DNA of 64,000 bases. Source: Gammaproteobacteria bacterium. Its GTDB lineage: Bacteria; Pseudomonadota; Gammaproteobacteria; UBA6429; Thiohalophilaceae. The stretch spans positions 1 through 64,000 of the forward strand of contig JAHECZ010000130.1 of assembly GCA_024641475.1 (NCBI GenBank). Reading direction: 5' to 3'. The number at the start of each line of letters is the position of its first letter. The stretch's first letter is position 1. Positions 1-64,000 of this stretch are shown here, piece by piece. Under the pieces are notes generated by a model. It was not told the origin of the DNA. It searched no databases and saw nothing but the letters and a program-made list of their open reading frames with translations. Both the position numbers and the translations under genes were made by a program.

Positions 1-105
1 TCCCTCAAAGCTTTCGATTTCACCTTCCTGGATACGGTGTTGCAAGGTGCCGCGCGGCACACCGACAAGTTTAGCGGCACGTGAGATGCTGACTAATCTG
101 GCCAT
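1..105 (-). CDS. Helix-turn-helix protein, N-terminal fragment
   Basis: Only the first 35 codons are inside the window; the gene runs off the left edge. The visible residues (MARLVSISRAAKLVGVPRGT, then an Ile-Gln-Glu-Gly turn) look like a MerR/excisionase-type helix-turn-helix with the pattern SRAAKLVGVPRGTL. I infer a DNA-binding N-terminus; the rest of the protein and therefore its role are unknown. Similar N-termini occur on proteins that continue into a ferredoxin-type domain, but that cannot be tested here. It starts 4 bp after the preceding gene at 110-493 and is probably co-transcribed with it. Confidence 0.6.
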   Translation of the reverse strand, partial: MARLVSISRAAKLVGVPRGTLQHRIQEGEIESFEG

Positions 106-109
106 AATG

Positions 110-493
110 CTAGCTGACCTCATTGCTGCAATAAGGATCGCCGTACTCATAGCGACCGACTTGCAGGCGTTTATATTGCCGAATCATAATCATGCTCTTG
201 ATAATAGTGGCATCATCGATTGTAGTCACATTCAGCCCAATTTGCAGATATCGACCAGGTTCGCTGTGATTGCCCACGTTGATAAATGGGCGTAACGTCT
301 TGCAGTCCATATTCAGATTTTTGTGCTCACTAAGATAATAGGCAAGAGTGGCAATTTGCGCATCCCATATGATGATTTTCTGTTCAAATGGCCCGGTAAA
401 TCGCAGGTGTACACACGGGGCTGGCCGCGGCGAACAGGCTTCGTATAAACGATTCTGCTCGCGTAACATTTGGCTAAATTCCGGGACGTTCAT
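110..493 (-). CDS. Conserved hypothetical protein, 127 aa
   Basis: A 127-residue soluble protein without signal peptide or membrane segment. I do not recognise the family. It carries two cysteines in the first third and is rich in Ile, Tyr and Arg in the C-terminal half. It lies 4 bp upstream of the helix-turn-helix fragment at the window edge and is divergent from the carboxypeptidase gene at 598, so the roughly 100 bp between 493 and 598 should hold both promoters. No function is proposed. Confidence 0.6.
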   Translation of the reverse strand: MNVPEFSQMLREQNRLYEACSPRPAPCVHLRFTGPFEQKIIIWDAQIATLAYYLSEHKNLNMDCKTLRPFINVGNHSEPGRYLQIGLNVTTIDDATIIKSMIMIRQYKRLQVGRYEYGDPYCSNEVS

Positions 494-597
494 GTACTAG
501 AATGAATAAACATGATGAAGTTGAGGGTCAGCATGGCAAGCATAATGCCAAAGTGTGCGAGAATGCTGCAGGAAATTCAAGGAAGCAAATCTTGAAG

Positions 598-1965
598 ATG
601 TGGCAGCGGAATTTAACCATGTTGTTGCTTGGGTTGCTGAGCTTTTCAAGCTATGCACAAAAACTGGAATTTACACTGCACAAAAAAGTAGGCGCGTTAC
701 CAGGCCCCACCCTCCTGGTCATCGGTGGTATTCAGGGGGATGAGCCGGGTGGATTTAATGCCGCCGCACTTTTGGTGACCGATTATCATATCACCCGTGG
801 TCAGGTATGGGTGGTACCGAATCTCAATTTCGAAAGCATCATCAAACGTTCGCGCGGCGTGTACGGCGATATGAATCGCAAATTTTCCAAATTAAAATCC
901 GCCGATCCCGAATACATTCAAATCCAGAAGATTAAATCCATTATCCTTGATCCGCAGGTTGATATGATTCTCAATTTGCATGATGGCAGTGGTTTTTATA
1001 CGCCGACATATATTAATCGTGTTGCAAATCCTGATCGTTGGGGACAGAGCATAATTATTGATCAGGAGAGTGTCGAGGATGTGCCGCATGGCAAGTTGGG
1101 GGACATGGCTCGCAAGGTCATTGCGCAGGTGAATACCACCATCGGTGTGCCAGATCATTTTTACCACTTGCGTGATACACGTACGCGGCTGGGCGATACC
1201 GAAATGGAAAAGACCCTGAGTTATTTTGCGGTTCGGAATGGTAAAGCGGCTTTTGGGGTAGAGGCCAGCAAGGAGTTCCTTACTCACGAGCGTTCGCGGT
1301 TTCATCTTATGGTAGTTGAAGCGTTTATGCAGCAACTGGGCATCGGCGTGTCACGTGATTTTGAGCTTACCGCTCAAGATGTGCGTCGACGCATCGATAG
1401 TAATGTGCAATTAGCGATGTTCGATAACCGGATCTTTCTGGACATGACCAATGCGCGGCATCAGTTGCGGTATATTCCCTTGAAGAAAAATGCGCCATTA
1501 CAGGTCACCCCGAGTAATCCGTTAATCGCTGTCATCGATAATAACAAGGCGCTGAATGTGCGTTATGGCAATCGCAACGTGACGCAGCTGGGAGGATATT
1601 ACACAGAGTTTGATGATAGTCTCACTCAGGTTCCACTGTTACTTGATGGGGAACCAAGGCAAGCGACGCTGGGTAGTGTGGTCGATGTGCAAGATTCCAT
1701 TCGGGTGGAGACCCCATCACAGTACCGTGTGAATGTTATCGGCTATCGCCATGCTGGCAGTGATGATGATAGCCATGTGACGATCCGTCGCCAGGATATT
1801 TTACCGAAATATTCAGTCGATAAAGATGCACGGCTGTTCCGCGTGGAGATCTATCGTGGCACACGTTTTTGTGGCATGGTGTTGGTGCGGTTTACTCCGC
1901 AACCTGTTGCCGCATTGCCAGCGCAACAGCTGCCACGCTCCAACCCGTTGGCAGATGATACCTGA
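598..1965 (+). CDS. M99-family (Csd4-like) zinc carboxypeptidase, exported
   Basis: Predicted periplasmic metallocarboxypeptidase related to Csd4/Pgp1, enzymes that trim muropeptide tripeptides to dipeptides and so affect cell curvature. The start at 598 gives an N-terminal signal peptide (MWQRNLTMLLLGLLSF, cleavage near SYAQ); an upstream in-frame ATG at 502 would add 32 hydrophilic residues in front and is less likely. The metal site reads GGIQGDEPGG with Gln46 and Glu49, followed by LNLHDG with His128. The Gln in place of the usual His of M14 enzymes is the hallmark of the Csd4 group, and as I recall Csd4 uses the same residue numbers. A C-terminal beta-rich region (about residues 290-455) fits the extra domains of that family. 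The FliB-like gene follows after 11 bp. Confidence 0.82.
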   Translation: MWQRNLTMLLLGLLSFSSYAQKLEFTLHKKVGALPGPTLLVIGGIQGDEPGGFNAAALLVTDYHITRGQVWVVPNLNFESIIKRSRGVYGDMNRKFSKLKSADPEYIQIQKIKSIILDPQVDMILNLHDGSGFYTPTYINRVANPDRWGQSIIIDQESVEDVPHGKLGDMARKVIAQVNTTIGVPDHFYHLRDTRTRLGDTEMEKTLSYFAVRNGKAAFGVEASKEFLTHERSRFHLMVVEAFMQQLGIGVSRDFELTAQDVRRRIDSNVQLAMFDNRIFLDMTNARHQLRYIPLKKNAPLQVTPSNPLIAVIDNNKALNVRYGNRNVTQLGGYYTEFDDSLTQVPLLLDGEPRQATLGSVVDVQDSIRVETPSQYRVNVIGYRHAGSDDDSHVTIRRQDILPKYSVDKDARLFRVEIYRGTRFCGMVLVRFTPQPVAALPAQQLPRSNPLADDT

Positions 1966-1976
1966 GTTGTTTATCT

Positions 1977-3302
1977 ATGGCCGTTGAATGGGTGACACCG
2001 GGGTACATGGCGGAATTTGTTTGTATCGGTGCAGAATGTGAAGATACCTGTTGCCAGAGTTGGGACGTGCATTATGACAAGCCTCACTATGATATTTTGA
2101 TAGCAAGTCTAAGCGATAATCCGCAACGCCGCGAAGAAATCCTGAAGCACATCCATATTTCCGCAGCTGATACACGGAAATCGTCAAATTATGCATTAAT
2201 CCAGTTTGGCAATGAACGGTACTGTCCGTTTTTAACTACGGAAAAGTGGTGTGAAATTCAGCGTGACTTTGGTGTAACGGTGCTAAGCAATATTTGTGCA
2301 TTCTATCCGCGTGTAATCAGTCAGCATGGTTTGTATGCGGAAATGACCGGCGCGCTTTCTTGTCCAGAAGTGGTGCGACGTTGTTTTTCCGAAGCGGCTT
2401 CATCCGACTGGATACGGCTTGATTCCAAAAAATTGCCGCGCACTGAGGATTTGCCGTTTGCCCGGAGCATTGATGCCGACACAACGGATTTGTATCGCCG
2501 CAACTTCCCCCGTGTACGTGATTGTATGCTGGAGCTTTTACAACAAGAAGATTACGTACTGGAAACCCGCCTGTTTTTTCTGGCCAGCTTTACGCATCGG
2601 CTTGCATCGAATTACCATTTGAGTGGTGAATGTAACGAAGAATTGCTGGCGACAGAAATTAATCGGATGCAGGATGTGGCGGTGCTTGAATCGCTATACG
2701 ATTTTTATAATGGGTATAGCAGTGATGAGCCGATTGCCATCATTGTGATCCAGTCCATTCTGCAATTGCAACGCCAGCAAATGCAGGGGAGCGGGCTGGA
2801 AAAAATGATTTCTGAGATATTCAATCACTACGCGCAGCTTATTAATACTGTTGAGCCGACTGCCGTGGGTGTCGATAATTTACCGCCGGCAAAGTTGCAT
2901 GAACAGTTTGCGCTGGATTGGCACCTGGTTAATACCCAGTGGGGTGCGGTACTGGATGATTGTTTGAGTCGTTACGTACGCAATTGCCTGCAACGCGAAT
3001 GGTTTGTCAGCATGCCCGATCCTTTTGTCTATGTGCATCTGCTGACGCTGCGCGTAGCGGTGCTCAAGTTTCTGATTACGGCCAACAAATCCATGCGTGA
3101 TTTTATGCAACTGCATCAACATCGTAGCGTCGAAGAGCGCACCGAGTTGGCAGAGGCATTTATCGAAGAAGTAGTTGCAGTGACTTACCAGTTTGCGCGT
3201 GGCATCGATCAGAATCTGGCCTTGCTGCAGGTGGTTTATGATGCGCTGGCTGAACAGCAGATGATGAGTTTTGATTACAGCCTGGCACTCATTAAATTCT
3301 GA
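1977..3302 (+). CDS. FliB-like (flagellin lysine-N-methylase family) protein
   Basis: A 441-residue cytoplasmic protein whose N-terminus carries the cysteine pattern of the FliB family: F-x-C-x4-C-x3-CC followed by x-SW (CIGAECEDTCCQSW), with more cysteines at RYCPF, KWCEIQ, NICAFYPR and ALSCPE. In Salmonella FliB methylates flagellin lysines, and the cysteines probably bind an iron-sulfur cluster. No flagellar gene is present in the window, so the substrate may be another protein. It follows the carboxypeptidase by 11 bp and is likely in the same transcript. Start ATG at 1977; no strong ribosome binding site is visible. Confidence 0.8.
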   Translation: MAVEWVTPGYMAEFVCIGAECEDTCCQSWDVHYDKPHYDILIASLSDNPQRREEILKHIHISAADTRKSSNYALIQFGNERYCPFLTTEKWCEIQRDFGVTVLSNICAFYPRVISQHGLYAEMTGALSCPEVVRRCFSEAASSDWIRLDSKKLPRTEDLPFARSIDADTTDLYRRNFPRVRDCMLELLQQEDYVLETRLFFLASFTHRLASNYHLSGECNEELLATEINRMQDVAVLESLYDFYNGYSSDEPIAIIVIQSILQLQRQQMQGSGLEKMISEIFNHYAQLINTVEPTAVGVDNLPPAKLHEQFALDWHLVNTQWGAVLDDCLSRYVRNCLQREWFVSMPDPFVYVHLLTLRVAVLKFLITANKSMRDFMQLHQHRSVEERTELAEAFIEEVVAVTYQFARGIDQNLALLQVVYDALAEQQMMSFDYSLALIKF

Positions 3303-3308
3303 TTATCT

Positions 3309-3605
3309 TCACAGTTCTATCTCGAATTCATTACCATTCTGTTTTAGTAGATATATCTGTAATGGCTGTGTGGCGGGTTCGTCCAATGGTGCTCCGGTAA
3401 GAAGATCGAAACGGCTACCATGTAAGGGGCATTCAATACTGCTTCCTTTCAGGGCGCCGTTGCAGAGTGACCAGTCTTCATGAGTACACATCGCGCTGCT
3501 GGCATGAAATTGCCCGGCGACATTCGCAATCAGAATTTGTTTTCCACCGAGGCTGATACAGGTGATTTCTCCTGGTTTTAGCCCGTTTGGTAATGTGAAT
3601 TTCAT
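3309..3605 (-). CDS. Rieske-type [2Fe-2S] ferredoxin
   Basis: A 98-residue single-domain Rieske protein. The cluster ligands are visible as Cys40-Thr-His42 and Cys59-x-x-His62 (CTHEDWSLCNG and CPLHGSRFD), the pattern of soluble bacterial ferredoxins that feed electrons to dioxygenases or other oxidoreductases. There is no signal peptide or transmembrane helix, so it is cytoplasmic and not the bc1-complex Rieske protein. It converges with the FliB-like gene, the two stops lying 6 bp apart. No oxygenase partner is in the window. Confidence 0.9.
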   Translation of the reverse strand: MKFTLPNGLKPGEITCISLGGKQILIANVAGQFHASSAMCTHEDWSLCNGALKGSSIECPLHGSRFDLLTGAPLDEPATQPLQIYLLKQNGNEFEIEL

Positions 3606-3694
3606 AAGCTATCTCTAATGGGCTAGTCGAGCGGGTTTATCGCTGATTGGTAAATCGATACACTCTCATATCTTACGGCGATCGGGCAAGTGGT

Positions 3695-4102
3695 ATGACT
3701 GATAAAACTTTCCAGACAATGACCAATGAAGAATGCGTGATGTTAACACGCATGATCATGTCGATCCTCGACAGCTGGGGCCTGAATGGTCAGGCGCAAA
3801 TGTCTATTCTGAATTTGCCGAAAGGCATTCCAGTGCGGGCCTTGCGCCGTTACCGGGAAAATACGGCATTTCCGGATGATGCCGGCGTGTATGAACGTGT
3901 TGATCACATCGTGGGCATCTATGACGCATTGCGCACTACCTATCCGCATAACCCTCCGATGGGCGTCTTGTGGATGAAGCAAAGCAGCGCGCGGTTCCAG
4001 GATCAAAGTCCCTTGCAAATTATTGTTGAAGGTGGCCTGCAAGGTCTGGTGCGTATCCGGACTCATCTGGATTGTACCTATGACTGGCAAGTTAACCCGT
4101 AA
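3695..4102 (+). CDS. MbcA/ParS/Xre-type antitoxin domain protein, no toxin partner
   Basis: About 135 residues from ATG 3695; an in-frame start at 3647 would add 16 residues. The N-terminal half is helical with a likely Xre-type fold (ILDSWGLNGQAQMSIL, then LPKGIPVRALRRYRE). The C-terminal part (PPMGVLWMKQ, then LQIIVEGGLQGLVRIRTHLD) matches the DUF2384/MbcA-ParS-Xre toxin-binding domain. In known systems this antitoxin neutralises a RES-domain NAD-degrading toxin encoded alongside. No RES protein lies next to it, so it is an orphan or a domesticated regulator. Confidence 0.72.
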   Translation: MTDKTFQTMTNEECVMLTRMIMSILDSWGLNGQAQMSILNLPKGIPVRALRRYRENTAFPDDAGVYERVDHIVGIYDALRTTYPHNPPMGVLWMKQSSARFQDQSPLQIIVEGGLQGLVRIRTHLDCTYDWQVNP

Positions 4103-4146
4103 TGCGATCCGTCATTGCCGCATCGCTGGCAAACCAGTAGTCGAGT

Positions 4147-4596
4147 TTATTTTTTTCTGGGTCGACCTTCAAATTTAACAATCGTACGCGCCAAGGTTGC
4201 ATAGGGTAATGCAGCCAGATCAGGATAGATCGTATTGGCAAGTTCCAGCAGCTGGTGAATATCATCGATCACCGCGTCGATATCGGTATCGGGCGTAATT
4301 AATTGTTGCAGGCCGATTAAGCCGCCGGTTTGTACTTTGACTTCTTTAGCATGGGGCAATGGGCCATCGATGCGGATTAAACCCAGTGCAAAGCTGGCAT
4401 TGTGACGTAATTGCGCTAACAGTTGCTTGCAACGTTGCTGTGCCGCACTTTGGCTGCAGGCGACGCCTTCACGCTCGCCAATATTCAGACGCTGGGCCAG
4501 ATGACAACCGGCACGGCGTGCCAGCAAGGTTTTTTCGAAGCAACAACGTTGTGGATTAACCGTCCGATACGTGGCTCGGAATTCGTCCTCGCTCAT
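4147..4596 (-). CDS. Conserved hypothetical protein, Cys-rich, 149 aa
   Basis: A soluble 149-residue protein with cysteines clustered in the N-terminal half (QRCCFEK, AGCHLAQ, VACSQS, QRCKQ). This could be a metal or iron-sulfur site but I recognise no named family. The C-terminus ends in a basic GRPRKK tail. It lies 6 bp after the 79-residue gene at 4603-4842 and is most likely translated from the same message. No function is proposed. Confidence 0.6.
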   Translation of the reverse strand: MSEDEFRATYRTVNPQRCCFEKTLLARRAGCHLAQRLNIGEREGVACSQSAAQQRCKQLLAQLRHNASFALGLIRIDGPLPHAKEVKVQTGGLIGLQQLITPDTDIDAVIDDIHQLLELANTIYPDLAALPYATLARTIVKFEGRPRKK

Positions 4597-4602
4597 AAGC
4601 GA

Positions 4603-4842
4603 TTATTTTTCCCATTCACGCAGGATGGGTTGTTCGCGGACTTCCATGAGTTTCTCTTCGGCATCCAATTTATTATTGGCAAAGATAACCTTGATGCTGG
4701 CGTTGTCGGTGGCAGCGATTTGCGTGCGCGCCTCTTTGGCAAATTGTTGTGCATCCTTGAAGGCATCGAACTCACTTAATGCATCCAGGTTTTTAAACAT
4801 GGCAGTGGGGCCGGCAATGATTTTATAAACGTAATAGGGCAT
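4603..4842 (-). CDS. Small conserved hypothetical protein, 79 aa
   Basis: Starts MPYYVYKI, preceded by a clear ribosome binding site (GAGGT about 6 bases upstream), which decides the start at 4842 over a longer open frame. The protein is 79 residues, charged, with an amphipathic helical middle and no cysteine. Its sequence begins like a short beta strand followed by a FKNLDALSEFDAFKDAQQ helix. It is the first gene of a two-gene unit with 4147-4596. Function unknown. Confidence 0.65.
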   Translation of the reverse strand: MPYYVYKIIAGPTAMFKNLDALSEFDAFKDAQQFAKEARTQIAATDNASIKVIFANNKLDAEEKLMEVREQPILREWEK

Positions 4843-4899
4843 GTTACACCTCGGTGGGCGGTGGTGTTGAAAATAGACCAATCGCGGTATTATAGCGGC

Positions 4900-5313
4900 A
4901 TGAGTCAGAAAAATATCCTGTTGCATGTTATTGAATTAGGCGGTTATCCGAATTTCACCGCACTTTATGGGTCATTAGGATTTGAGCTGGTTACGGAGCA
5001 CTCGGTACGCAATGCCATTCGTACCCTGAAAAAGCTGGTGCCAACAGTGATTGTGGCCGAATTTAATTTTCAATCGGATTTTCGCGACCGCACCAGCAGT
5101 TTGGAATCCTTGTTAGCCAGTGTGCAACGTCATGAAGGGGTGAAAGTGATCGTGTTTTATGAGGCTGAATTTACTCATCAACTCGATAAATTACGTGCCC
5201 AGTATCCTTTGTTTGCCACCTTGTCTCACCCGATTGATGCAACCGCGCTGGCAGAGGTACTACAACAAGCGGTGATTCAATGTGCTGGTGATAACGCGGT
5301 TAATGATTCCTGA
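4900..5313 (+). CDS. Receiver-like (CheY-fold) conserved protein
   Basis: About 137 residues from ATG 4900, where MSQKN opens the protein; the frame stays open upstream to 4861. The alternating beta/alpha pattern (ILLHVIEL, TVIVAEFNF, VKVIVFYEAEF, LFATLSHPID) suggests a response-regulator-like fold. The usual phosphoacceptor aspartate is replaced by the stretch AEFNFQ, so it may be a pseudo-receiver. Its last 37 bp overlap the 3' end of the convergent thioredoxin/HEAT gene. Divergent from 4603-4842 with 57 bp between starts. Confidence 0.58.
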   Translation: MSQKNILLHVIELGGYPNFTALYGSLGFELVTEHSVRNAIRTLKKLVPTVIVAEFNFQSDFRDRTSSLESLLASVQRHEGVKVIVFYEAEFTHQLDKLRAQYPLFATLSHPIDATALAEVLQQAVIQCAGDNAVNDS

Positions 5314-5921
5314 GCAATCTCACGTACATCCGCATTGCTATCTTGCAGGCATGTAGTGAGGGCTGCCCTAGCGGAGGCGGATTGCGTCAGACCCAGGTAA
5401 TAACAGGCATCACCACGCACGCGATGATCGGTATGTTGACTTAAGGTGATCAGCACAGGGACAGCCTGTTGCAGCAAAGTTTCACCGCGCAGGTTTTCAA
5501 ACAAGACGCCAACCCCAATTCGTGCCTGCATGGGTGCGTCCATGTCACTGATGAGATCGAGCACGAAACGCAACCACAGTGGGTTTGTGCGCAGCTTGGA
5601 TTCAATCAAGGGCAAATGTCCATCTTCAAGCTGCTGGGTGATATACGCTGCGATACCGGCATCGCTCAGAGCCTGATTTGCCCAATGCTGAATTTCCTGG
5701 GGTGTATGCAAACCTGAAAAATCCAGCTCACCAAGGCGAAACCAGGGGACCGACCGGACGGCATACTGGCTGGCCGCTTCGGGATGTTGTTCCAGGTTGA
5801 TAACGGCGAGTTTACCGATGGCGCCGTGCTTGACCAGCTGACATAAGCTTTCCAGTACCACGGGACAATTCGGGCAGGTGGACGAGAGTAGTAAAATAGC
5901 ATCCGGTACAGAAGTGTTCAT
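5277..5921 (-). CDS. Thioredoxin-fold protein with C-terminal HEAT repeats
   Basis: A 214-residue protein. Residues 1-75 form a thioredoxin-like domain with a CPNC redox pair near residue 18 and the cis-Pro loop seen as SVPWF. Residues 100-214 contain helical HEAT-type repeats (DHRVRGDACYYLGL, then DSNADVREIAQESL). No signal peptide, so it acts in the cytoplasm. It is the last gene of the minus-strand unit that begins at 6816, following the PilZ gene by 16 bp. Its 3' end overlaps the opposite-strand gene 4900-5313 by 37 bp. Partner proteins are unknown. Confidence 0.75.
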   Translation of the reverse strand: MNTSVPDAILLLSSTCPNCPVVLESLCQLVKHGAIGKLAVINLEQHPEAASQYAVRSVPWFRLGELDFSGLHTPQEIQHWANQALSDAGIAAYITQQLEDGHLPLIESKLRTNPLWLRFVLDLISDMDAPMQARIGVGVLFENLRGETLLQQAVPVLITLSQHTDHRVRGDACYYLGLTQSASARAALTTCLQDSNADVREIAQESLTALSPAH

Positions 5922-5937
5922 TGCCGCGTTGGTGCAC

Positions 5938-6204
5938 TCAGGTATCCAGAAATTTCAGTGCGACACCATTGCCATCAACCCGGACTACCTGGGCGCGCAC
6001 TGCCGGTGCTTCGCCGTCACCCAATGCCTGTTTAATGCGGATGGTGAGGATACTGCCGACCGGGGGCATTTTGTCTGCGCTGCACTCGAGAAAAATGCCC
6101 GAATTACTGATATCGCGGGTATGCATGGCGGATTTATCCTGGTCGCATTCGACTTCGACTTCCAACCTGATACCCAGTCGTTGTTCGTCACGATTTTCCG
6201 CCAT
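5938..6204 (-). CDS. PilZ domain protein, putative c-di-GMP receptor
   Basis: An 88-residue single PilZ domain. Both binding motifs are visible: the RxxxR element as RLGIR near residue 9 and the D/NxSxxG element as DISNSG near residue 31. Proteins with both motifs usually bind cyclic di-GMP and act as effectors on motility or exopolysaccharide. It is encoded between a DUF465 protein and the thioredoxin/HEAT protein with short gaps (14 and 16 bp), so the three are probably one transcript. The target is not evident from context. Confidence 0.88.
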   Translation of the reverse strand: MAENRDEQRLGIRLEVEVECDQDKSAMHTRDISNSGIFLECSADKMPPVGSILTIRIKQALGDGEAPAVRAQVVRVDGNGVALKFLDT

Positions 6205-6218
6205 AACTCAGGGCTCTC

Positions 6219-6425
6219 TCAGGCTTCCAGGTCGGGAATCAATTTGCTGGCCAGTTTGGCAATCATGTCTTTGAGCAGTAACTTACGTTTTTTCAATCGT
6301 ACTAATTGTAGCTGATTGAACAGCGGATCTTGCGACAAACGGTTAATAACGTCGTCCAGATCACGATGTTCGATCCGCAGGGTTTCCAGTCGTTGCATCA
6401 ATTGTTCTCGCTCAATCTCTTCCAT
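6219..6425 (-). CDS. DUF465 (YdcH-like) coiled-coil protein
   Basis: A 68-residue, highly charged helical protein with the pattern of DUF465/YdcH: an N-terminal helix, the LDDVINRLSQDP hinge and a basic helix LVRLKKRKLLLKDMIAKL. These proteins form helical hairpins; their role is not established. It sits between the 98-residue gene at 6520-6816 and the PilZ gene on the minus strand and is likely co-transcribed. No signal peptide or cysteine. Confidence 0.85.
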   Translation of the reverse strand: MEEIEREQLMQRLETLRIEHRDLDDVINRLSQDPLFNQLQLVRLKKRKLLLKDMIAKLASKLIPDLEA

Positions 6426-6519
6426 AATTTTGAATTTTGCTTTGACCTGTCAGCATGGTAGCCATATCAGCTTCCACATAGTATATCGGAAGGCCGGGCA
6501 AAAGCAGGAGTAGCCTGGC

Positions 6520-6816
6520 TCAGGATTTGTCTTTGTCCGGCTTGTGCCCCGCAAGGTTATTGATAGAGACGACGACACTGGATTGTGGTTCATCGGTAAA
6601 ACGTGGGCGCATCGAATAGGGTCGACCGGCGGCTTCGGCGAGTTCTTTCTCCCGGGCGGTAATCAGGGCCAGGCAATCGCGGATGCCAATTATGGTGTTG
6701 TCTGTTAAGGGATGTTTCACACCGGGTCGGACGTAGGTGTCTTTGGCTACATCGGTCAGGACTTTCTTCATCATGCGTAGAACTTCTTCTTCTTTACTGA
6801 GCGGGGTAGAACTCAT
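6520..6816 (-). CDS. Small conserved hypothetical protein, 98 aa
   Basis: Start taken at the ATG giving MSSTPLSKEEEVLRMMKKVL; a start 4 codons upstream (6828) is also open. The protein is helical in its first half (LRMMKKVLTDVAKDT, then IIGIRDCLALITAREKEL) and ends in a disordered basic tail. Similar short proteins in related bacteria are sometimes labelled as segregation and condensation protein A, which the length does not support. It opens the minus-strand unit that continues to DUF465, PilZ and thioredoxin/HEAT genes. Confidence 0.6.
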   Translation of the reverse strand: MSSTPLSKEEEVLRMMKKVLTDVAKDTYVRPGVKHPLTDNTIIGIRDCLALITAREKELAEAAGRPYSMRPRFTDEPQSSVVVSINNLAGHKPDKDKS

Positions 6817-6890
6817 GGCTGGCCTCAACTATCCGGTGCTAGGATGGCGCTATTCTACCCGTATTGATAGCGAAGGGGCTAGGTATAAAC

Positions 6891-7478
6891 GTGACAGATA
6901 AAAATCCTTGGCAACTGGTGTTGCATCCAGTTGATCCGCAGTGGTGTCCAGAACATGCAGCTACGCTGCGAGACTGCATGACTGAAATGCGTCTGATTGG
7001 TGAACCGGTTGGTGATGCTCACGAGCGACGTTTTTTAATAGGCAGTACATTCCTGCAATATGTCAGCTTTATGGGTTGTGCGCCGGCTGTGCAGTTTTCG
7101 CCAGAGGCAGGTGCAGAATATATTCATTGGTATCTCAGTCCGTGCCTGCCGACACCACGCTGGATTATTGACAGGCAACAGGCTTTACCGCGTTGTCAGC
7201 AATGCCGTGCACGTATCAGTAACTGGCGCGATCAGATTGATGTTGTCGAAGCAAATGCAATGACGACCTCGATTATCTGCCCGGGCTGCCAGTGCAATAA
7301 TACACTTTCCCAATTGGATTGGCGGCATGGCGCCGGGCAAGCGCGGCAATTTATCAGTGTGTTAAATATTTATCCGAAAGAAGCCTTGCCCACGGATGCC
7401 TTGTTAACAAAGTTGCAACAACATACGGGTACAACATGGGATTATTTTTATTGTCAGCGTGAACCCATCGCGGATTAA
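6891..7478 (+). CDS. Zinc-ribbon-like conserved hypothetical protein
   Basis: About 195 residues from GTG 6891, preceded by AGGT; a TTG at 6864 is an alternative. The central part carries two CxxC pairs spaced as in a zinc ribbon (LPRCQQCRAR and IICPGCQCNN). The flanking sequence is mixed alpha/beta and unlike any family I can name. There is no signal peptide or membrane segment. It is divergent from 6520-6816 and followed by a long spacer with its own promoter, small frame and terminator, so it is probably monocistronic. Confidence 0.65.
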   Translation: MTDKNPWQLVLHPVDPQWCPEHAATLRDCMTEMRLIGEPVGDAHERRFLIGSTFLQYVSFMGCAPAVQFSPEAGAEYIHWYLSPCLPTPRWIIDRQQALPRCQQCRARISNWRDQIDVVEANAMTTSIICPGCQCNNTLSQLDWRHGAGQARQFISVLNIYPKEALPTDALLTKLQQHTGTTWDYFYCQREPIAD

Positions 7479-7490
7479 TTTACTTAATGC

Positions 7491-7519
7491 TTGACAGTTC
7501 AAAAACGCAAAGGCAGACT
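7491..7519 (+). promoter_or_regulatory. Candidate sigma-70 promoter
   Basis: A perfect -35 hexamer TTGACA at 7491-7496 is followed 17 bp later by CAGACT at 7514-7519, which matches three of six positions of the -10 consensus. Transcription would start a few bases before the small frame at 7526. The weak -10 makes this tentative. Confidence 0.4.
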
Positions 7520-7525
7520 CAGGCC

Positions 7526-7618
7526 ATGACTTGCACAATGCATAAACCGATGGTAACCCGCATTCGCCGCCCACGCTGGCTGGTGGCGGTGCTGTGTGCC
7601 TTGGGAGTCATAATGTAA
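7526..7618 (+). CDS. Putative 30-residue leader peptide
   Basis: ATG 7526 to TAA 7616-7618 encodes 30 residues beginning MTCTMHKPMV and ending WLVAVLCALGVIM. The frame lies after a TTGACA promoter element and ends inside the first of two successive hairpins, the second of which is a rho-independent terminator. This order is that of an attenuation leader. The last third is rich in Val, Leu and Ile, but there is no uninterrupted run of control codons, so the role as a regulatory leader for the EamA transporter downstream is inference. It could also be a chance frame. Confidence 0.35.
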   Translation: MTCTMHKPMVTRIRRPRWLVAVLCALGVIM

Positions 7619-7648
7619 GTTGTCGTATTACCAAATAATGATCCCAAG
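7600..7648 (+). promoter_or_regulatory. Hairpin preceding the terminator (candidate attenuator stem)
   Basis: CTTGGGAGTCAT at 7600-7611 pairs with ATGATCCCAAG at 7638-7648 with a single bulged base. The left arm lies inside the last codons of the small frame at 7526-7618 and the right arm abuts the terminator stem at 7649. This arrangement could let ribosome position affect folding. Confidence 0.45.
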
Positions 7649-7680
7649 GCCGCAGCGAGCAACCCTCCTGCGGCTTTTTT
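7649..7680 (+). terminator. Rho-independent terminator or attenuator
   Basis: A perfect 7-bp stem, GCCGCAG at 7649-7655 and CTGCGGC at 7668-7674, is followed directly by six T residues (7675-7680). It sits 31 bp upstream of the transporter start codon and after the small frame, so it either ends the leader transcript or attenuates the transporter gene. Confidence 0.8.
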
Positions 7681-7711
7681 GTTTATGGCAAGGATTTGCC
7701 AAGGAAAATGT

Positions 7712-8611
7712 ATGACGCAACGTTCAAACGTATTACAGAGTTTCCTGCTGGTCACATTGATCTGGTCGACGACGCCATTGGCAATTAAATGGAGTGGTGA
7801 AGGCCCAGGTTATGTGTTTGGCGTGATTGGACGCATGATGATTGGCTTAAGCGTGTTATTGATTGTGCTGCGTTTGCGGCGGGCGCCGTTGCCGTGGCAT
7901 CGCCAGGCTGCACATGCCTATGTGGCAGCAGCCTTTGGCATTTATGGCACCATGATGCTGGTGTATTGGGGTTCGCAATATATTCCGTCGGGGTTAACTT
8001 CGGTGATGTTTGGTTTAACGCCGGTCATCACCGGCATTATCGCGGCACGGGTGTTGGGCGAAGACAGCTTGACCTGGCCGAAGCTTGGCGGATCGTTATT
8101 GGGACTGATGGGATTGATCATCATCTTTGGCAGAGGCCACACCTTGGGTGACATGGGCATGCAAGGTGCCATTGCGGTGTTCTTTGGTGTGGTGTTGCAG
8201 GCGGTCAGTGCCGTGTGGGTCAAGCGGGTGCATGCGCATTTACCGGCATTGACAGTAACAACGGGAAGCATGCTGATTGCCACGCCGTTATTTTTCCTGT
8301 CATGGCTGCTGCTGGATGGCCATTGGCCCACCGCTTTTCCAATGCGCGCAATTGTGTCTATCGTGTATCTCGGTGGCATCGCGACCGTGATTGGATTTGT
8401 GATGTATTTTTATTTGCTGAAGCACATGCTGGCAAGCAGTGTGGCGTTATTGAATCTGATCAGTCCGATCTTCGCGTTATTTGTCGGACATCTGTTCAAC
8501 AACGAAGTGATCGATGCATCGGTATGGCCGGGTGCTGCGCTCATCCTGGTGGGGATGAGTGTGTATCAATGGGTCAAGCCGCGTAAAAAATCCGTTGCAA
8601 CGGGAGTGTGA
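7712..8611 (+). CDS. EamA/DMT-family membrane transporter
   Basis: A 299-residue inner-membrane protein with about ten hydrophobic segments in two repeats of five, the layout of the drug/metabolite transporter superfamily (EamA, formerly DUF6). Family features include the N-terminal LIWSTTPLAIKW segment and the second-half LLNLISPIFALFVGHLF element before the last helix. Start at ATG 7712 with AAGGA upstream. Members export amino acids, sugars or other metabolites; the substrate cannot be read from sequence. The gene is preceded by a small frame and terminator that may control it. Confidence 0.88.
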   Translation: MTQRSNVLQSFLLVTLIWSTTPLAIKWSGEGPGYVFGVIGRMMIGLSVLLIVLRLRRAPLPWHRQAAHAYVAAAFGIYGTMMLVYWGSQYIPSGLTSVMFGLTPVITGIIAARVLGEDSLTWPKLGGSLLGLMGLIIIFGRGHTLGDMGMQGAIAVFFGVVLQAVSAVWVKRVHAHLPALTVTTGSMLIATPLFFLSWLLLDGHWPTAFPMRAIVSIVYLGGIATVIGFVMYFYLLKHMLASSVALLNLISPIFALFVGHLFNNEVIDASVWPGAALILVGMSVYQWVKPRKKSVATGV

Positions 8612-8663
8612 TATGCATACGAACAATAAATTACAGATTGAATTGGCGCAAACAGACGCGGCT

Positions 8664-8999
8664 CTAATCGCTGATTCGGAGCAACTCTATTTCGAAAATC
8701 AATGTCGCATTGGGTGGAATCACATCGCCCGCACCTTGCGCACCATAACCAAGCTGCGCTGGTACGACAAGGCGCCGTTTGCCACCGGCTTTCATGCCGA
8801 TGACACCCTGATCCCAACCTTGAATCACATAACCAACACCGACCGGAAAGCTGAATGGCTCGTTACGTGAGTAGCTGGCATCGAACTCGGTGCCATCTTC
8901 GAGCGTGCCGACATAATGCACCGTGACAAACTGGCCGCGACCGGATACTTCGGGGCCTGCGCCGATGGTGAGTTCTTCAATCAAGAGTGTCGATGTCAT
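8664..8999 (-). CDS. FKBP-type peptidyl-prolyl isomerase
   Basis: A 111-residue stand-alone FKBP domain. The conserved stretches VTVHYVGTLEDGTEFDAS, YVIQGWDQGVIGMKAGGKR, VVPAQLGYG and IPPNATLIFEIELL are all present, including the aromatic and acidic residues of the proline-binding pocket. There is no signal peptide, so it is cytoplasmic. GAGGT lies before the ATG at 8999. It follows ispG on the same strand by about 56 bp and may be read from the ispG transcript. Confidence 0.95.
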   Translation of the reverse strand: MTSTLLIEELTIGAGPEVSGRGQFVTVHYVGTLEDGTEFDASYSRNEPFSFPVGVGYVIQGWDQGVIGMKAGGKRRLVVPAQLGYGAQGAGDVIPPNATLIFEIELLRISD

Positions 9000-9055
9000 A
9001 CTGTCCTACCTCAAGTTTGATATTGGCACGCTCTGCGTACCTCGTTCCTGGAAAC

Positions 9056-10273
9056 CTAGACATAATGTGATTTTATATACTCGTCAATAATTGCCTGGAA
9101 CTCTTCGGCGATGCGTTCGCCTTTCAGTGTTACGGTTTTTTCGCCGTCAACATACACGGGGGCGACGGGTACTTCGCCGGTGCCCGGCAGACTGATACCG
9201 ATATTGGCGTGTTTGCTTTCACCTGGACCATTGACGACACAACCCATTACGGCGACGGTCATGGCTTCGACGCCGTGATATTGTTTGCGCCATACGGGCA
9301 TATTATGGCGCAGGTATGTTTGGATATCTTGCGCGAGTTGCTGGAAATAGGTGCTGGAGGTGCGACCACAACCCGGACAGGCGATCACTTGTGGTGTGAA
9401 GGCACGTAAGCCCAGCGATTGCAAAATTTCCTGTGCGACGATCACTTCCTGGGTACGATCACCACCGGGTTCCGGTGTCAGCGAGATGCGAATGGTATCG
9501 CCGATACCTTGTTGTAGTAACACCGCCAATGCCGCCGTCGATGCAACAATACCTTTGCTGCCCATACCGGCTTCGGTGAGCCCCAGATGCAATGGATAGT
9601 CACAGCGTTGCGCCAGTTGTTGATACACTGCAATGAGATCCTGCACGCCGCTCATCTTGCACGACAAAATAATTTTGTCATGGGCAAGTCCCCATGCTTC
9701 GGCTTGTTGTGCGGATTCCAGTGCAGAAGTGACCATGGCATCATACATAACGAGTTTGGTGTCGCGGGGTTGCGATAGATTGGCATTCTCATCCATGAAT
9801 CGCGCCAGTACAGATTGATCCAGACTGCCCCAATTGACGCCAATGCGTACCGGTTTGTCATACTGACACGCCATTTCAATCATCGCGGCAAATTGTTCGT
9901 CACGCTTCTTGCCTTTACCGACATTGCCCGGGTTAATCCGGTATTTATCCAGTGCGGCTGCACACGCAGGATGATCACGCAATAATTTGTGGCCATTGAA
10001 ATGAAAATCACCGATGATGGGCACCTGGCAATTTTGTTGAAGTAATTGCTCACGGATGTGTGGGACAGCGGCAGCGGCTTCATTGGTGTTAACCGTGATA
10101 CGTACCAGCTCCGAACCGGCCCGTGCCAGCTGGATGATCTGCGCGGCAGTGGCCTTGGCATCGGCGCTATCGGTATTGGTCATGGCTTGCACGACCACCG
10201 GTGCGCCAGCGCCGACAATAACCTGGCCAATGCGGACAGCGACAGTGGGATGACGTAATAGCGATATTGGCAT
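9056..10273 (-). CDS. ispG: 4-hydroxy-3-methylbut-2-en-1-yl diphosphate synthase
   Basis: IspG (GcpE) catalyses the penultimate step of the MEP isoprenoid pathway, a reductive ring opening using a [4Fe-4S] cluster. The family landmarks are present: [13 protein letters not shown] at the N-terminus, RINPGNVG in the middle, the cluster cysteines in [10 protein letters not shown] and [12 protein letters not shown], then GISLPGTGE. The start at 10273 (MPISLLRHP) matches the family length at about 405 residues; an upstream ATG at 10318 would add 15. No strong ribosome binding site decides between them. It is followed by the FKBP gene. Confidence 0.96.
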
Positions 10274-10402
10274 TGACGGTGTGTGCGGGTTGGCTGCAAC
10301 AGAAACGGCAAACATCATAGCATAAACCCCAATTAAACTTGGACCGGTTTATACCGCTGGCGGCGATAACCCGAAGTACGACGTAACTTTTCAGGAGTGT
10401 GC

Positions 10403-11260
10403 ATGAGTCTTGTAGGCAAGAATAAATCCGGCAAATCCCCCAAACCCACCATGGCTGAAACATCGGATCGGCATGTGTTGTATCAGCAATCGGTGCAGAT
10501 GCCGGAAGTGGAAGTGGATTTTTTTACCCAGACCTTCCAGGAAATCCGCGGTAAATTTCCGCTGATCATGAAAGAAGATTTCTGTGGCACCGCGTTGTTA
10601 TCGGTGGAATGGGCCAAAAGCAATCCACATCGGACGGCCATCGGCGTGGATATTTGTGCGGATACCCTCAAGTGGGGCGAAGAACATAATCTCAAACCGG
10701 CTGGTGAAGACATCGCCAAACGGGTGCAGTTACTGAATGCCGATGTGCGTGCCGTGGTCGAACCCAAAACCGATATCACCTGTGCATTCAATTTCAGCTA
10801 CTGGGTATTCAAAACCCGTGACGATATGCGCGAGTATTTTCGTCAGGCGCGGGCTGGATTAAAAGAAGATGGATTGTTCTATCTGGATATTTTCGGCGGT
10901 ACCGAGACGCACGATATCATCGAAGAAGAAACCGAGATGGAAGATCACGATTTCACTTATATATGGGAACACGCCAAATTTAATCCGATCGATCATCATA
11001 TCCTCTGTCACATCCATTATGAATTTCCCGATGGCTCACGTATCGACAAAGCCTATACCTATGACTGGCGATTGTGGACGATTCCGGAATTGCGCGAAAT
11101 TTTACTCGAAGCCGGTTTTTCAAAAGTCCATGTCTATTGGGAACGCTTTGAAGAAACGGACGATGATGACGACTATATGGAAGGCACCGGAGAGTTCTTC
11201 GCCGCAACCGAAGAAGAAAGTCAGGAATCCTGGCAGGCGTACCTGATTGCCGAATATTAA
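10403..11260 (+). CDS. Class I SAM-dependent methyltransferase
   Basis: A 285-residue Rossmann-fold methyltransferase. Motif I is atypical but recognisable as MKEDFCGTALLSVEWAKSN with the acidic end of strand 2 as AIGVDICADTL; later motifs follow as LLNADVRAV and FNFSYWVFKTRDDM. A very acidic stretch with five consecutive Asp residues lies near the C-terminus. AGGAG precedes ATG 10403. Substrate unknown. The gene is divergent from ispG with 129 bp between start codons and converges with the hydrolase gene, stops 3 bp apart. Confidence 0.85.
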   Translation: MSLVGKNKSGKSPKPTMAETSDRHVLYQQSVQMPEVEVDFFTQTFQEIRGKFPLIMKEDFCGTALLSVEWAKSNPHRTAIGVDICADTLKWGEEHNLKPAGEDIAKRVQLLNADVRAVVEPKTDITCAFNFSYWVFKTRDDMREYFRQARAGLKEDGLFYLDIFGGTETHDIIEEETEMEDHDFTYIWEHAKFNPIDHHILCHIHYEFPDGSRIDKAYTYDWRLWTIPELREILLEAGFSKVHVYWERFEETDDDDDYMEGTGEFFAATEEESQESWQAYLIAEY

Positions 11261-11263
11261 AAA

Positions 11264-11959
11264 CTAATCGGGTTGCATGGGCGCCATCGGGTACTGACGG
11301 GTCTTGTCATGGACGACCATACGATACTCGATGAATTTATCGCGATCTTCAAAATGTAAAAACGGATTGCCGGCAATTTCATCGTCCAGTGTCGAGGTTG
11401 GCGTCACCGAATAATTATGTCCGGGGCGGATCACCGTATTGCGCGGGATTTCCACGCGCAGTTTATTCAGGGTTTCAAACATCTGGTTGGGATCGCCGCC
11501 ACGCAGATCGCAACGGCCACAGCCATAGACAAACATCGTGTCACCGGTAATGAGATCATTACCCAGGTGATAACACGCCGAGCCCGGTGTGTGGCCGGGA
11601 GTGTAGAGGATTTTGATCGGCGTCTTGCCCAACTGAATGACATCGCCACCATGATGTAATGTTGGCAAATCCAAATGTTGTCCCCAGAATTGCGCTTCGG
11701 GTTTGAGCAGATGTAATTGCGCATCGGTGTGTTGCAATAATTCGTCGATGCCATTGATGTGATCGTGATGGCTATGCGTCAGTAGAATATCACTGATGGT
11801 GATTTCCAACTGTTGGGCTTGCTGCATGACCGCCGGAATGTCCCAGGCGGGATCCACTACGGCGGCACGGGAAGTGGCATTATCGACCACAAGATAAACA
11901 AAGTTTTCCATTGGACCAAGTTCCAGCGGAATGATGCGGTATGCGGTGGCGGTGTTCAT
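11264..11959 (-). CDS. MBL-fold metallohydrolase (glyoxalase II-like)
   Basis: A 231-residue metallo-beta-lactamase-fold hydrolase. The binuclear metal site is intact: THSHHDH, the later histidine in YTPGHTPGS, the aspartate in ITGDTMFV and the final histidine in IRPGHNYS. The length and the GCGRCDLRGGDP loop place it near persulfide dioxygenase and hydroxyacylglutathione hydrolase relatives; which activity applies is not decidable by eye. A strong GGGAGG lies before the ATG at 11959, which rules out the longer frame to 12016. Cytoplasmic. Confidence 0.9.
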   Translation of the reverse strand: MNTATAYRIIPLELGPMENFVYLVVDNATSRAAVVDPAWDIPAVMQQAQQLEITISDILLTHSHHDHINGIDELLQHTDAQLHLLKPEAQFWGQHLDLPTLHHGGDVIQLGKTPIKILYTPGHTPGSACYHLGNDLITGDTMFVYGCGRCDLRGGDPNQMFETLNKLRVEIPRNTVIRPGHNYSVTPTSTLDDEIAGNPFLHFEDRDKFIEYRMVVHDKTRQYPMAPMQPD

Positions 11960-12033
11960 GCGAATTCCTCCCGGGGATAGCGTATGATTCACGCTACTTG
12001 TTCTGAATATAATCATGACACACAGGTATGTGA

Positions 12034-12687
12034 ATGGAAGTGGAATTCTGGCAGCAACGCTGGCGTGAGGGACAGATTGGTTTTCATTTACGGGAAGTCA
12101 ATCCGCTATTGCGTATGTATTGGCCACTGTTGAGTCTGCCGCAAGGTGCTCGGGTACTGGTACCGCTGTGTGGCAAGAGCCAGGATTTGGCCTGGTTGGC
12201 GGCACAGGGTTATCAGGTTATCGGCGTAGAGTTATCACCGCTGGCGGTGGGGGCGTTTTTCGAAGAACAGCGCTTGTGCCCGGCGCAAAAATCCCATGGG
12301 CAGCATAGTGGCCATTGTGTCGATGGTATTGAGATTTGGTGTGGCGATTTTTTTGAGTTGCAGCATTCTCAAGTCGGGCGTATTGACGCGATTTATGATC
12401 GGGCCGCGCTGATTGCTTTACCTGAACCCATGCGGCGGCGCTATGCGCAGCAACTGCTGACTTTGACGGGAGCCGTGCCGCAGTTATTGATTACGCTGGA
12501 TTATCCTCAGGACAAAATGGACGGTCCGCCCTTTGCCGTATCGAACCAGGAGGTCACGAGCCTGTACGAGCATCGCTACCGGCAGACAAAGCCTCATGTC
12601 TGCTACGACGCCCTGGGTAGCAATCCCCGATTTATCGAAAAGGGCTTGAGTCGGATGGCCGAATGCGTATATCTTTTAAGGGCTTAG
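12034..12687 (+). CDS. tpm: Thiopurine S-methyltransferase
   Basis: A 217-residue Tpm/TPMT-family methyltransferase. Family signatures are FWQQRWREGQIGFH at the N-terminus, VLVPLCGKSQDLAWLAAQGY as the SAM loop, VIGVELSPLAV, and YDRAALIALPEPMRRRYA. Bacterial Tpm methylates sulfur, selenium and tellurium compounds, so it may take part in metalloid detoxification. The start is ATG 12034. It is divergent from the hydrolase at 11264-11959, whose start lies 74 bp away. Confidence 0.95.
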   Translation: MEVEFWQQRWREGQIGFHLREVNPLLRMYWPLLSLPQGARVLVPLCGKSQDLAWLAAQGYQVIGVELSPLAVGAFFEEQRLCPAQKSHGQHSGHCVDGIEIWCGDFFELQHSQVGRIDAIYDRAALIALPEPMRRRYAQQLLTLTGAVPQLLITLDYPQDKMDGPPFAVSNQEVTSLYEHRYRQTKPHVCYDALGSNPRFIEKGLSRMAECVYLLRA

Positions 12688-12774
12688 CGGTTCAGCGGTA
12701 CTGCATCACAAAAATTCAAAGAAGGGCGAGAAATGACCGATATAACAAGGAAGTCACTGTGTTTGGAGTTTGGT

Positions 12775-13386
12775 ATGGTCCGGTCCCGTGTTTCTCTCGC
12801 CCTTGCTCTGTTGTGCATGGTGGCGTCCCCTGCGTTTGCGGCCAAGTACTTCGTCTATCAGCTGCCAGACGGCAGTCGGGTTGTGACGGATCGCCCGCAG
12901 CTGCATGTCGGCTATAAACTGGTCAAAAGCAGTCGAAAAATGCAGGGCGTGGGCAAGGTTGCCTCAACCAAAGTAGAATTTGAACCAAATCTGGCCAAAC
13001 CCTATGAAGGCATGATCAACGAAGTCTCGCAACGCTATGAGGTTGACAAGGCCCTGGTCAAGGCCGTGATCCATACCGAATCCTATTTCAATCCCCGTGC
13101 GCGCTCGAATAAAGGTGCCACCGGCCTGATGCAACTCATGCCAGCAACCGCTCACCGATACGGCATACGCAATCTGCGTGATCCTGAACAAAACATCGAG
13201 GCCGGGGTGATGCATTTACATTATCTGATGGAAAAATATCCCGATAACCTCGCCCATGCCCTGGCGGCCTACAACGCGGGTGAAGAAGCCGTGCATAAGT
13301 ATCAGGGCATCCCGCCTTATGGTGAGACACGCCGCTATGTGCAGAAGGTGCTGTCGTATCACGAGTTCTATCGTGACATTCACTAG
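12775..13386 (+). CDS. Lytic murein transglycosylase, SLT-type
   Basis: An exported peptidoglycan lytic transglycosylase. From ATG 12775, which has GGAG about 6 bases upstream, the protein opens with a typical signal peptide (MVRSRVSLALALLCMVASPA, cleavage after AFA); a start at 12733 would add 14 residues. A short beta region (KYFVYQLPDGSRVVTD) precedes the goose-lysozyme-like catalytic domain with the catalytic Glu in IHTESYFNPRARS, then GATGLMQLMPATA and AAYNAGEEAV. About 203 residues. It cleaves glycan strands to form 1,6-anhydro ends in the periplasm. Confidence 0.92.
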   Translation: MVRSRVSLALALLCMVASPAFAAKYFVYQLPDGSRVVTDRPQLHVGYKLVKSSRKMQGVGKVASTKVEFEPNLAKPYEGMINEVSQRYEVDKALVKAVIHTESYFNPRARSNKGATGLMQLMPATAHRYGIRNLRDPEQNIEAGVMHLHYLMEKYPDNLAHALAAYNAGEEAVHKYQGIPPYGETRRYVQKVLSYHEFYRDIH

Positions 13387-13434
13387 CAGTTGAACGACAT
13401 TTGATTCCGTTTACTTGCCCGCTATCATGGGCGG

Positions 13435-14649
13435 GTGAGCCACTCCGACACGTTAGCAAACCAACCGCAAACATCGCGTACTATCCTGCACGTCGACATG
13501 GACGCATTCTATGCGTCGGTGGAAATACGCGACGATCCCAGTCTGATCGGCAAACCCGTAATTGTCGGCGGGCCTGCGCAAGGTCGTGGCGTCGTGTCCG
13601 CCGCAAGTTACGCCGCGCGTAAATTTGGCGTGCATTCGGCGATGCCGATGGCGCAGGCAATTCGCTTGTGTCCCCAGGCAGTCGTGATCCGTCCGCGTAT
13701 CGACCATTACGCTGTGGTCTCACAACAGATCCGTGACATCTTTGCGCGCTTTACTCCCGAGATTGAACCCTTGTCATTGGACGAAGCTTTTCTGGATGTC
13801 ACCGCCAGTGAGAAACTCTTCGGTAGTGGTGAGCAGATTGGACTGACAATCAAACAGGCGATTAAATCGGAGTTGCAGTTGATTGCATCCGTGGGCGTGG
13901 CACCAAGTAAATTCGTCGCCAAGATTGCTTCGGACATTCACAAGCCGGATGCCCTGGTGGTTGTGCCAGCGCAGCAAGTGCAAGCTTTCCTGGATCCCTT
14001 GCCAGTGAGCCGTTTATGGGGTGCCGGCAAGGTGACCGTGGCGCAGTTTGAAAAATTGGGAATTCGTACTATCGCACAGGTACGCCAGTTGCCGGTTGCA
14101 CTGCTTATTACGCATTTTGGTCAATGGGGTGCGCATTTGTGGCAACTCGCGCAGGGCATCGATTCGCGTCAGGTGGAAAGCGATATCCAGACCAAATCCA
14201 TTTCTCACGAAACCACTTTTGCAGTGGATGTCAGCGATGCGTCGGTATTGGAGGCGTGGTTGTTACATCTGACCGAACAGGTGGCGGCGCGAATTCGTGC
14301 CTACGGGTTGCAAGGTAAAACCATTCAATTGAAATTACGTTACCCGGATTTTCGTACCATTACACGTGCGCATACGCTGTCACAACCCAGTGATGTGACG
14401 GATGTATTATGGCAAACCACGCGGGATTTATTTCACGCCAATTGGTCAGTCACGCAACCACTGCGTTTAATCGGTATGGGTGTAAGTCAGTTTTATTCAG
14501 AGACGGATCCCGCGTCAACACAGGGGGATTTATTTAATCGGAATGATTCGCGGCGGCGTGCACTTGATACGATTACTGATACTATAAATAACAAATATGG
14601 CGCCACGATGTTGCATCGCGGCAAATCGATAAGAGACAGTGACGAGTAA
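13435..14649 (+). CDS. dinB: DNA polymerase IV (Y family)
   Basis: A 404-residue translesion polymerase. The catalytic palm motifs are intact: HVDMDAFYASVE near residue 19 and LSLDEAFLDV near residue 115, and the helix-hairpin-helix and little-finger regions follow (LWGAGKVTVAQFEKLGI, then IRAYGLQGKTIQLKLRYPDF). It starts at GTG 13435. The polymerase copies past DNA damage at low fidelity and is often SOS-induced, but I see no clear LexA box in the 48-bp spacer. pepN follows 26 bp downstream. Confidence 0.95.
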   Translation: MSHSDTLANQPQTSRTILHVDMDAFYASVEIRDDPSLIGKPVIVGGPAQGRGVVSAASYAARKFGVHSAMPMAQAIRLCPQAVVIRPRIDHYAVVSQQIRDIFARFTPEIEPLSLDEAFLDVTASEKLFGSGEQIGLTIKQAIKSELQLIASVGVAPSKFVAKIASDIHKPDALVVVPAQQVQAFLDPLPVSRLWGAGKVTVAQFEKLGIRTIAQVRQLPVALLITHFGQWGAHLWQLAQGIDSRQVESDIQTKSISHETTFAVDVSDASVLEAWLLHLTEQVAARIRAYGLQGKTIQLKLRYPDFRTITRAHTLSQPSDVTDVLWQTTRDLFHANWSVTQPLRLIGMGVSQFYSETDPASTQGDLFNRNDSRRRALDTITDTINNKYGATMLHRGKSIRDSDE

Positions 14650-14675
14650 CGAATTTCTCGTTACAAGGAAAAACC

Positions 14676-17348
14676 ATGGATATCAAGCACGCTGAACAAT
14701 CGCCCGTTAGCCCCTCGACAATATTTTTGAAGGATTATCGGCAGCCGGCCTATTGGATCGATCAGGTTGAACTGGAATTTGATCTGGCTGCGGAAAAAAC
14801 GCAGGTGAAAAGTCGTTTAACCATGCGGCGTAATAATACGGTTGCTTCTGCCGACACGCCGCTGCAACTGGACGGTAACGAACTGGTATTGCAGGCGGTG
14901 TCGATTGACGGGAAGGCATTGTCAACGGCGCAATATCAGGTTGATGATGAACACCTCACAATCCAGCATGTTCCGGCCAACTTTATTTTATCAATCGAAG
15001 TGCTGATCAGCCCGGAAAAAAATACTGCGCTAGAGGGGCTGTATAAATCAAGTCGAATGTTGTCCACGCAGTGCGAACCGGAAGGGTTTCGACGCATTAC
15101 TTACTTCATCGATCGGCCTGATGTCATGAGTCGCTATCGCGTTAAACTCATTGCGGACAAACAGCGTTACCCGGTGTTGTTGTCGAATGGCAACCGCTTG
15201 CAGCAGGGTGATTTGCCCGGTGGCAAACATTACGCGCTGTGGGAAGACCCAAGTTTAAAACCGAGTTATTTATTTGCGCTGGTGGCAGGTGATCTGCAGC
15301 ATATTGAAGATCACTATGTGACGATGTCGGGCCGCAACGTGGCGCTACAACTCTATACCGAAGCAGAAAATATTCATAAATGCGAGCACGCGATGCGCAG
15401 CCTCAAGCAGGCGATGGCCTGGGATGAGCAGACCTATGGCCGTGAATATGATTTGGATATTTTCATGATTGTCGCCGTCAATGATTTCAATATGGGTGCA
15501 ATGGAAAACAAAGGGCTGAATATCTTCAATGCAGCCTGTGTGTTGGCCAGTCCGGACACTGCTACTGATGATGATTACTACAGTATCCAGAGCATTGTCG
15601 GTCATGAGTATTTTCATAACTGGTCGGGTAATCGTGTTACCTGCCGCGACTGGTTTCAATTGAGTTTGAAAGAAGGCTTCACGGTATATCGTGATCAGGA
15701 ATTCTCCGCCGACCTGAATTCACGTGGTGTGAAACGCATCGATGATGTCAATGTGCTGCGTAATGCGCAATTTGCCGAAGACAGCAGTCCGATGGCGCAT
15801 CCGATACGCCCGGACCGCTATATGGAGATCAATAATTTTTATACCGTGACGGTATACAACAAGGGTGCTGAAGTGGTGCGCATGATCCGCAATCTGGTCG
15901 GGGCCGAGGGATTTCGCCATGGTACGGATTTATATTTCTCCCGCCATGACGGCCAGGCTGTGACGACGGAGGATTTTGTCGCGGCGATGGAGCAAGCTAA
16001 CAAGATCGAGTTGACACAATTCAAACGCTGGTACAATCAGGCCGGTACGCCGCAGTTGCAAGTGAATGGGCAGTACGATGCCGCGCAACGCCAGTATCGT
16101 TTGCAAATCACGCAGTCTTGCGCCGCTACACCCAACCAAACTGAAAAATTGCCATTTCATATTCCGGTTGCGATTGGATTGCTAGATTCGAATGGGCGTG
16201 ATTTGCCCTTGCGATTGCAAGGTGAGTCGAACAGTTCGCAGACGCAGCGGGTATTGCAGCTGACCAGGCCACAGCACGAATTTATATTTGAAGATATTCC
16301 CGCCAGACCGGTGCCATCATTGGCGCGAGGTTTTTCTGCACCGGTGAAGGTGAGTATCGAGCGCAGCGAAGATGAGCTGGCATTTTTATTGGCGCATGAT
16401 ACGGATGCTTTCAACCGTTGGGATGCAGGCCAGAATCTGGCTTTACAGGAATTGCTGCGTCAGATTACCGCCTATCAACGCGGTGAACCGATGCCCGAAC
16501 CATTGCGATTGCAGGATGCCTTGCTCAAGGTAATGCAAGATAACAACATCGATAAGATGCTGTTGTCGCAAATTCTCAGCTTGCCTTCGGAAGGTTATCT
16601 TGCCGATCAGATGTCAATAGTGGATGTTGACGCGATTTTTAATGCACGCTTATTTACACGTCGTTATCTTGCCAAGCAATTGTTCGGGGAATTTGAGCGA
16701 TTATATAAAATCAATGCGTCAAATAGTAAATATGAATTTAACAGTCAGGCAATGGCTGCCCGTGCATTGAAGAATGTTGCGCTGGGTTACCTGATGGAGA
16801 CTGAGACACCGACAGTGATTGAGCAATGTTATCAGCAGTATGCGTGTGCCAATAACATGACCGATCGGCAGGCGGCGCTGGCGATCCTGTGTCATTACAA
16901 CTTGCCAGAACGTAAACTGGCATTGGAAAACTTTTTTCAGCGTTTTGAGCACGATGCACAGGTCGTGGATAAGTGGTTTGCATTGCAAGCCCGTTCGCGC
17001 TTGCCGGATTGTTTCCTGCATGTGACGAGCTTGATGAATCATGCTGCGTTTTCACTGAAAAACCCCAACAAGGTGCGCGCGCTGATTTCAAGTTTCTGCA
17101 TGGGTAATCCGGTACGATTTCATCGTAAGGATGGAGCCGGCTATGCTTTCCTGGCGGAACAAATTCTTGCACTCAATAAACTCAATCCACAGATCGCCTC
17201 GCGATTGGCGAAGATTATGAGCCGCTGGCAGCGCTATGACAGCAGCAGGCAGGAACTGATGCAACGAGCCTTGCAGCGCATTAAAAGTGAAAAAGATCTA
17301 TCGAAAGACGTATACGAGATTGTCAGCAAGAGTCTGGTCGAGAACTGA
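14676..17348 (+). CDS. pepN: Aminopeptidase N
   Basis: An 890-residue M1-family zinc aminopeptidase, close to the length of the E. coli enzyme. The exopeptidase motif GAMEN is at residues 274-278 and the zinc site HEYFHNWSGNR at 310-320, with the third ligand Glu in the following LKEGFTVYRDQEF helix. The C-terminal half is the helical domain typical of the family. It trims N-terminal residues from peptides in the cytoplasm. Ribosome binding site AAGGA lies ahead of ATG 14676. It converges with the sulfate-transporter gene. Confidence 0.97.
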   Translation: MDIKHAEQSPVSPSTIFLKDYRQPAYWIDQVELEFDLAAEKTQVKSRLTMRRNNTVASADTPLQLDGNELVLQAVSIDGKALSTAQYQVDDEHLTIQHVPANFILSIEVLISPEKNTALEGLYKSSRMLSTQCEPEGFRRITYFIDRPDVMSRYRVKLIADKQRYPVLLSNGNRLQQGDLPGGKHYALWEDPSLKPSYLFALVAGDLQHIEDHYVTMSGRNVALQLYTEAENIHKCEHAMRSLKQAMAWDEQTYGREYDLDIFMIVAVNDFNMGAMENKGLNIFNAACVLASPDTATDDDYYSIQSIVGHEYFHNWSGNRVTCRDWFQLSLKEGFTVYRDQEFSADLNSRGVKRIDDVNVLRNAQFAEDSSPMAHPIRPDRYMEINNFYTVTVYNKGAEVVRMIRNLVGAEGFRHGTDLYFSRHDGQAVTTEDFVAAMEQANKIELTQFKRWYNQAGTPQLQVNGQYDAAQRQYRLQITQSCAATPNQTEKLPFHIPVAIGLLDSNGRDLPLRLQGESNSSQTQRVLQLTRPQHEFIFEDIPARPVPSLARGFSAPVKVSIERSEDELAFLLAHDTDAFNRWDAGQNLALQELLRQITAYQRGEPMPEPLRLQDALLKVMQDNNIDKMLLSQILSLPSEGYLADQMSIVDVDAIFNARLFTRRYLAKQLFGEFERLYKINASNSKYEFNSQAMAARALKNVALGYLMETETPTVIEQCYQQYACANNMTDRQAALAILCHYNLPERKLALENFFQRFEHDAQVVDKWFALQARSRLPDCFLHVTSLMNHAAFSLKNPNKVRALISSFCMGNPVRFHRKDGAGYAFLAEQILALNKLNPQIASRLAKIMSRWQRYDSSRQELMQRALQRIKSEKDLSKDVYEIVSKSLVEN

Positions 17349-17374
17349 TCGCCCCGCGTTTGGAACGATCAGTT
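17343..17374. terminator. Possible bidirectional terminator hairpin
   Basis: AACTGATCG at 17343-17351 pairs with CGATCAGTT at 17366-17374 across a 14-base loop. The left arm contains the pepN stop codon. The run of T is only three, so termination strength is doubtful. It lies between convergent pepN and the SulP gene. Confidence 0.35.
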
Positions 17375-17401
17375 TCGGGATACGGTTCGAGGTTAATTGA
17401 A

Positions 17402-19201
17402 TTAAGTTGCCGTGGTGGCGGAGTCGACACTTGCTTGTTCACCGCTGGGCTCATTACATTCACGGAATATTCGCGCGCTACAGGTTTTGCAAATATCCTT
17501 ATTGAGACACGGATAGATACCTGCCAATCCTTCGCCACGCGAGCTAAACAAATGATCTTCGCCGATTTCCCGGAGGCAGTTGGCGCTGTCGATTTCTTCG
17601 ATCACATCCGGACGCATGCGTATCAGCCACATATCACCACCGAGACGACGGCGTTTGCGTGATTCCTGGGCTAAAAATTCTGCGCCAGAAAGATCCACAA
17701 AGTTGATCCCGCCAGCCACGATGGCCAGATGTTTCTGCCCTGGATTAGCTTTATACATCGACTGGAGTTTTTCCTGCACATTACCAATGGCGCCGAAGAA
17801 CAGCGACCCATCGATACGCACAATCTTCAATTGTGGGCATTCCGGTAAATCAGGGTTATCCGTAAATTTGCGTTTGGGGTGAGTGGGATTGGGTACGCGG
17901 CTTGCTATCGTGGGGTTGGCGGCGCGATTCATGTAAAAACCCAAAGATAAGATCACACCTAACAGAATGGCCATTTCCAGACTTAATACCAAGGTAGCGA
18001 AGAAGGTGGTGCCGAGAATAACCAGTTCCGTATAGCCAGATTGGAAAATTTGTTTGATATGTTTGAAATCGATCAAACCCCATGCCACCAAAAATAATAC
18101 ACCGGCCATGGCTGCATTCGGTAAATATGATGCTACTGGCGCGATCAACAGTACAATGGCAATCAATAATATACTCGCAATGACCGACGATAGTGGTGTT
18201 TGTGCACCGGCGGTGTAATTCAAACCACTACGATTAAACGAGCCAGTGGCAACATAGGCGGAGAAGAAGCTGCCAATAATATTTGATAAACCCTGGCCGA
18301 TGAATTCCTGGTTGCCGTTGAGTTGTTGACCAGAGCGTACTGCCATCGCACGGGCAATGGATACAGCTTCGGTCAATGCCAGCAATGCAACCGCCAGTGA
18401 TGCCGTACCCAAATCTTTAAGAGTTGCAAAATCAAACACAGGATGTGATAACGGTGGCAAGGTGGCGGGCAACGCACCGACAGTAGTAATCCCCGTGACA
18501 TTTGTCCCCAGAGTAAAATTCATAATTACCGAGATGATGGTGCCGCCGACCATGGCTGCAATCATGTAAGGGACTGCTTTGAAGTAGCGTTTTGCTGCAA
18601 TCCCGATTAGTAACGTACTGACACTGATGATAAGAACATATGGATGAATCTTGTCAATTTGTTCGAACAGGAGTTCCCAGGTTTCGATGAATTCGGTACC
18701 GCGCGGGATGGTGATACCAAAAAAGTTTTTTACCTGGCTGGTTGCAATCAGGATGGCGGCCCCGGCGGTAAAACCGATGACGACGGAATGTGAAATGAAA
18801 TTGATCAGCGTGCCTAAACGCGCTGCACCCAGCAGTAATTCAATTACACCGACCATAAAAGTCAGGGTCAGGGCGTATTGTACATATTGCGCGGTAGTGG
18901 GTTCGGCATGCGCGGATAATACCGAGTACAACAGGATTGATGCTGCGGTCGTTGGGCCGGATACCAGATGCCAGGATGAGCCAAAGAGAGCAGCGATAAT
19001 GGCTGGAATCATGCCGGCATACAGACCATATTGCGGTGGCATGCCTGCAATCGTTGCAAAGGCCACACCTTGTGGCAGTACAACCAGAGCACCCGTCAAA
19101 CCGGCTAACAAATCTTGTTTAAAAGTGGTGCGGTTTACACGCGAACGCCACTGCAGAAATGGGAAAAAGCGTTGCCAATCAGCAAAATAATTTTGAAACA
19201 T
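17402..19201 (-). CDS. SulP/SLC26-family anion permease with STAS domain
   Basis: A 599-residue inner-membrane transporter. The N-terminus has the family hallmark FKQDLLAGLTGALVVLPQGV, then PPQYGLYAGMIPA, with about 12 hydrophobic segments. A cytoplasmic STAS domain follows at about residues 440-550 (IVRIDGSLFFGAIGNV, FVDLSGAEFLAQES). The tail carries an unusual four-cysteine stretch (PCLNKDICKTC then FREC). Related proteins carry sulfate, bicarbonate or other anions; the substrate is not determined. GAGG precedes the ATG at 19201. Confidence 0.93.
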   Translation of the reverse strand: MFQNYFADWQRFFPFLQWRSRVNRTTFKQDLLAGLTGALVVLPQGVAFATIAGMPPQYGLYAGMIPAIIAALFGSSWHLVSGPTTAASILLYSVLSAHAEPTTAQYVQYALTLTFMVGVIELLLGAARLGTLINFISHSVVIGFTAGAAILIATSQVKNFFGITIPRGTEFIETWELLFEQIDKIHPYVLIISVSTLLIGIAAKRYFKAVPYMIAAMVGGTIISVIMNFTLGTNVTGITTVGALPATLPPLSHPVFDFATLKDLGTASLAVALLALTEAVSIARAMAVRSGQQLNGNQEFIGQGLSNIIGSFFSAYVATGSFNRSGLNYTAGAQTPLSSVIASILLIAIVLLIAPVASYLPNAAMAGVLFLVAWGLIDFKHIKQIFQSGYTELVILGTTFFATLVLSLEMAILLGVILSLGFYMNRAANPTIASRVPNPTHPKRKFTDNPDLPECPQLKIVRIDGSLFFGAIGNVQEKLQSMYKANPGQKHLAIVAGGINFVDLSGAEFLAQESRKRRRLGGDMWLIRMRPDVIEEIDSANCLREIGEDHLFSSRGEGLAGIYPCLNKDICKTCSARIFRECNEPSGEQASVDSATTAT

Positions 19202-19479
19202 GTCTTACCTCAGTCAATTCACAAGTACAAAAATTTAAATTCCAGATATCTCAATGGTGTTACTTAGCTGAGGCATATCCATGAGGCGGGCCAAAGTGCG
19301 GTATCCATTTTTTATCTTACGACAATATTATGTCATATAACCTTCGTAATGAAACGTATCCTGTATGGTCTGGATGCGATCATGCTCCGTGTCTGGCGGC
19401 CAGGTCTGTTGCATCAGTCCGGTGTCAGGAAAATACTGGCGTAAAAAATGTGACCGAGTTCAATGGAATGTTGCGGGTG

Positions 19480-20550
19480 TTATTTTTTGCTAAAAGACGG
19501 GCGATTTGTTGCAAAATCCAACATGCGTTGCACAGAGACCATTGCGCGCATCCGCACATCTTCTGCCACCTGAATTTCATTTTGACCGCTTTCTAATGTG
19601 CTGATGAGGTTGCGCAAGGAATTCAGCGCCATCCAGGGACAGTGGGCGCAACTCCGGCAGGTTGCGCCGATGCCGGCATTCGGTGCCTCGAGTATTTGTT
19701 TGTGCGGCGCCATTTGTTTCATCTTGTAAAAAATCCCATTGTCCGTGGCAACGATGAAGGTCGGATTGGCTAACTCCAAAGTTGCCTTGATAAGGGCACT
19801 TGTTGAACCTACGACGTCGGCCAATGCAATGACATCGGGAGGGGACTCTGGATGGACTAGTACCGCAGCTTCAGGATAGCGGCGTTTCATTTCCATCAGT
19901 TCACGGGCTTTGAATTGTTCGTGTACGACACAGCTTCCCTGCCAAATCAACATATCGGCACCCGTGGTACGTTGAATGTAATCGCCCAGGTATTTATCCG
20001 GAGCAAACAGGATTTTCTGTCCCAGGTGATGTAAGTGGCTAACGACCTCGGTGGCGATGCTGGAAGTCACCACCCAGTCTGCGCGTGCTTTAACCGCTGC
20101 GCTGGTATTCGCATAGACCACCACAGTGCGGTCTGGATTAGCATCACAAAAGGGAATAAAGCTCTCAGCAGGGCAGGACAGGTCCAGTGAACATTCTGCG
20201 TCCAGGGTGGGCATAAGAACCCTTTTTTCCGGATTAAGGATTTTAGCGGTTTCACCCATGAAACGGACGCCGGCCACCACTAAAGTCGAAGCTGGGTGCT
20301 CATGTCCAAAGCGTGCCATATCCAGAGAATCGGAGATGTAACCACCGGAATCTTCGGCCAGCTGTTGCAGGCTTGCATCGGTGTAATAGTGGGCGACGAG
20401 CACTGCATCCTGTTGTTTTAGTAAGGTTTTTGCCTGTAACAGTAATGCTTCACGCTCATGGTGTGGTACAACTGGTGGTAGGGTGACTGATTCTGCCATG
20501 GCCGAAATATGTGCATGATCTACCTGAGGCAGGGTTGCAGTACTGGCCAT
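19480..20550 (-). CDS. nadA: Quinolinate synthase
   Basis: A 356-residue NadA, which condenses iminoaspartate with dihydroxyacetone phosphate to quinolinate in NAD synthesis using a [4Fe-4S] cluster. Landmarks are [44 protein letters not shown], the cluster cysteines in [18 protein letters not shown] and [14 protein letters not shown]. An AGGAGG site lies before the ATG at 20550. NadB and NadC are not in the window. The long intergenic region upstream (to 20752) contains a palindrome that may regulate this gene or its divergent neighbour. Confidence 0.96.
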
Positions 20551-20654
20551 GATGGTATTTCCTCCTGCTTATTTTGGGTCACAGCCTACGCAATATCGGC
20601 TGTTATAAAAAGTTTACATTAGGGATATAAGCCTGAGCAGGAAAATATACAAGA

Positions 20655-20708
20655 TAAACTAAAATAATTAGTTTAAAATCAATTGATTCCAGACTGTAAT
20701 TAAACTAA
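20655..20708. promoter_or_regulatory. Operator-like palindrome plus extra half-site
   Basis: TAAACTAA at 20655-20662 and TTAGTTTA at 20668-20675 form a perfect 8-bp inverted repeat with a 5-bp spacer. A third copy, TAAACTAA, lies at 20701-20708. All three are in the A/T-rich region between divergent nadA and the DUF2786 gene. The layout is that of a dimeric repressor site with an auxiliary half-site. It does not match an NAD-related operator I can recall. Confidence 0.5.
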
Positions 20709-20752
20709 TTTCCCATTTATGACCTTGATCTTTGCTATGTTTAGGTGGCGAA

Positions 20753-21454
20753 ATGGGGCAGACGGATAAAATGGAAAAGATAAAAATCATCGATAAGATT
20801 CAAAAATGCTTACGGTTGTCGCGTTCTGGGAATGCCAATGAAGCTGCATCTGCTTTGCGTCAAGCCCAAGGGCTAATGCGGAAATATGGAATTGCCGAGG
20901 CAGAAGTTCGAATTGGGCAAGTGACAGAAGCAAGCTCTTCAGGTGCCGGTTATTTTAACCCCCCTTTTTGGGCGGTGGCTTTATCCGATCTAGTTGCCCA
21001 GACATTTGATTGCCGGGCTTACCTTATTTCGCGTGAGCAAGGTACGGAATTTCGTTTTATCGGCGTTGGGGCGAGCTCTGAAGTCAGTGCTTACACCTTT
21101 ACTGTATTGTACCGCCAGTTGCGCCTGGCGCGGCGCGGCTATCTTAAAGAATTGGCTCTGCAAGACCCTCAAGAGCGTGTGCGTCGTGGGAAAGTCTTTG
21201 CCCAGGCCTGGCTATTCCGGATTGCTAGAACCGTGTCTGAGTTTGCCAGAGATGCTGCCAGTGTGGCGGCCGTTGATACTTATGTTCAGGAGCAATATGG
21301 CGATACGCCGTCGTGGGAACGGCCACCCGAAGATTTAGCCAGCCAGGATTATGAAGTCATTGTTTCCGGATTAAAGGCAGCTGAACAAGTACAGTTGGTG
21401 CGACCCGTAACCATGGACACGGCAGTAGACAATCTTGTCACGCAGTGTGCCTAA
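20753..21454 (+). CDS. DUF2786 domain protein
   Basis: A 233-residue protein with the DUF2786 signature at the N-terminus: KIIDKIQKCLRLSRSGNANE, then AASALRQAQGLMRKYGI. The middle (residues 60-170) looks like the domain often paired with it (AYTFTVLYRQLRLARRGYL, RRGKVFAQAWLFRI). AGGTGG lies 4 bases before ATG 20753; a TTG at 20732 is unlikely. Members occur in phages, integrative elements and chromosomes; their activity is not established. No integrase or structural phage gene is nearby. Confidence 0.82.
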   Translation: MGQTDKMEKIKIIDKIQKCLRLSRSGNANEAASALRQAQGLMRKYGIAEAEVRIGQVTEASSSGAGYFNPPFWAVALSDLVAQTFDCRAYLISREQGTEFRFIGVGASSEVSAYTFTVLYRQLRLARRGYLKELALQDPQERVRRGKVFAQAWLFRIARTVSEFARDAASVAAVDTYVQEQYGDTPSWERPPEDLASQDYEVIVSGLKAAEQVQLVRPVTMDTAVDNLVTQCA

Positions 21455-21593
21455 ATTCACGTTTGCGAATGGATAGAGGGTGTTTATTGCCCCTCTCATG
21501 GTTATGCTTGGGTAATTGTAAAAATTTTAGGCGGTCTCATTGTGAGGCAGGGTATTTTGTGGGTATCCCGTTTGTGACGGGTGAGGCAAGTGC

Positions 21594-22535
21594 ATGGCAG
21601 CCACGCTGACTTATACAATAAACGAAGCAACCAAGAAGGTATCGTGCAAATCTGTCCTGACAGTTGGCCGTGACAAGAGCAGTGATATTGTACTGGTGGA
21701 TTTAATGGTGTCGCGTAATCACGCCATGATCCGTCGAATTGGCAACAATGATTATTATTTAATTGACGGCGGCAGCTCCAATGGCAGTTACGTCAACCAG
21801 CAGCGAGTTGCCACCCCCAAATTACTTAAGCACGGTGATCGTATCTCCATTGGCGGTTTTGAGTTTCTGTTTGAGCAAGATAAACAGGATATCCCCAAGG
21901 GAGATAATATTTGTTTACAAGAAACCATAGTTAATAATAATCCCGAAATTAAACGTATAACCATTCTTGTCGCGGATATCCGTGGATTCACCTCATTGTC
22001 TGAGAGTGTGCCGATTCGAACACTGACGATGATGATGAATACCTGGTTCAATGAGGTTAGCGATGTCATTATTGCGAATCATGGCATAGTCGATAAATTT
22101 ATCGGTGACTGTGTATTTGCACGTTGGGAAGCGGATGAAGATGAGAAGGCGACCGTGATCAATGCGTTGCTGGCAGCTGTGGCAATCCATCGGGTAACCC
22201 AGCATCTCAATACAAACTATGAAGAAATACCCGAAAAATTATCGATAGGAGTCGGCATTAATACAGGTGCGGCATCAATGGGAAATGGCGCCGAGCAAAC
22301 GGCATTGGGTGATGCGGTAAATACAGCATTCCGCTTGGAGAGCGCAACCAAGTTATTGGGACGCGATATTGTATTGAGTGAAACCACTTATCGGCATTTA
22401 CCTGCGGCTTTGTGGGAAACCAATGCTCAAAAAATAAAAGTGAAAGGCAAGCGTGACCCCGTGCGAATAATTGCATTTGATTTCAGTCAAGTGCAGCCAA
22501 TTTTGGAATTGGCACAAAAAAATACAAAAAACTGA
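21594..22535 (+). CDS. FHA domain-class III adenylate cyclase fusion
   Basis: A 313-residue soluble protein. Residues 1-95 form a forkhead-associated phosphopeptide-binding domain with Gly25-Arg26, Ser40-Arg-Asn-His43 and Asn63-Gly64. Residues 118-290 form a class III cyclase catalytic domain with metal-binding Asp128 (LVADIRGFT) and Asp172 (KFIGD), Lys168 for base contact, and Asn243/Arg247 in LGDAVNTAFRLES for transition-state stabilisation, so it should be active. FHA input implies control by a Ser/Thr phosphoprotein. A cyclic-nucleotide-binding protein is encoded 1.8 kb away and a CRP-like site controls it. Confidence 0.92.
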   Translation: MAATLTYTINEATKKVSCKSVLTVGRDKSSDIVLVDLMVSRNHAMIRRIGNNDYYLIDGGSSNGSYVNQQRVATPKLLKHGDRISIGGFEFLFEQDKQDIPKGDNICLQETIVNNNPEIKRITILVADIRGFTSLSESVPIRTLTMMMNTWFNEVSDVIIANHGIVDKFIGDCVFARWEADEDEKATVINALLAAVAIHRVTQHLNTNYEEIPEKLSIGVGINTGAASMGNGAEQTALGDAVNTAFRLESATKLLGRDIVLSETTYRHLPAALWETNAQKIKVKGKRDPVRIIAFDFSQVQPILELAQKNTKN

Positions 22536-22538
22536 TAC

Positions 22539-22949
22539 TCAGCCACGCGAAAATAAATGCATATCAGCCAGCGCATTTTCCATTGCGGCTTTTATTTGTA
22601 GCATTATCTGGTTAGCATCATCGGCAAAAATCCAGTCGTGATGATTAATATCGCCGGATTTAATAGCGGCTTGTCCTTTTACAAGGGTGCCGTATTGCCG
22701 GTCTGGAATAAATTGTTCCAGGAAGACGTAGGCGGAACTCAGGCCGGTACGTATTTCAGGTGCCAATTCATCGATCTCCCAAAGGAGGGAAAGGATGGCT
22801 TGGCGAATGAAGTCTTTTTCGAATGGCAGCAGGGACAGAGGGTATGCCATTGCTACTTCATCAAGGTCTGCCAGGAGTTCACCATAGGCGTTCACAATAT
22901 GCTCAGCTTTCTCGATAGAGCTGATTTCTGGAGAGATAACTGGCTGCAT
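22539..22949 (-). CDS. Conserved hypothetical protein, 136 aa
   Basis: An acidic, mostly helical soluble protein of about 136 residues from ATG 22949; the frame is open to 22970. No cysteine, signal peptide or known motif is visible. The N-terminus reads MQPVISPEISSIEKAEHIV and the C-terminus ends LHLFSRG-like after a helical AAMENALADM stretch. It converges with the FHA-cyclase gene, the two stops lying 3 bp apart. Function unknown. Confidence 0.55.
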   Translation of the reverse strand: MQPVISPEISSIEKAEHIVNAYGELLADLDEVAMAYPLSLLPFEKDFIRQAILSLLWEIDELAPEIRTGLSSAYVFLEQFIPDRQYGTLVKGQAAIKSGDINHHDWIFADDANQIMLQIKAAMENALADMHLFSRG

Positions 22950-23056
22950 TCTGTACCTATTGGGTAACACGATAATAATTATATATTACTAAAATAGCAG
23001 CAATTGGCTGTGAATTTTGCTATTGTAACTTTTTTTTACAATTCAACAATTTTTCG

Positions 23057-23761
23057 ATGGATGAACTTGTCGGTTTTATTGATACATTACAGCTTGATCC
23101 GTTAAGCTTGGGTGTTTTCCCTGCGATATGCGTGTTAGCAGGGCTATTGCTAATCTGGCAGCCGTTTCGGCGGGTGCGAGCCTATATGCGACTCCAAAGA
23201 GTTATTCGTACTCTGGGAGTAGAATGGTTACGTGATGTATATGTTCCTGCCACATTAGATAGCCATATCTATCTTGAATATTTGTTGCTTACTCCGCGTG
23301 GTTTACTGTTACTACATGTCAAACCTTACTATGGAAATATTTTTGCTGGCGAACAAATTGAATACTGGACGCAAGTCATTGGACATAAAAGTTTTAAATT
23401 TATTAATCCATTGCACCAATTGCAGGTGGATTTAGGTGAATTACACAGCCTCTTGCCAAAGATTTTCTTGCAAGGCCAGGTTTTATTTACTGCGGGTAGT
23501 AGTTTCCCAAAGGGAAAACCAGAAAACGTATTACGGATCGATGAAATAAAGCCATTAGCTAGCGATGCTGCACAGACGGTCCCCGATGATCTTGCCGGCG
23601 CATGGCAATCACTATGTGAAAAAGCCCAACCCGCAAATCAAATTCGGTTACGCGTGTATTTGCGCCGTGGCGATGTGCGACGTCTCATCTATGGCGGGGC
23701 GCTCATTGGCATTACACTTGGGTGGCTGTTATGGAATGCCATAAGAGCAACATTAGGTTAA
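23057..23761 (+). CDS. NERD-domain membrane protein
   Basis: A 234-residue protein with an N-terminal transmembrane helix (residues 17-35, VFPAICVLAGLLLIW), a cytoplasmic NERD (nuclease-related) domain (LEYLLLTPRGLLLLHVKPY, then FAGEQIEYWTQ and FKFINPLHQLQVDL), and a C-terminal hydrophobic helix near residue 215. NERD domains have a predicted restriction-endonuclease-like fold; catalysis is unproven. It starts about 86 bp from the divergent gene at 22949 and is followed 68 bp later by the DUF2914 gene. Confidence 0.78.
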   Translation: MDELVGFIDTLQLDPLSLGVFPAICVLAGLLLIWQPFRRVRAYMRLQRVIRTLGVEWLRDVYVPATLDSHIYLEYLLLTPRGLLLLHVKPYYGNIFAGEQIEYWTQVIGHKSFKFINPLHQLQVDLGELHSLLPKIFLQGQVLFTAGSSFPKGKPENVLRIDEIKPLASDAAQTVPDDLAGAWQSLCEKAQPANQIRLRVYLRRGDVRRLIYGGALIGITLGWLLWNAIRATLG

Positions 23762-23829
23762 TGTTAGTTGATGAATTACAATTCAATTCATGGTTAAATT
23801 ACCAGCAGACACTGACTTATCCGGATTAA

Positions 23830-24309
23830 ATGAAATATTCCAGTTTAGAAAAATGCTATAAATTTCGATGGGTAACGCTGAGTTGTCTTGCAGTGTTCAT
23901 AGCGCATTTCAACCACGCTTTGGCGGCAGCCTGTGAGCATATTGAAGAAAGCAAGGTATTGCGTGCGATGTTTACCACGCGTCTGGAAAACCGCGAACCT
24001 GTGGATCGGGTTTTGATCCTTGATAACAAAGTACGGGAAGTTTATTTTTTTACAGATTTATCCCAGTTACAGGGCCATACCATTACTCACCGCTGGGAAT
24101 ATGAAGGGCGTGTCGTGCAAACACGGAGCTATCAAATTAAAGGACAGCGTTGGCGTGCGGCATCGCAAAAAGAACTGGACCCAGGCATGATTGGTCGCTG
24201 GTCAGTTGTGGTGACAGACGAGAACGATTGTCCCTTAAAGGCTGTGGTGTTCCAGCTTGTGCCTTATTCAGCTACGCAGAATCAAACAGCAATATTACCG
24301 CCAGAATAG
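23830..24309 (+). CDS. DUF2914 exported protein
   Basis: A 159-residue protein with an N-terminal hydrophobic signal (residues 12-33, ending in NHALAAA) and a DUF2914 domain. The family pattern is clear: RAMFTTRLENREPVDRV, VYFFTDLSQLQGHTITHRW, then GQRWRAASQKELDPGMIGRW and VVVTDENDC. The domain is found alone or attached to membrane proteins; its role is unknown. It converges with the large cyclic-nucleotide-binding protein gene, stops 4 bp apart, so the 3' regions may be antisense to each other. Confidence 0.85.
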   Translation: MKYSSLEKCYKFRWVTLSCLAVFIAHFNHALAAACEHIEESKVLRAMFTTRLENREPVDRVLILDNKVREVYFFTDLSQLQGHTITHRWEYEGRVVQTRSYQIKGQRWRAASQKELDPGMIGRWSVVVTDENDCPLKAVVFQLVPYSATQNQTAILPPE

Positions 24310-24313
24310 ATAG

Positions 24314-27300
24314 CTATTGAGCATTAGGTTTTGCGCTGGCTTGATGTTCGCTACGCCATCTCGACAACATGCTCTGAAATTCTTCTTCGGCTTTGTTACG
24401 CACACGATTTTCTGCAGTTGCTTTATCTGATGCGATATCCTGCTCTGGCGAAGTTTGTAATGCCGGGGCAGGTGTACGCATAGAAGCTAGTCCACGCTGC
24501 TCACTTTGCGATGGGCTGGCAGTTATATTTGCAACTAAATTTGCATCCATGTACGTCGGACGTGTAATTGCAATAATACTGACGGCAATCATGACAACCA
24601 CACTTGCAGCCAAGGCATATAATCGGTAGCGGCTACTGGTGGATCGTTTTAACGGTTTGGGCTGCTCACTCGGAGGTAGAGTAAAATCCAGTTCGTTGTC
24701 GTCATTTTGCGGTTTATTGTAAGCAGAGAGCTGATTAAGGTCAGTAATTACAGATTCACTAAATCCTGATTTATCAGTCGTTGCTTTCGCGGTCGGTTTG
24801 GCAGGCTCATCAGCATAATCGATATCAAATGTCGGTAGCTCTTTACGAGACTGCTCGCGCATCTGGTTTTCTGCCTGGCGAATTAAGGCTTCAGCTTCTT
24901 CACGACTTGGTGGACGATGCGAAGGGGCTTTGAAGATAAAGATGTCCTGCTCACCTTCAAGGATTGTTTTGTCCTTAACAACGTGCAGCTTGGCAGTCGC
25001 TAATTTCATCCCCACCCCGGTTTGGGTTAGGAATTCATCCGGTTGTTGGCGGGCAATGTCCTGAGCTTGTAAACGTTCTTTTAATACTTCCGCACGTTGA
25101 CGTGCTTTATCATCAGCGCGACTTTTCAGTTCTGCAGCACGGCGCAAGGTTTCTGCGCGGCGGGCTTCTTCCAGGGCTAACTGGTGCGCTGCTTCAGCCT
25201 CACGTTGCTGACGTTCCTGTTCTTCCTGTTCAGCAGCGCGGCGGGCGAGTTCTGTTACACGGCGAGCCTGTTCAGCAGCGCGCAGTTCTTCTTCACGACG
25301 TCGGCGTGCTTCTTCCTGGGCGCGTCTTGCTGCATCTGCTGCAGCACGGGCGGCTGCTTCTTCTGCGGCACGCCCATAGGTATCTTCATCATCTTGGCGC
25401 TGAGCCTCTTCGGCATAGCGCGATTTCGCCAAGAGTGTTTCATTTTCAATCATTCGGCGTGTAGCTTCAATTTCTGCGCGTAATTGTTCTGTTTCATCAA
25501 TTGCTTGACGGCGAATTGCTTCTGCTTCCAATTCAGCCTGACGTTGCACCTGTTCCAAAGCAAGTGATCGGGACTGTTCCAGTTCTTGCTCATACCGGTG
25601 CTGTTCTTCAGCGCGCTTGAGTACGGATTTCTTTACTTCACGTTCGGCATCAATACGCATGCGCTGAACTTCTTCAAGTGCCTGGCGGCGAATTGCATCT
25701 GCTTCAAGCTGTGCTTGACGGCGGGATTCTTCTGCTGCTTGGGCGGCTTGTTGAATGGCAGTTTCGGCACGACGTTTGGCTTCGTCCAATGCGGCGTTGC
25801 GTTTAGCCGCGTCATCAGCGACCAACCGAGAGCGTTGTGCTTCTAATGATTCACGCAACTGACGAGCTTCATCCATGGCGCGTTGACGAATTTGTGCAGC
25901 TTCCAGCTTAACGCGCTCTGCTTCCTGCTTGGCTGCGCGACGCGCTTCTTCAGCCGCATGAGCGGATTTACGTTTTTGTTCTTCGGCATTTTTAAATTCT
26001 GCTTCAAGGCGGGCCTGACGTTCAGCAACCTCTTGAGCTTCACGACGAATACGATTGGCTTCTTCATCTGCGCGTTTGCGTGCCTGTTCGGCTTCGGCTT
26101 TCAGACGAGCTGCTTCTTGCTGTGCACGTTCCTTTTCCTTGGCTATAGCAAGTTTTGCTGTGCTGAGCATTTCTTCGCGTTGTTTCGCCGCTTCAGCCTG
26201 CAAACGTTGAATTTCAGCTTCGGCCTTTTTACGTTCATTCTCAGCGGCGCTGGTTTTTTCAGCCAGGCGTTGTGCTTGCGATCGCAATGCATCGGCTTCG
26301 CTACGTAATTGCAAAGTACGAGAGCTAAAATTCTTATGGGCTTTTTCTGCTTCATTGGCCCGATCTGCTTGCGTTTTTGCCTGGTAACGGTGCAATTCAA
26401 ATTCACCTGTTGCCACATAGGCCGGTGTATTTGTTGCGGTGGAGCCAGGCGACATTCTGGCTGGGGCGCTCGGTATTAAGTGAGATTTGGCAACGGGTTG
26501 TGTCGCTGGTTCAATTACTGGTTCGGGAGCCGGTGTAGCCGCGCCAAAAGGTTTGGATTGCGCATTAATGCCATTTGCCAATACAAAGCACGCGACACCG
26601 TGTTGAGCCAGCAGAAAAGCCGCCGCCGCACTTTGGCCGCCGTCATTACAGTAAATAATGTGCTCACGTGTTGGATTCAGGCTTTGAGCTTTCAGACGCA
26701 GCATTGATAACGGAATATTTTGCGCACCTTTGATACCGTTTTCGTTGAATTCTTTATTTGTCCGAACATCAATGATTGCGGCTCCGGCACGGACTTTATC
26801 CATCATCGTTTGATGATCGACCTTCTGCAGCAGCGGAGTAACAAGTAAATCCGTAAAATCCTGTTTGGCGAGTCGCATCAACACACCGGCATCTTTCATC
26901 GAAATGGTGGCGTTGCGTTTACCGTGAGTGATTAAAGCTTCTTCGCCAAAACCGTCTCCTGGGCCAAGAATAGCCAGCCGAACTTCTTCAGCCGCGGGGG
27001 CAGGCCGTCGTGAGACAATGCACTGGCCTTCTTTAACAATATAATACCAGGGGTCTGTGTCACCTTGTTTAATGATGACCTGGCCTTTTTGAACAGGGAT
27101 CTCCTGAAATTTCATCAATAAGCGTTGTATTTTTTCTGTGGGCAAACGCAAAAATGCAGGTGATTGTAAAAAGCGCAACATCCAGTCACTTTCAGGATCT
27201 TCGTCGACGCGAATTTCGGTGACTTCATATAAACCTGAGGGACTGTCATCCATCAGGAATTCCAGTAGATCACTGTCAATGTATAGCAGAACGGCGTTGG

Positions 27301-27604
27301 TCTTGGTACGGCAGGTACTGGGTCGCGGGATTTCCTGGGCTATAGGGTATTTTGCTTCGAGGGTCTTGGCTTTGACCAATTCGGTATTGGGGTTACCGGT
27401 AATTTGTAATTCGAGCGTGCCAGAAAGCAGATAAACGCAACGTTTATCTTTCTCGCCTTGACGGAAAACCGTACGGCCAGCGGGAAGTTCTTCTACCTGG
27501 GATTTATTTGCAAGCTCTTCGAGTTTATCTGCGCCCAGGGAATTGAGCGGCTCAAAGGTCCTAAGAACCTTAACCTGAAGATATTCACGTGCTATGTCAC
27601 CCAT
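24314..27604 (-). CDS. Cyclic-nucleotide-binding/rhodanese/coiled-coil membrane protein, 1096 aa
   Basis: Multi-domain protein with an architecture I have not seen named. Residues 17-125 form a first cyclic-nucleotide-binding fold lacking a good phosphate cassette. Residues 148-258 form a second with the cassette FGEEAL...RNATI (Phe219, Gly220, Glu221, Arg230). Residues 264-348 are a rhodanese domain with active Cys319 in IIYCNDGGQS. About residues 400-870 are an Ala/Glu/Arg-rich coiled coil. One transmembrane helix (YRLYALAASVVVMIAVSIIA) lies near residue 990, leaving about 85 residues outside. I infer a cytoplasmic cAMP or cGMP sensor anchored in the inner membrane. A CRP-type box lies 148 bp upstream and an FHA-cyclase gene 1.8 kb away. 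Confidence 0.88.
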   Translation of the reverse strand: MGDIAREYLQVKVLRTFEPLNSLGADKLEELANKSQVEELPAGRTVFRQGEKDKRCVYLLSGTLELQITGNPNTELVKAKTLEAKYPIAQEIPRPSTCRTKTNAVLLYIDSDLLEFLMDDSPSGLYEVTEIRVDEDPESDWMLRFLQSPAFLRLPTEKIQRLLMKFQEIPVQKGQVIIKQGDTDPWYYIVKEGQCIVSRRPAPAAEEVRLAILGPGDGFGEEALITHGKRNATISMKDAGVLMRLAKQDFTDLLVTPLLQKVDHQTMMDKVRAGAAIIDVRTNKEFNENGIKGAQNIPLSMLRLKAQSLNPTREHIIYCNDGGQSAAAAFLLAQHGVACFVLANGINAQSKPFGAATPAPEPVIEPATQPVAKSHLIPSAPARMSPGSTATNTPAYVATGEFELHRYQAKTQADRANEAEKAHKNFSSRTLQLRSEADALRSQAQRLAEKTSAAENERKKAEAEIQRLQAEAAKQREEMLSTAKLAIAKEKERAQQEAARLKAEAEQARKRADEEANRIRREAQEVAERQARLEAEFKNAEEQKRKSAHAAEEARRAAKQEAERVKLEAAQIRQRAMDEARQLRESLEAQRSRLVADDAAKRNAALDEAKRRAETAIQQAAQAAEESRRQAQLEADAIRRQALEEVQRMRIDAEREVKKSVLKRAEEQHRYEQELEQSRSLALEQVQRQAELEAEAIRRQAIDETEQLRAEIEATRRMIENETLLAKSRYAEEAQRQDDEDTYGRAAEEAAARAAADAARRAQEEARRRREEELRAAEQARRVTELARRAAEQEEQERQQREAEAAHQLALEEARRAETLRRAAELKSRADDKARQRAEVLKERLQAQDIARQQPDEFLTQTGVGMKLATAKLHVVKDKTILEGEQDIFIFKAPSHRPPSREEAEALIRQAENQMREQSRKELPTFDIDYADEPAKPTAKATTDKSGFSESVITDLNQLSAYNKPQNDDNELDFTLPPSEQPKPLKRSTSSRYRLYALAASVVVMIAVSIIAITRPTYMDANLVANITASPSQSEQRGLASMRTPAPALQTSPEQDIASDKATAENRVRNKAEEEFQSMLSRWRSEHQASAKPNAQ

Positions 27605-27654
27605 TGAAATTCAACTTTGCCATTTTGAGGCAACTCCCTGCCAAGATTTATCGT

Positions 27655-27675
27655 GAAAGCCAACCCATGGCTTTC
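27655..27675 (-). promoter_or_regulatory. 5'-leader hairpin
   Basis: GAAAGCCA at 27655-27662 pairs perfectly with TGGCTTTC at 27668-27675 over a 5-base loop. It lies within the untranslated leader of the 1096-residue gene, 51 bp before its start codon. It may stabilise or tune the message; it has no T run and is not a terminator. Confidence 0.45.
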
Positions 27676-27751
27676 CTCACCATTATCATCGTCAGAAAAA
27701 AGACCTACCCAAGCCGGGATGTTAAAAGTATCGGAGAGTTCATGTTTACGA

Positions 27752-27767
27752 TGTGAGCTAGCTCACA
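27752..27767. promoter_or_regulatory. Predicted CRP (cAMP receptor protein) binding site
   Basis: TGTGAGCTAGCTCACA is a perfect palindrome with the TGTGA-N6-TCACA consensus of CRP/Vfr. It lies upstream of the 1096-residue cyclic-nucleotide-binding gene on the minus strand. A site centred at -41.5 would put a plausible -10 (GATACT, four of six matches) in place, fitting a class II activated promoter. Transcription of the cAMP-sensor gene would thus respond to cAMP. Confidence 0.8.
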
Positions 27768-27804
27768 AAACACTAGTCTTGGTGCGCAAAATGGTCAGTT
27801 CTGG

Positions 27805-28470
27805 TCAAAACCAGCGACCAAAAGTGACGCGTCCACCCCGTTCCGACCCGGATCGCATTTCTATACTGATACGCCCTGTGTGGTCAAGGGCTAAATGCAA
27901 ACCAAGGTGGCGGCCAAGATGTTGATTGCCTTTATATTTTTCCACTTGGGTGAGTGGTCCAGTTAGTACTTCCTCACCATTAAGTGCTTGATATGTAAGG
28001 CCTAGCGTGAAAAAAACACCTTGTGATGGACCAAGGCGAAGCGTGGTGCCAACGGTTCCCGTGTGCCACCTCCAGGAAGCCATCTGTAGGTCTTGTGCGC
28101 CATTCAGTTCGGCATAACGATAATTTAGGGAAAAAATGAGCCCCAGAACGGATTTGTCTAATGCTGCGTACTGGAAATCCAAATCTAACCACTTCCCCGT
28201 CATTACCCTGGCTGCAGGAACGGGGTTATCAGCTTGTGTACCTTCCATATAGCCGATATGCATACCACCAAGAAAGCTCGCTCCCAAGTCCTCATACCAA
28301 CTCACCGCAGCTGAATTTAGGCGAGTGTTTCTAATTGTGGTGTTTGGATATCGCCAATTCACATCTGCTCCTTCAAATTGTACAGCGATGCCAGCAGTGA
28401 CTGGATGTGCCGCCAGGATAGGAGTGCAGACAAGAAGGGCAAGACAGAGAGATGTAACACGCAGTAGCAT
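27805..28470 (-). CDS. Outer-membrane beta-barrel-like protein, 221 aa
   Basis: An exported protein: residues 1-20 are a signal peptide (MLLRVTSLCLALLVCTPIL, cleavage near AAHP). The mature part alternates polar and aromatic residues in strands (LDFQYAAL, LIFSLNYRYAEL, VFFTLGLTYQAL, LGLHLALDH) and ends in Phe (RVTFGRWF), the usual outer-membrane signature. Family unknown. It is on the same strand as the large cyclic-nucleotide-binding gene, but a CRP-type promoter lies between them. Confidence 0.7.
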   Translation of the reverse strand: MLLRVTSLCLALLVCTPILAAHPVTAGIAVQFEGADVNWRYPNTTIRNTRLNSAAVSWYEDLGASFLGGMHIGYMEGTQADNPVPAARVMTGKWLDLDFQYAALDKSVLGLIFSLNYRYAELNGAQDLQMASWRWHTGTVGTTLRLGPSQGVFFTLGLTYQALNGEEVLTGPLTQVEKYKGNQHLGRHLGLHLALDHTGRISIEMRSGSERGGRVTFGRWF

Positions 28471-28550
28471 AATTGTTTAAACCATATGCCAAACTACTAT
28501 GATCACACAAGTCATTAAGTGAGTACGTGAAAATCGGATGATTGCCAGGT

Positions 28551-28979
28551 TCAGATTCCGCAGGAACCGCTATCCCAACCAAAATAACGTGCATGCAGGG
28601 TTTTGTATGTTCGCACACCTGCATAGATACCTAGTAAGGTCATGACGGCAGCCAGTTTTCCCTGTCCAAGCTGAATGAAGACGACGCTAGGGCATGCTCC
28701 GCACACAGCCCAGCCATATCCAAATAAAATGCTGCCAGGTATAGTGCCAGGATGGAAAAGCTTAGGTTCAAATTTTAATAATCCGGTTATATGGAAGAGA
28801 CTAAACGCTAACGCGGCAACCATAACGCCAAGTGCAAACGCATAAAACATTCGTGTATCGGTAAATGTAAACATGTTGAACATCTCGTCGTAATCTGCAA
28901 AGCCAATTGCAGATAACAAGATTCCCATAATCAATCCCATTAAACCGTAAATCAAATGTATGGAAAGATTGTTTTTCAT
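28551..28979 (-). CDS. YeeE/YedE-family membrane protein, second component (DUF6691-like)
   Basis: A 142-residue inner-membrane protein with four hydrophobic segments. The conserved cysteine motif GYGWAVCGACPSVVFIQLGQG and the short length identify the second half of split YeeE/YedE transporters (PmpB-like). These move thiosulfate or other sulfur compounds. Its ATG overlaps the stop of the upstream partner gene (ATGA at 28976-28979), so the two are translationally coupled and probably form one transporter. Confidence 0.85.
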   Translation of the reverse strand: MKNNLSIHLIYGLMGLIMGILLSAIGFADYDEMFNMFTFTDTRMFYAFALGVMVAALAFSLFHITGLLKFEPKLFHPGTIPGSILFGYGWAVCGACPSVVFIQLGQGKLAAVMTLLGIYAGVRTYKTLHARYFGWDSGSCGI

Positions 28980-29590
28980 TGCATCAGTAATTTGATTAAT
29001 AATGAAACACCAACAGCGGTACTGAAAAAGATTGCGGTCGCCAGCATGCTTGACCAGGAGAAATTGGCGCAACCGCTCAGACCGTGACCTGATGAGCAAC
29101 CCCCAGCCATCTGGGTACCGAACCCGACCATGAAGCCACCAGTAAGTAATACCAATCCCATTTTCCAGCCTGCCCCCGTAATGTGATTGTGCAGCGCACT
29201 TAGTTCGAAGCGAAGTTGGAAATGGCCGGTGTAGATAGCCCAGATAAATCCACCAACAAGCATGCATACCAAAAACAGCAAATGTGCAGTCCAGGGGATG
29301 GGATGTGATTTTTCGACAGAGGTTTGTATATTGGTCGTAGTGTTAGTATTGCCAGGAATAGCGCTTTGGCCAAATTCTGCCATGGTTGCTGCCAGCAGCG
29401 CATTGGCTGCTGCGGGTTGATTTTGGGTGAGCGCCATGGCGGTTTTGTCCAGAGCGTGTTCCTGTCGCCAGAATGCGACTTTTCTCCAGCTGCCTGAGAC
29501 GCCGAGTGTACGTCCGGTGAGAAGACGAAAGATAATGGTCAATCCACCTAACGCTAATCCGCCCATCCACCAATTTAAATAATCATGCAT
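28976..29590 (-). CDS. YeeE/YedE-family sulfur transporter, first component
   Basis: A 204-residue inner-membrane protein beginning MHDYLNWWMGGLALGG; a TTG five codons upstream (29605) is a less likely start. The conserved loop GGFMVGFGTQMAGGCSSGHGLSG carries the functional cysteine of the YeeE/YedE family. A hydrophilic insert of about 60 residues (35-95) separates the first and second helices. Together with the following gene it makes a PmpAB-like split transporter. Start at the ATG, 43 bp downstream of the ankyrin gene. Confidence 0.85.
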   Translation of the reverse strand: MHDYLNWWMGGLALGGLTIIFRLLTGRTLGVSGSWRKVAFWRQEHALDKTAMALTQNQPAAANALLAATMAEFGQSAIPGNTNTTTNIQTSVEKSHPIPWTAHLLFLVCMLVGGFIWAIYTGHFQLRFELSALHNHITGAGWKMGLVLLTGGFMVGFGTQMAGGCSSGHGLSGCANFSWSSMLATAIFFSTAVGVSLLIKLLMQ

Positions 29591-29619
29591 TACGAATTGT
29601 CTCAATCAGTTGCAACAAT

Positions 29620-29628
29620 AATAATCAC
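29620..29628. promoter_or_regulatory. Repeated 9-mer AATAATCAC upstream of the YeeE/YedE pair
   Basis: The 9-mer AATAATCAC lies 30 bp before the first YeeE/YedE start codon. The same 9-mer and its reverse complement form an inverted repeat in front of the ankyrin gene at 30253-30291. Sharing of a motif by two neighbouring promoters suggests a common regulator; this is inference. Confidence 0.3.
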
Positions 29629-29632
29629 TTGG

Positions 29633-30232
29633 TTAAATTGCTTCAGGTTTGCTGCCGCGTAAGAAACCCAATACTCGGCTCATTACCGAATTGCGCGATA
29701 CAGACGTTTCGATCTGCATATTGGGTGGTTGTACGTCAGGCGCTGCAACTTTTTTCATATAAAGCTTCAACATGGCAACACAACTGTTATGGCCTGCTCG
29801 CGTGGCAAGTTCCAATGCGGTCTCGCCTTTTTTACTGCGATAATGTGGGTTACAGCCATTTTCAAGAAAAAATTGCATAACTTCGATATGCCCCAAACTG
29901 GCTGCATACATTACCGGCGTAATGCCATCAGAGTTTGCTACCTTGCTTGAGGTTGTTTTGGTTTTGAGAAAGGCCTTGACCATGGGCAGGCGGTTTTTTT
30001 GGATGGCATTAAAGAGGGCATGCAAGGCTCGGTCTTCTTCGCTAAGTTCTAACGTGATTGTTTTGCCGTTTGGCAGGAGCGACAAGGGTACTGCTGTACC
30101 TTGTAGCGACAGCGCGTAACGAGCACAACGCTTGAACTCACTATCACAGTAATGGTTTTTCCATAACTGGATAGAAGGGTCCGCAGCAAATTGAACGTAA
30201 AGTTCGCATTTGGAAGTATGGGTACAGGCCAT
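29633..30232 (-). CDS. Ankyrin-repeat protein with N-terminal cysteine motif
   Basis: A 199-residue cytoplasmic protein. Residues 1-55 hold a Cys-containing module (ACTHTSKCEL, YCDSEFKRCARY, then LLPNG) that recurs on many signalling proteins of proteobacteria and may bind a metal or iron-sulfur cluster. Residues 65-160 carry two to three ankyrin repeats (DGITPVMYAASLGHIEVMQF, GETALELATRAGHNSCVAML). The last 35 residues are basic and disordered. It ends 43 bp before the YeeE/YedE pair and is transcribed in the same direction. Confidence 0.75.
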   Translation of the reverse strand: MACTHTSKCELYVQFAADPSIQLWKNHYCDSEFKRCARYALSLQGTAVPLSLLPNGKTITLELSEEDRALHALFNAIQKNRLPMVKAFLKTKTTSSKVANSDGITPVMYAASLGHIEVMQFFLENGCNPHYRSKKGETALELATRAGHNSCVAMLKLYMKKVAAPDVQPPNMQIETSVSRNSVMSRVLGFLRGSKPEAI

Positions 30233-30252
30233 GATGACTCATCCTTTTAATT

Positions 30253-30291
30253 GTGATTATTTTGCTAAACAGTAAGCCGAGTAATAATCAC
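30253..30291. promoter_or_regulatory. Inverted repeat upstream of the ankyrin gene
   Basis: GTGATTATT at 30253-30261 is the reverse complement of AATAATCAC at 30283-30291, with a 21-bp spacer. The pair is 21 bp upstream of the ankyrin start codon at 30232. Operator function is inferred only from position and symmetry. Confidence 0.4.
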
Positions 30292-30494
30292 TGTCTATAT
30301 ATCGACATCCAAAAATAAATCCTTAATTTTAATAGGAATGTTTGCACCAACTGGGGCAGTATTAATTGTTTGTTTTCTTTGGTTTTTTTGAATAAAAAAA
30401 AGGAGATGGGAAAAATTGTGACTATCGGAGAATCAAAAATTAATGAAAAATTAAGAAATCATACCCCTGTGTTAAGGACAGCCCTATATAAATT

Positions 30495-31466
30495 TTAAGA
30501 TGGCAGGAAGTCGATGGGGTATTTTACGGTGGTAGTGTCGACATTATTACGCGGTTCAAACTTGAAAAGTCTGACACGGGAAATGATTTTCTTTTCTAAT
30601 TCGGCATCATTGAGTTCACTGGATAAAATACGCACATCCGAAACGCTGCCATTGGGCGCAATGGTAATTTCCAGCACAAGTTTGCCGCGTAAGGACGGAT
30701 TGGCACGTAAGGCGCGATTATAAATAGAGTCGATAGCTCCTCTATTTTTTTGGAACATCAGTTCAACTTCTTCCTGGCCGCGACTTCGACTTGATCCGCC
30801 ACCACCACCTTTGCCACCACCGCTACTGTTAATAGTGCTCTTGACTGCCGTGGTGTTACGTCCGGCGAGATTGCTTCCGCCCGTGGAGCGACCCAGTGTG
30901 CCTGCATTGATGCCACCACTGCCTTGACCAGCACGAGAGGCGATAACGGCAGAGGTATTGTCCGCAGCAATATTCGAGGTAGCGCCGCTGTTACTGGTGG
31001 GTTTCTGGTTTTTAATTGCTGCAGTGCTGAAAGACTGACGTAAATCTGCCAATTCATCCTGCATCGCCATTAAGCCGCTGCTCTCGGCTTTTTTGCGGGC
31101 AGCTTCGGTGCGCTGTTGGGCGGTTGGTTCCGATTTTTTAGGTTCGACCTTTTTAGGCTCAGGTTTTTTAGGTTCCGGCTTTTTAGCTTCAGGTTTCTTT
31201 TTCTCGGGTTTTTTAATTTCCGGTTTTGGTTCGGGAGGTTTGGGTTGTGCCTGACGTTCAATCACAAGCTTAACAAAGCGTTCTTGATCCAGTTGCAGTT
31301 CACTTTCATCTACAGTGGGGTTGTAGAATGCGGCAATGAATGCAAGTACAAAAAAAAGAATGTTACCTAATACAAACGCGACAGAAGCGATACCTGCAAA
31401 GCGCCGGTCATACTCGTTCTTCGACCAGGGTAAGGCATCTTCAAAAGTGGCAGCGCTGTAGGTCAT
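30495..31466 (-). CDS. TonB-like energy transducer with AgmX/PglI C-terminal domain
   Basis: A 323-residue protein with one N-terminal membrane helix (residues 28-48), a Pro/Lys repeat linker of the KKPEPKK type (about residues 75-115), a Gly/Ser-rich region and a C-terminal domain with GKLVLEITIAPNGSVSDVRIL and VRLFKFEP, the AgmX/PglI version of the TonB fold. This domain spans the periplasm to deliver proton-motive energy from an ExbB/ExbD motor. It is the last gene of the ExbB-ExbD-ExbD cluster, 6 bp after the second ExbD. Confidence 0.9.
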   Translation of the reverse strand: MTYSAATFEDALPWSKNEYDRRFAGIASVAFVLGNILFFVLAFIAAFYNPTVDESELQLDQERFVKLVIERQAQPKPPEPKPEIKKPEKKKPEAKKPEPKKPEPKKVEPKKSEPTAQQRTEAARKKAESSGLMAMQDELADLRQSFSTAAIKNQKPTSNSGATSNIAADNTSAVIASRAGQGSGGINAGTLGRSTGGSNLAGRNTTAVKSTINSSGGGKGGGGGSSRSRGQEEVELMFQKNRGAIDSIYNRALRANPSLRGKLVLEITIAPNGSVSDVRILSSELNDAELEKKIISRVRLFKFEPRNNVDTTTVKYPIDFLPS

Positions 31467-31472
31467 CGGTAA

Positions 31473-31985
31473 CTAACTCTTTTCTTCTTTCTGCACAACG
31501 GCCAGAGAAATATTTGTGAAATCCATGCTTGCGCAACTGAGCATGATTTTTTTAATCAGTTCATAAGAGATGTGTTTATCGCCCATTATTGTGATGCCGC
31601 GTTTACGGAATTGTGCCTCGTCTATTTTTTTTGCCTTTGCCTTGATGAGTTGCTGTTCAAGTGCCACAAGTAGGCCAGGAATAATCAACTCTTTCTTGGC
31701 CAAAACCTCCGGCGTGCTGGCTACCGTTTTGCTATCGATACTGATTTCTTCATTACTCACAATAATAACGATATTTTCTTTGGGGGAGCGCTCCGAAATG
31801 GATTCGGGCATTTTAATCTGCGGTGGTGTTTTGAGAATCTCCGATTCAGTCGAAGCATTGACCAACAGGAACAACAACAAAATTGTGAAAATATCCATCA
31901 GCGACACCATGTTGAGCGTGGCGTTGGACTTGTTGCGTTTGTGGTGCCGGGTCATCCGGCTGGCGCGGCGTGAGGATTTTTGCAT
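31473..31985 (-). CDS. ExbD/TolR-family protein (second)
   Basis: A 170-residue motor subunit with a single N-terminal helix containing the proton-carrying aspartate in LNMVSLMDIFTILLLFLLV. The periplasmic part continues with the usual beta-rich ExbD domain (GITIMGDKHISYELIKKIM). With the preceding ExbD it supplies two different TolR-like chains to one TolQ-like channel, as in the myxobacterial AglQ/AglS pair. The start follows the first ExbD by 7 bp and the TonB-like gene follows 6 bp later. Confidence 0.92.
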   Translation of the reverse strand: MQKSSRRASRMTRHHKRNKSNATLNMVSLMDIFTILLLFLLVNASTESEILKTPPQIKMPESISERSPKENIVIIVSNEEISIDSKTVASTPEVLAKKELIIPGLLVALEQQLIKAKAKKIDEAQFRKRGITIMGDKHISYELIKKIMLSCASMDFTNISLAVVQKEEKS

Positions 31986-31992
31986 AGTTAAC

Positions 31993-32487
31993 TCATTTCG
32001 CGGGGGCGTCGCCGATAGAAATGTCTGGAAACAATTCTGCGGCTAAAAGTTTATTGTCTCTGACTACCCGGAAATTGCGGGTGGCATCCATGACCTTAAC
32101 CAGGGTGTCGTAGGAGGTGTTACGTTCCGCCAGGATAGTCGCATTATTTTTATCTGGAAAACGGGCTTTGATTTGTTTTAGTACGTCAGTCAGTTGTGCA
32201 TACGCGTAGCCGTCTTTGTCAGCAGGTATCGTGGCGATGCGTCCGCCTTTGCTATCCGACAAAATGATATTTTCTTGATGAATGATTATCTGCAGTTGAA
32301 ATTCCGGTTTGTCTTTATCCTGACTTGCATCACCCAAGCCGGGTAAATTCAATTCCAGGATAGCCATTTTGGTAAAAACTACGCTCATGAGCAGAAACGG
32401 AATTAACACCACCATCAAGTTCATGAAGGCGGTGACTTCCAGCTCCGGTGTACCGTGGAGCCGCTCGCGCAGACGGCGGTGTCTCAT
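31993..32487 (-). CDS. ExbD/TolR-family protein (first)
   Basis: A 164-residue biopolymer-transport subunit. The membrane helix reads VTAFMNLMVVLIPFLLMSVVF; here the usual Asp of the helix is replaced by Asn (FMNLMV), which is notable because that residue normally carries the proton. The following periplasmic domain includes ATILAERNTSYDTLVKVMD. Its ATG overlaps the ExbB stop by 4 bp, so the two are translationally coupled. The second ExbD in this cluster does keep the aspartate. Confidence 0.9.
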   Translation of the reverse strand: MRHRRLRERLHGTPELEVTAFMNLMVVLIPFLLMSVVFTKMAILELNLPGLGDASQDKDKPEFQLQIIIHQENIILSDSKGGRIATIPADKDGYAYAQLTDVLKQIKARFPDKNNATILAERNTSYDTLVKVMDATRNFRVVRDNKLLAAELFPDISIGDAPAK

Positions 32488-33164
32488 GGTTCTTTGGAAT
32501 CTTTAACGTTCTTGCGTTGTACGATCAGATTAACGAATTTAACCGTCGCCATTTCAAGGCTGTCGAGGATTTCCGTGGTCTTGGACTGGATAACGGCATG
32601 GATGATCAGCAGTGGTATTGCCACCATCAATCCAAACGCCGTCGTGGCCATCGCGGTGGAGATACCTTCAGACAGTTTTGCGGCCTTCTGTGCCGCGTCC
32701 ACTGTGCCAAGCGATTGGAAAGCGGCAATCAATCCGGTAATGGTGCCGAGTAGCCCAAGCAGAGTTGCAACGTTGGCAAACATCGGAATGTAATGGGTAC
32801 GCTTTTCCAGGCGCGGTATCACTTCCAGCATGCTTTCTTCCATGGCCATTTCTATATCATCGCGACCTTGTGCGGTTTTATAACGCGACAGGCCTTGTGA
32901 CAACATGCGCCCGATAGCTGTGCTGGATTTGGCGGCAATGGTAAAGGCTTGTTGAAAATCGCCGCGTTGTAGTGAGCCGAGTGCTTTGGAGAGCATAAAA
33001 CGGTTCTTGGCGCGCGATACCGTCAAATAGATATAACGCTCGATGGCAACGGCGATACCGAGTGCCATAACGACCACAATTGGCCACATCCAGATACCGC
33101 CTTTTTTAAGATCAAAAGCGCCAATAAAAAAATCAAAAAAACTGGTTACACCGGGTTCGTGCAT
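32484..33164 (-). CDS. MotA/TolQ/ExbB-family proton channel
   Basis: A 226-residue inner-membrane protein with three helices: residues about 20-42, 122-150 and 160-185. The signature FANVATLLGLLGTITGLIAAFQSLG and GISTAMATTAFGLMVAIPLL are the conserved TolQ/ExbB pore helices. AGGAG before the ATG at 33164 fixes the start over an in-frame ATG at 33191. It forms the stator/motor complex with the two ExbD proteins. A 200-bp spacer separates it from the upstream 96-residue gene. Confidence 0.95.
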   Translation of the reverse strand: MHEPGVTSFFDFFIGAFDLKKGGIWMWPIVVVMALGIAVAIERYIYLTVSRAKNRFMLSKALGSLQRGDFQQAFTIAAKSSTAIGRMLSQGLSRYKTAQGRDDIEMAMEESMLEVIPRLEKRTHYIPMFANVATLLGLLGTITGLIAAFQSLGTVDAAQKAAKLSEGISTAMATTAFGLMVAIPLLIIHAVIQSKTTEILDSLEMATVKFVNLIVQRKNVKDSKEP

Positions 33165-33365
33165 TGCATTTTCTCCTGACAAGTACCGCAACTCAGGGTA
33201 GCGGCAGTAGTAAATAAAAAAGTTAATCAGAACGGTGGTGAACAGTTACAAGGCATTCTGACTCGCTGGACTGGTCAACCTTTGTTCAGAATCGTATCTG
33301 TTTTTTGTTTGCACCTCAAAATCGGTAGCCAAGTATTACATCGTAAAATCTGATTCTCAAACTGT

Positions 33366-33656
33366 TTACTGTTTCGCAGAATTCCTTATATCTTGTGAGG
33401 ACAAGGCGTCATAGTAACGTATTTGACGTTGAAAAACCTCGCGATCGACTGGACTTAGAGCTTCATCAATCAGACTCTCCAAGGGAGGCTGACCAATATC
33501 AGGTAATTCGGATTGTTGCCAGGGAACAATATATAAGACTTTGGGGAGTTCCTGGTTGCCATGAACCTTTGAACCTTCCATTTCTAATCGTTCTTCCGCA
33601 AGTCCATACGGGCTCAAACAGCAGAGTAACAATGTGAGGTTGATGTATCGATGCAT
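33366..33656 (-). CDS. Small exported protein, 96 aa
   Basis: Begins with a signal peptide (MHRYINLTLLLCCLSPYGLA) followed by a short mature part with the conserved-looking core LPKVLYIVPWQ and a helical tail (VDREVFQRQIRYYDAL). Its position, after the TPR lipoprotein gene and before the ExbB gene, suggests a periplasmic partner of the cluster. The final residues of the signal (LLLCC) could also be read as a weak lipobox. No domain name known to me. Confidence 0.65.
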   Translation of the reverse strand: MHRYINLTLLLCCLSPYGLAEERLEMEGSKVHGNQELPKVLYIVPWQQSELPDIGQPPLESLIDEALSPVDREVFQRQIRYYDALSSQDIRNSAKQ

Positions 33657-33671
33657 ACGATTACCCTGCCT

Positions 33672-34268
33672 TTATTTTTTACTTTGGCGAAGTTTGATAT
33701 CAGCAATCCATTTGCTTACCTGTTCATCCTTGTTGTCGGTCAGGTTCTGATATTTTTCGTACTGTTCCTGGGCCTGACTGAGATTATTTAGATAGATGTC
33801 ATACAAAACACCGAGATTCAAATGCGCATCCGCATAATTATTGTCCAGTTGCAAGGCTTGTTGGTACGCTTGCAATGCCTTATCGAATTTGCCTTGTTCG
33901 CGTAACGTGACACCAAGAAAATTTTGGGCCATGGCATTGCGATTATTGGCATTGATAGCCTGGTTAAATGCGAGTTCCGCATCAGCATAGCGCTGTTTTT
34001 TTAGATGAATCAAACCGACATTGACATAGGCGCTGGATAATTGCGGCGCTTTGGCAATGATGGCGTTAAACTGCGCCAATGCTTTTTCATCCGCGCCACT
34101 TTTGAGACTGGCCACAGCGGATTTATATTGTGCGGCGATTTCCGGGGAGACGTCGACTGGTTTGGAAGTAGCTAAACCAGCGCTATTGTCAGTCGATGGT
34201 GAACTGGCACAACCAGCTAATAGCATTAACAGCAACGCTGGCAAAGAGTTAATTAATGGCTTCAACAT
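33672..34268 (-). CDS. TPR lipoprotein, 198 aa
   Basis: A lipoprotein with the lipobox LLAGC at residues 16-20 and four to five tetratricopeptide repeats (ALAQFNAIIAKAP, YADAELAFNQAINANN, FDKALQAYQQALQLDN, YADAHLNLGVLYDIYL). Its start lies inside the 3' end of the preceding gene (20 bp overlap), with AAAGG upstream. It probably sits in the periplasm attached to the outer membrane and acts in the same complex as the other TPR proteins of the cluster. Confidence 0.88.
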   Translation of the reverse strand: MLKPLINSLPALLLMLLAGCASSPSTDNSAGLATSKPVDVSPEIAAQYKSAVASLKSGADEKALAQFNAIIAKAPQLSSAYVNVGLIHLKKQRYADAELAFNQAINANNRNAMAQNFLGVTLREQGKFDKALQAYQQALQLDNNYADAHLNLGVLYDIYLNNLSQAQEQYEKYQNLTDNKDEQVSKWIADIKLRQSKK

Positions 34269-37056
34269 AGGAATTTACCTTTTCAGTTTTGCCATAACGC
34301 GCAGGTTGCAGTTTACGTAGTTGCGCCAGACTGCGTTTAATCCAGTCGTCGTATACCCCATTTTGGATCTGTTTGAGATTCTCGACATGAATCTCAATCG
34401 CTTTTTCTTCAAAAGGAAATGCTTGTTCTTCCAGCAGGGTATCGTATTGCTGTAATTCTTCTGTATTGAGATTCTTGGGGCGCTCTGACTTGAGCAACGC
34501 GCTGGCGAAGTCCGCATAGATTTCGGCAATCTGATAGGTTGCTGATGTGCTGACTTCGGCGACACGGTACTGCAATACACCTTCATAGGCTTTGATGGTG
34601 TTTTGCATCAAGTCTTTTTTGCGCGCCAGACTTTCCTTGAGCGGATGGGTGAGCTTGGCTTGCTTATACGCATTGAAGTGGCCTTGCGCCAGTAACAATG
34701 TCGCGTCAGCAGCCAGATAACGGGTGCGATCAGAACGCTGCGGGCCAGCCGCAGAATCAGTACGAATGATGTCTTGCAACCAACGACCCCATTCACGCCC
34801 ATCGCCGCTCTTGCGGGCAATTTCTGCCAGGTTATGCCGAGCTTCCATAGCCTGATCTAGTGGTGCAGGGAATTGTTGCAGGTATTGTTCGTAGACACGT
34901 TTGGCATCGTTATTTAGTTTGCCTTTTTCATAGAAGCCAGCGGCTTGCCATAGCAAACTACGGCTGTATTCCGGATTGGATTTATGTTGCTGTGCGAGAC
35001 GTTCCATTTCAGTGGCGGCGCGAGTGGACTGGCCGGTTTCGCTGTAAATGAAGGCCAGTTTCTCTGGTACGGTAACAGCCAGTTCATGGTTGGGATATTC
35101 TTTGCGGAATGTTTCCAACATGGCAGAGGCTTTCTTGAAATCTTTCAGCTTGATGGCAATTGTTGCCGCATCATAATCTGCATTGGCGCGCAATTTTGAA
35201 GCGGGTGTCGCTGTCTTGATGCTGGCGAATAATGCCAATGCGGAGGGCAGGTCACCCTTGTCGCGCGCTTGTTCACCTTGCTTATATATAGAGGCGGCAA
35301 GCCGGTCATAAATTTCACCATATTGTTTTTCTTTGGGGGAAATATAGTTCAATGCTTCACGATAGGCCTGCTGGGATTGCGCGTAATTCTTTTGATCAAA
35401 TTCGGCATGACCGAGCACGACCAGGGCGGTACGTTTCAATGCAGGGTCTTGCACCTGCAGTTTAAGTACGCGTTGTGCGGTTGCGGAAGCGCGTAAATCG
35501 TCATTGATAGCAAATAACTGCTCGGCGGTTTTTGTTAATACGGCTGGTACACGTTTGTCCGCCGGGAATTGATCGGCAAAACGGAGTGCGCTGCTAATGG
35601 CTTTCTGGCGCCAGGTCGAGTTGAATTCCGCAGGCGGAATTGTCTTTTCAATTTCCGTATAGCTCAATAGTGCGGCATAACCTGCTTCAGCGCGTTTAGG
35701 ATGATCGGCATACTCATAGGCCGTTTTTTCATATTCCGTAACGGCGCGCGAATAGAATTTACCATCGAAGAGTGCTTCGGCCATCAGGAAATTCATTTTT
35801 GCTGCGTCTTTATCATTCGGCAGATTCTTTAGATACAACGTATAAAGCTCTGCAGCATGATTGAAATCTGCTGGCAGTTTGCTGCTGCGTGCCACGGCGT
35901 GGTAGTGCGTTGCCAACTCAGTAAGGTGTTTGGCAAGCAAGGGACGGATATGTTCCCGCGAGGCTTCAGACTGTAAATCCCAGTATGCCGAACCCACACC
36001 GTATAAACGCACAAACTCTTCTTTGGCAGGAATTACCAGGCTGATCAAATTAGCCTGCTGATAAGTATTAATGGCGTTGGTATGAAATTCCGGCGCGAGT
36101 GACGAAGTTGGATTACGTTTCACAAATGCCATGAAGGTATCGGCAGCGTCTTTGCTGCGATCCTTTTCCATGTAGAGTTTTCCCAGACTCAGATAGACGA
36201 GTGGTTCATAGGGACGCGAGCTGGTTTCATCGAAGTATTTGCCAATTGTATAGTCGCTGCCGGCATAGGAAAAACACAAGCTGATTGCACGCATTGTGTC
36301 ATCGAGTAGTTCACGTTCGCTGCCGATGAGTTCCGGCAAGGCCTGAGAATATTTGATCATGCCTTGTTGTTGTTTGCGATCCATGATCGCGAAAAACGCA
36401 TTGAGAGCAGGCTTGTAGCGGCCTTGTTTGAAGTGCGCCCAGCCGTATTTATACATGGCTTTTTCGTAGAAAATGGAAGTCTTGTTGTTACTGATGATAG
36501 AGGCGTAGGCGAGTTCAGCATCTTCATAACGTTTCAGCAGGAACAACATTTCACCACGACGGAATTGCACCTCATCGCGATAGCGCGTATGCGGGTATTG
36601 CGCCATGGTTTTATCAAACATTTCCAATGCCAATTGCGATTGCCCGGTGAGTTCATAGGCCTTGGCCAGTTGGTACATAATGAGATCATTGGCAGGATCG
36701 TGTGGATAGGTCTTTAGATAAGTCTGATAGAGTTTAATTGCCGCCAGTGTTTGTTTCTCGCCATTTTCGTCATGGGCAGTTTCCTTGGATTCAATACTGC
36801 CTTCGCCGGTCTTTAATTCCAGATCGGCCAGACGGCGTAGTGCCTCGCTGTACATCTTGTTTTCATTGGTGACGGAGAGAAACTCACGATAATATTCACG
36901 TACCTTGTCCGGATCGACCTTGATTGCTTCCTTGGGTTCTTCCAGATCAATCTTGCGATCCTTGATGCTGGCAATGGTCTGCAGATCGGCATTTTTACCG
37001 GCGCAGGCGCTCAACCCCAGTACTGCAGCAAGTAGCAGCCAATTATTCCTTGGCAT
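34249..37056 (-). CDS. Large TPR lipoprotein, 935 aa
   Basis: Lipobox LSAC (residues 15-18) follows a short signal, then about 900 residues of helical tetratricopeptide-like repeats (AIKLYQTYLKTYPHDPAND, QLALEMFDKTMAQYPHT, YEDAELAYASI, SRAVTEYEKTAYEYADHPK). The first repeats resemble BamD/YbgF-type modules. An AGGAGG site precedes the ATG. Large TPR lipoproteins with ExbB/ExbD partners occur in the Glt/Agl apparatus of myxobacteria. The gene overlaps the next by 20 bp and the previous by 14 bp. Confidence 0.88.
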   Translation of the reverse strand: MPRNNWLLLAAVLGLSACAGKNADLQTIASIKDRKIDLEEPKEAIKVDPDKVREYYREFLSVTNENKMYSEALRRLADLELKTGEGSIESKETAHDENGEKQTLAAIKLYQTYLKTYPHDPANDLIMYQLAKAYELTGQSQLALEMFDKTMAQYPHTRYRDEVQFRRGEMLFLLKRYEDAELAYASIISNNKTSIFYEKAMYKYGWAHFKQGRYKPALNAFFAIMDRKQQQGMIKYSQALPELIGSERELLDDTMRAISLCFSYAGSDYTIGKYFDETSSRPYEPLVYLSLGKLYMEKDRSKDAADTFMAFVKRNPTSSLAPEFHTNAINTYQQANLISLVIPAKEEFVRLYGVGSAYWDLQSEASREHIRPLLAKHLTELATHYHAVARSSKLPADFNHAAELYTLYLKNLPNDKDAAKMNFLMAEALFDGKFYSRAVTEYEKTAYEYADHPKRAEAGYAALLSYTEIEKTIPPAEFNSTWRQKAISSALRFADQFPADKRVPAVLTKTAEQLFAINDDLRASATAQRVLKLQVQDPALKRTALVVLGHAEFDQKNYAQSQQAYREALNYISPKEKQYGEIYDRLAASIYKQGEQARDKGDLPSALALFASIKTATPASKLRANADYDAATIAIKLKDFKKASAMLETFRKEYPNHELAVTVPEKLAFIYSETGQSTRAATEMERLAQQHKSNPEYSRSLLWQAAGFYEKGKLNNDAKRVYEQYLQQFPAPLDQAMEARHNLAEIARKSGDGREWGRWLQDIIRTDSAAGPQRSDRTRYLAADATLLLAQGHFNAYKQAKLTHPLKESLARKKDLMQNTIKAYEGVLQYRVAEVSTSATYQIAEIYADFASALLKSERPKNLNTEELQQYDTLLEEQAFPFEEKAIEIHVENLKQIQNGVYDDWIKRSLAQLRKLQPARYGKTEKVNSYVEAIN

Positions 37057-38971
37057 GACCGGCCTCCTGCTCCTTGCTCAACTTGTCATACAAACGTGCC
37101 ACGCCAAAACGTGCGCGAATATGATAGTTCTCCATTTGTTGGTTACCTTGTTGCAATGCCAGCAGCGCCAAGGTTTGGATGTAGCGTTCCTGTTCTTTGA
37201 TGGTGACATCAAGCTGTTTTAATAAAACACCGATTCGTCCGCGTGCGACATTGATGCGTGCATTAAATCCCTGGAAAAACAGTGGGGCACGATTGGCGCT
37301 GAGGATCAGTGATTGCTTGCCTTTGTTGGCATTACTGAGAGCTATATCAAGTTCTTTGAGGTGTTTTTTGATTTCCCATAAACGTGCCGGAAAATCATCA
37401 TAGACATTCCAGTACAGTACGCCGAAACTGGTGCGAAAACGTTCCTGATCGGGCGTGATTTCCTGCGTATACGTATCCGGCGAACCGAGATGGGTTTTCA
37501 GGCGATTAATAATTGCCAGCTTTTCGATTTCGTCGGGTGTTGCCAGCGCAAACACATCCTGTTCCTTTTCGATGCGGGTGATTTCTGCTGCAAGCGTGTC
37601 ACGTTGTTCCTGCATCAGGGTGGTTTGTTGTAAGCGATCGCTGTTACCAATCTCGGGTAGTTTTTCGAAATAGGCCTTACGGCGTTCGGACAGCATCAAT
37701 TCATAAGCGGGTAATTGTTGTAACCAGTTGTTCAAGACATACTGCAGATGTAACAGATTTTGATAATCTTTGTAGGCTTCCTGAAATGCGTGGGTGGCCA
37801 TCAACTGGTGCAGATAGGGTGTGGTGATTGAATTTGGTAAACCGAAAGTATGAATCGGCATGGAGGTTTCATCATCGTAATTGCCCGGGCGCATTGCTTT
37901 GACCAGCTCGCCACGTTGTACCGCTTTAATGATCTCACCCATGTGGGTGATTTCCTTGCTATAGGTTTCAATGGCGCCTTGATAGTATTGCAGCGCAAGT
38001 TTGGGTTTTTCGAGTTTTTCGATGGTGTAAGGAATGGCTAATAACGATTCCTGCACGGAGGTATCCAGTGCTAATCTGTCCTTGAGTTCCATCCACGGCG
38101 CCAATGCTTTGGTGTATTCATTTTGCGCTGTTAATGACCAACCCATGCCTAACAAGGCTTTATTGGATAATGGCCCACGCAACCGAATTCGTTCAAAATC
38201 TTTTTCTGCTTCGGCGGGTTTACTATCACGCAGATTGGCAAATCCCAAGGCCAGATTGGCTTTATCACGCAGCGCATTGAGCTCATGGTTAATCGAAACA
38301 GAATTAAGGCTGCCAACCTTATTGAGCATCTCGACGCCTTCAGCAATTTTTCCTGCCTTGATCAAGGCAACACCCAAATTAAACTGGGCATAGGCTTGCC
38401 ACTCTTTGTCACCACTGAAGTTACGTAGTACTTCAATGGCTTTGTCGTATTGTTGGTTCGCCAGATAAATGTTGGAAAGTAAATGCAGGCGTTCGGCTTC
38501 GCGATCGGGCGGCAGTGTTTTCTGGATCTTTAGCAGCGCTTCTTCGGCCTCGGGAAAATAACCTTTGATATAGCGGAGCTTGGCGATGTAGTACCAGGCA
38601 CGATCATGGGTTGCCGGCAGGCTGGAACTGGAAAGCACTTCGTCGAATAATTTACTGGCTTCATCGTGCATGCCATAGGAAAGATATAAGCCGCCGAGCA
38701 GCAGATTGGGATCTTCACCCTGTACTTCGAACGGTTTGCGTTTTTGTGCTACCAGCAGATTAGTGATAGCCGAAAAATATTTCTTTTGGTAAAAATTAAA
38801 CAGGGTCTCGCCATAACGCAGATCGCGGATGTCCTGTGGCTTTTGTTCGTTGTTGGCAGCCGCATCGGCAGCAGCGGTTTTTTCATCGGCATAAACATGT
38901 TGCATGCTGCCGGCAGCCGCACATAGCAGCATGATCACCGTAAAACGAACTTGTCGGAGGGAGCTATACAT
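37043..38971 (-). CDS. Exported TPR protein, about 642 aa
   Basis: A periplasmic protein with an N-terminal signal (MYSSLRQVRFTVIMLLCAAA, cleavage near VYADEK). The mature part contains tetratricopeptide repeats in its first half (PNLLLGGLYLSYGMHDEASK, YFPEAEEALLKIQ, QYDKAIEVLRNFSG) and longer helices in the second, with coiled-coil character around LAAEITRIEKEQD. The ATG at 38971 has GCAGG upstream; a GTG at 38980 is possible. It overlaps the 935-residue lipoprotein gene by 14 bp. Confidence 0.85.
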   Translation of the reverse strand: MYSSLRQVRFTVIMLLCAAAGSMQHVYADEKTAAADAAANNEQKPQDIRDLRYGETLFNFYQKKYFSAITNLLVAQKRKPFEVQGEDPNLLLGGLYLSYGMHDEASKLFDEVLSSSSLPATHDRAWYYIAKLRYIKGYFPEAEEALLKIQKTLPPDREAERLHLLSNIYLANQQYDKAIEVLRNFSGDKEWQAYAQFNLGVALIKAGKIAEGVEMLNKVGSLNSVSINHELNALRDKANLALGFANLRDSKPAEAEKDFERIRLRGPLSNKALLGMGWSLTAQNEYTKALAPWMELKDRLALDTSVQESLLAIPYTIEKLEKPKLALQYYQGAIETYSKEITHMGEIIKAVQRGELVKAMRPGNYDDETSMPIHTFGLPNSITTPYLHQLMATHAFQEAYKDYQNLLHLQYVLNNWLQQLPAYELMLSERRKAYFEKLPEIGNSDRLQQTTLMQEQRDTLAAEITRIEKEQDVFALATPDEIEKLAIINRLKTHLGSPDTYTQEITPDQERFRTSFGVLYWNVYDDFPARLWEIKKHLKELDIALSNANKGKQSLILSANRAPLFFQGFNARINVARGRIGVLLKQLDVTIKEQERYIQTLALLALQQGNQQMENYHIRARFGVARLYDKLSKEQEAGHAKE

Positions 38972-38983
38972 TACCTGCACTTC

Positions 38984-39589
38984 TTACTCTGCTTCCCAAA
39001 CCTTGACCTTGAATTCAGGTTGATATTTTGCCGTGCTGTCGCTGATTTTTAGTTCGACATATTGCGGGTTAGGGCCTTTACTGACCCTCACGGTAGTGGC
39101 GCGTTTGTAGTCGCGATTTTTTGGACCGCGACCGGTAAAGTACGCAATGAATTCATGCTCACCCGACGTGATGTTACCGGTATAAAGACGTTGCACTCCG
39201 CCACGCTTGAGTGCGTTGACTTCACGCTCGGTATACAAATGACTCGATACGACCTTATCGTTGAGTTTGAGTTGCACCGAATCCAAATCAAATAGCAAGC
39301 CGACATCCATGGAGACAAACACGCTGAATTGCGTATTGGCGGGGAACAGCAAATCTTCTTCGAGCAGGAACAGATCACGATTTAAATTCAATACTTCTTT
39401 TTTCAGATCTTGCACGCGGGTATCGAGCGTACTGGTATGTTTGCGTGCCGCATCTTCCAGGGCTTTTTCATCGACCTGTTTATCTTTGGTCGGTGGCGTG
39501 GCAGCAGGTGGTGCATCGGCGGCCTGGGTAAAAGGAACGGCGCTGAAAAAAAGTAGTGAGGCTAACGTCAGTATCGGTGCGATACGCAT
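38984..39589 (-). CDS. Exported coiled-coil protein, first gene of the TPR/ExbB cluster
   Basis: A 201-residue periplasmic protein. MRIAPILTLASLLFFSAVPF with cleavage near TQAAD is a clear signal peptide; AGGA upstream supports ATG 39589 over a frame open to 39631. Residues 50-85 are a coiled coil (TRVQDLKKEVLNLNRDLFLL), followed by a beta-rich part (FSVFVSMDVGLLFDLDSVQL, YTGNITSGEHEFIAYFTG). No named family. It opens the minus-strand cluster that runs to 30495. Confidence 0.7.
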   Translation of the reverse strand: MRIAPILTLASLLFFSAVPFTQAADAPPAATPPTKDKQVDEKALEDAARKHTSTLDTRVQDLKKEVLNLNRDLFLLEEDLLFPANTQFSVFVSMDVGLLFDLDSVQLKLNDKVVSSHLYTEREVNALKRGGVQRLYTGNITSGEHEFIAYFTGRGPKNRDYKRATTVRVSKGPNPQYVELKISDSTAKYQPEFKVKVWEAE

Positions 39590-39722
39590 GATGATGTCCT
39601 GTTTTGTCGAGTCAAATCCGAAGCAAGCCAAGGACTTGCATGACCTTTATGATATAAAATATTGGCCCCCACAATACACTGGATTAATGGCGGTTTGCCA
39701 GTTCGTTCACAAAATCACGATT

Positions 39723-40742
39723 TTATTGTGGGTTTGGGGCTGTGATTGCTGCTTTTCCATCTGCACCGGGTGGCGGTGGCGGCATTAAGCCGGATGAATA
39801 ATGCAGTTTGCCCTGCATATCGATAATCATCGCGTCGACATTCGGGACTTTTTCGATGAAGGCCATGCCTTTTTCGGGTCCTAAAATGAATACCGGTTTG
39901 GTCAAGCCATCCGTCATCGTGGCCGTCGGGCCAATAACGGTCACACTGCGCGCCGTGTGGGATGGTTTACCGGTGCGGGGATTGAGGATGTGATGGTAGC
40001 GTTGGCCATTTTCGATGAAGTAGCGTTCATAGTCCCCTGAAGTGGAAATGGCCGTATCACTCAACGGGATCATAATGGCCGATGCATTGGGATTGCGCGG
40101 GTCTTTGATACCGATCATCCAGGGCCGACCGCCGCGATCACCGATAATCCGACTATCCCCCCCGGCACTGACAATAGCTTGATGGATACCGCAGGCCTGG
40201 AGTTTTTCGATTCCCCGATCTACCGCCCAGCCCTTGGCGATGCCACCGAGATCGACATGTACGCCCAATTTGCCGTATTGAATCGTCTGAGCCTTGTCAT
40301 CCAAATGCAGCAGGTGGTAATCAATCTTATCCAGGTCTTTGGCAATTTGCGCATCGCTGGGATGCACGCCGTTACGGAAATCATAACGATAACCGACACT
40401 GGCAAACGTGACGTCAAAGACGCCCTGCGATAACTCAGAAAAATGAATCGAGGTTTTGATGACATCGAAGAGTTCGGGGCTGACTTTGACTGGGTGTAAC
40501 GCGGCGGTTTCATTGAGTTTGTAAAGTTCTGCCGTCGGCTTGAATGGGCTCATGACATCGTCGACATGACGCATCAACGTCATGACCTGGTCGATACACT
40601 GCCTGGCGTGAGGTTCGGTGTCATCCCATAACTCCACACTGACCGAGGTGCCCATAATGGCTTGCTCGTCTTTGTACCACTGGGCCTGGACGGGCAGGGC
40701 AATTAGCTGGGCAAGTAGCAGAAGGAGATAACGGTGCGGCAT
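39723..40742 (-). CDS. apbE: FAD:protein FMN transferase
   Basis: ApbE attaches FMN covalently to threonine of exported flavoproteins such as NqrB/C and RnfG, or takes part in periplasmic flavinylation. Residues 1-20 are a signal peptide from ATG 40742. Family motifs are AIMGTSVSVELWD, HVDLGGIAKGWAVDRGIE, AIVSAGGDSRIIGDRGGRPW, ISTSGDYERYF and HHILNPRTGKPSHTARSVTV, with the metal-binding Asp in ATMTDGLTKPVF. About 339 residues, with an extra Pro-rich tail (PPPPPGADG). No Nqr or Rnf gene is in the window. Confidence 0.95.
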   Translation of the reverse strand: MPHRYLLLLLAQLIALPVQAQWYKDEQAIMGTSVSVELWDDTEPHARQCIDQVMTLMRHVDDVMSPFKPTAELYKLNETAALHPVKVSPELFDVIKTSIHFSELSQGVFDVTFASVGYRYDFRNGVHPSDAQIAKDLDKIDYHLLHLDDKAQTIQYGKLGVHVDLGGIAKGWAVDRGIEKLQACGIHQAIVSAGGDSRIIGDRGGRPWMIGIKDPRNPNASAIMIPLSDTAISTSGDYERYFIENGQRYHHILNPRTGKPSHTARSVTVIGPTATMTDGLTKPVFILGPEKGMAFIEKVPNVDAMIIDMQGKLHYSSGLMPPPPPGADGKAAITAPNPQ

Positions 40743-41064
40743 AGGTACTGGTGAATTGTTTGGGTAAATCAATATCTGTTGGAAAATGTGATCTTGGCAG
40801 AAGCGCCGAGTTAGAGCCAGTGAAATCAGTAGGTTATTTAACCAAAGTGTGCTAGAGTCCGCAGCAGTGTTTGTTTACGATGCAACGTAAGTCAGAGTTG
40901 CATCACGTACCCGCCAGGATTTTTTCGATCGCCACGCAGGTACTTCAAACCCGGCGCGGTTGGTGTTTCCTCTCAAGGTCATATTTCCCGCATTATCGAT
41001 GTTCAAGCCTTGCAGGCAGGTGTTTGCATGGGCTTATCGTTATTTTTTTGGAGCTATTTATTCT
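40743..41064. other. Intergenic region between apbE and rhlE
   Basis: About 320 bp between divergent start codons. It should hold both promoters. The rhlE frame remains open back to 40960, but GGAG ahead of ATG 41065 and the family start point to a long untranslated leader instead, as is common for cold-induced DEAD-box genes. No RNA gene, repeat or strong hairpin was seen. Confidence 0.5.
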
Positions 41065-42339
41065 ATGAAATTTACTTCACTCGGCCTGTCGGCCGATATT
41101 TTACGTGCGGTTAGCGCACAAGGTTATGAAACCCCTACCCCTATTCAGCAACAAGCGATTCCCGCGGCGTTAGCTGGGCGTGATTTGATGGCGGCGGCCC
41201 AGACCGGAACCGGCAAAACCGCCGCGTTTACGCTGCCGATGCTACATAAATTGGCTGAGTTACCCGCCGGCCCTGTGCGCAAGGTACATGCGTTAGTGCT
41301 CACCCCGACTCGCGAACTGGCCAATCAGGTGAGCGAAAGCGTGCGCGACTACGGCAAGTTTATCTCGCTACGCTCCACCGTGGTCTTCGGTGGCGTGAAT
41401 ATCAATCCACAAATGAAAACCTTGCGGCAAGGGGTTGATATCCTGGTCGCCACACCCGGTCGCTTAATCGACCACCTGACGCGCCGGACCGTGGATCTGT
41501 CGCAGGTGAAGGTATTGGTGTTAGATGAAGCCGATCGCATGCTCGATATGGGCTTTCTGCCCGCGATTGAACGCATCCTGGCGCTGCTACCGAAACAACG
41601 CCAGACCATGATGTTTTCTGCGACATTCTCGCCAACGATCAAAAAACTTGCTACACGGTTTTTGAATAATCCGTTAAGCATCGAAGTCGCGCAGGCCAAT
41701 TCAGCGGCAAGTACCGTGACGCAAATGGCTTATCGCGTTGATAGCGCACGGAAACGTGAAATGCTGGCGCACATGATCGGTAGCCAGAATCTGCAACAAG
41801 TGCTGGTATTTGCGCGCACCAAGCGTGGTGCCGATCGGTTGGCCAAACATCTGGAACAAGACGGTATCTCCGCGGATTCCATTCATGGGGATAAATCCCA
41901 AGGCGCACGTAATCGGGCACTGAGTGATTTCAAGCGCAACAATATTCGCGCGCTGGTTGCTACCGATGTGGCGGCACGTGGCATCGATATCGATCAACTC
42001 TCCCATGTAATCAACTATGAATTGCCCGATGACATCGAAAACTATGTGCATCGCATCGGTCGTACCGGCCGGGCAGGGAATGAAGGTACTGCGATCTCGT
42101 TAATTGGTGCCGATGAACATGGCCAGTTCCGTGCAATTGAGCGCTTGCTTAATAAGAAAATCAACCTGGATGTGATGACGGGTTATGAGCCGACTCAGCG
42201 TGAGACAAGTGATAAGCCGCGACCACGTAACAATCAGTCACGGCGTACACCTTCGCGCGATTTCTCCGGTCGCGGCAAACAACAAGCGCATGGTCATCGT
42301 AAAGCGCGGCGAGAGGGTGGTTTTAGCCGGTCGGCGTAA
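41065..42339 (+). CDS. rhlE: ATP-dependent RNA helicase, RhlE type
   Basis: A 424-residue DEAD-box helicase. The core motifs are all present: the Q motif ([10 protein letters not shown]), motif I ([12 protein letters not shown]), Ia ([10 protein letters not shown]), DEAD box ([12 protein letters not shown]), SAT motif as FSATFSP, and the C-terminal [14 protein letters not shown] and [10 protein letters not shown]. The N-terminal [11 protein letters not shown] and the basic, Arg-rich C-terminal tail fit RhlE. It unwinds RNA in ribosome assembly and cold adaptation. GGAG precedes ATG 41065. A hairpin terminator follows at 42358. Confidence 0.95.
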
Positions 42340-42357
42340 AATACAGACGCTATAAAC

Positions 42358-42385
42358 AAACACCCCCGGAGGGCCGGGGGTGTTT
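42358..42385. terminator. Strong hairpin between convergent genes
   Basis: A perfect 12-bp stem, AAACACCCCCGG at 42358-42369 and CCGGGGGTGTTT at 42374-42385, closes a 4-base loop. It lies 19 bp after the rhlE stop and 25 bp from the convergent 42410 gene end. The flanking A and T runs would serve as U-tract on both strands, so it probably acts bidirectionally. Confidence 0.8.
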
Positions 42386-42409
42386 GGTAAAACAAATTAT
42401 TAAAAAATA

Positions 42410-44068
42410 TTAAACTGCTGCTTTAAATGCCGTTAATGAGTCCTGTGAAGTTGCATCTCCCAATCCATGACCGCCGGCATTGGCCATGAAGCTGTCAAAT
42501 GTCATTGGAGAATTATCCGCGTTCTTTAAGCCAGTATTTAAAGCCATGTAGTTGAGCCAGACCATTTGTACTAATTGATTCACATTTCCTGCACCGGGCG
42601 TGCTGCTGGTATCGACTGCACCGGCTGCGGTAAACCCACCAATCTGATGATGTGATTGATCGGCTGCCCCTTTGGCGGGCGTAATCTTCGTTGACTTGGT
42701 GAGTGGGTCATAGACGAGGAAGAAGGAACAGGCTGTGGTAGAACTATCGCCAGTCCAGACTCCTTTGCCTCCAGGGACGGTGACTCCACCGTTGGTTACT
42801 GCATTCATGTCCAGGCTACCATCACTGAACACTGATCCGTCACTATAGACATAGATCATCAATTTTGATCCCTTGAGTGCCGCATATTGCAGACAGGCAC
42901 CGATACATTTGCCAGCGCGCAAATCACGGGCGTCACCCGTAGTCCTATCCCCGGTGTGATAGTCGTAGCCACCCATCGTAATACAACCGGCGCCAGCAAA
43001 ATTGCTGACGACCATTTTCATAACTGATGCTGTTTTACGAAATTCTGCATCACCGTTGTATTCTGCAGTAGTGAAAATACTGTTTGTACCACCCACAATG
43101 AATTGGTCTGTGGAAGGGTTGATTTGGGTAATGTCGCCAAAGGTTTCGGCAATACTGGCTGCTTTCACATAACCACAATTAACCATCTCTTGCAGTGCCT
43201 TATTTTTTGCAGCGAAATCCGTCACTGAATTGGGATAGGGTTTGATACTGCTTGTTTTATCAATACTGATACGTGCCGCCGTTTCCATCACACTTACTGC
43301 ATCTGCCTGGCTCATCACGGCGGTCAGATTGCCGGTATCAACTAGGCCGGTGACGTCACTGGGTTGCGATACCTTGGTTGGACGTGCCGATGGATTCATA
43401 AATAATGTGGGCGCCAGTGAATTGCCGCCCGAATCGGAATTCTGTGAACCGATCAACGTACTGACCTGACCGGTCATCCCCATTGCCGCGATACCATAGA
43501 GTGGGTTATGCGGATTATTGCCTGTATCGTTATCGGAACGTGCAGGGATCACGGCGCCGTCAATAAAGCCGCTATTTGGATTCGTAAATTTACTCTTGAT
43601 ACCCGCCAATAGCGCACTTTGCGAATGGAATTTCAATCCCAGCGTACTGTCCACAAACGTCAATGTAGAATCAGGCAGGCGATTCGCGGGTAGTCCCATG
43701 CGGCTATACCCCGTTGCATTGAGGAAGGCCATTTGTCCGTCGACATTCGATTTTTGTCCGACTAAAACATTCGAAGCGGCCAGATTGGCTCCTCCAGCTA
43801 AATCAAAACAGATAAACGGGACCATAGCCGACGGCCCACCCGCTAAGGTGCAATCTGCGCCAGCAGGCCCCGTTAATGTGGGATCATCACTAATTAATGC
43901 CTGGGCTTCTTCCGGGTGCATGAACAAGCTTAACAAGGCAGGACCGGTTACCATTGCACCGCCACTGAGCAAGCCCTGGCGTATAAATTGCCGACGTGTC
44001 ACCGGCCGAGGATGATCCGAGAAATGCAGCGGTGCATCAGGATGCAGTGGAGGGCGTTTTTTAGTCAT
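42410..44068 (-). CDS. Tat-exported DUF1501-like protein
   Basis: A 552-residue exported protein. Residues 25-26 are the twin arginines of a Tat signal (TRRQFIRQGLLSGGAMVTGP), followed by a long mature domain with DUF1501-like features (PFICFDLAGGANLAASNVLV, then GCITMGGYDYHTGDRTTGDA). Proteins of this type occur with exported cytochromes in secreted-protein operons. Three Cys pairs (GADCTLAG, VNCGYV, AGKCIGACLQ) are present. GGAG lies 8 bp before the ATG at 44068. It follows the LamG-type lipoprotein gene by 30 bp. Confidence 0.75.
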   Translation of the reverse strand: MTKKRPPLHPDAPLHFSDHPRPVTRRQFIRQGLLSGGAMVTGPALLSLFMHPEEAQALISDDPTLTGPAGADCTLAGGPSAMVPFICFDLAGGANLAASNVLVGQKSNVDGQMAFLNATGYSRMGLPANRLPDSTLTFVDSTLGLKFHSQSALLAGIKSKFTNPNSGFIDGAVIPARSDNDTGNNPHNPLYGIAAMGMTGQVSTLIGSQNSDSGGNSLAPTLFMNPSARPTKVSQPSDVTGLVDTGNLTAVMSQADAVSVMETAARISIDKTSSIKPYPNSVTDFAAKNKALQEMVNCGYVKAASIAETFGDITQINPSTDQFIVGGTNSIFTTAEYNGDAEFRKTASVMKMVVSNFAGAGCITMGGYDYHTGDRTTGDARDLRAGKCIGACLQYAALKGSKLMIYVYSDGSVFSDGSLDMNAVTNGGVTVPGGKGVWTGDSSTTACSFFLVYDPLTKSTKITPAKGAADQSHHQIGGFTAAGAVDTSSTPGAGNVNQLVQMVWLNYMALNTGLKNADNSPMTFDSFMANAGGHGLGDATSQDSLTAFKAAV

Positions 44069-44098
44069 CGTCATTACTCCAGTTGAGTATTCGTAAAA

Positions 44099-46813
44099 TT
44101 ACTGTAATAGCATTGGTGCGCTGGCATAGGCTGCCGCACAAGTGGCCTTCACAATGTCGGCCGTGCGTGTGGCCGAACAGGTGGTGCCGCTACAGGGTTG
44201 GTTCACCGTACTGCCTTTATTCGCAACAAGTGTATTGATCAAGGTTACTAGGCGACTGTGTACGGCTGTAGCTGTTGGTTGTGGATTTTCACTCACGGAA
44301 TGCGTTAATGGCGAGCTTAAATCGCTATTCAGCAAATGGACGAGTAGCGGGTTAATCACCGCATCCTGGGCGGCAGCGTTACTGAAATCAGTATTCCCAC
44401 TGAAGTTCACACTCGGGAAGTAAATGCTCCGCTTGGTGGAATCATTCACTAGCACACTGCAGTATTGGATCGCCAATTGCGCAATGCCCATTTGATGGGA
44501 TGAGAGGAACCCTTCAATGGCTTCTGATGCAGGCAACTGTTGATACAGATTGGTATAGGTTCCATTTGTCCCACCAATTGTACTTTCAGTGCGATTCACC
44601 CCGGTCACCTTGGCTAAACCCGCGTTGATCTCCTCAAAGGTATGGATCATGACATCCGATACCAGTTGTGGGCTTGGCGGCAGCGGATCCAGTTGCGCAC
44701 CGGATAATTGTGGGTTGTAGCGATTTGCAGGAGATGTTTTAGTCGAACCAATTTCTTCAAAAGTCAGGAAGAATTGATCGTCTGCACCACCTTTGTCTTT
44801 TGGAATGACTGTGCCGACATAAGATAGTACCTGCCCGGCATCTTGCACCGTACCGTGAATATATTCGGTGTTATTAATCGTCTTGCTGACTTCTGCAAAC
44901 GCCTGGCCAATGGTCGCTTCACGCGCATTAATTCCAAGATGAATACCCTTGATAGTGATGCCATAGGGTACAGTTGCTGGGTCACCTAAGTAGATAAAGG
45001 TGGGCTTATAGAAGAGATAACTGTAATCATCAAATTCCTGCGCTTGCATGTAGATGAAGCTCGACTTGGTTGCAGCACCAATCATATCGCTGACATCAAA
45101 CATCAGGATATATTTCTGGCCAACCCCTGAGGAGAAGTTTTCAAGAACTTCATTGGCAGTGAGTGGACGTGAATGAATTGCAACTTTACGAATAGTGCCC
45201 AACCAGGGGCTCGAGCCAGCACCACCTTCATCACCCAATACCAAACTCGCGCCAGAAGTTAACCAATTGCTGAAATCTGTGCCGCGATTTGTATCTGCGT
45301 TATTAGTTTGTACCCCATTGATGAACACGCGACGACCGCTGCCGGGTGTATATGTCACCACGACATGTTGCAATGACGGCAATAATGTGCCCGAGTCAAA
45401 TCCGGGTTCACCGGCAAGCACTTCGGTAGGTGACGCAGTAGTGCCAGTTTGGCGCGTAAAGTTGCGGTACGTCGCCTGATACTGCGATAAAGAGACATTA
45501 CGATGTGCTGCATCGGCACTGATTCCGACGATATTGGCTTCTTGCGTTGTGTTATCTGGTATGACCCAGGCTTCGATGGTATAGCCATTCGGAAAGCTCG
45601 CCAGTTTTGTGGTGTCAGCAATATCTCCGCCGCGGATAGTGACACCACTACCTGCAATGTGAATGCCCCAACTTTTCAGCCACGTGTAATTTGTTCCGGA
45701 AATATTTAAATCGTAATGCGAACCAATCGTGCTGCTATCGTGTATAACGGTACTACCGGTTCCTTCATCAAAATTATATACCGCAACTTGTGCGTCTTCG
45801 ACACGCGGACCACTGCTAGCAGTAATTCCATCGTTATAAAGATTCACCGACCAGCTTGGGAGAATTCCTGTTTCAAGCGTGGCTGGCGTGAAATTGCTAT
45901 CTGAGAGCAGTGTTTTAATAGCGTCTAACATGACTTGAGCATCACCGGTGGGATTCATCGGGTCAGTCGTATCGTAACAGTTCGATGTCCAGCAATTGTG
46001 GTGATCCGTGGCAAGTCGTAGAAATAGACGCGATTGATTTGGTGTAACGGCATTGACTTTAGCATTGCTGACAATGGCGTCATAGGCTGCTTGCGCATTG
46101 GTTACAGCAAAATAAGGTTGTTGCGCCTGGGTTGCTGTAGGGACGTGACAGTTGCTGCAATGGTTTTTAAGAAGCGTGTGTAATGTGGTGAAAGTTCCTG
46201 GAACATTTTTTGGGAAAGTAATTGCATCAGTTACTGGTATTTCACCTGCTGGAGCAGTTAGCTGTGTAGCAGCGAGTGTTGTCAGTGGATTGCTACCGGT
46301 AGGCACGCTGGATTGAACCCAATCCTTAATCCATCCCGACAAAATCGAACCACACTTGGCGGCATTTGTTGGATCATTACCCAGCCAGCAGTTATGGCCA
46401 ACAACGCCACCAATAACTTTCTTGACCATAGGGGATTGATCAGGGAAAGTGCGATTTATATATTTATCCTGATTGGCAGTATTATAAGAACCGGTAAGAT
46501 CGTTTATATCTGCGAAAGGGTATGCGCTGGCCGCCTTGCCTGGTGCATGACACAGCCCGCAACGATTAGATGAATTATTAATATTAACCCAAAGCGAATC
46601 ACGAAAAGCAAGTTTGTCGCCATCTGCAGAAGGTTTAATAATATTTGCAGCAGAACCACCTCCAGACTGTGGCGCATGTTCGGTTGTGGAAGCACCGCCA
46701 CCACAACCAACAAGGGATAACGCGGCCAACGAAGCAAAAAGACCAAGTCGAGTTAATTGCCATGCAGATGTTTTCGTTTTCATTGAGGTGCTCGTATTTT
46801 CATTGCTCATCAT
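44099..46813 (-). CDS. LamG-domain lipoprotein with two c-type heme motifs
   Basis: A 904-residue lipoprotein (lipobox LVGC at residues 34-37). Heme attachment motifs CGLCH at 85-89 and CSNCH at 219-223 precede a concanavalin/LamG-like beta-sandwich (about residues 340-560, with VEDAQVAVYNFDEGTGSTV, GYTIEAWVIPD and RRVFINGVQTN). The remaining 340 residues are alpha/beta and of unknown family. It is likely a surface-exposed electron-transfer or binding protein. The ATG at 46813 has GGAG upstream; the frame is open to 46891. Confidence 0.8.
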   Translation of the reverse strand: MMSNENTSTSMKTKTSAWQLTRLGLFASLAALSLVGCGGGASTTEHAPQSGGGSAANIIKPSADGDKLAFRDSLWVNINNSSNRCGLCHAPGKAASAYPFADINDLTGSYNTANQDKYINRTFPDQSPMVKKVIGGVVGHNCWLGNDPTNAAKCGSILSGWIKDWVQSSVPTGSNPLTTLAATQLTAPAGEIPVTDAITFPKNVPGTFTTLHTLLKNHCSNCHVPTATQAQQPYFAVTNAQAAYDAIVSNAKVNAVTPNQSRLFLRLATDHHNCWTSNCYDTTDPMNPTGDAQVMLDAIKTLLSDSNFTPATLETGILPSWSVNLYNDGITASSGPRVEDAQVAVYNFDEGTGSTVIHDSSTIGSHYDLNISGTNYTWLKSWGIHIAGSGVTIRGGDIADTTKLASFPNGYTIEAWVIPDNTTQEANIVGISADAAHRNVSLSQYQATYRNFTRQTGTTASPTEVLAGEPGFDSGTLLPSLQHVVVTYTPGSGRRVFINGVQTNNADTNRGTDFSNWLTSGASLVLGDEGGAGSSPWLGTIRKVAIHSRPLTANEVLENFSSGVGQKYILMFDVSDMIGAATKSSFIYMQAQEFDDYSYLFYKPTFIYLGDPATVPYGITIKGIHLGINAREATIGQAFAEVSKTINNTEYIHGTVQDAGQVLSYVGTVIPKDKGGADDQFFLTFEEIGSTKTSPANRYNPQLSGAQLDPLPPSPQLVSDVMIHTFEEINAGLAKVTGVNRTESTIGGTNGTYTNLYQQLPASEAIEGFLSSHQMGIAQLAIQYCSVLVNDSTKRSIYFPSVNFSGNTDFSNAAAQDAVINPLLVHLLNSDLSSPLTHSVSENPQPTATAVHSRLVTLINTLVANKGSTVNQPCSGTTCSATRTADIVKATCAAAYASAPMLLQ

Positions 46814-46856
46814 GATGATTTCTCCAGGAACCGAGACGACATGTGCTGGTCGACGG

Positions 46857-48107
46857 TTAGTTACCACGGCAATCGTAAGCCGCATCGGCAAAAAGTTGCT
46901 TCATTTTGTAACCGCTGTTTTTAAAATTGGTTACTAAATTGTTCAGCGTGCTAGGTGTGCCATCTGAATCAGAGGGTTCATTAAAACAAACCGTTTTGTA
47001 AACTTTGATGGCTTGGCAGCGGGCAAATTGTTCCGACGAAGCGATTTCCATACCTAAAGATTGCATGCCGTTACCGGGATACATTGCTTGTGGGGAATTA
47101 TTTGGAATCGTACTACCTGGAACTGGATTTGCACCCCAGCCGAAATTCGCATTAGGTCCGGTACGCCAGCGGTTGATCCAACTGTCATCGGAGGTCACAT
47201 AGCCATAAGGAAAAACTGTGGAATTTTGTAAGTGTTTCGCTTGAACAACGCCATTTTGATAAATCATATTACCGTTATCGCCATTAGGATCGTTGTTAAC
47301 ATCGTAGTTCCATTGATAGTATGCATATGCACCTGCCAATCCGTCCATACCGGCATGACAACCGAGACAGGTATTTAAGTAAACACTGCTGTCACCACCA
47401 GGGCTACGGTCAGGATCTTGACGAACTCGATCGGGAATGCGGCTGGTATCTTTGATGGCTTCCAGGTCTTTGCACAGATAATTAACAAAGGTAAAGCGCA
47501 ACATGCGGCGATTGGTGCCTGCGTAGAAAAAGGCACGGGCCGATTGACGGGTAGTGAGTACACCGGCAACGCCTACAGGATTGATGCCAGTCACACCCGA
47601 TTGGGTTGCTTGGGTAAGTACACTGGCACTACGTAAATCCGCATCTGTAGCTTCCATATTTCTATACATGGTGTTATTGCTATTAGAATAGGTTCCAGGA
47701 CCGACATATATGATGTTGTCGTACATGGCGCGGCGGAAATCCAGATCATCGCGAATGATGCCGATCAATGTTGCTGCCGCGTCATTGAATTCATAAAACG
47801 CGGTCATATCTTTGTTGGTCCAGGGCACAACCATGTTTTTCAGGGTTACGTTATAAAAGTCTTTAGTTTGCATGGCAATATTTGCCGCTGCGTAGATGTC
47901 GCTACTAGTGCCACTATTCAGTAAAGGCGCCATGGCGTTAATTTCACTCGTGGTAGGCGGTACACCGGCAAGTCGTTCATACATGCGTTTGGCTTGTTCA
48001 TTGACATCAGCTGATGCCGAGTTCACGACGCCTAGAAACAAACCGCCGGCTAGCGCCGCCGAAACTAGTGCCTGGACATAATTGTGTGACAGAGTCGCGT
48101 TTTTCAT
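46857..48107 (-). CDS. Exported monoheme c-type cytochrome-like protein, 416 aa
   Basis: Residues 1-33 are a signal peptide (VQALVSAALAGGLFLGVVNS, cleavage near SASA). A single heme motif CLGCH is at 247-251, inside VYLNTCLGCHAGMDGL, in a context like DUF1588/DUF1585-type cytochromes (RMLRFTFVNYLCKDL). It is the first gene of a three-gene minus-strand unit with the LamG lipoprotein (43-bp gap) and the Tat-exported protein. I infer a secreted redox complex but cannot name the substrate. Confidence 0.78.
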   Translation of the reverse strand: MKNATLSHNYVQALVSAALAGGLFLGVVNSASADVNEQAKRMYERLAGVPPTTSEINAMAPLLNSGTSSDIYAAANIAMQTKDFYNVTLKNMVVPWTNKDMTAFYEFNDAAATLIGIIRDDLDFRRAMYDNIIYVGPGTYSNSNNTMYRNMEATDADLRSASVLTQATQSGVTGINPVGVAGVLTTRQSARAFFYAGTNRRMLRFTFVNYLCKDLEAIKDTSRIPDRVRQDPDRSPGGDSSVYLNTCLGCHAGMDGLAGAYAYYQWNYDVNNDPNGDNGNMIYQNGVVQAKHLQNSTVFPYGYVTSDDSWINRWRTGPNANFGWGANPVPGSTIPNNSPQAMYPGNGMQSLGMEIASSEQFARCQAIKVYKTVCFNEPSDSDGTPSTLNNLVTNFKNSGYKMKQLFADAAYDCRGN

Positions 48108-48428
48108 GTGAGGTTCCTACGTTATCCAGTGTTTTAACGACAATTATTTCAGGCTTCTGTATGTTGTGCGGCAAACCGCCAACTGGTTCACGTCATATTC
48201 AGGCCTAAAAGCTAACAGTTCTACTTTAGTTGGAAACCTGAATAATTTTCATGATATTGGTCACAGAATCAGTATTGTTTATTACCCCATAATACAAAGA
48301 CGTTATGGGGTTAACACCTTGGGCCGATGATTTAATTGCCGAATGCAGAAGTGTCGTTACTATTATGAGTGACGATGCATATTTGCAAAGTGTACCTATT
48401 ATCAATTTCAAATAGAGTGAGTACGTAT
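48108..48428. other. Divergent intergenic region between the cytochrome-like genes
   Basis: About 320 bp separate the 416-residue minus-strand gene and the beta-propeller gene at 48429. It should contain both promoters. The notable element is an inverted repeat at 48284-48311. Upstream in-frame codons of the propeller gene extend to 48369 but contain no likely start. No RNA gene was recognised. Confidence 0.5.
48284..48311. promoter_or_regulatory. Operator-like inverted repeat ACCCCATAA
   Basis: ACCCCATAA at 48284-48292 and TTATGGGGT at 48303-48311 are perfect reverse complements with a 10-bp spacer, so the half-site centres are about two helical turns apart. It lies midway between two divergent secreted-redox genes and could co-regulate both. 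No known operator matches in my memory. Confidence 0.5.
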
Positions 48429-50855
48429 ATGACATATCAACCACATAAGCAATCTAGCAACATTTGCTGCAATAATCTTTTGTACTACGCATTGCTTGTT
48501 GTTGTGAGTATCGGTTTGTCTGCCTGTGGTGGCGGCCAGGCTGCCGATCCGCTAGTGGCGGCCTATCCGTTAGCCTATGTGCAAAAGCCTTTTCCGACTA
48601 ATAATAATAATTTTGAAGCGGCATTAGATCCATCCCCGGCAAATCCAAGTTATGGCTCGAAATTGAAAATCCGTGAAGCGCCACTTGTTGGCGCAAAAGA
48701 GACAACAATTACACCATTAATTTGTAATAGCGGTCCTAATGCGGGGCAACCTGATACTTGGGATGTTAAGGACTTGGAATTCTCTGATGATGGTTCGAAA
48801 TTATTATTTTCGGCGCTTTTAAAACCTTGCTTTACTGGTGATATGCAATATTGGACTATTTATGAATATACGTTAGCTACGGGTATAATACATCCAGTAA
48901 TACAAGATACTTCGATTGCTCTTGGCGATGACGTTACACCGCATTATTTGCTTGATGGAGTTGTCATCTTTTCATCGAATCGAAATGTATCGACATCGCG
49001 AGTACTGATCAATCAAGGCAGTGCAGGATTTACTCCGATCACTGAGGGCGATGATGGAAACGGAACTCCTCCATCCTTCAAATTGCATGTGGTAGACCGT
49101 AATGGATTTAATGTTAAACAGGTTACCTTTGGTACCAGTCATGATTTATTTCCATCTTTAATGCGTTCGGGTCGATATAGTGGCAAAGTGATTTTCAGTC
49201 GTTGGGATACTAAAGGCACTACTGATCATCGAATGAACTTATATATGATCGATCCGAATGGTGCCAATGAGACATATATTTACGGGTATAAGAGCCATAA
49301 CACTGGCACTAACAATGACCCTGGAGTTATCCATTTTACCAAACCGGTGCAGTTAAATGATGGAAGGATATTAAGTATTGTTCGACATAATACTGGAACA
49401 TTTAACGGCGGTGATTTGGTTGCGATTGATATCAATAATTATGTCGATTATAACAATCCAATTGCGGCTGGCTTAACGAGCCAGACACAAAGAAGCTTGA
49501 CAGCGGGGCTGGGTAGCACATCCGCAAGTCCAGTTGGCAATGGGGGTAAATATTATGGAAAATTTATCTCAGTAGCACCATATTACGACGGAACAAACAA
49601 GGCTATCGTATCAAAGGGAGATTGTTATGTATTAACCGGGTTGCAGCCGCCGAGTCCAACATCTGAGCCGTGTAATGATACTAATGTTGTTGGTGGGTCG
49701 CTGGCTCCACCACTATATAATGTTGGAGTGTATACCTTAGATACGAATGAGTGGCGTCCGCTTGGTCCACTTCCTAGCGGTTTTTATTATTCAGATGTTG
49801 CGGTTGCACAGGAAAAATCAACACCAAACTTTATCAGCAGTAGTTCAACTGGAACCCATAACTATGGCACGCTGCATATACGTAATGTCTTGACTGCAGC
49901 GCTCAAAACACGATTGGACAATGTGGCTACATTAGATCCAAGTATCGTGCCTAAATATATTCAGATATATAAGCACGCCTATATGACTAGCACGACGACT
50001 GCAGCAGAGATCGGTGTGGACAATGCCAGAAGGTTTAAAATGCGCGAAATCATTGGTTATGCGCCGATATATCCGGACGGATCCGTGCGTACTCGCGTTC
50101 CAAGTGATGTGCCATTATCATTCCAAATCGTAAATAATAAATACGAAGTGTTAGATCACAATTTGGATCATCCAACATGGTTCACAGTGCGAGCGGATGA
50201 AGAACGCACTTGTAACGGCTGTCATGAAACGGGCTCAACCTCGCCGCACGGCCGATATGATGTAGAGACTATTGTTAATCCAGGTACAACCAATGCATAT
50301 ACTGCAACCACGACAGTGCCAACACCTGATTCATTTTATCCCGCTCTCAGTTATCCTACGTTGACTCTTGATTCACACTTTCCGGTGAATTTCACTGGCA
50401 CACCAATCGATTGCCGGGTGCCAACGCAGTGGGATGGCAGGTGTCGGTCAATCATTAATTATGATACGAATATTCATCATCTGTGGGCTGATAAAGGCTG
50501 TACAACAACATGCCATCAACCCACGACATTTACTGACGCTATGACGATGATCACTTACGATACAACTGATGGGCTTCTTGATTTAAATACAATTACCGAC
50601 CCAGCTGCGGCATACATAAATGTGGTTTCAAGTATGTACACTGATGTAGACGGGACGACGAAAACTCGATCACATATTGTACCTGGTGCGGCAACCTCTA
50701 GCGCGTTTTTATACGATAGGGACATTAATGGAAATATAGTAAGTACTCCACGATTTTGGGGGGCAGGTTCACATACTGGTCGCCTTACAGATGATGAAAT
50801 CAAAATGATTACCGAGTGGATAGACAACGGTGCCCAGTACCACAATCATCCCTAG
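48429..50855 (+). CDS. Beta-propeller/cytochrome c lipoprotein, HzsA-like
   Basis: An 808-residue lipoprotein (lipobox GLSAC, Cys33, after MTYQPHKQSSNICC). A TolB-like repeat region covers about residues 90-450 (WDVKDLEFSDDGSKLLFSAL, SGKVIFSRWDTKG, RMNLYMIDPNGANET). The C-terminal third has APIYPDGSVRTRVPSDVPLS and a heme motif CNGCH at 595-599, as in the hydrazine-synthase-alpha-like family, then an unusual CTTTCH at 691-696. I do not infer hydrazine synthesis; HzsB and HzsC are absent. It is divergent from the three-gene cytochrome unit and may belong to the same complex. Confidence 0.75.
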   Translation: MTYQPHKQSSNICCNNLLYYALLVVVSIGLSACGGGQAADPLVAAYPLAYVQKPFPTNNNNFEAALDPSPANPSYGSKLKIREAPLVGAKETTITPLICNSGPNAGQPDTWDVKDLEFSDDGSKLLFSALLKPCFTGDMQYWTIYEYTLATGIIHPVIQDTSIALGDDVTPHYLLDGVVIFSSNRNVSTSRVLINQGSAGFTPITEGDDGNGTPPSFKLHVVDRNGFNVKQVTFGTSHDLFPSLMRSGRYSGKVIFSRWDTKGTTDHRMNLYMIDPNGANETYIYGYKSHNTGTNNDPGVIHFTKPVQLNDGRILSIVRHNTGTFNGGDLVAIDINNYVDYNNPIAAGLTSQTQRSLTAGLGSTSASPVGNGGKYYGKFISVAPYYDGTNKAIVSKGDCYVLTGLQPPSPTSEPCNDTNVVGGSLAPPLYNVGVYTLDTNEWRPLGPLPSGFYYSDVAVAQEKSTPNFISSSSTGTHNYGTLHIRNVLTAALKTRLDNVATLDPSIVPKYIQIYKHAYMTSTTTAAEIGVDNARRFKMREIIGYAPIYPDGSVRTRVPSDVPLSFQIVNNKYEVLDHNLDHPTWFTVRADEERTCNGCHETGSTSPHGRYDVETIVNPGTTNAYTATTTVPTPDSFYPALSYPTLTLDSHFPVNFTGTPIDCRVPTQWDGRCRSIINYDTNIHHLWADKGCTTTCHQPTTFTDAMTMITYDTTDGLLDLNTITDPAAAYINVVSSMYTDVDGTTKTRSHIVPGAATSSAFLYDRDINGNIVSTPRFWGAGSHTGRLTDDEIKMITEWIDNGAQYHNHP

Positions 50856-50880
50856 ATAATTGCGACGATTGAGAAATTGC

Positions 50881-50929
50881 AGCCCCAAGTGCCGCCAAAT
50901 ACACGAAGTCTGTTGGCGACCTTGGGGCT
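50881..50929 (+). promoter_or_regulatory. Nested hairpin between lipoprotein and barrel genes
   Basis: AGCCCCAAG at 50881-50889 pairs with CTTGGGGCT at 50921-50929, and inside it CGCCAA at 50893-50898 pairs with TTGGCG at 50913-50918. The stem lies 25 bp after the 48429 gene and 62 bp before the next start. There is no T run, so it may be a weak terminator or a message-stabilising structure. Confidence 0.45.
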
Positions 50930-50991
50930 TACCGTTACAATGGGGCGACAAAACAGGTCGTATAACAATAGGTTAATACCCCAAGGGAATC

Positions 50992-51729
50992 ATGCAGCGG
51001 CTGCTTTTGAGTGTGTTGGTATCGCTATGGGTAGGTTGGGTTTCTGCTGCCGAAGTGGAACGCAACTTCGTGCAGGTAGCCGATCCCTATATCGAGATGC
51101 ATACCGGCCCTGGTCGAGGCTATCCGGTGTTTTATGTCATTAATCGAGATGACTGGGCGGAGATACTATATCGTCAGACCGACTGGTTTAAGGTAAGAAC
51201 GGATGCCGGCATCGAAGGTTGGGTGTCACGTGCCGAAATGCAACAAACGCTGAGCCCGGATGGCCAGCATGTGGATATTAAAGAAGCCTCGCGGGATGAT
51301 TTTATCGCGCGCAAATGGGATATGGGCCTGTTTACTGGTGATTTTGGCGGTGGCTACAGTATTGGGACTTTTGGTGGCTATCATATGACCGAAAACATAT
51401 CTATTGAGGCCTCATTTGCACAAATACTCGGCAATGTCTCAAATAGTTATATGTTGGCATTCAACTTAGTGGAAGAGCCGTTCCCTGAATGGGTGATTTC
51501 ACCGTCTTTTTCACTCGGAACAGGAAGAATTAAAACAACGCCACGGTCAACCCTAACCCAAACTAAAGATGGAACTGATAATTTTTCCTTTTATGGTATT
51601 GGCGCGCGCATGCATTTGTCCCATCGGTTTTTCTTGCGGCTTGACTATAATAATTATGTTGTATTCACCAGTCGCAACAACAATGAGGAAGTAAGAGAAT
51701 GGCGAGCCGGATTTGCGTTTTTCTTTTAA
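50992..51729 (+). CDS. SH3-domain outer-membrane barrel protein
   Basis: A 245-residue exported protein: signal peptide MQRLLLSVLVSLWVGWVSAA, then a bacterial SH3 domain (residues 25-85, with YIEMHTGPGRGYPVFYVI and GIEGWVSRAEM) and a C-terminal beta-barrel of about 140 residues ending in FAFFF, the outer-membrane terminal Phe signature. AAGGGA precedes ATG 50992. It is the first gene of a five-gene run that also includes a TlpA thioredoxin and DUF3570 protein, and its 3' end overlaps the next gene by 31 bp. Confidence 0.82.
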   Translation: MQRLLLSVLVSLWVGWVSAAEVERNFVQVADPYIEMHTGPGRGYPVFYVINRDDWAEILYRQTDWFKVRTDAGIEGWVSRAEMQQTLSPDGQHVDIKEASRDDFIARKWDMGLFTGDFGGGYSIGTFGGYHMTENISIEASFAQILGNVSNSYMLAFNLVEEPFPEWVISPSFSLGTGRIKTTPRSTLTQTKDGTDNFSFYGIGARMHLSHRFFLRLDYNNYVVFTSRNNNEEVREWRAGFAFFF

Positions 51730-52385
51730 CAGTTATCGTTAGTGGTGGACTGAATTCCATAACTGCTCTGGCCGCAGGCGGAGACACCATGCCAGCACAA
51801 ACGGTCGATGCCGAATCGCAGAAGCAGATGATTCAGCAGGAGCCAGTAATTCAGCCAGCCATTAAGCGCCGTGAAGTGTCTGAAGCGCAGATTGATACCG
51901 AGAACTTTGAAATTGGAATGTATGCTGGTCTTTTAAGTATCGAGGACTTTGGTACTAAACCTGTATATGGAACTCGATTAGCATATCACATCACTGAAGA
52001 TCTATTCTTTGAGGGTACACTTGGCCTTTCTAAGGCAGGCGAAACCAGCCAGGAGTCCATTGGTAATACAGTTCTATTTGTGGATCGCAAATTCAGTTAT
52101 TACACGATGGCGCTGGGTTATAATTTATTGCCTGGAGAAACATTCATCGGGCGCAATCATGCATTTAATACTGCTCTGTATGTGATTGCCGGCGTGGGCA
52201 GCTCCAAGATTGCGTCAGAAAGTCATTTTACGGCGATGTTTGGCGCCGGTTACCGTTTTATTCTGACAGACTGGCTAGCGATACATGCCACGGTGAGGGA
52301 TCATATTTATACCCTGGATGTTACCGGGATTCAGAAAAAGAATAATTCTATTGAGATGTCATTAGGCGCAACATATTTTTTCTAA
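51699..52385 (+). CDS. Outer-membrane beta-barrel protein, 228 aa
   Basis: An exported barrel with signal MASRICVFLLTVIVSGGL and terminal GATYFF. A charged, Gln-rich spacer (residues 30-65) is followed by eight-strand-like alternation (FEIGMYAGLLSIEDFG, LFFEGTLGLSKAGE, YYTMALGYNLLPGE, AIHATVRDHIYTLDV). It overlaps the preceding SH3-barrel gene by 31 bp, with GAGGAAG before the ATG, so the two are translationally coupled and may work as a pair. Its pattern resembles small OmpA/OmpW-like barrels of unknown function. Confidence 0.78.
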   Translation: MASRICVFLLTVIVSGGLNSITALAAGGDTMPAQTVDAESQKQMIQQEPVIQPAIKRREVSEAQIDTENFEIGMYAGLLSIEDFGTKPVYGTRLAYHITEDLFFEGTLGLSKAGETSQESIGNTVLFVDRKFSYYTMALGYNLLPGETFIGRNHAFNTALYVIAGVGSSKIASESHFTAMFGAGYRFILTDWLAIHATVRDHIYTLDVTGIQKKNNSIEMSLGATYFF

Positions 52386-52407
52386 ACAGAACCTTTAGAG
52401 GTGAAAA

Positions 52408-52908
52408 ATGCATAAAGTCTTAAAGCAACTTATGGGTTTGGCTGTGATGATTGCAGTAAGTTTGCCATTAACGGCAGCGACAACGCCCGGACAACCTGCG
52501 CCGGATTTCACCTTGCCAACCATCACAGGTAAAAATACACGCCTTAAAGAATTGCGTGGTCAGGTGGTGTTAGTCAATTTCTGGGCATCCTGGTGCGGCC
52601 CTTGCCGGCAGGAAATGCCGTTGCTGGATGATATTTACAAAAAATACAGCAAATTGGGTTTTGTTATTCTGGGGATAAATGTCGAACAGGATAGCAGCAA
52701 GGCCAAAACCTATTTGCACGATGTGCCGGTAACGTTCCCGATTTTATATGATACCCAAAATACATTAACTAAATTGTATGACGTGAATGCGATGCCGACC
52801 ACTGTGATTGTAGATCGCAATGGCAATGTGCGTTATATCCATCAGGGCTATAAGCCGGGATATGAAGAGACCTATAAAAAGCAAATCAAGGATTTGATCC
52901 GTGAATAA
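52408..52908 (+). CDS. TlpA/ResA-family thioredoxin
   Basis: A 166-residue exported disulfide reductase. Signal peptide or anchor MHKVLKQLMGLAVMIAVSLP, then a thioredoxin domain with active site WCGPC (Cys63, Cys66) and the cis-Pro region DVNAMPTTVIVDRNG. TlpA/ResA-type proteins keep cysteines of exported proteins reduced, notably for c-type cytochrome maturation or metal insertion. AGAGGTG precedes the ATG. It lies between a barrel gene and a DUF4266 lipoprotein, and near several c-heme genes. Confidence 0.9.
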   Translation: MHKVLKQLMGLAVMIAVSLPLTAATTPGQPAPDFTLPTITGKNTRLKELRGQVVLVNFWASWCGPCRQEMPLLDDIYKKYSKLGFVILGINVEQDSSKAKTYLHDVPVTFPILYDTQNTLTKLYDVNAMPTTVIVDRNGNVRYIHQGYKPGYEETYKKQIKDLIRE

Positions 52909-53131
52909 GCCGTTTTGTGCGTCGGCCGCAATAATATTGGCGCTAACCGTGTTGTCGGGATGCAGTACCGAACCGTGGGTAAAGCCCTATGAGCGTGCGA
53001 ATTTGGCGGATCCGATCATGAATCAGGACCGCGATGGTGTTTCGGTATCGTATCGGCATCATGTCCATGAAGTGCGTCAGGCTTCGCGTGGTGCAGATAG
53101 CGTTTCCGGTGGTGGGTGTGGATGTAATTAA
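52901..53131 (+). CDS. DUF4266 lipoprotein with GCGC tail
   Basis: A 76-residue lipoprotein: signal MNKPFCASAAIILALTVLS, lipobox LSGC. The core EPWVKPYERANLADPIM and the Cys-containing tail GGGCGCN mark the DUF4266 family. It starts at GTG 52901, overlapping the TlpA stop by 8 bp, and ends overlapping the DUF3570 start by 1 bp (TAATG). The terminal cysteines suggest metal binding or post-translational modification, with TlpA as a possible reductant; this is inference. Members are commonly encoded with DUF3570 and ApbE. Confidence 0.85.
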   Translation: MNKPFCASAAIILALTVLSGCSTEPWVKPYERANLADPIMNQDRDGVSVSYRHHVHEVRQASRGADSVSGGGCGCN

Positions 53132-54297
53132 TGGTCACTAATGTGAATTCGTTAAGATTGGGTATTGGTGTATCGCTACTGCTTGGCATGCTCGGGCATG
53201 TATTGGCGACCGTGTTGCCCGAAGATCGGGCGGACATGATGTATCATTCCTACTCTGGCGATAAGCTTACCGTTACCGGGCCATCTTTACTGGTACGCAA
53301 GCAATCTTCTACCAATACTTCTGTTTATTACAATCACTATGTCGATCATGTGAGTAGCGCTTCAATTGATGTGCGCTATCGTTTAGGTGCCAGTCGTTAT
53401 GTTGAACAACGTACCGAGCAGTCATATGGCGTGGATTATTTGCACGGCAAAACCCTGATGGGTGCGGGCGTTACCACCAGTAAAGAAAATGACTACAAGG
53501 GTAAAACCTATCAATTCAGTCTTAGTCAGGATTTCTTTGGCGACCTGAGTAATTTCAGCATGGGTTATTCCAAAGGCGCCGATGATGTGTCTTCGAGTGA
53601 GGATAAAACCTACCGCGGGTCAATTCATCGCCAAAATTATCGCCTGGGTCTGTCACAAATTGTATCCAAGCGAGCGACGGTCGGCATTAACTGGGAAACC
53701 ATTACTGATGAAGGTTATTTGCAAAGTCCGTATCGTGTCTATAGCTATTGTATTCCGAGCGGTGATCTTTCTAATCCATGTGAAACTCGCGGCAAAGCAT
53801 TTGAGATATTTCCATCAACACGAACGAGTAATGCCATTGCTATAAGTGGCAACTATTATTTACTGTATCGCGCCGCGTTACATGCGAACTTCAAATTATT
53901 CCAGGATTCCTGGGGTGTGAATGCCCAAACGGCTGAGCTGGGATACACTCACACCGCGAAAGATTTCATTATTGACGTGCGCTATCGGATGTATCATCAA
54001 ACCAAAGCGGATTTTTACAGTGATCTTTTTCAATACCAGGATCAATTTAATTTCATGACCCGCCACAAAGAACTGAGTAGCTTCAGCAGCAATTCCGGCG
54101 GGATCACACTTACCTATAATTTTGCCAAAAATGGCTGGTGGGTATTCGAGAAAGGCAGCGCCAATATTTCCTATGATCACACCAATTTTAATTACAAGGA
54201 TTTCCGAGATGCTACCGTGGGTGGTACGCCGGGCTCCGAACCCTTATTCCGTTTTGCCGCAGATGTCGTCCAGCTGTACGTTTCCCTCTGGTTTTAA
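53131..54297 (+). CDS. DUF3570 outer-membrane barrel protein
   Basis: A 388-residue exported protein of the DUF3570 family. The signal covers about residues 8-26 (LGIGVSLLLGMLGHVLATV); the family start is PEDRADMMYHSYSGDKLTV. The barrel shows many amphipathic strands (VRYRLGASRYVEQ, FSMGYSKGADDVSS, KRATVGINWETITDEG) and ends VSLWF. It follows the DUF4266 lipoprotein with 1-bp overlap. DUF3570 proteins are thought to sit in the outer membrane; the cargo is unknown. Confidence 0.88.
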   Translation: MVTNVNSLRLGIGVSLLLGMLGHVLATVLPEDRADMMYHSYSGDKLTVTGPSLLVRKQSSTNTSVYYNHYVDHVSSASIDVRYRLGASRYVEQRTEQSYGVDYLHGKTLMGAGVTTSKENDYKGKTYQFSLSQDFFGDLSNFSMGYSKGADDVSSSEDKTYRGSIHRQNYRLGLSQIVSKRATVGINWETITDEGYLQSPYRVYSYCIPSGDLSNPCETRGKAFEIFPSTRTSNAIAISGNYYLLYRAALHANFKLFQDSWGVNAQTAELGYTHTAKDFIIDVRYRMYHQTKADFYSDLFQYQDQFNFMTRHKELSSFSSNSGGITLTYNFAKNGWWVFEKGSANISYDHTNFNYKDFRDATVGGTPGSEPLFRFAADVVQLYVSLWF

Positions 54298-54341
54298 TTC
54301 GATCATCTATTTCACAATGGTGGGTAGGTAATTCGACAGGC

Positions 54342-55913
54342 TTATGCGGCGTTTGACGCTTCAGCCTGGCCGGCTTTGGCAACATAGCGTCTGGCTAATT
54401 CTTCATTACCTTGTGACTTGAAATACTTGGCTAATATCCAGCAAGTTTGCGCGGTGCAGGCGGTATCCAATTCCATGGCACGCTCGAGTGCTTTAACGCC
54501 GGAAGTATCCTGTTGTGATAATAAAATGCGGCCAATCGACTGCCAGGTTTTGGCATGTGCCGAGTTGCGTTTGAGGATTTTTTGAAAAATGCCAACCGCC
54601 GCCGCCTTGCCTTTGAATTTTTCTGTCAGCGTGCCTAGGCGCCACATTTCCTCGTCAGAGAGTTGTTGCTGCCCGGCTTTTTGTAGCAGTGATTCGAATA
54701 GCTGTTGTTCATTTACGCTGGATTCATTGGCTTGCTGTGGCTCCGGAGCGTTTTTTTTTGGCTTGATGCCCTGTTTTACCAGCCAATTTTGATCCAGGAG
54801 TTTGGCAATGACACCGAATGAAGCGCCAAGTAAGCGTTGTGCCGCTGATTCCAAAACCGGAGGTGGCAGACTCAGGGTGCGATGGCCCATGTGTTCCAGG
54901 CGGGTGGGCAACGTTGGCAGCGCATTATCCCAGGATGAATCCTTCTTCATGAGTTTTTCCAGCAAGGTAGCAAATTCAGTATCCGTCAAACCACTGCGTA
55001 ATGCCTTGCTCATACTGCCATGTGGCTGTATTGCAGTAGCAGCTGCTGCTTGCCTGGAAATCAACTCCTGAATTTTTGGCCAGAATTTTTCCTGCAGAAA
55101 CGCATCAACCACGCTATAACGGATCAGATCATCAGCAAATTCATCCGTATTCATGACCTGCAGTGCGTAGGCGTCAGCTTCAAGCTCATCTTTGCGAGCC
55201 GCATGTACCGTGATGGCGTTTAACCAGGGAACATACAATTGGAAGAACCACTTGAAAGGCAGATAAAACCACTGTTCGCGACATTGTTTGGTGTAGGCGA
55301 TTTGGTATAGCTCGGCGTACTGACGAAAGCGATAAATCATATGCGTCAGTCGATTGTGTTGCATGGAATACTGCCCCAGTTTACGCGCCAACATGCCTTT
55401 AAAATGGCTGGCAGAGAGCGCCTGCATGACCGGTAAACCGATATACAGAACATTTACTGTCACCAGAGGCAGGCCAAATCGCGGTACCGGGATGAATTCC
55501 AGACTGAAGTTATCGTGTAATACCACCCGATGAATGGTCGGATGTTTAAATGTATGTTGCAGCTCGTCTAGTAATTCGTACAGTTTTGGGGCTTTGTCGG
55601 GCTTGATACCTAAACCGCTGGGACTGCTGACATGTAATCGCAGCATGAGAAAAGTCAGGAATCCACTGACAGCGGTTACGCTGAGCCAGGTGAGCAGGGA
55701 GAGCCAGTCGTTCCAGGTTTTCGCGTCGGTAATGCCGCTGATCAGTGTAATGGTTGCGATCAGGAGCACCAACGGCAGCATGGCGATAAGCAGATACCCC
55801 AGCACCGTGAAGGCAAAGGCAATGCGCAGATAGACTTCAGGCCGGGTCTCATACAGTTCCTTGAGCTTCTGACTCTGACCTTCTGCGGTAAATAAGGCAA
55901 AAAAATTGTTCAC
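54342..55913 (-). CDS. Membrane M48-like pseudopeptidase with TPR C-terminus
   Basis: A roughly 520-residue membrane protein with two helix pairs at residues 30-65 and 75-100 and an M48-like metalloprotease region. The zinc motif HExxH is degenerate: the equivalent stretch reads RKLGQ (residues 177-181 from the 55913 start), while the downstream Glu motif ELEADAYA is kept. Peptidase activity is therefore doubtful. The C-terminal third has TPRs (GVKALERAMELDTACTAQTC, AEEWILAKYFKSQGNEEL-like). Start is taken at GTG 55913 with AGGT upstream; GTG 55922 is also possible. It converges with the DUF3570 gene. Confidence 0.72.
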   Translation of the reverse strand: MNNFFALFTAEGQSQKLKELYETRPEVYLRIAFAFTVLGYLLIAMLPLVLLIATITLISGITDAKTWNDWLSLLTWLSVTAVSGFLTFLMLRLHVSSPSGLGIKPDKAPKLYELLDELQHTFKHPTIHRVVLHDNFSLEFIPVPRFGLPLVTVNVLYIGLPVMQALSASHFKGMLARKLGQYSMQHNRLTHMIYRFRQYAELYQIAYTKQCREQWFYLPFKWFFQLYVPWLNAITVHAARKDELEADAYALQVMNTDEFADDLIRYSVVDAFLQEKFWPKIQELISRQAAAATAIQPHGSMSKALRSGLTDTEFATLLEKLMKKDSSWDNALPTLPTRLEHMGHRTLSLPPPVLESAAQRLLGASFGVIAKLLDQNWLVKQGIKPKKNAPEPQQANESSVNEQQLFESLLQKAGQQQLSDEEMWRLGTLTEKFKGKAAAVGIFQKILKRNSAHAKTWQSIGRILLSQQDTSGVKALERAMELDTACTAQTCWILAKYFKSQGNEELARRYVAKAGQAEASNAA

Positions 55914-56018
55914 GCGTGGCACCTGCTGGTTTATGTCATTATTATTATCTGACTTAACAGGACTTTATATGAGAATAAGGGCCTAAATGGGCGATACAGG
56001 TCACAAATTGCCGTGCTG

Positions 56019-56033
56019 TGACAAAATTTGTCA
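56019..56033. promoter_or_regulatory. Palindrome TGACAAA-A-TTTGTCA
   Basis: A perfect 7-1-7 inverted repeat 26 bp upstream of the lipoprotein start at 56060 and about 105 bp from the divergent pseudopeptidase start. Position and symmetry suggest a repressor operator for one or both genes. Confidence 0.4.
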
Positions 56034-56059
56034 TCGCCATAACGATTAAGGAAGCAGTC

Positions 56060-56533
56060 ATGGTGTATCTCCATTCATTGATAGATCGGCAAATTGTGTT
56101 GCCGATCACAATTTGCATGACGCTCAGCGGCTGTTTTGCTCCATCAGATGAGGCCAGCCGAGTCCGTGCTGCCATGAGCGCGATGAGCAAGGCTGCCGAG
56201 CACAAAGACAGCCGCGTTCTCATGGCCTATCTGAGCGCTGATTTTGTTGCCCAGCAGGCTTGGCGCAAACCGCAGATGTTGGGGCTGGTTTATGGTTATT
56301 TTCAGCAGTATCCGGTTATTACTGTCACGTTAATGGATATGACGGTGAGTGTGCAGGGCGATACCGCCGAGAGTCACTGCAAATTACTGTTAACGGGAAG
56401 CGAACAGGTGTTGCCAGAGCGGCTGCGCTGGCTGGAACTGGAATTACATTGGGTAAAAGTAGCGTCGGAATGGAAAATTCGGACAGCCCAGTGGCGCGAT
56501 GTGGGCAGTGATCTGCCTGTATCCGGTACCTGA
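56060..56533 (+). CDS. Small lipoprotein with NTF2-like domain
   Basis: A 157-residue lipoprotein; signal MVYLHSLIDRQIVLPITI ends in lipobox LSGC. The mature part alternates alpha and beta as in NTF2-like folds (MSAMSKAAEHKDSRVLMAYL, VTLMDMTVSVQGDTAESH, LELELHWVKVASEWKIRTAQW). GGAAG precedes ATG 56060; the frame is open to 56018. Such proteins bind small ligands or assist envelope complexes, but no partner is clear. It is divergent from the M48-like gene. Confidence 0.68.
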   Translation: MVYLHSLIDRQIVLPITICMTLSGCFAPSDEASRVRAAMSAMSKAAEHKDSRVLMAYLSADFVAQQAWRKPQMLGLVYGYFQQYPVITVTLMDMTVSVQGDTAESHCKLLLTGSEQVLPERLRWLELELHWVKVASEWKIRTAQWRDVGSDLPVSGT

Positions 56534-56543
56534 ATTAATTGGG

Positions 56544-57098
56544 TTATTCGGACGGTGAGGCGGGTGTGGGACGATCCAATGCAAGGGTATGCAACGCAAA
56601 ATGGCCCTGGCGCCTGTCCTCAAAAAAATGCTGCAAGGTGGTATGGATTGTCCGAAAGGCGAGGTTATCCCAAGGGATGTCCACCTCGTTAAAGAATTTC
56701 ACTTCCAGACTTTCGGTGCCTGCACCGACGTTGGGATCCAGCAGGGTTGCCCGGTACATTACGTAGACCTGATTCACATGCGGCAGGCTAATCACAGTGT
56801 ATAGGCCATCAATGCGGACATTGGCTTGTGCTTCTTCATACGCCTCACGGCTGGCCGCCTGTTCCAGTGTTTCGGCATTTTCCATAAATCCGGCGGGCAG
56901 GGTCCACAGGCCATGGCGGGGTTGAATGGCGCGGCGGCACAGCAGGATTTGTTCGCCATAAACCGGGATGCAGCCAGCGACAATTTTGGGGTTTTGATAA
57001 TGAATCGTCTGGCATTGTGCGCAGACATAGCGGGGCAGGTTATCTCCTTCCGGTATCCGAAGTACCACCGGTTGGCCACATTCACTGCAAAATTTCAT
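56544..57098 (-). CDS. Nudix hydrolase with zinc ribbon
   Basis: A 184-residue hydrolase. The N-terminal zinc ribbon (CSECGQ and CAQCQT, Cys pairs near residues 4-7 and 26-29) is followed by a Nudix domain whose box reads GFMENAETLEQAASREAYEE; the usual Gly after the EE pair is Gln here. NUDIX enzymes of this arrangement hydrolyse NADH or related dinucleotides (NudC type) but the exact substrate is not decided. Cytoplasmic. It converges with the lipoprotein gene and follows yggX by 17 bp on the minus strand. Confidence 0.88.
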   Translation of the reverse strand: MKFCSECGQPVVLRIPEGDNLPRYVCAQCQTIHYQNPKIVAGCIPVYGEQILLCRRAIQPRHGLWTLPAGFMENAETLEQAASREAYEEAQANVRIDGLYTVISLPHVNQVYVMYRATLLDPNVGAGTESLEVKFFNEVDIPWDNLAFRTIHTTLQHFFEDRRQGHFALHTLALDRPTPASPSE

Positions 57099-57115
57099 TG
57101 CCTGGGCCAGGACAG

Positions 57116-57400
57116 TTATTTTTTACTGCCGGCAGCCTTGAAGCCAGGGGGAAGTTGGCCGAGATTTCCTTCGCCAAAGATAAAACCCAATAAATGCTGC
57201 TCGATTACCTGCAGGTTGGCTGGGTCGGCAGTATTCAGCTGGTTTTCATTGATGATGGTCGTCAGGCGTTTGAGCCATTCCTGCCAGCCTTCGAGTGAGA
57301 CATTTTCATAGATACGGATGCCCAGGTCGCCCGGGTAGGGTGGGTTTTCCAAGCCTTCGGCTTCGCGTTTTAACACCTTGCAATAAACCATGCGAGTCAT
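57116..57400 (-). CDS. yggX: Iron-trafficking/oxidative-damage protection protein
   Basis: A 94-residue YggX, which protects iron-sulfur clusters and limits labile iron. The family start MVYCKVLKREAEGLENPPYP, then GDLGIRIYENVS and LKRLTTIINENQL are conserved, including the single essential Cys near residue 7. AAAGG precedes ATG 57400. It is divergent from the ErpA-like gene at 57538, so the shared 137 bp may link iron-sulfur functions. The Nudix gene follows on the same strand. Confidence 0.95.
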   Translation of the reverse strand: MTRMVYCKVLKREAEGLENPPYPGDLGIRIYENVSLEGWQEWLKRLTTIINENQLNTADPANLQVIEQHLLGFIFGEGNLGQLPPGFKAAGSKK

Positions 57401-57537
57401 GAGTGAACCTTTATACTATTCCTAATGGATGCTGTGCGTTCGGGACCGGTTTGCTAAGATACCAATCATCTTACTTGGGTATTATCGTTACCCGACCCTA
57501 TCATTGTAAAGTATGACCAAAGAGAGAGGTAGTTATC

Positions 57538-57918
57538 ATGAGTCAGCCAAGCTATTCAACCCAAATTGCCAATCATGAAATGAGTGTCAGTCCGGCAGCG
57601 GCAGAGCAAATCAAGACCCTGCTGAATAGTATCGAAGATAATGTGGCGGGTATTCGGATTTATGTCACCGGCGGTGGCTGCGGCGGGATGACCTACGGTA
57701 TGACTTATGCCGAAGGTGTCGGTCCTTTTGACAAAGTGCTGGAAGGCGATGGCTTCAAATTAATGGTGGATGCCGTGGCACTGAATTTTCTGCAAGGCTG
57801 CGATATCGATTTTGTTGAACAGGGCTGGAACAAGAGCTTTGTGTTTAATAACGTCTTTAAAAGCGTGGGCGGTACAGGTGCCTGCGGTGGCTGCGGTGGT
57901 GGCGGCGGCTGCGCCTGA
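57538..57918 (+). CDS. HesB/IscA/ErpA-family protein with long Cys-Gly tail
   Basis: A 126-residue A-type iron-sulfur carrier. The first ligand Cys lies in GGGCGGMTYGM and the C-terminal pair in a Gly-rich tail CGGCGGGGGC (residues about 116-125), longer than the canonical CGCGxSF end of IscA/ErpA. The core (VSPAAAEQIKTLL, FKLMVDAVALNFLQGC) fits the HesB fold. Precise role not certain: ErpA or a specialised carrier. GAGAGAGG lies before ATG 57538. The ATP-grasp gene starts 33 bp downstream. Confidence 0.85.
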   Translation: MSQPSYSTQIANHEMSVSPAAAEQIKTLLNSIEDNVAGIRIYVTGGGCGGMTYGMTYAEGVGPFDKVLEGDGFKLMVDAVALNFLQGCDIDFVEQGWNKSFVFNNVFKSVGGTGACGGCGGGGGCA

Positions 57919-57951
57919 TTACTGTAGTTCCGGACCATGGCCAGGGTAGCG

Positions 57952-59229
57952 ATGAACGAGGCGCGATCGGCAATAGCGCCGCGAGTGCTGATCATCGCCC
58001 CGCATGGCAGTTACCGGACCTTCGCCTATATCGCCGCGGCTGAACGACTGGGCATGCAGGCGTTAATCGCTTCCGAAGGGAAGCACTCCATTATTTCGGC
58101 GTATGCGCAGGGCCTGCATGTGGACTTTGCCGATATCTCCACTGCGATACAACGCATCATGGCGGCGGCGCAGCAAGCGCCAATCGTTGGTGTCATCGGG
58201 ACTGATGATGGCGCAACTGAACTGGCTTCACATATCGCGCAACAATTAGGTTTACCCCATAATCATCCAAGTGCGGTACAAATCGCCCGCCGTAAAGATC
58301 TGGCAAGAGCAGCGCTGGATTTATATCAAGTATCCAAACCAACGCATCGCGTTATTGAATTAACGCAGCCGCTAGATGTGCAGATAAAAGGCTTGCAGTA
58401 TCCTGTCGTGGTGAAACCCATTGCGTTATCAGCCAGTCGCGGGGTTATCCGTGCCGATAATCCTCCACAACTTGTTATCGCAATTGATCGAATCGCCCAA
58501 ATGCTCAATCGCATGTCAGATCTGGAACCGCTGACTCAGCAACGCTTATTGATCGAAGAATTTATCGATGGCCAGGAAGTGGCTATTGAAGGCATGCTCT
58601 CACAGGGAAGGTTATCGATTCTGGCAATCTTTGATAAACCCGAGCCATTGAACGGGCCGTATTTTGAAGAGAGCTATTACATAACGCCCAGTCGTTGGCC
58701 AGACTCAGTTCAACAAAATATATTCGATGTAGTGGCGCAAGCCTGTGCGGCATATGGTTTGAGCGAGGGCCCGATACATGCGGAATGTCGCGTGAATGAT
58801 CGTGGGGTGTTTATTCTGGAAGTGGCGGCGCGCACGATTGGCGGCATGTGTGCCAAGCTATTACGGTTTAGTACAGGCTATTCACTGGAAGAATTAGTGC
58901 TATCGCATGCCATGGGGAAATCTTTACCGCAGCAGACTATGGATGATGCGGCCGGTGTGTTAATGATCCCGATTCCAAAAGCAGGCATGTTGAAACGTGT
59001 GGAAGGCTTATTGGCCGCTCAGCGCGTGCCATTTATAGAAGAAATCGATATCCAGGTACGCGAAGGTCATGAGCTTGTGCCATTACCCGAAGGGGCAAGC
59101 TATTTGGGATTTATCTTTGCACGGGCACCTACTCCTGAACAGGCCGAGCAAGCCTTACGTGAGGCGCATGGCTTATTGCACTTTGTGGTGGATCCGATCT
59201 GGAAATTAGTCAAGGCGGTGAATGCATGA
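57952..59229 (+). CDS. ATP-grasp ligase-like protein
   Basis: A 425-residue cytoplasmic enzyme. The N-terminal Rossmann-like part has RVLIIAPHGSYRTFAYIAAA; the ATP-grasp core has VVVKPIALSASRGVIR for nucleotide binding, LLIEEFIDGQEVAIEGML, and metal-binding EVAARTIGGMCAKLL. Related ATP-grasp enzymes form peptide or amide bonds through acyl phosphates, with a carboxylate acceptor. AGGG lies 5 bp before ATG 57952; ATG 57937 is an alternative. It ends in an ATGA overlap with the AmrS-like gene, so the two are coupled. Confidence 0.85.
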   Translation: MNEARSAIAPRVLIIAPHGSYRTFAYIAAAERLGMQALIASEGKHSIISAYAQGLHVDFADISTAIQRIMAAAQQAPIVGVIGTDDGATELASHIAQQLGLPHNHPSAVQIARRKDLARAALDLYQVSKPTHRVIELTQPLDVQIKGLQYPVVVKPIALSASRGVIRADNPPQLVIAIDRIAQMLNRMSDLEPLTQQRLLIEEFIDGQEVAIEGMLSQGRLSILAIFDKPEPLNGPYFEESYYITPSRWPDSVQQNIFDVVAQACAAYGLSEGPIHAECRVNDRGVFILEVAARTIGGMCAKLLRFSTGYSLEELVLSHAMGKSLPQQTMDDAAGVLMIPIPKAGMLKRVEGLLAAQRVPFIEEIDIQVREGHELVPLPEGASYLGFIFARAPTPEQAEQALREAHGLLHFVVDPIWKLVKAVNA

Positions 59230-60296
59230 GCGAATCGGCAAAACAAACTGCGCGCTATCAGTTACAGGAAACGCGCTTGCAGGAAAAAATGGATGATGGC
59301 ACGACACGCTGCAATTTGTGTTTGTGGCGTTGCAAGCTCAAACACGGTCAACGCGGTTTTTGTCAGGCGCACGTGAATCGTTTCGGCACATTGTATAATT
59401 TGTCGTACGGAATAATCTCCGCCATTGATATCAATCCCATCGAAGAAAAACCGGTGAAGCATTTTCGTCCCGGTAGCAAGGTTATGTCGATCGGCAGTTT
59501 CGGTTGCAACTTCCGTTGCCAGGGTTGCCACAATCTGGACATTTCCTGGGGTGTCACCGCACTGGATTCGTTGGCGCGTGGTGAATCGACGGAAGCCTAT
59601 ATATCTCCAACCGAACTGGTTGCTGCTGCCAAACGCCATGGTGTGGATGGGATTGCGTTTACTTATTCTGAACCGGCGGTATGGCTGGAGTATGTCATCG
59701 ATGTGGCACAGGAAGCCAAACGTGCCGGGTTATATACAGTGTATGTCTCTAACAGTTTTGTCACTACCGAAGCCTTGCGCGAAATTCAGGGGGTGATCGA
59801 TGTGGTGTGTTCCGATATAAAAAGTCTGAGTGACGATTTCTATCTGGATATTTGCCGACCTGCCAAGGTGCAAATGGTGCTCGATTCCATCGAAGCCGCG
59901 CAGCAGCTCGGTATTCATGTCGAGACCCGTACCAATGTCATTCCATCCAAAAATGACGATATCGCCATGTTACGTAAAACCGCACAGTGGATTTATGATC
60001 ATCTCGGTGCCGATAGCCCCTGGCATATCACCAAATTTTTTCCAGCTTATCAACTCAGCCATTTGCCGAAGACCCCCAGTGAAATCATGTGGCAGGCGCA
60101 CGATGCGGCACGCCAGATCGGCTTGCGCAATGTGTACGTCTATGACGACAAAGGCTGCGATTGTGCTCAAACCAATTTACCAGTGAGCACGTATCTCAAC
60201 AGTGATCCAGCTGAATTGCACCAAATCAAGAAATGTGCGGCGGCGTGTTGCGGGGATGATGGGGTTGTGCTGAAAAAATACGAGAAGAGTGTGTAA
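59226..60296 (+). CDS. AmrS-like radical SAM enzyme
   Basis: A 356-residue radical SAM protein resembling the AmmeMemoRadiSam system enzyme. The N-terminal cysteine region (CNLCLWRCKL then GFCQAHVN), the YGIISAIDINPIEEKPVKHF segment and the [4Fe-4S] motif CNFRCQGC (after GSFGCNFRC) match that family. Later cysteines near the C-terminus (GCDCAQTN, KCAAACCGDD) are unusual. The usual partners AMMECR1 and Memo are absent, and an ATP-grasp protein precedes it with a 4-bp overlap. Its reaction is unknown. Confidence 0.88.
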   Translation: MSESAKQTARYQLQETRLQEKMDDGTTRCNLCLWRCKLKHGQRGFCQAHVNRFGTLYNLSYGIISAIDINPIEEKPVKHFRPGSKVMSIGSFGCNFRCQGCHNLDISWGVTALDSLARGESTEAYISPTELVAAAKRHGVDGIAFTYSEPAVWLEYVIDVAQEAKRAGLYTVYVSNSFVTTEALREIQGVIDVVCSDIKSLSDDFYLDICRPAKVQMVLDSIEAAQQLGIHVETRTNVIPSKNDDIAMLRKTAQWIYDHLGADSPWHITKFFPAYQLSHLPKTPSEIMWQAHDAARQIGLRNVYVYDDKGCDCAQTNLPVSTYLNSDPAELHQIKKCAAACCGDDGVVLKKYEKSV

Positions 60297-60315
60297 ATGT
60301 AGATATTCTCTGGAA

Positions 60316-60430
60316 CAGGGTGCATGCCGGGAATTATCAAGCGACAGCGCGACAGGGATGTCGCGCGCGTATCGTCGAGACAGGATGTCGAGTCGATACG
60401 GAAAGTGGATAATTCCCGGCATACACCCTG
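60316..60430. repeat. Clover-leaf inverted repeat (REP/MITE-like)
   Basis: A 115-bp element between convergent genes. Its ends, CAGGGTGCATGCCGG... at 60316-60338 and ...ATACACCCTG at 60408-60430, are 23-bp arms matching at 22 positions. Inside, GCGCGACA...TGTCGCGC and CGTATCG...CGATACG form two further hairpins around the short loops GGGA and GGA, predicting a three-way structure. The GACAGG-type loop is common in gammaproteobacterial REP-like repeats. It could be a transposable-element remnant or terminator; no second copy is in the window. Confidence 0.78.
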
Positions 60431-60477
60431 AACAGGTGTTGGTGATTGAGAGTTCTTTCAATCTAATTATTCAACAA

Positions 60478-61953
60478 TCAGGACGAGCAACTCACCGAAA
60501 TCGTCTTCGCCCAATCCGGCGCCTCGGCGGCATAGCTTTCAAATTCAGGTTGCTCATCGAAAGGTTTTTGTAAAATCTGCAACAGCTTGTCAATTTCACT
60601 AAAGTCTTTCTGTTTTGTTGCCTTGTCGATGGCGATCTGTGCCAGGTAGTTTCGTAAAATGTATTTTGGATTGACTGAGTTCATCTGCTGACGGCGTGCA
60701 GGAGTAGCGACGTTCTGTTTGAGCAGCAATGTTGCGTAGCTTTTCGCCCAGCGATCAAAGTCCAATCGACTGATGAACATATCCCGCAATGACGTATTCT
60801 TGTTATTTTCGTCAACGTCGAAACCACTTAACGCACGGAATGTGAGTGTGTAGTCGCGTGCATCTTGCTGTAGCAAGCGCAGCCAGCCATCGATAACATC
60901 AACTGCCTCAGCGGTAATTTCCTGCAAGCCGAGTTTTTGCCGCATTAAATCATAATAAAATGCCGGGTAGTGAGTTTCATATTCCAACAGACAAGCCTTG
61001 GCTGCTTCCACGCTGATGAGCGGTGTTAACGCCTGTGCCAACGCAGTGAGATTCCAGAAACCGATGCCGGGTTGTTGATCGAAGGCATAGCGACCTTCAT
61101 GATCGGAATGATTGCAAATAAATCCCGGTTCATACGCTTCCATAAATCCAAACGGGCCATAGTCGAGTGTTAATCCGAGGATCGACATGTTATCGGTGTT
61201 CATCACACCATGCGCAAACCCCACGCTCTGCCATTGCGCCATCAGCTTCGCGGTACGCCGGACCACGCTGCGTAACAACTCGATATATTTATCCGGATGA
61301 TCCTGTAATTCAGGATAGTGTTGGGTGATCACATAGTCAGCCAAGACTCGAAGTTGTTCAGGTTGATCGCGGTAATAAAAAATTTCAAAGGATCCAAACC
61401 GCACATGCGAGGGCGCGACGCGTAACAACATTGCGCCGGTTTCAATGGTTTCACGATAGACTTCGTCGTCTGCACCAATAATGCACAGAGCACGTGTCGT
61501 CGGAATGCCTAAGGCATGCATTGCCTCCGAACAGAGATATTCGCGGATGGTGGAACGGAGTACGGCCCGGCCATCACCTTGGCGTGAATACGGCGTGATC
61601 CCGCAGCCTTTGAGTTGCACATCCCATTTTTCATCACGCCTGTTGCGTATTTCACCGAGCAACATGGCGCGGCCATCGCCTAATTGCGGTACGTAATGGC
61701 CAAACTGATGACCAGCGTAGAGCATGGCCAATGGCTCGCTACCTGGCCAGGCTTGGGTGCCGCTTAAATAGGCCAGAAATTCTGGACGGTAAATTTCCTG
61801 TGGGTGTATATCCAATAAGCTGGATACGTTGGGATTAAAACTGACCAGATAGGGGGCGCCAGCAAATGGCGTGGGATTTAAGCGAGAGTAAAATTCCGTT
61901 GGTAAACGTGCAAACGAATTATCAAAGCGAAGCTGTTCCAGAGATTGCGTCAT
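60478..61953 (-). CDS. selO: Protein adenylyltransferase SelO (YdiU)
   Basis: A 491-residue SelO pseudokinase that transfers AMP to protein Ser, Thr or Tyr. Family motifs include YAGHQFGHYVPQLGDGRAML, QLKGCGITPYSRQGDGRAVL, VRFGSFEIFYYR and HGVMNTDNMSILGLTLDYGP. The C-terminus SVSCSS carries the Cys corresponding to the Sec of some homologues. It helps redox regulation of metabolism. The start is ATG 61953; the reading is full length. It converges with the AmrS-like gene across the clover-leaf repeat and is divergent from lpxA. Confidence 0.96.
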   Translation of the reverse strand: MTQSLEQLRFDNSFARLPTEFYSRLNPTPFAGAPYLVSFNPNVSSLLDIHPQEIYRPEFLAYLSGTQAWPGSEPLAMLYAGHQFGHYVPQLGDGRAMLLGEIRNRRDEKWDVQLKGCGITPYSRQGDGRAVLRSTIREYLCSEAMHALGIPTTRALCIIGADDEVYRETIETGAMLLRVAPSHVRFGSFEIFYYRDQPEQLRVLADYVITQHYPELQDHPDKYIELLRSVVRRTAKLMAQWQSVGFAHGVMNTDNMSILGLTLDYGPFGFMEAYEPGFICNHSDHEGRYAFDQQPGIGFWNLTALAQALTPLISVEAAKACLLEYETHYPAFYYDLMRQKLGLQEITAEAVDVIDGWLRLLQQDARDYTLTFRALSGFDVDENNKNTSLRDMFISRLDFDRWAKSYATLLLKQNVATPARRQQMNSVNPKYILRNYLAQIAIDKATKQKDFSEIDKLLQILQKPFDEQPEFESYAAEAPDWAKTISVSCSS

Positions 61954-62069
61954 AATTACAATTGAGGTTTGATTTTAATGCATGCTATGCGATTACACTT
62001 GCATATAACATAGGGATTACTTAGGGTTATACAACCTTGCAGATCGCAGGGATAACAAGAGGATTTTGT

Positions 62070-62852
62070 GTGAGCAATCAGATTCATCCTACCGCGATAA
62101 TCGATCCCGCAGCGCAGCTTGGTCAGGGCAATCATATCGGTGCATTCGCCATCATCGAAGCCGATGTGGTTCTGGGGGACAACAATCAGATCGCCGCACA
62201 TAGTGTGCTCAAACGCGGTACGCGTATGGGGAACGCCAATCAGATCTATGAACATGCCGTGATTGGCGGGGTACCGCAGGATTTGAAATTTACCGATCAT
62301 AGTGTGTTAACCCATGTGCAGTTGGGTAACAACAACGTCTTGCGAGAATATGTCAGCATCAATCGCGCCAGTAAAAGCGGGGCGTCCACGGTATTGGGTG
62401 ATAGTAACTTCATGATGGCAAATGCGCATATTGGCCATGATTGCAAACTCGGCAATAACAACACCATCGTGGTGTCTGCCGGGCTGGCTGGGCATGTCAC
62501 GGTCGAGGACAAGGTATTCATATCCGGTGGTGTGATGATTCATCAATTCTGCCATATCGGCAGTTATGCCATGCTGGGCGGTAACGCCAAGATTACCCAG
62601 GATTGCCTGCCCTATATGATTACCGATGGCAATCCTGCCAGCGTGCGCGGATTGAATCTGGTGGGGCTCAAACGCGCTGGCTTCAGCAGCCAGGATATTC
62701 GTACTCTGAAAGAAGCCTTCCGTATCCTGTTTTTACGTGAAAAGGACCTGGATAATAACCTGCGGGTGCTGGAACAAATCTCCCATCCGCAGGTGACTCA
62801 TTTGCTGAATTTCATCCACCGAGCCAAGCGCAGCTTCCACCGGGCCGAATAA
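62070..62852 (+). CDS. lpxA: UDP-N-acetylglucosamine acyltransferase
   Basis: A 260-residue hexapeptide-repeat trimeric acyltransferase of lipid A synthesis. Left-handed-helix repeats run from [14 protein letters not shown] to the catalytic-His region [10 protein letters not shown], then [21 protein letters not shown] and the C-terminal [13 protein letters not shown] helical domain. The start is GTG 62070 with AAGAGGA ahead; the frame is open to 62037. Here lpxA stands apart from the usual lpxD-fabZ-lpxA-lpxB cluster, so it could be the only copy or a paralogue. Confidence 0.93.
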
Positions 62853-62932
62853 ACAGCGTAAGTTGCTTTGTTTTAGACGACGCTAAGGTTAAAATACCGC
62901 CCGTCCGATGGGCTGTTGCCCAAAAAATAACC

Positions 62933-62945
62933 GAGTTAATAACTC
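62933..62945. promoter_or_regulatory. Palindrome GAGTTA-A-TAACTC near fabA
   Basis: A perfect 6-1-6 palindrome 29 bp upstream of the fabA start. A TATATT-like -10 follows at about 62953. The position would suit a repressor site at the fabA-fabB promoter, although the sequence does not match the FabR or FadR consensus that I recall. Confidence 0.4.
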
Positions 62946-62974
62946 ATACAATATATATTAAAGATGAGTTCCCC

Positions 62975-63520
62975 ATGTCTGCGTTACCTATAGAGGCCAG
63001 TTCCTTGACCCGAAAAAACAGTTTTAGTTATGACGATCTGCTTGAGTGTGGCCATGGCCGCATGTTTGGCGAAGGCAATGCCCAATTACCGTTACCACCC
63101 ATGCTGATGTTTGATCGCATTACTCATATCAGTGACAAAGGCGGCGCCTTTGGTAAAGGCGAGATCGTTGCAGAACTCGATATCAATCCGGAACTGTGGT
63201 TCTTCAAGTGCCATTTTGAAGGTGACCCGGTTATGCCCGGTTGCCTGGGTCTGGATGCCTTATGGCAATTGATTGGCTTTTTTCTGGGCTGGATGGGTGG
63301 CCCCGGTCACGGCCGCGCTTTGGGCTCGGGCGAAGTAAAATTTACCGGTCAAGTGATGCCCACCAATAAAAAAGTCACCTATCGAATCAATTTAAAGCGC
63401 GTGATTATGCGCAAGCTGTTCATGGGCATTGCCGATGGCAGCGTCTATGTCGATGATAAGGAAATCTATGTCGCCAAGGATTTACGTGTTGGCCTTTTCT
63501 TAAATGAACCCGAAGTGTAA
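62975..63520 (+). CDS. fabA: 3-hydroxydecanoyl-ACP dehydratase/isomerase
   Basis: A 181-residue hot-dog-fold enzyme that introduces the double bond of unsaturated fatty acids. The active-site His is in [16 protein letters not shown] and the catalytic Asp in [12 protein letters not shown]; family ends and length match FabA. GATGAG lies ahead of ATG 62975. fabB follows after 6 bp, the classic gammaproteobacterial anaerobic unsaturated-fatty-acid pair. A palindrome lies in its promoter region. Confidence 0.97.
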
Positions 63521-63526
63521 ATCATC

Positions 63527-64000
63527 ATGCGCCGCGTCGTCATTACAGGTTTAGGTATTGTCTCCAGTATCGGTAATAACAAACACGAAGTACTCGATTC
63601 GTTGCGGACTGGTCGTTCCGGTATCGAGTTTTGCCAGGAATATGCAGACCTGGGCTTCCGTTCCCGCGTCGTTGGCCCAATTCGGCTGAATACCGCCGAA
63701 CATATCGATCGCAAGCTATTGCGTTTTATGGGTGATGCAGCTGCATTCAATTATATTGCAATGCAGGAAGCCATAACCGATTCCGGTTTGCAGGAAGCTG
63801 ACGTTTCCAATCCGCGTACCGGCCTGATCATGGGTACCGGTGGTGCGTCACCATCGAATATCGTGGAGGCGGCCGATACCTTGCGGCAACGCGGTCTGCG
63901 CAAGGTATTACCCTACATGGTCACACGCACCATGGCGAGCACGACATCGGCCTGTCTGGCGACACCTTTCAAGATCAAAGGCGTGAACTACACGATCAGT
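63527..64000 (+). CDS. fabB: 3-oxoacyl-ACP synthase I, N-terminal part
   Basis: The first 158 codons of FabB; the gene runs off the right edge. The N-terminus [17 protein letters not shown] and the [18 protein letters not shown] stretch are those of KAS I. The visible sequence stops just before the catalytic cysteine (about residue 163), so activity cannot be judged. FabB elongates unsaturated chains formed by FabA. The start ATG 63527 is 6 bp after the fabA stop. Confidence 0.95.

Follow-up and report, generated by a model that had tools for sequence, protein, structure and literature searches.

The window, by which we mean the whole 64,000-nucleotide stretch of gammaproteobacterial DNA that was analysed, contains a cluster of nine genes on the minus strand. 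These are transcribed from position 39589 to position 30495 in the order s215-GltC-GltD-GltE-s96-TolQ-TolRa-TolRb-GltG. An earlier note on this DNA had placed such a gene set here, and all nine open reading frames were found in this segment and on one strand. The length of 642 residues that it gave for one TPR protein was confirmed with ATG starts, the first gene of the cluster beginning at 39589. Most neighbouring genes overlap, as the note had reported, or are 3-15 nt apart, except that about 200 nt separate s96 from the channel gene. A promoter-like site in this gap was rejected, as it was close to chance expectation.

The first gene, s215 (38984..39589), encodes a small exported protein with a signal peptide, a coiled-coil helix and a C-terminal beta-sandwich. 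In the AlphaFold model (pLDDT 86) the helix spans residues 44-84 and is followed by a sandwich of 8 strands, which matches the transthyretin/Ig-like arrangement with Z values of about 8-9, a common type of beta-sandwich that indicates no function. Then come three genes for TPR proteins: a GltC-like exported protein of 642-645 aa (37043..38980; TPR_16, 2e-11), which has a Sec signal in its sequence and an invariant position, a GltD-like lipoprotein of 935 aa (34249..37056; TPR_6, 8e-21) with the lipobox LSAC and YbgF-type TPR repeats, and a GltE-like TPR lipoprotein of 198 aa (33672..34268) with the lipobox LAGC. The last of these matches the NCBIfam model for GltE at 1e-13, a score that generic TPR models equal. 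The TPR matches of the other two are generic, and their putative identities as GltC and GltD rest on domain type, position and the 2011 paper discussed below. A second small exported protein, s96 (33366..33656; 96 aa), lies between GltE and the channel and has positional homologs in other copies of the cluster. Neither s215 nor s96 matched a Pfam family, and s96 was also without a match in NCBIfam.

The motor genes code for a TolQ/ExbB-type proton channel that resembles AglR (32484..33164; MotA_ExbB, 5e-29) and for two ExbD-like proteins, TolRa (31993..32487; ExbD, 4.8e-14) and TolRb (31473..31985; ExbD, 1.6e-14). The last gene (30495..31466) encodes a GltG/AgmX-like transducer of the TonB type, with matches to TonB_C (1.6e-6) and to the AgmX/PglI tail (myxo_SS_tail, 2.5e-20). 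It consists of a short cytoplasmic tail in which Trp14 is conserved (95%), one transmembrane segment, a KP-rich linker and a TonB-like C-terminal domain, and has no FHA domain.

In about 14 other genomes from the same family and class, the nine-gene order is retained at every locus with the complete cluster, indicating that the arrangement is real and under selection rather than due to chance. GltE was undetected in two of these genomes, and loci at contig ends or without the motor were partial. Homologs of s215 were present in 59 of the 274 genomes sampled from the class. This gene is a marker of the stand-alone type of the cluster, while s96 is present in nearly all copies of both this type and a second, type VI secretion-linked type described below.

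The gene content of the cluster, with one TolQ-type, two TolR-type and gltC, D, E and G-type genes in a single locus, is that of the core complex of Luciano et al. (2011, PMC3169522), who found gltC, D, E and G clustered with aglR, Q and S in one gammaproteobacterial locus of unknown function. According to that study, the single-locus clustering occurs outside the Myxococcales, the complex carries an additional gene absent from that order, and trees support its grouping with AglR, Q and S and GltC, D and E of M. xanthus. Several copies were reported from Teredinibacter and Saccharophagus, genera that were also met in our analysis. The resemblance to the Agl-Glt machinery that the earlier note had recognised is thus upheld by the published gene set, present here in one locus, and by the profile search that it had proposed. 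The NCBIfam model for GltG (NF033760) matches the TonB-like protein from the transmembrane segment to the C-terminus at 1.2e-17, under the 650-bit equivalog cut-off; the FHA half is absent. In a scan of the whole genome with a GltG model built from Myxococcus, the window protein was the best match to the TonB half, the second being located on another contig, C123. The occurrence outside the myxobacteria to which the note had pointed is true of this cluster, but had already been published for Gammaproteobacteria in 2011. By itself, the cluster is a further case of that functionally uncharacterised complex; the small genes s215 and s96 as conserved components, the wider locus and the proton-site asymmetry described below come from the present analysis.

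The same Pfam families would also be expected in a Tol-Pal or TonB2 variant acting in envelope stability or nutrient uptake, and one of the TPR proteins scores with YbgF/CpoB-type repeats. However, the channel reached only 60 bits against the TolQ equivalog (cut-off 221) and the two ExbD-like proteins 28-31 bits against that for TolR (cut-off 127), there are two ExbD genes, and the TonB-like protein has an AgmX-type tail. No TolB or Pal was recognised among the genes of the window locus with Pfam, nor does the locus contain a TonB-dependent receptor. In the channel tree, 74 core-complex channels, the type VI secretion-linked ones included, formed one clade (support 97/96), and the TolQ-, ExbB- and MotA-type proteins of the window genome fell elsewhere, outside this clade. 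The better alignment with a Tol-Pal or TonB2 complex for which the earlier note had allowed was therefore not found, and we assign this explanation a very small probability. Among solved structures, the channel matched only TolQ/ExbB, and no close relative of GltG or GltD was found. The transducer also separates the cluster from the motor-vWA loci of the PVC bacteria (Mol Biol Evol 2025, PMC12204202), in which a vWA protein takes the place of the AgmX/TonB-type protein.

In TolR and ExbD proteins, one aspartate in the membrane takes up the proton. At this site, TolRb has Asp (LMDIFTIL) in all 50 distinct sequences, whereas TolRa has Asn (FMNLMVVL) in 49 of 50, the exception coming from one distant genome. 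The split was repeated in named genomes, where the canonical ExbD of Psychromonas has Asp. For AglQ and AglS, the two TolR-like subunits of the Myxococcus Agl motor, a 2022 review describes the aspartate in each and leaves undecided whether they pair as homo- or heterodimers (PMC9389320). By the Asn in TolRa, the gammaproteobacterial motor differs from that of the myxobacteria, and the definition of the core complex from 2011 is silent on the proton site. From the Asn/Asp split we infer that TolRa and TolRb would form an obligate heterodimeric axle with a single proton carrier. The pair provides a natural experiment on whether such motors use a heterodimeric axle.

The cluster is part of a wider conserved locus. 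Its conserved upstream neighbour on the minus strand is a gene for ApbE, an FAD:protein FMN transferase (39723..40772; Pfam 5e-79), and further upstream the same strand carries genes for a Tat-signal-like protein (42410..44074), an exported LamG protein with two CxxCH motifs (44099..46891; Laminin_G_3, 2.6e-16), both also placed by synteny, and a conserved exported protein of 416 aa with one CxxCH motif (46857..48107). The Tat-signal-like protein has no Pfam match, but its model (pLDDT 69) indicates an alkaline phosphatase/sulfatase fold, the best 50 matches all belonging to this superfamily, with Z values up to 11.7. On the plus strand, the conserved divergent neighbour encodes a protein with a hydrazine-synthase-alpha-like domain (48369..50855; HZS_alpha, 3.9e-15). 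It is followed by genes for OMP1, with an SH3 domain and an outer-membrane barrel (50992..51729; OMP_b-brl, 2e-8; OMP_myx_plus, 3.5e-9), the outer-membrane barrel OMP2 (51699..52385; OMP_myx_plus, 1.2e-42), a syntenic TlpA/ResA-type thioredoxin (52408..52908; ResA, 1e-35) and a DUF3570 protein (53131..54297; Pfam 2e-29), which is also a conserved neighbour. On the other side of the cluster, the window contains two overlapping frames for YeeE/YedE-like sulfur transport (28551-29605) and, beyond these, a gene (24314-27604) whose 1096-aa product combines two cNMP-binding domains and one rhodanese domain with a coiled region that is very long and charged; relatives of this protein follow the core complex in several genomes.

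In about a dozen of the 20 loci examined, much of this set of neighbours, the divergent genes included, recurred beside the stand-alone core complex, and in one genome it forms a single co-directional run with s215. Several stand-alone copies among the 20 loci were without these neighbours, indicating that the set marks a subtype, to which any partnership with the barrels and surface proteins may be confined. OMP1 and OMP2 are the only matches to OMP_myx_plus in the genome, and are located 11-12 kb from the core cluster within the conserved locus. In M. xanthus, GltC is bound by GltB and GltA, which are paralogous barrels (PMC4488436), and we propose OMP1 and OMP2 as candidate functional equivalents of GltA and GltB.

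The neighbours also raise the possibility that the motor serves the export or assembly of a flavin/haem complex, to which ApbE, thioredoxin, DUF3570 and the CxxCH proteins would belong. In about a dozen genomes these genes are conserved beside the stand-alone type, and clusters in which ApbE, DUF3570 and thioredoxin occur together, as in the window, have been proposed as electron-transfer systems (eLife 2021, PMC8238504). The window set differs from those clusters in its link to outer-membrane barrels and a motor. However, the flavinylation motif [ST]GA[ST] is not present in the window DUF3570 protein, the stand-alone copies without the neighbours have to be accounted for, and the type VI secretion-linked sister has none of them. 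We therefore regard a redox function as unlikely.

A gliding motor like that of Myxococcus would be suggested by the homologous motor. The window locus shares with the Agl-Glt and Agl-Nfs machines one TolQ-like and two TolR-like proteins, a TonB-like GltG and TPR proteins, and its pair of outer-membrane barrels are candidate GltA/GltB equivalents; the window GltG differs in being without the FHA half. Yet no match to MglA was obtained in the genome, which is 97% complete (the search was run without a positive control genome), and there was no full-length GltJ, its best match being the shared TonB tail. Furthermore, Luciano et al. argued that motility is not driven by the core alone, which is present in bacteria for which gliding is not known (PMC3169522). 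With MglA not found and GltJ represented only by the shared tail, gliding is highly unlikely, and the surface movement that the earlier note had listed among possible outputs can be given little weight; transport or positioning at the surface is the most likely output. The LamG protein, the alkaline phosphatase/sulfatase-fold protein, the barrel pair and the lack of a match to MglA were all counted in favour of surface transport.

We thus consider the window cluster to be, with good probability, a stand-alone gammaproteobacterial Agl-Glt core complex, a proton-driven machine reaching from the inner to the outer membrane, akin to the ancestral core of the Myxococcus gliding motor, whose output is most likely the transport or positioning of surface material rather than gliding. 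In the proposed mechanism, protons would pass between the TolQ/AglR ring and an axle to which TolRa and TolRb each contribute one subunit, in a complex with a predicted 5:1:1 stoichiometry, and the motor would drive the TonB-like GltG across the periplasm. At the outer membrane, GltG would act on the three TPR proteins, of which GltD and GltE are predicted lipoproteins, and through them, in this subtype, on the neighbouring barrel pair and surface proteins. The load may be a surface protein or glycan complex, by analogy with Agl-Nfs and the spore coat; in M. xanthus, the Agl motor moves the Nfs proteins and a surface polymer (PMC3858216).

A second GltD-like gene in the genome, with 32% identity to the window GltD, is located on contig C123 (1-37 kb; loci L088 and L089), where a complete type VI secretion cluster surrounds a second core set. 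One arm has the order Fha-TssJ-TssK-TssL-TssM-TagF-PppA-PpkA-TolQ-TolRa-TolRb-GltG and the other TssA-B-C-C2-E-F-G-(lipoprotein)-H-GltC-GltD-GltE-s96. TssM and TagF were identified with Pfam, and TssA, B, C, E, F, H, J, K and L and the FHA protein with NCBIfam. The set is split at the place where the window cluster has its 200-nt gap, with the motor and transducer on one side and the TPR proteins on the other, and s215 is missing from it. Next to GltG lies a gene (24-4343 of L088) whose RHS-type product carries an Stv domain. Contamination was rejected as the source of this set, since another genome of the genus also has it and the two GltD are sisters. A plasmid search with the type VI secretion-linked GltD gave no match.

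The embedded arrangement is conserved in many gammaproteobacterial genera, both within this family and beyond it. Of 53 loci with this type of GltD in a scan of a named collection, 39 showed type VI genes in the DNA that was fetched, and just four in which the upstream DNA was long enough showed no recognised type VI gene; of 26 loci with the window type of GltD, none had any. Among the carriers are Aliikangiella, Colwellia psychrerythraea, Psychromonas, Teredinibacter, Saccharophagus sp. K07, Cellvibrio and Agaribacterium. In each of the 12 named genomes checked, PpkA lies beside the motor genes, with at most one small open reading frame between. Within the class sample, seven genomes gave a strong match to the type VI secretion-linked GltC, and all of these had TssK on the same contig, against a TssK background of 71 in 369 genomes. 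The GltD tree placed 40 type VI secretion-linked and 38 s215-linked sequences on opposite sides of a fully supported branch. A third context without s215, beside gatCAB and mreBCD, was found in two genomes (L152, G107 contig C13; L142, G236 contig C45), in which GltD groups with the type VI secretion side. One further core complex is located on a contig binned as a halobacterial archaeon (L207, JABDRC010000111.1), which is probably misbinned.

The location of the motor directly behind PpkA suggests a role in triggering the injection machine, placing it or passing it through the envelope; the motor might, for example, position the machine, open the envelope or sense contact upstream of PpkA. 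The TagQRST proteins of Pseudomonas act upstream of PpkA, and no TagQRST-type ABC-transporter genes were seen in the C123 cluster. On balance we lean towards a distinct gammaproteobacterial type VI secretion subtype with its own Agl-Glt motor. This motor would be part of the injection machine, and its ExbD axle would be heterodimeric and have only one proton carrier. Searches of the open-access literature gave no relevant report of TPR genes together with TolQ/TolR or ExbB/ExbD in a type VI secretion cluster; a survey of these systems from 2009 does not mention ExbD, TolR or TPR proteins, and the main text of PMC3169522 does not mention type VI secretion. No report of the one-Asp motor, the wider locus or, above all, the embedded sister was found in the open-access literature searched.

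The two sets may also have exchanged motors. In Cellvibrio sp. 79 (L277, L266), the type VI secretion-linked channel groups with the organism's own stand-alone channel (support 100/100), and in a genome from the genus of the window (G001) the two channel genes are 84% identical in DNA over the part compared; the channel pair of the window genome is far more diverged. The two G001 contigs (L068 end, L091 start) are each interrupted within a channel gene, and at the same point of it, as would fit a shared stretch of DNA that breaks the assembly. These patterns are suggestive, but not proof, of swaps by gene conversion or replacement between motors that would hence be interchangeable, which recalls the single Agl motor common to Glt and Nfs in M. 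xanthus (PMC3858216).

Noted in 2011 without an assigned function, the core complex is now made testable by the Asn/Asp pair and the type VI secretion-linked sister. The sister set, which lies inside a type VI secretion cluster and occurs in culturable genera such as Colwellia, Aliikangiella and Teredinibacter, suggests recruitment of a gliding-type motor by an injection machine, and the second copy suggests that several surface machines make use of this motor as a plug-in part. If so recruited, the Agl motor would be a general plug-in for moving or energising envelope machines.
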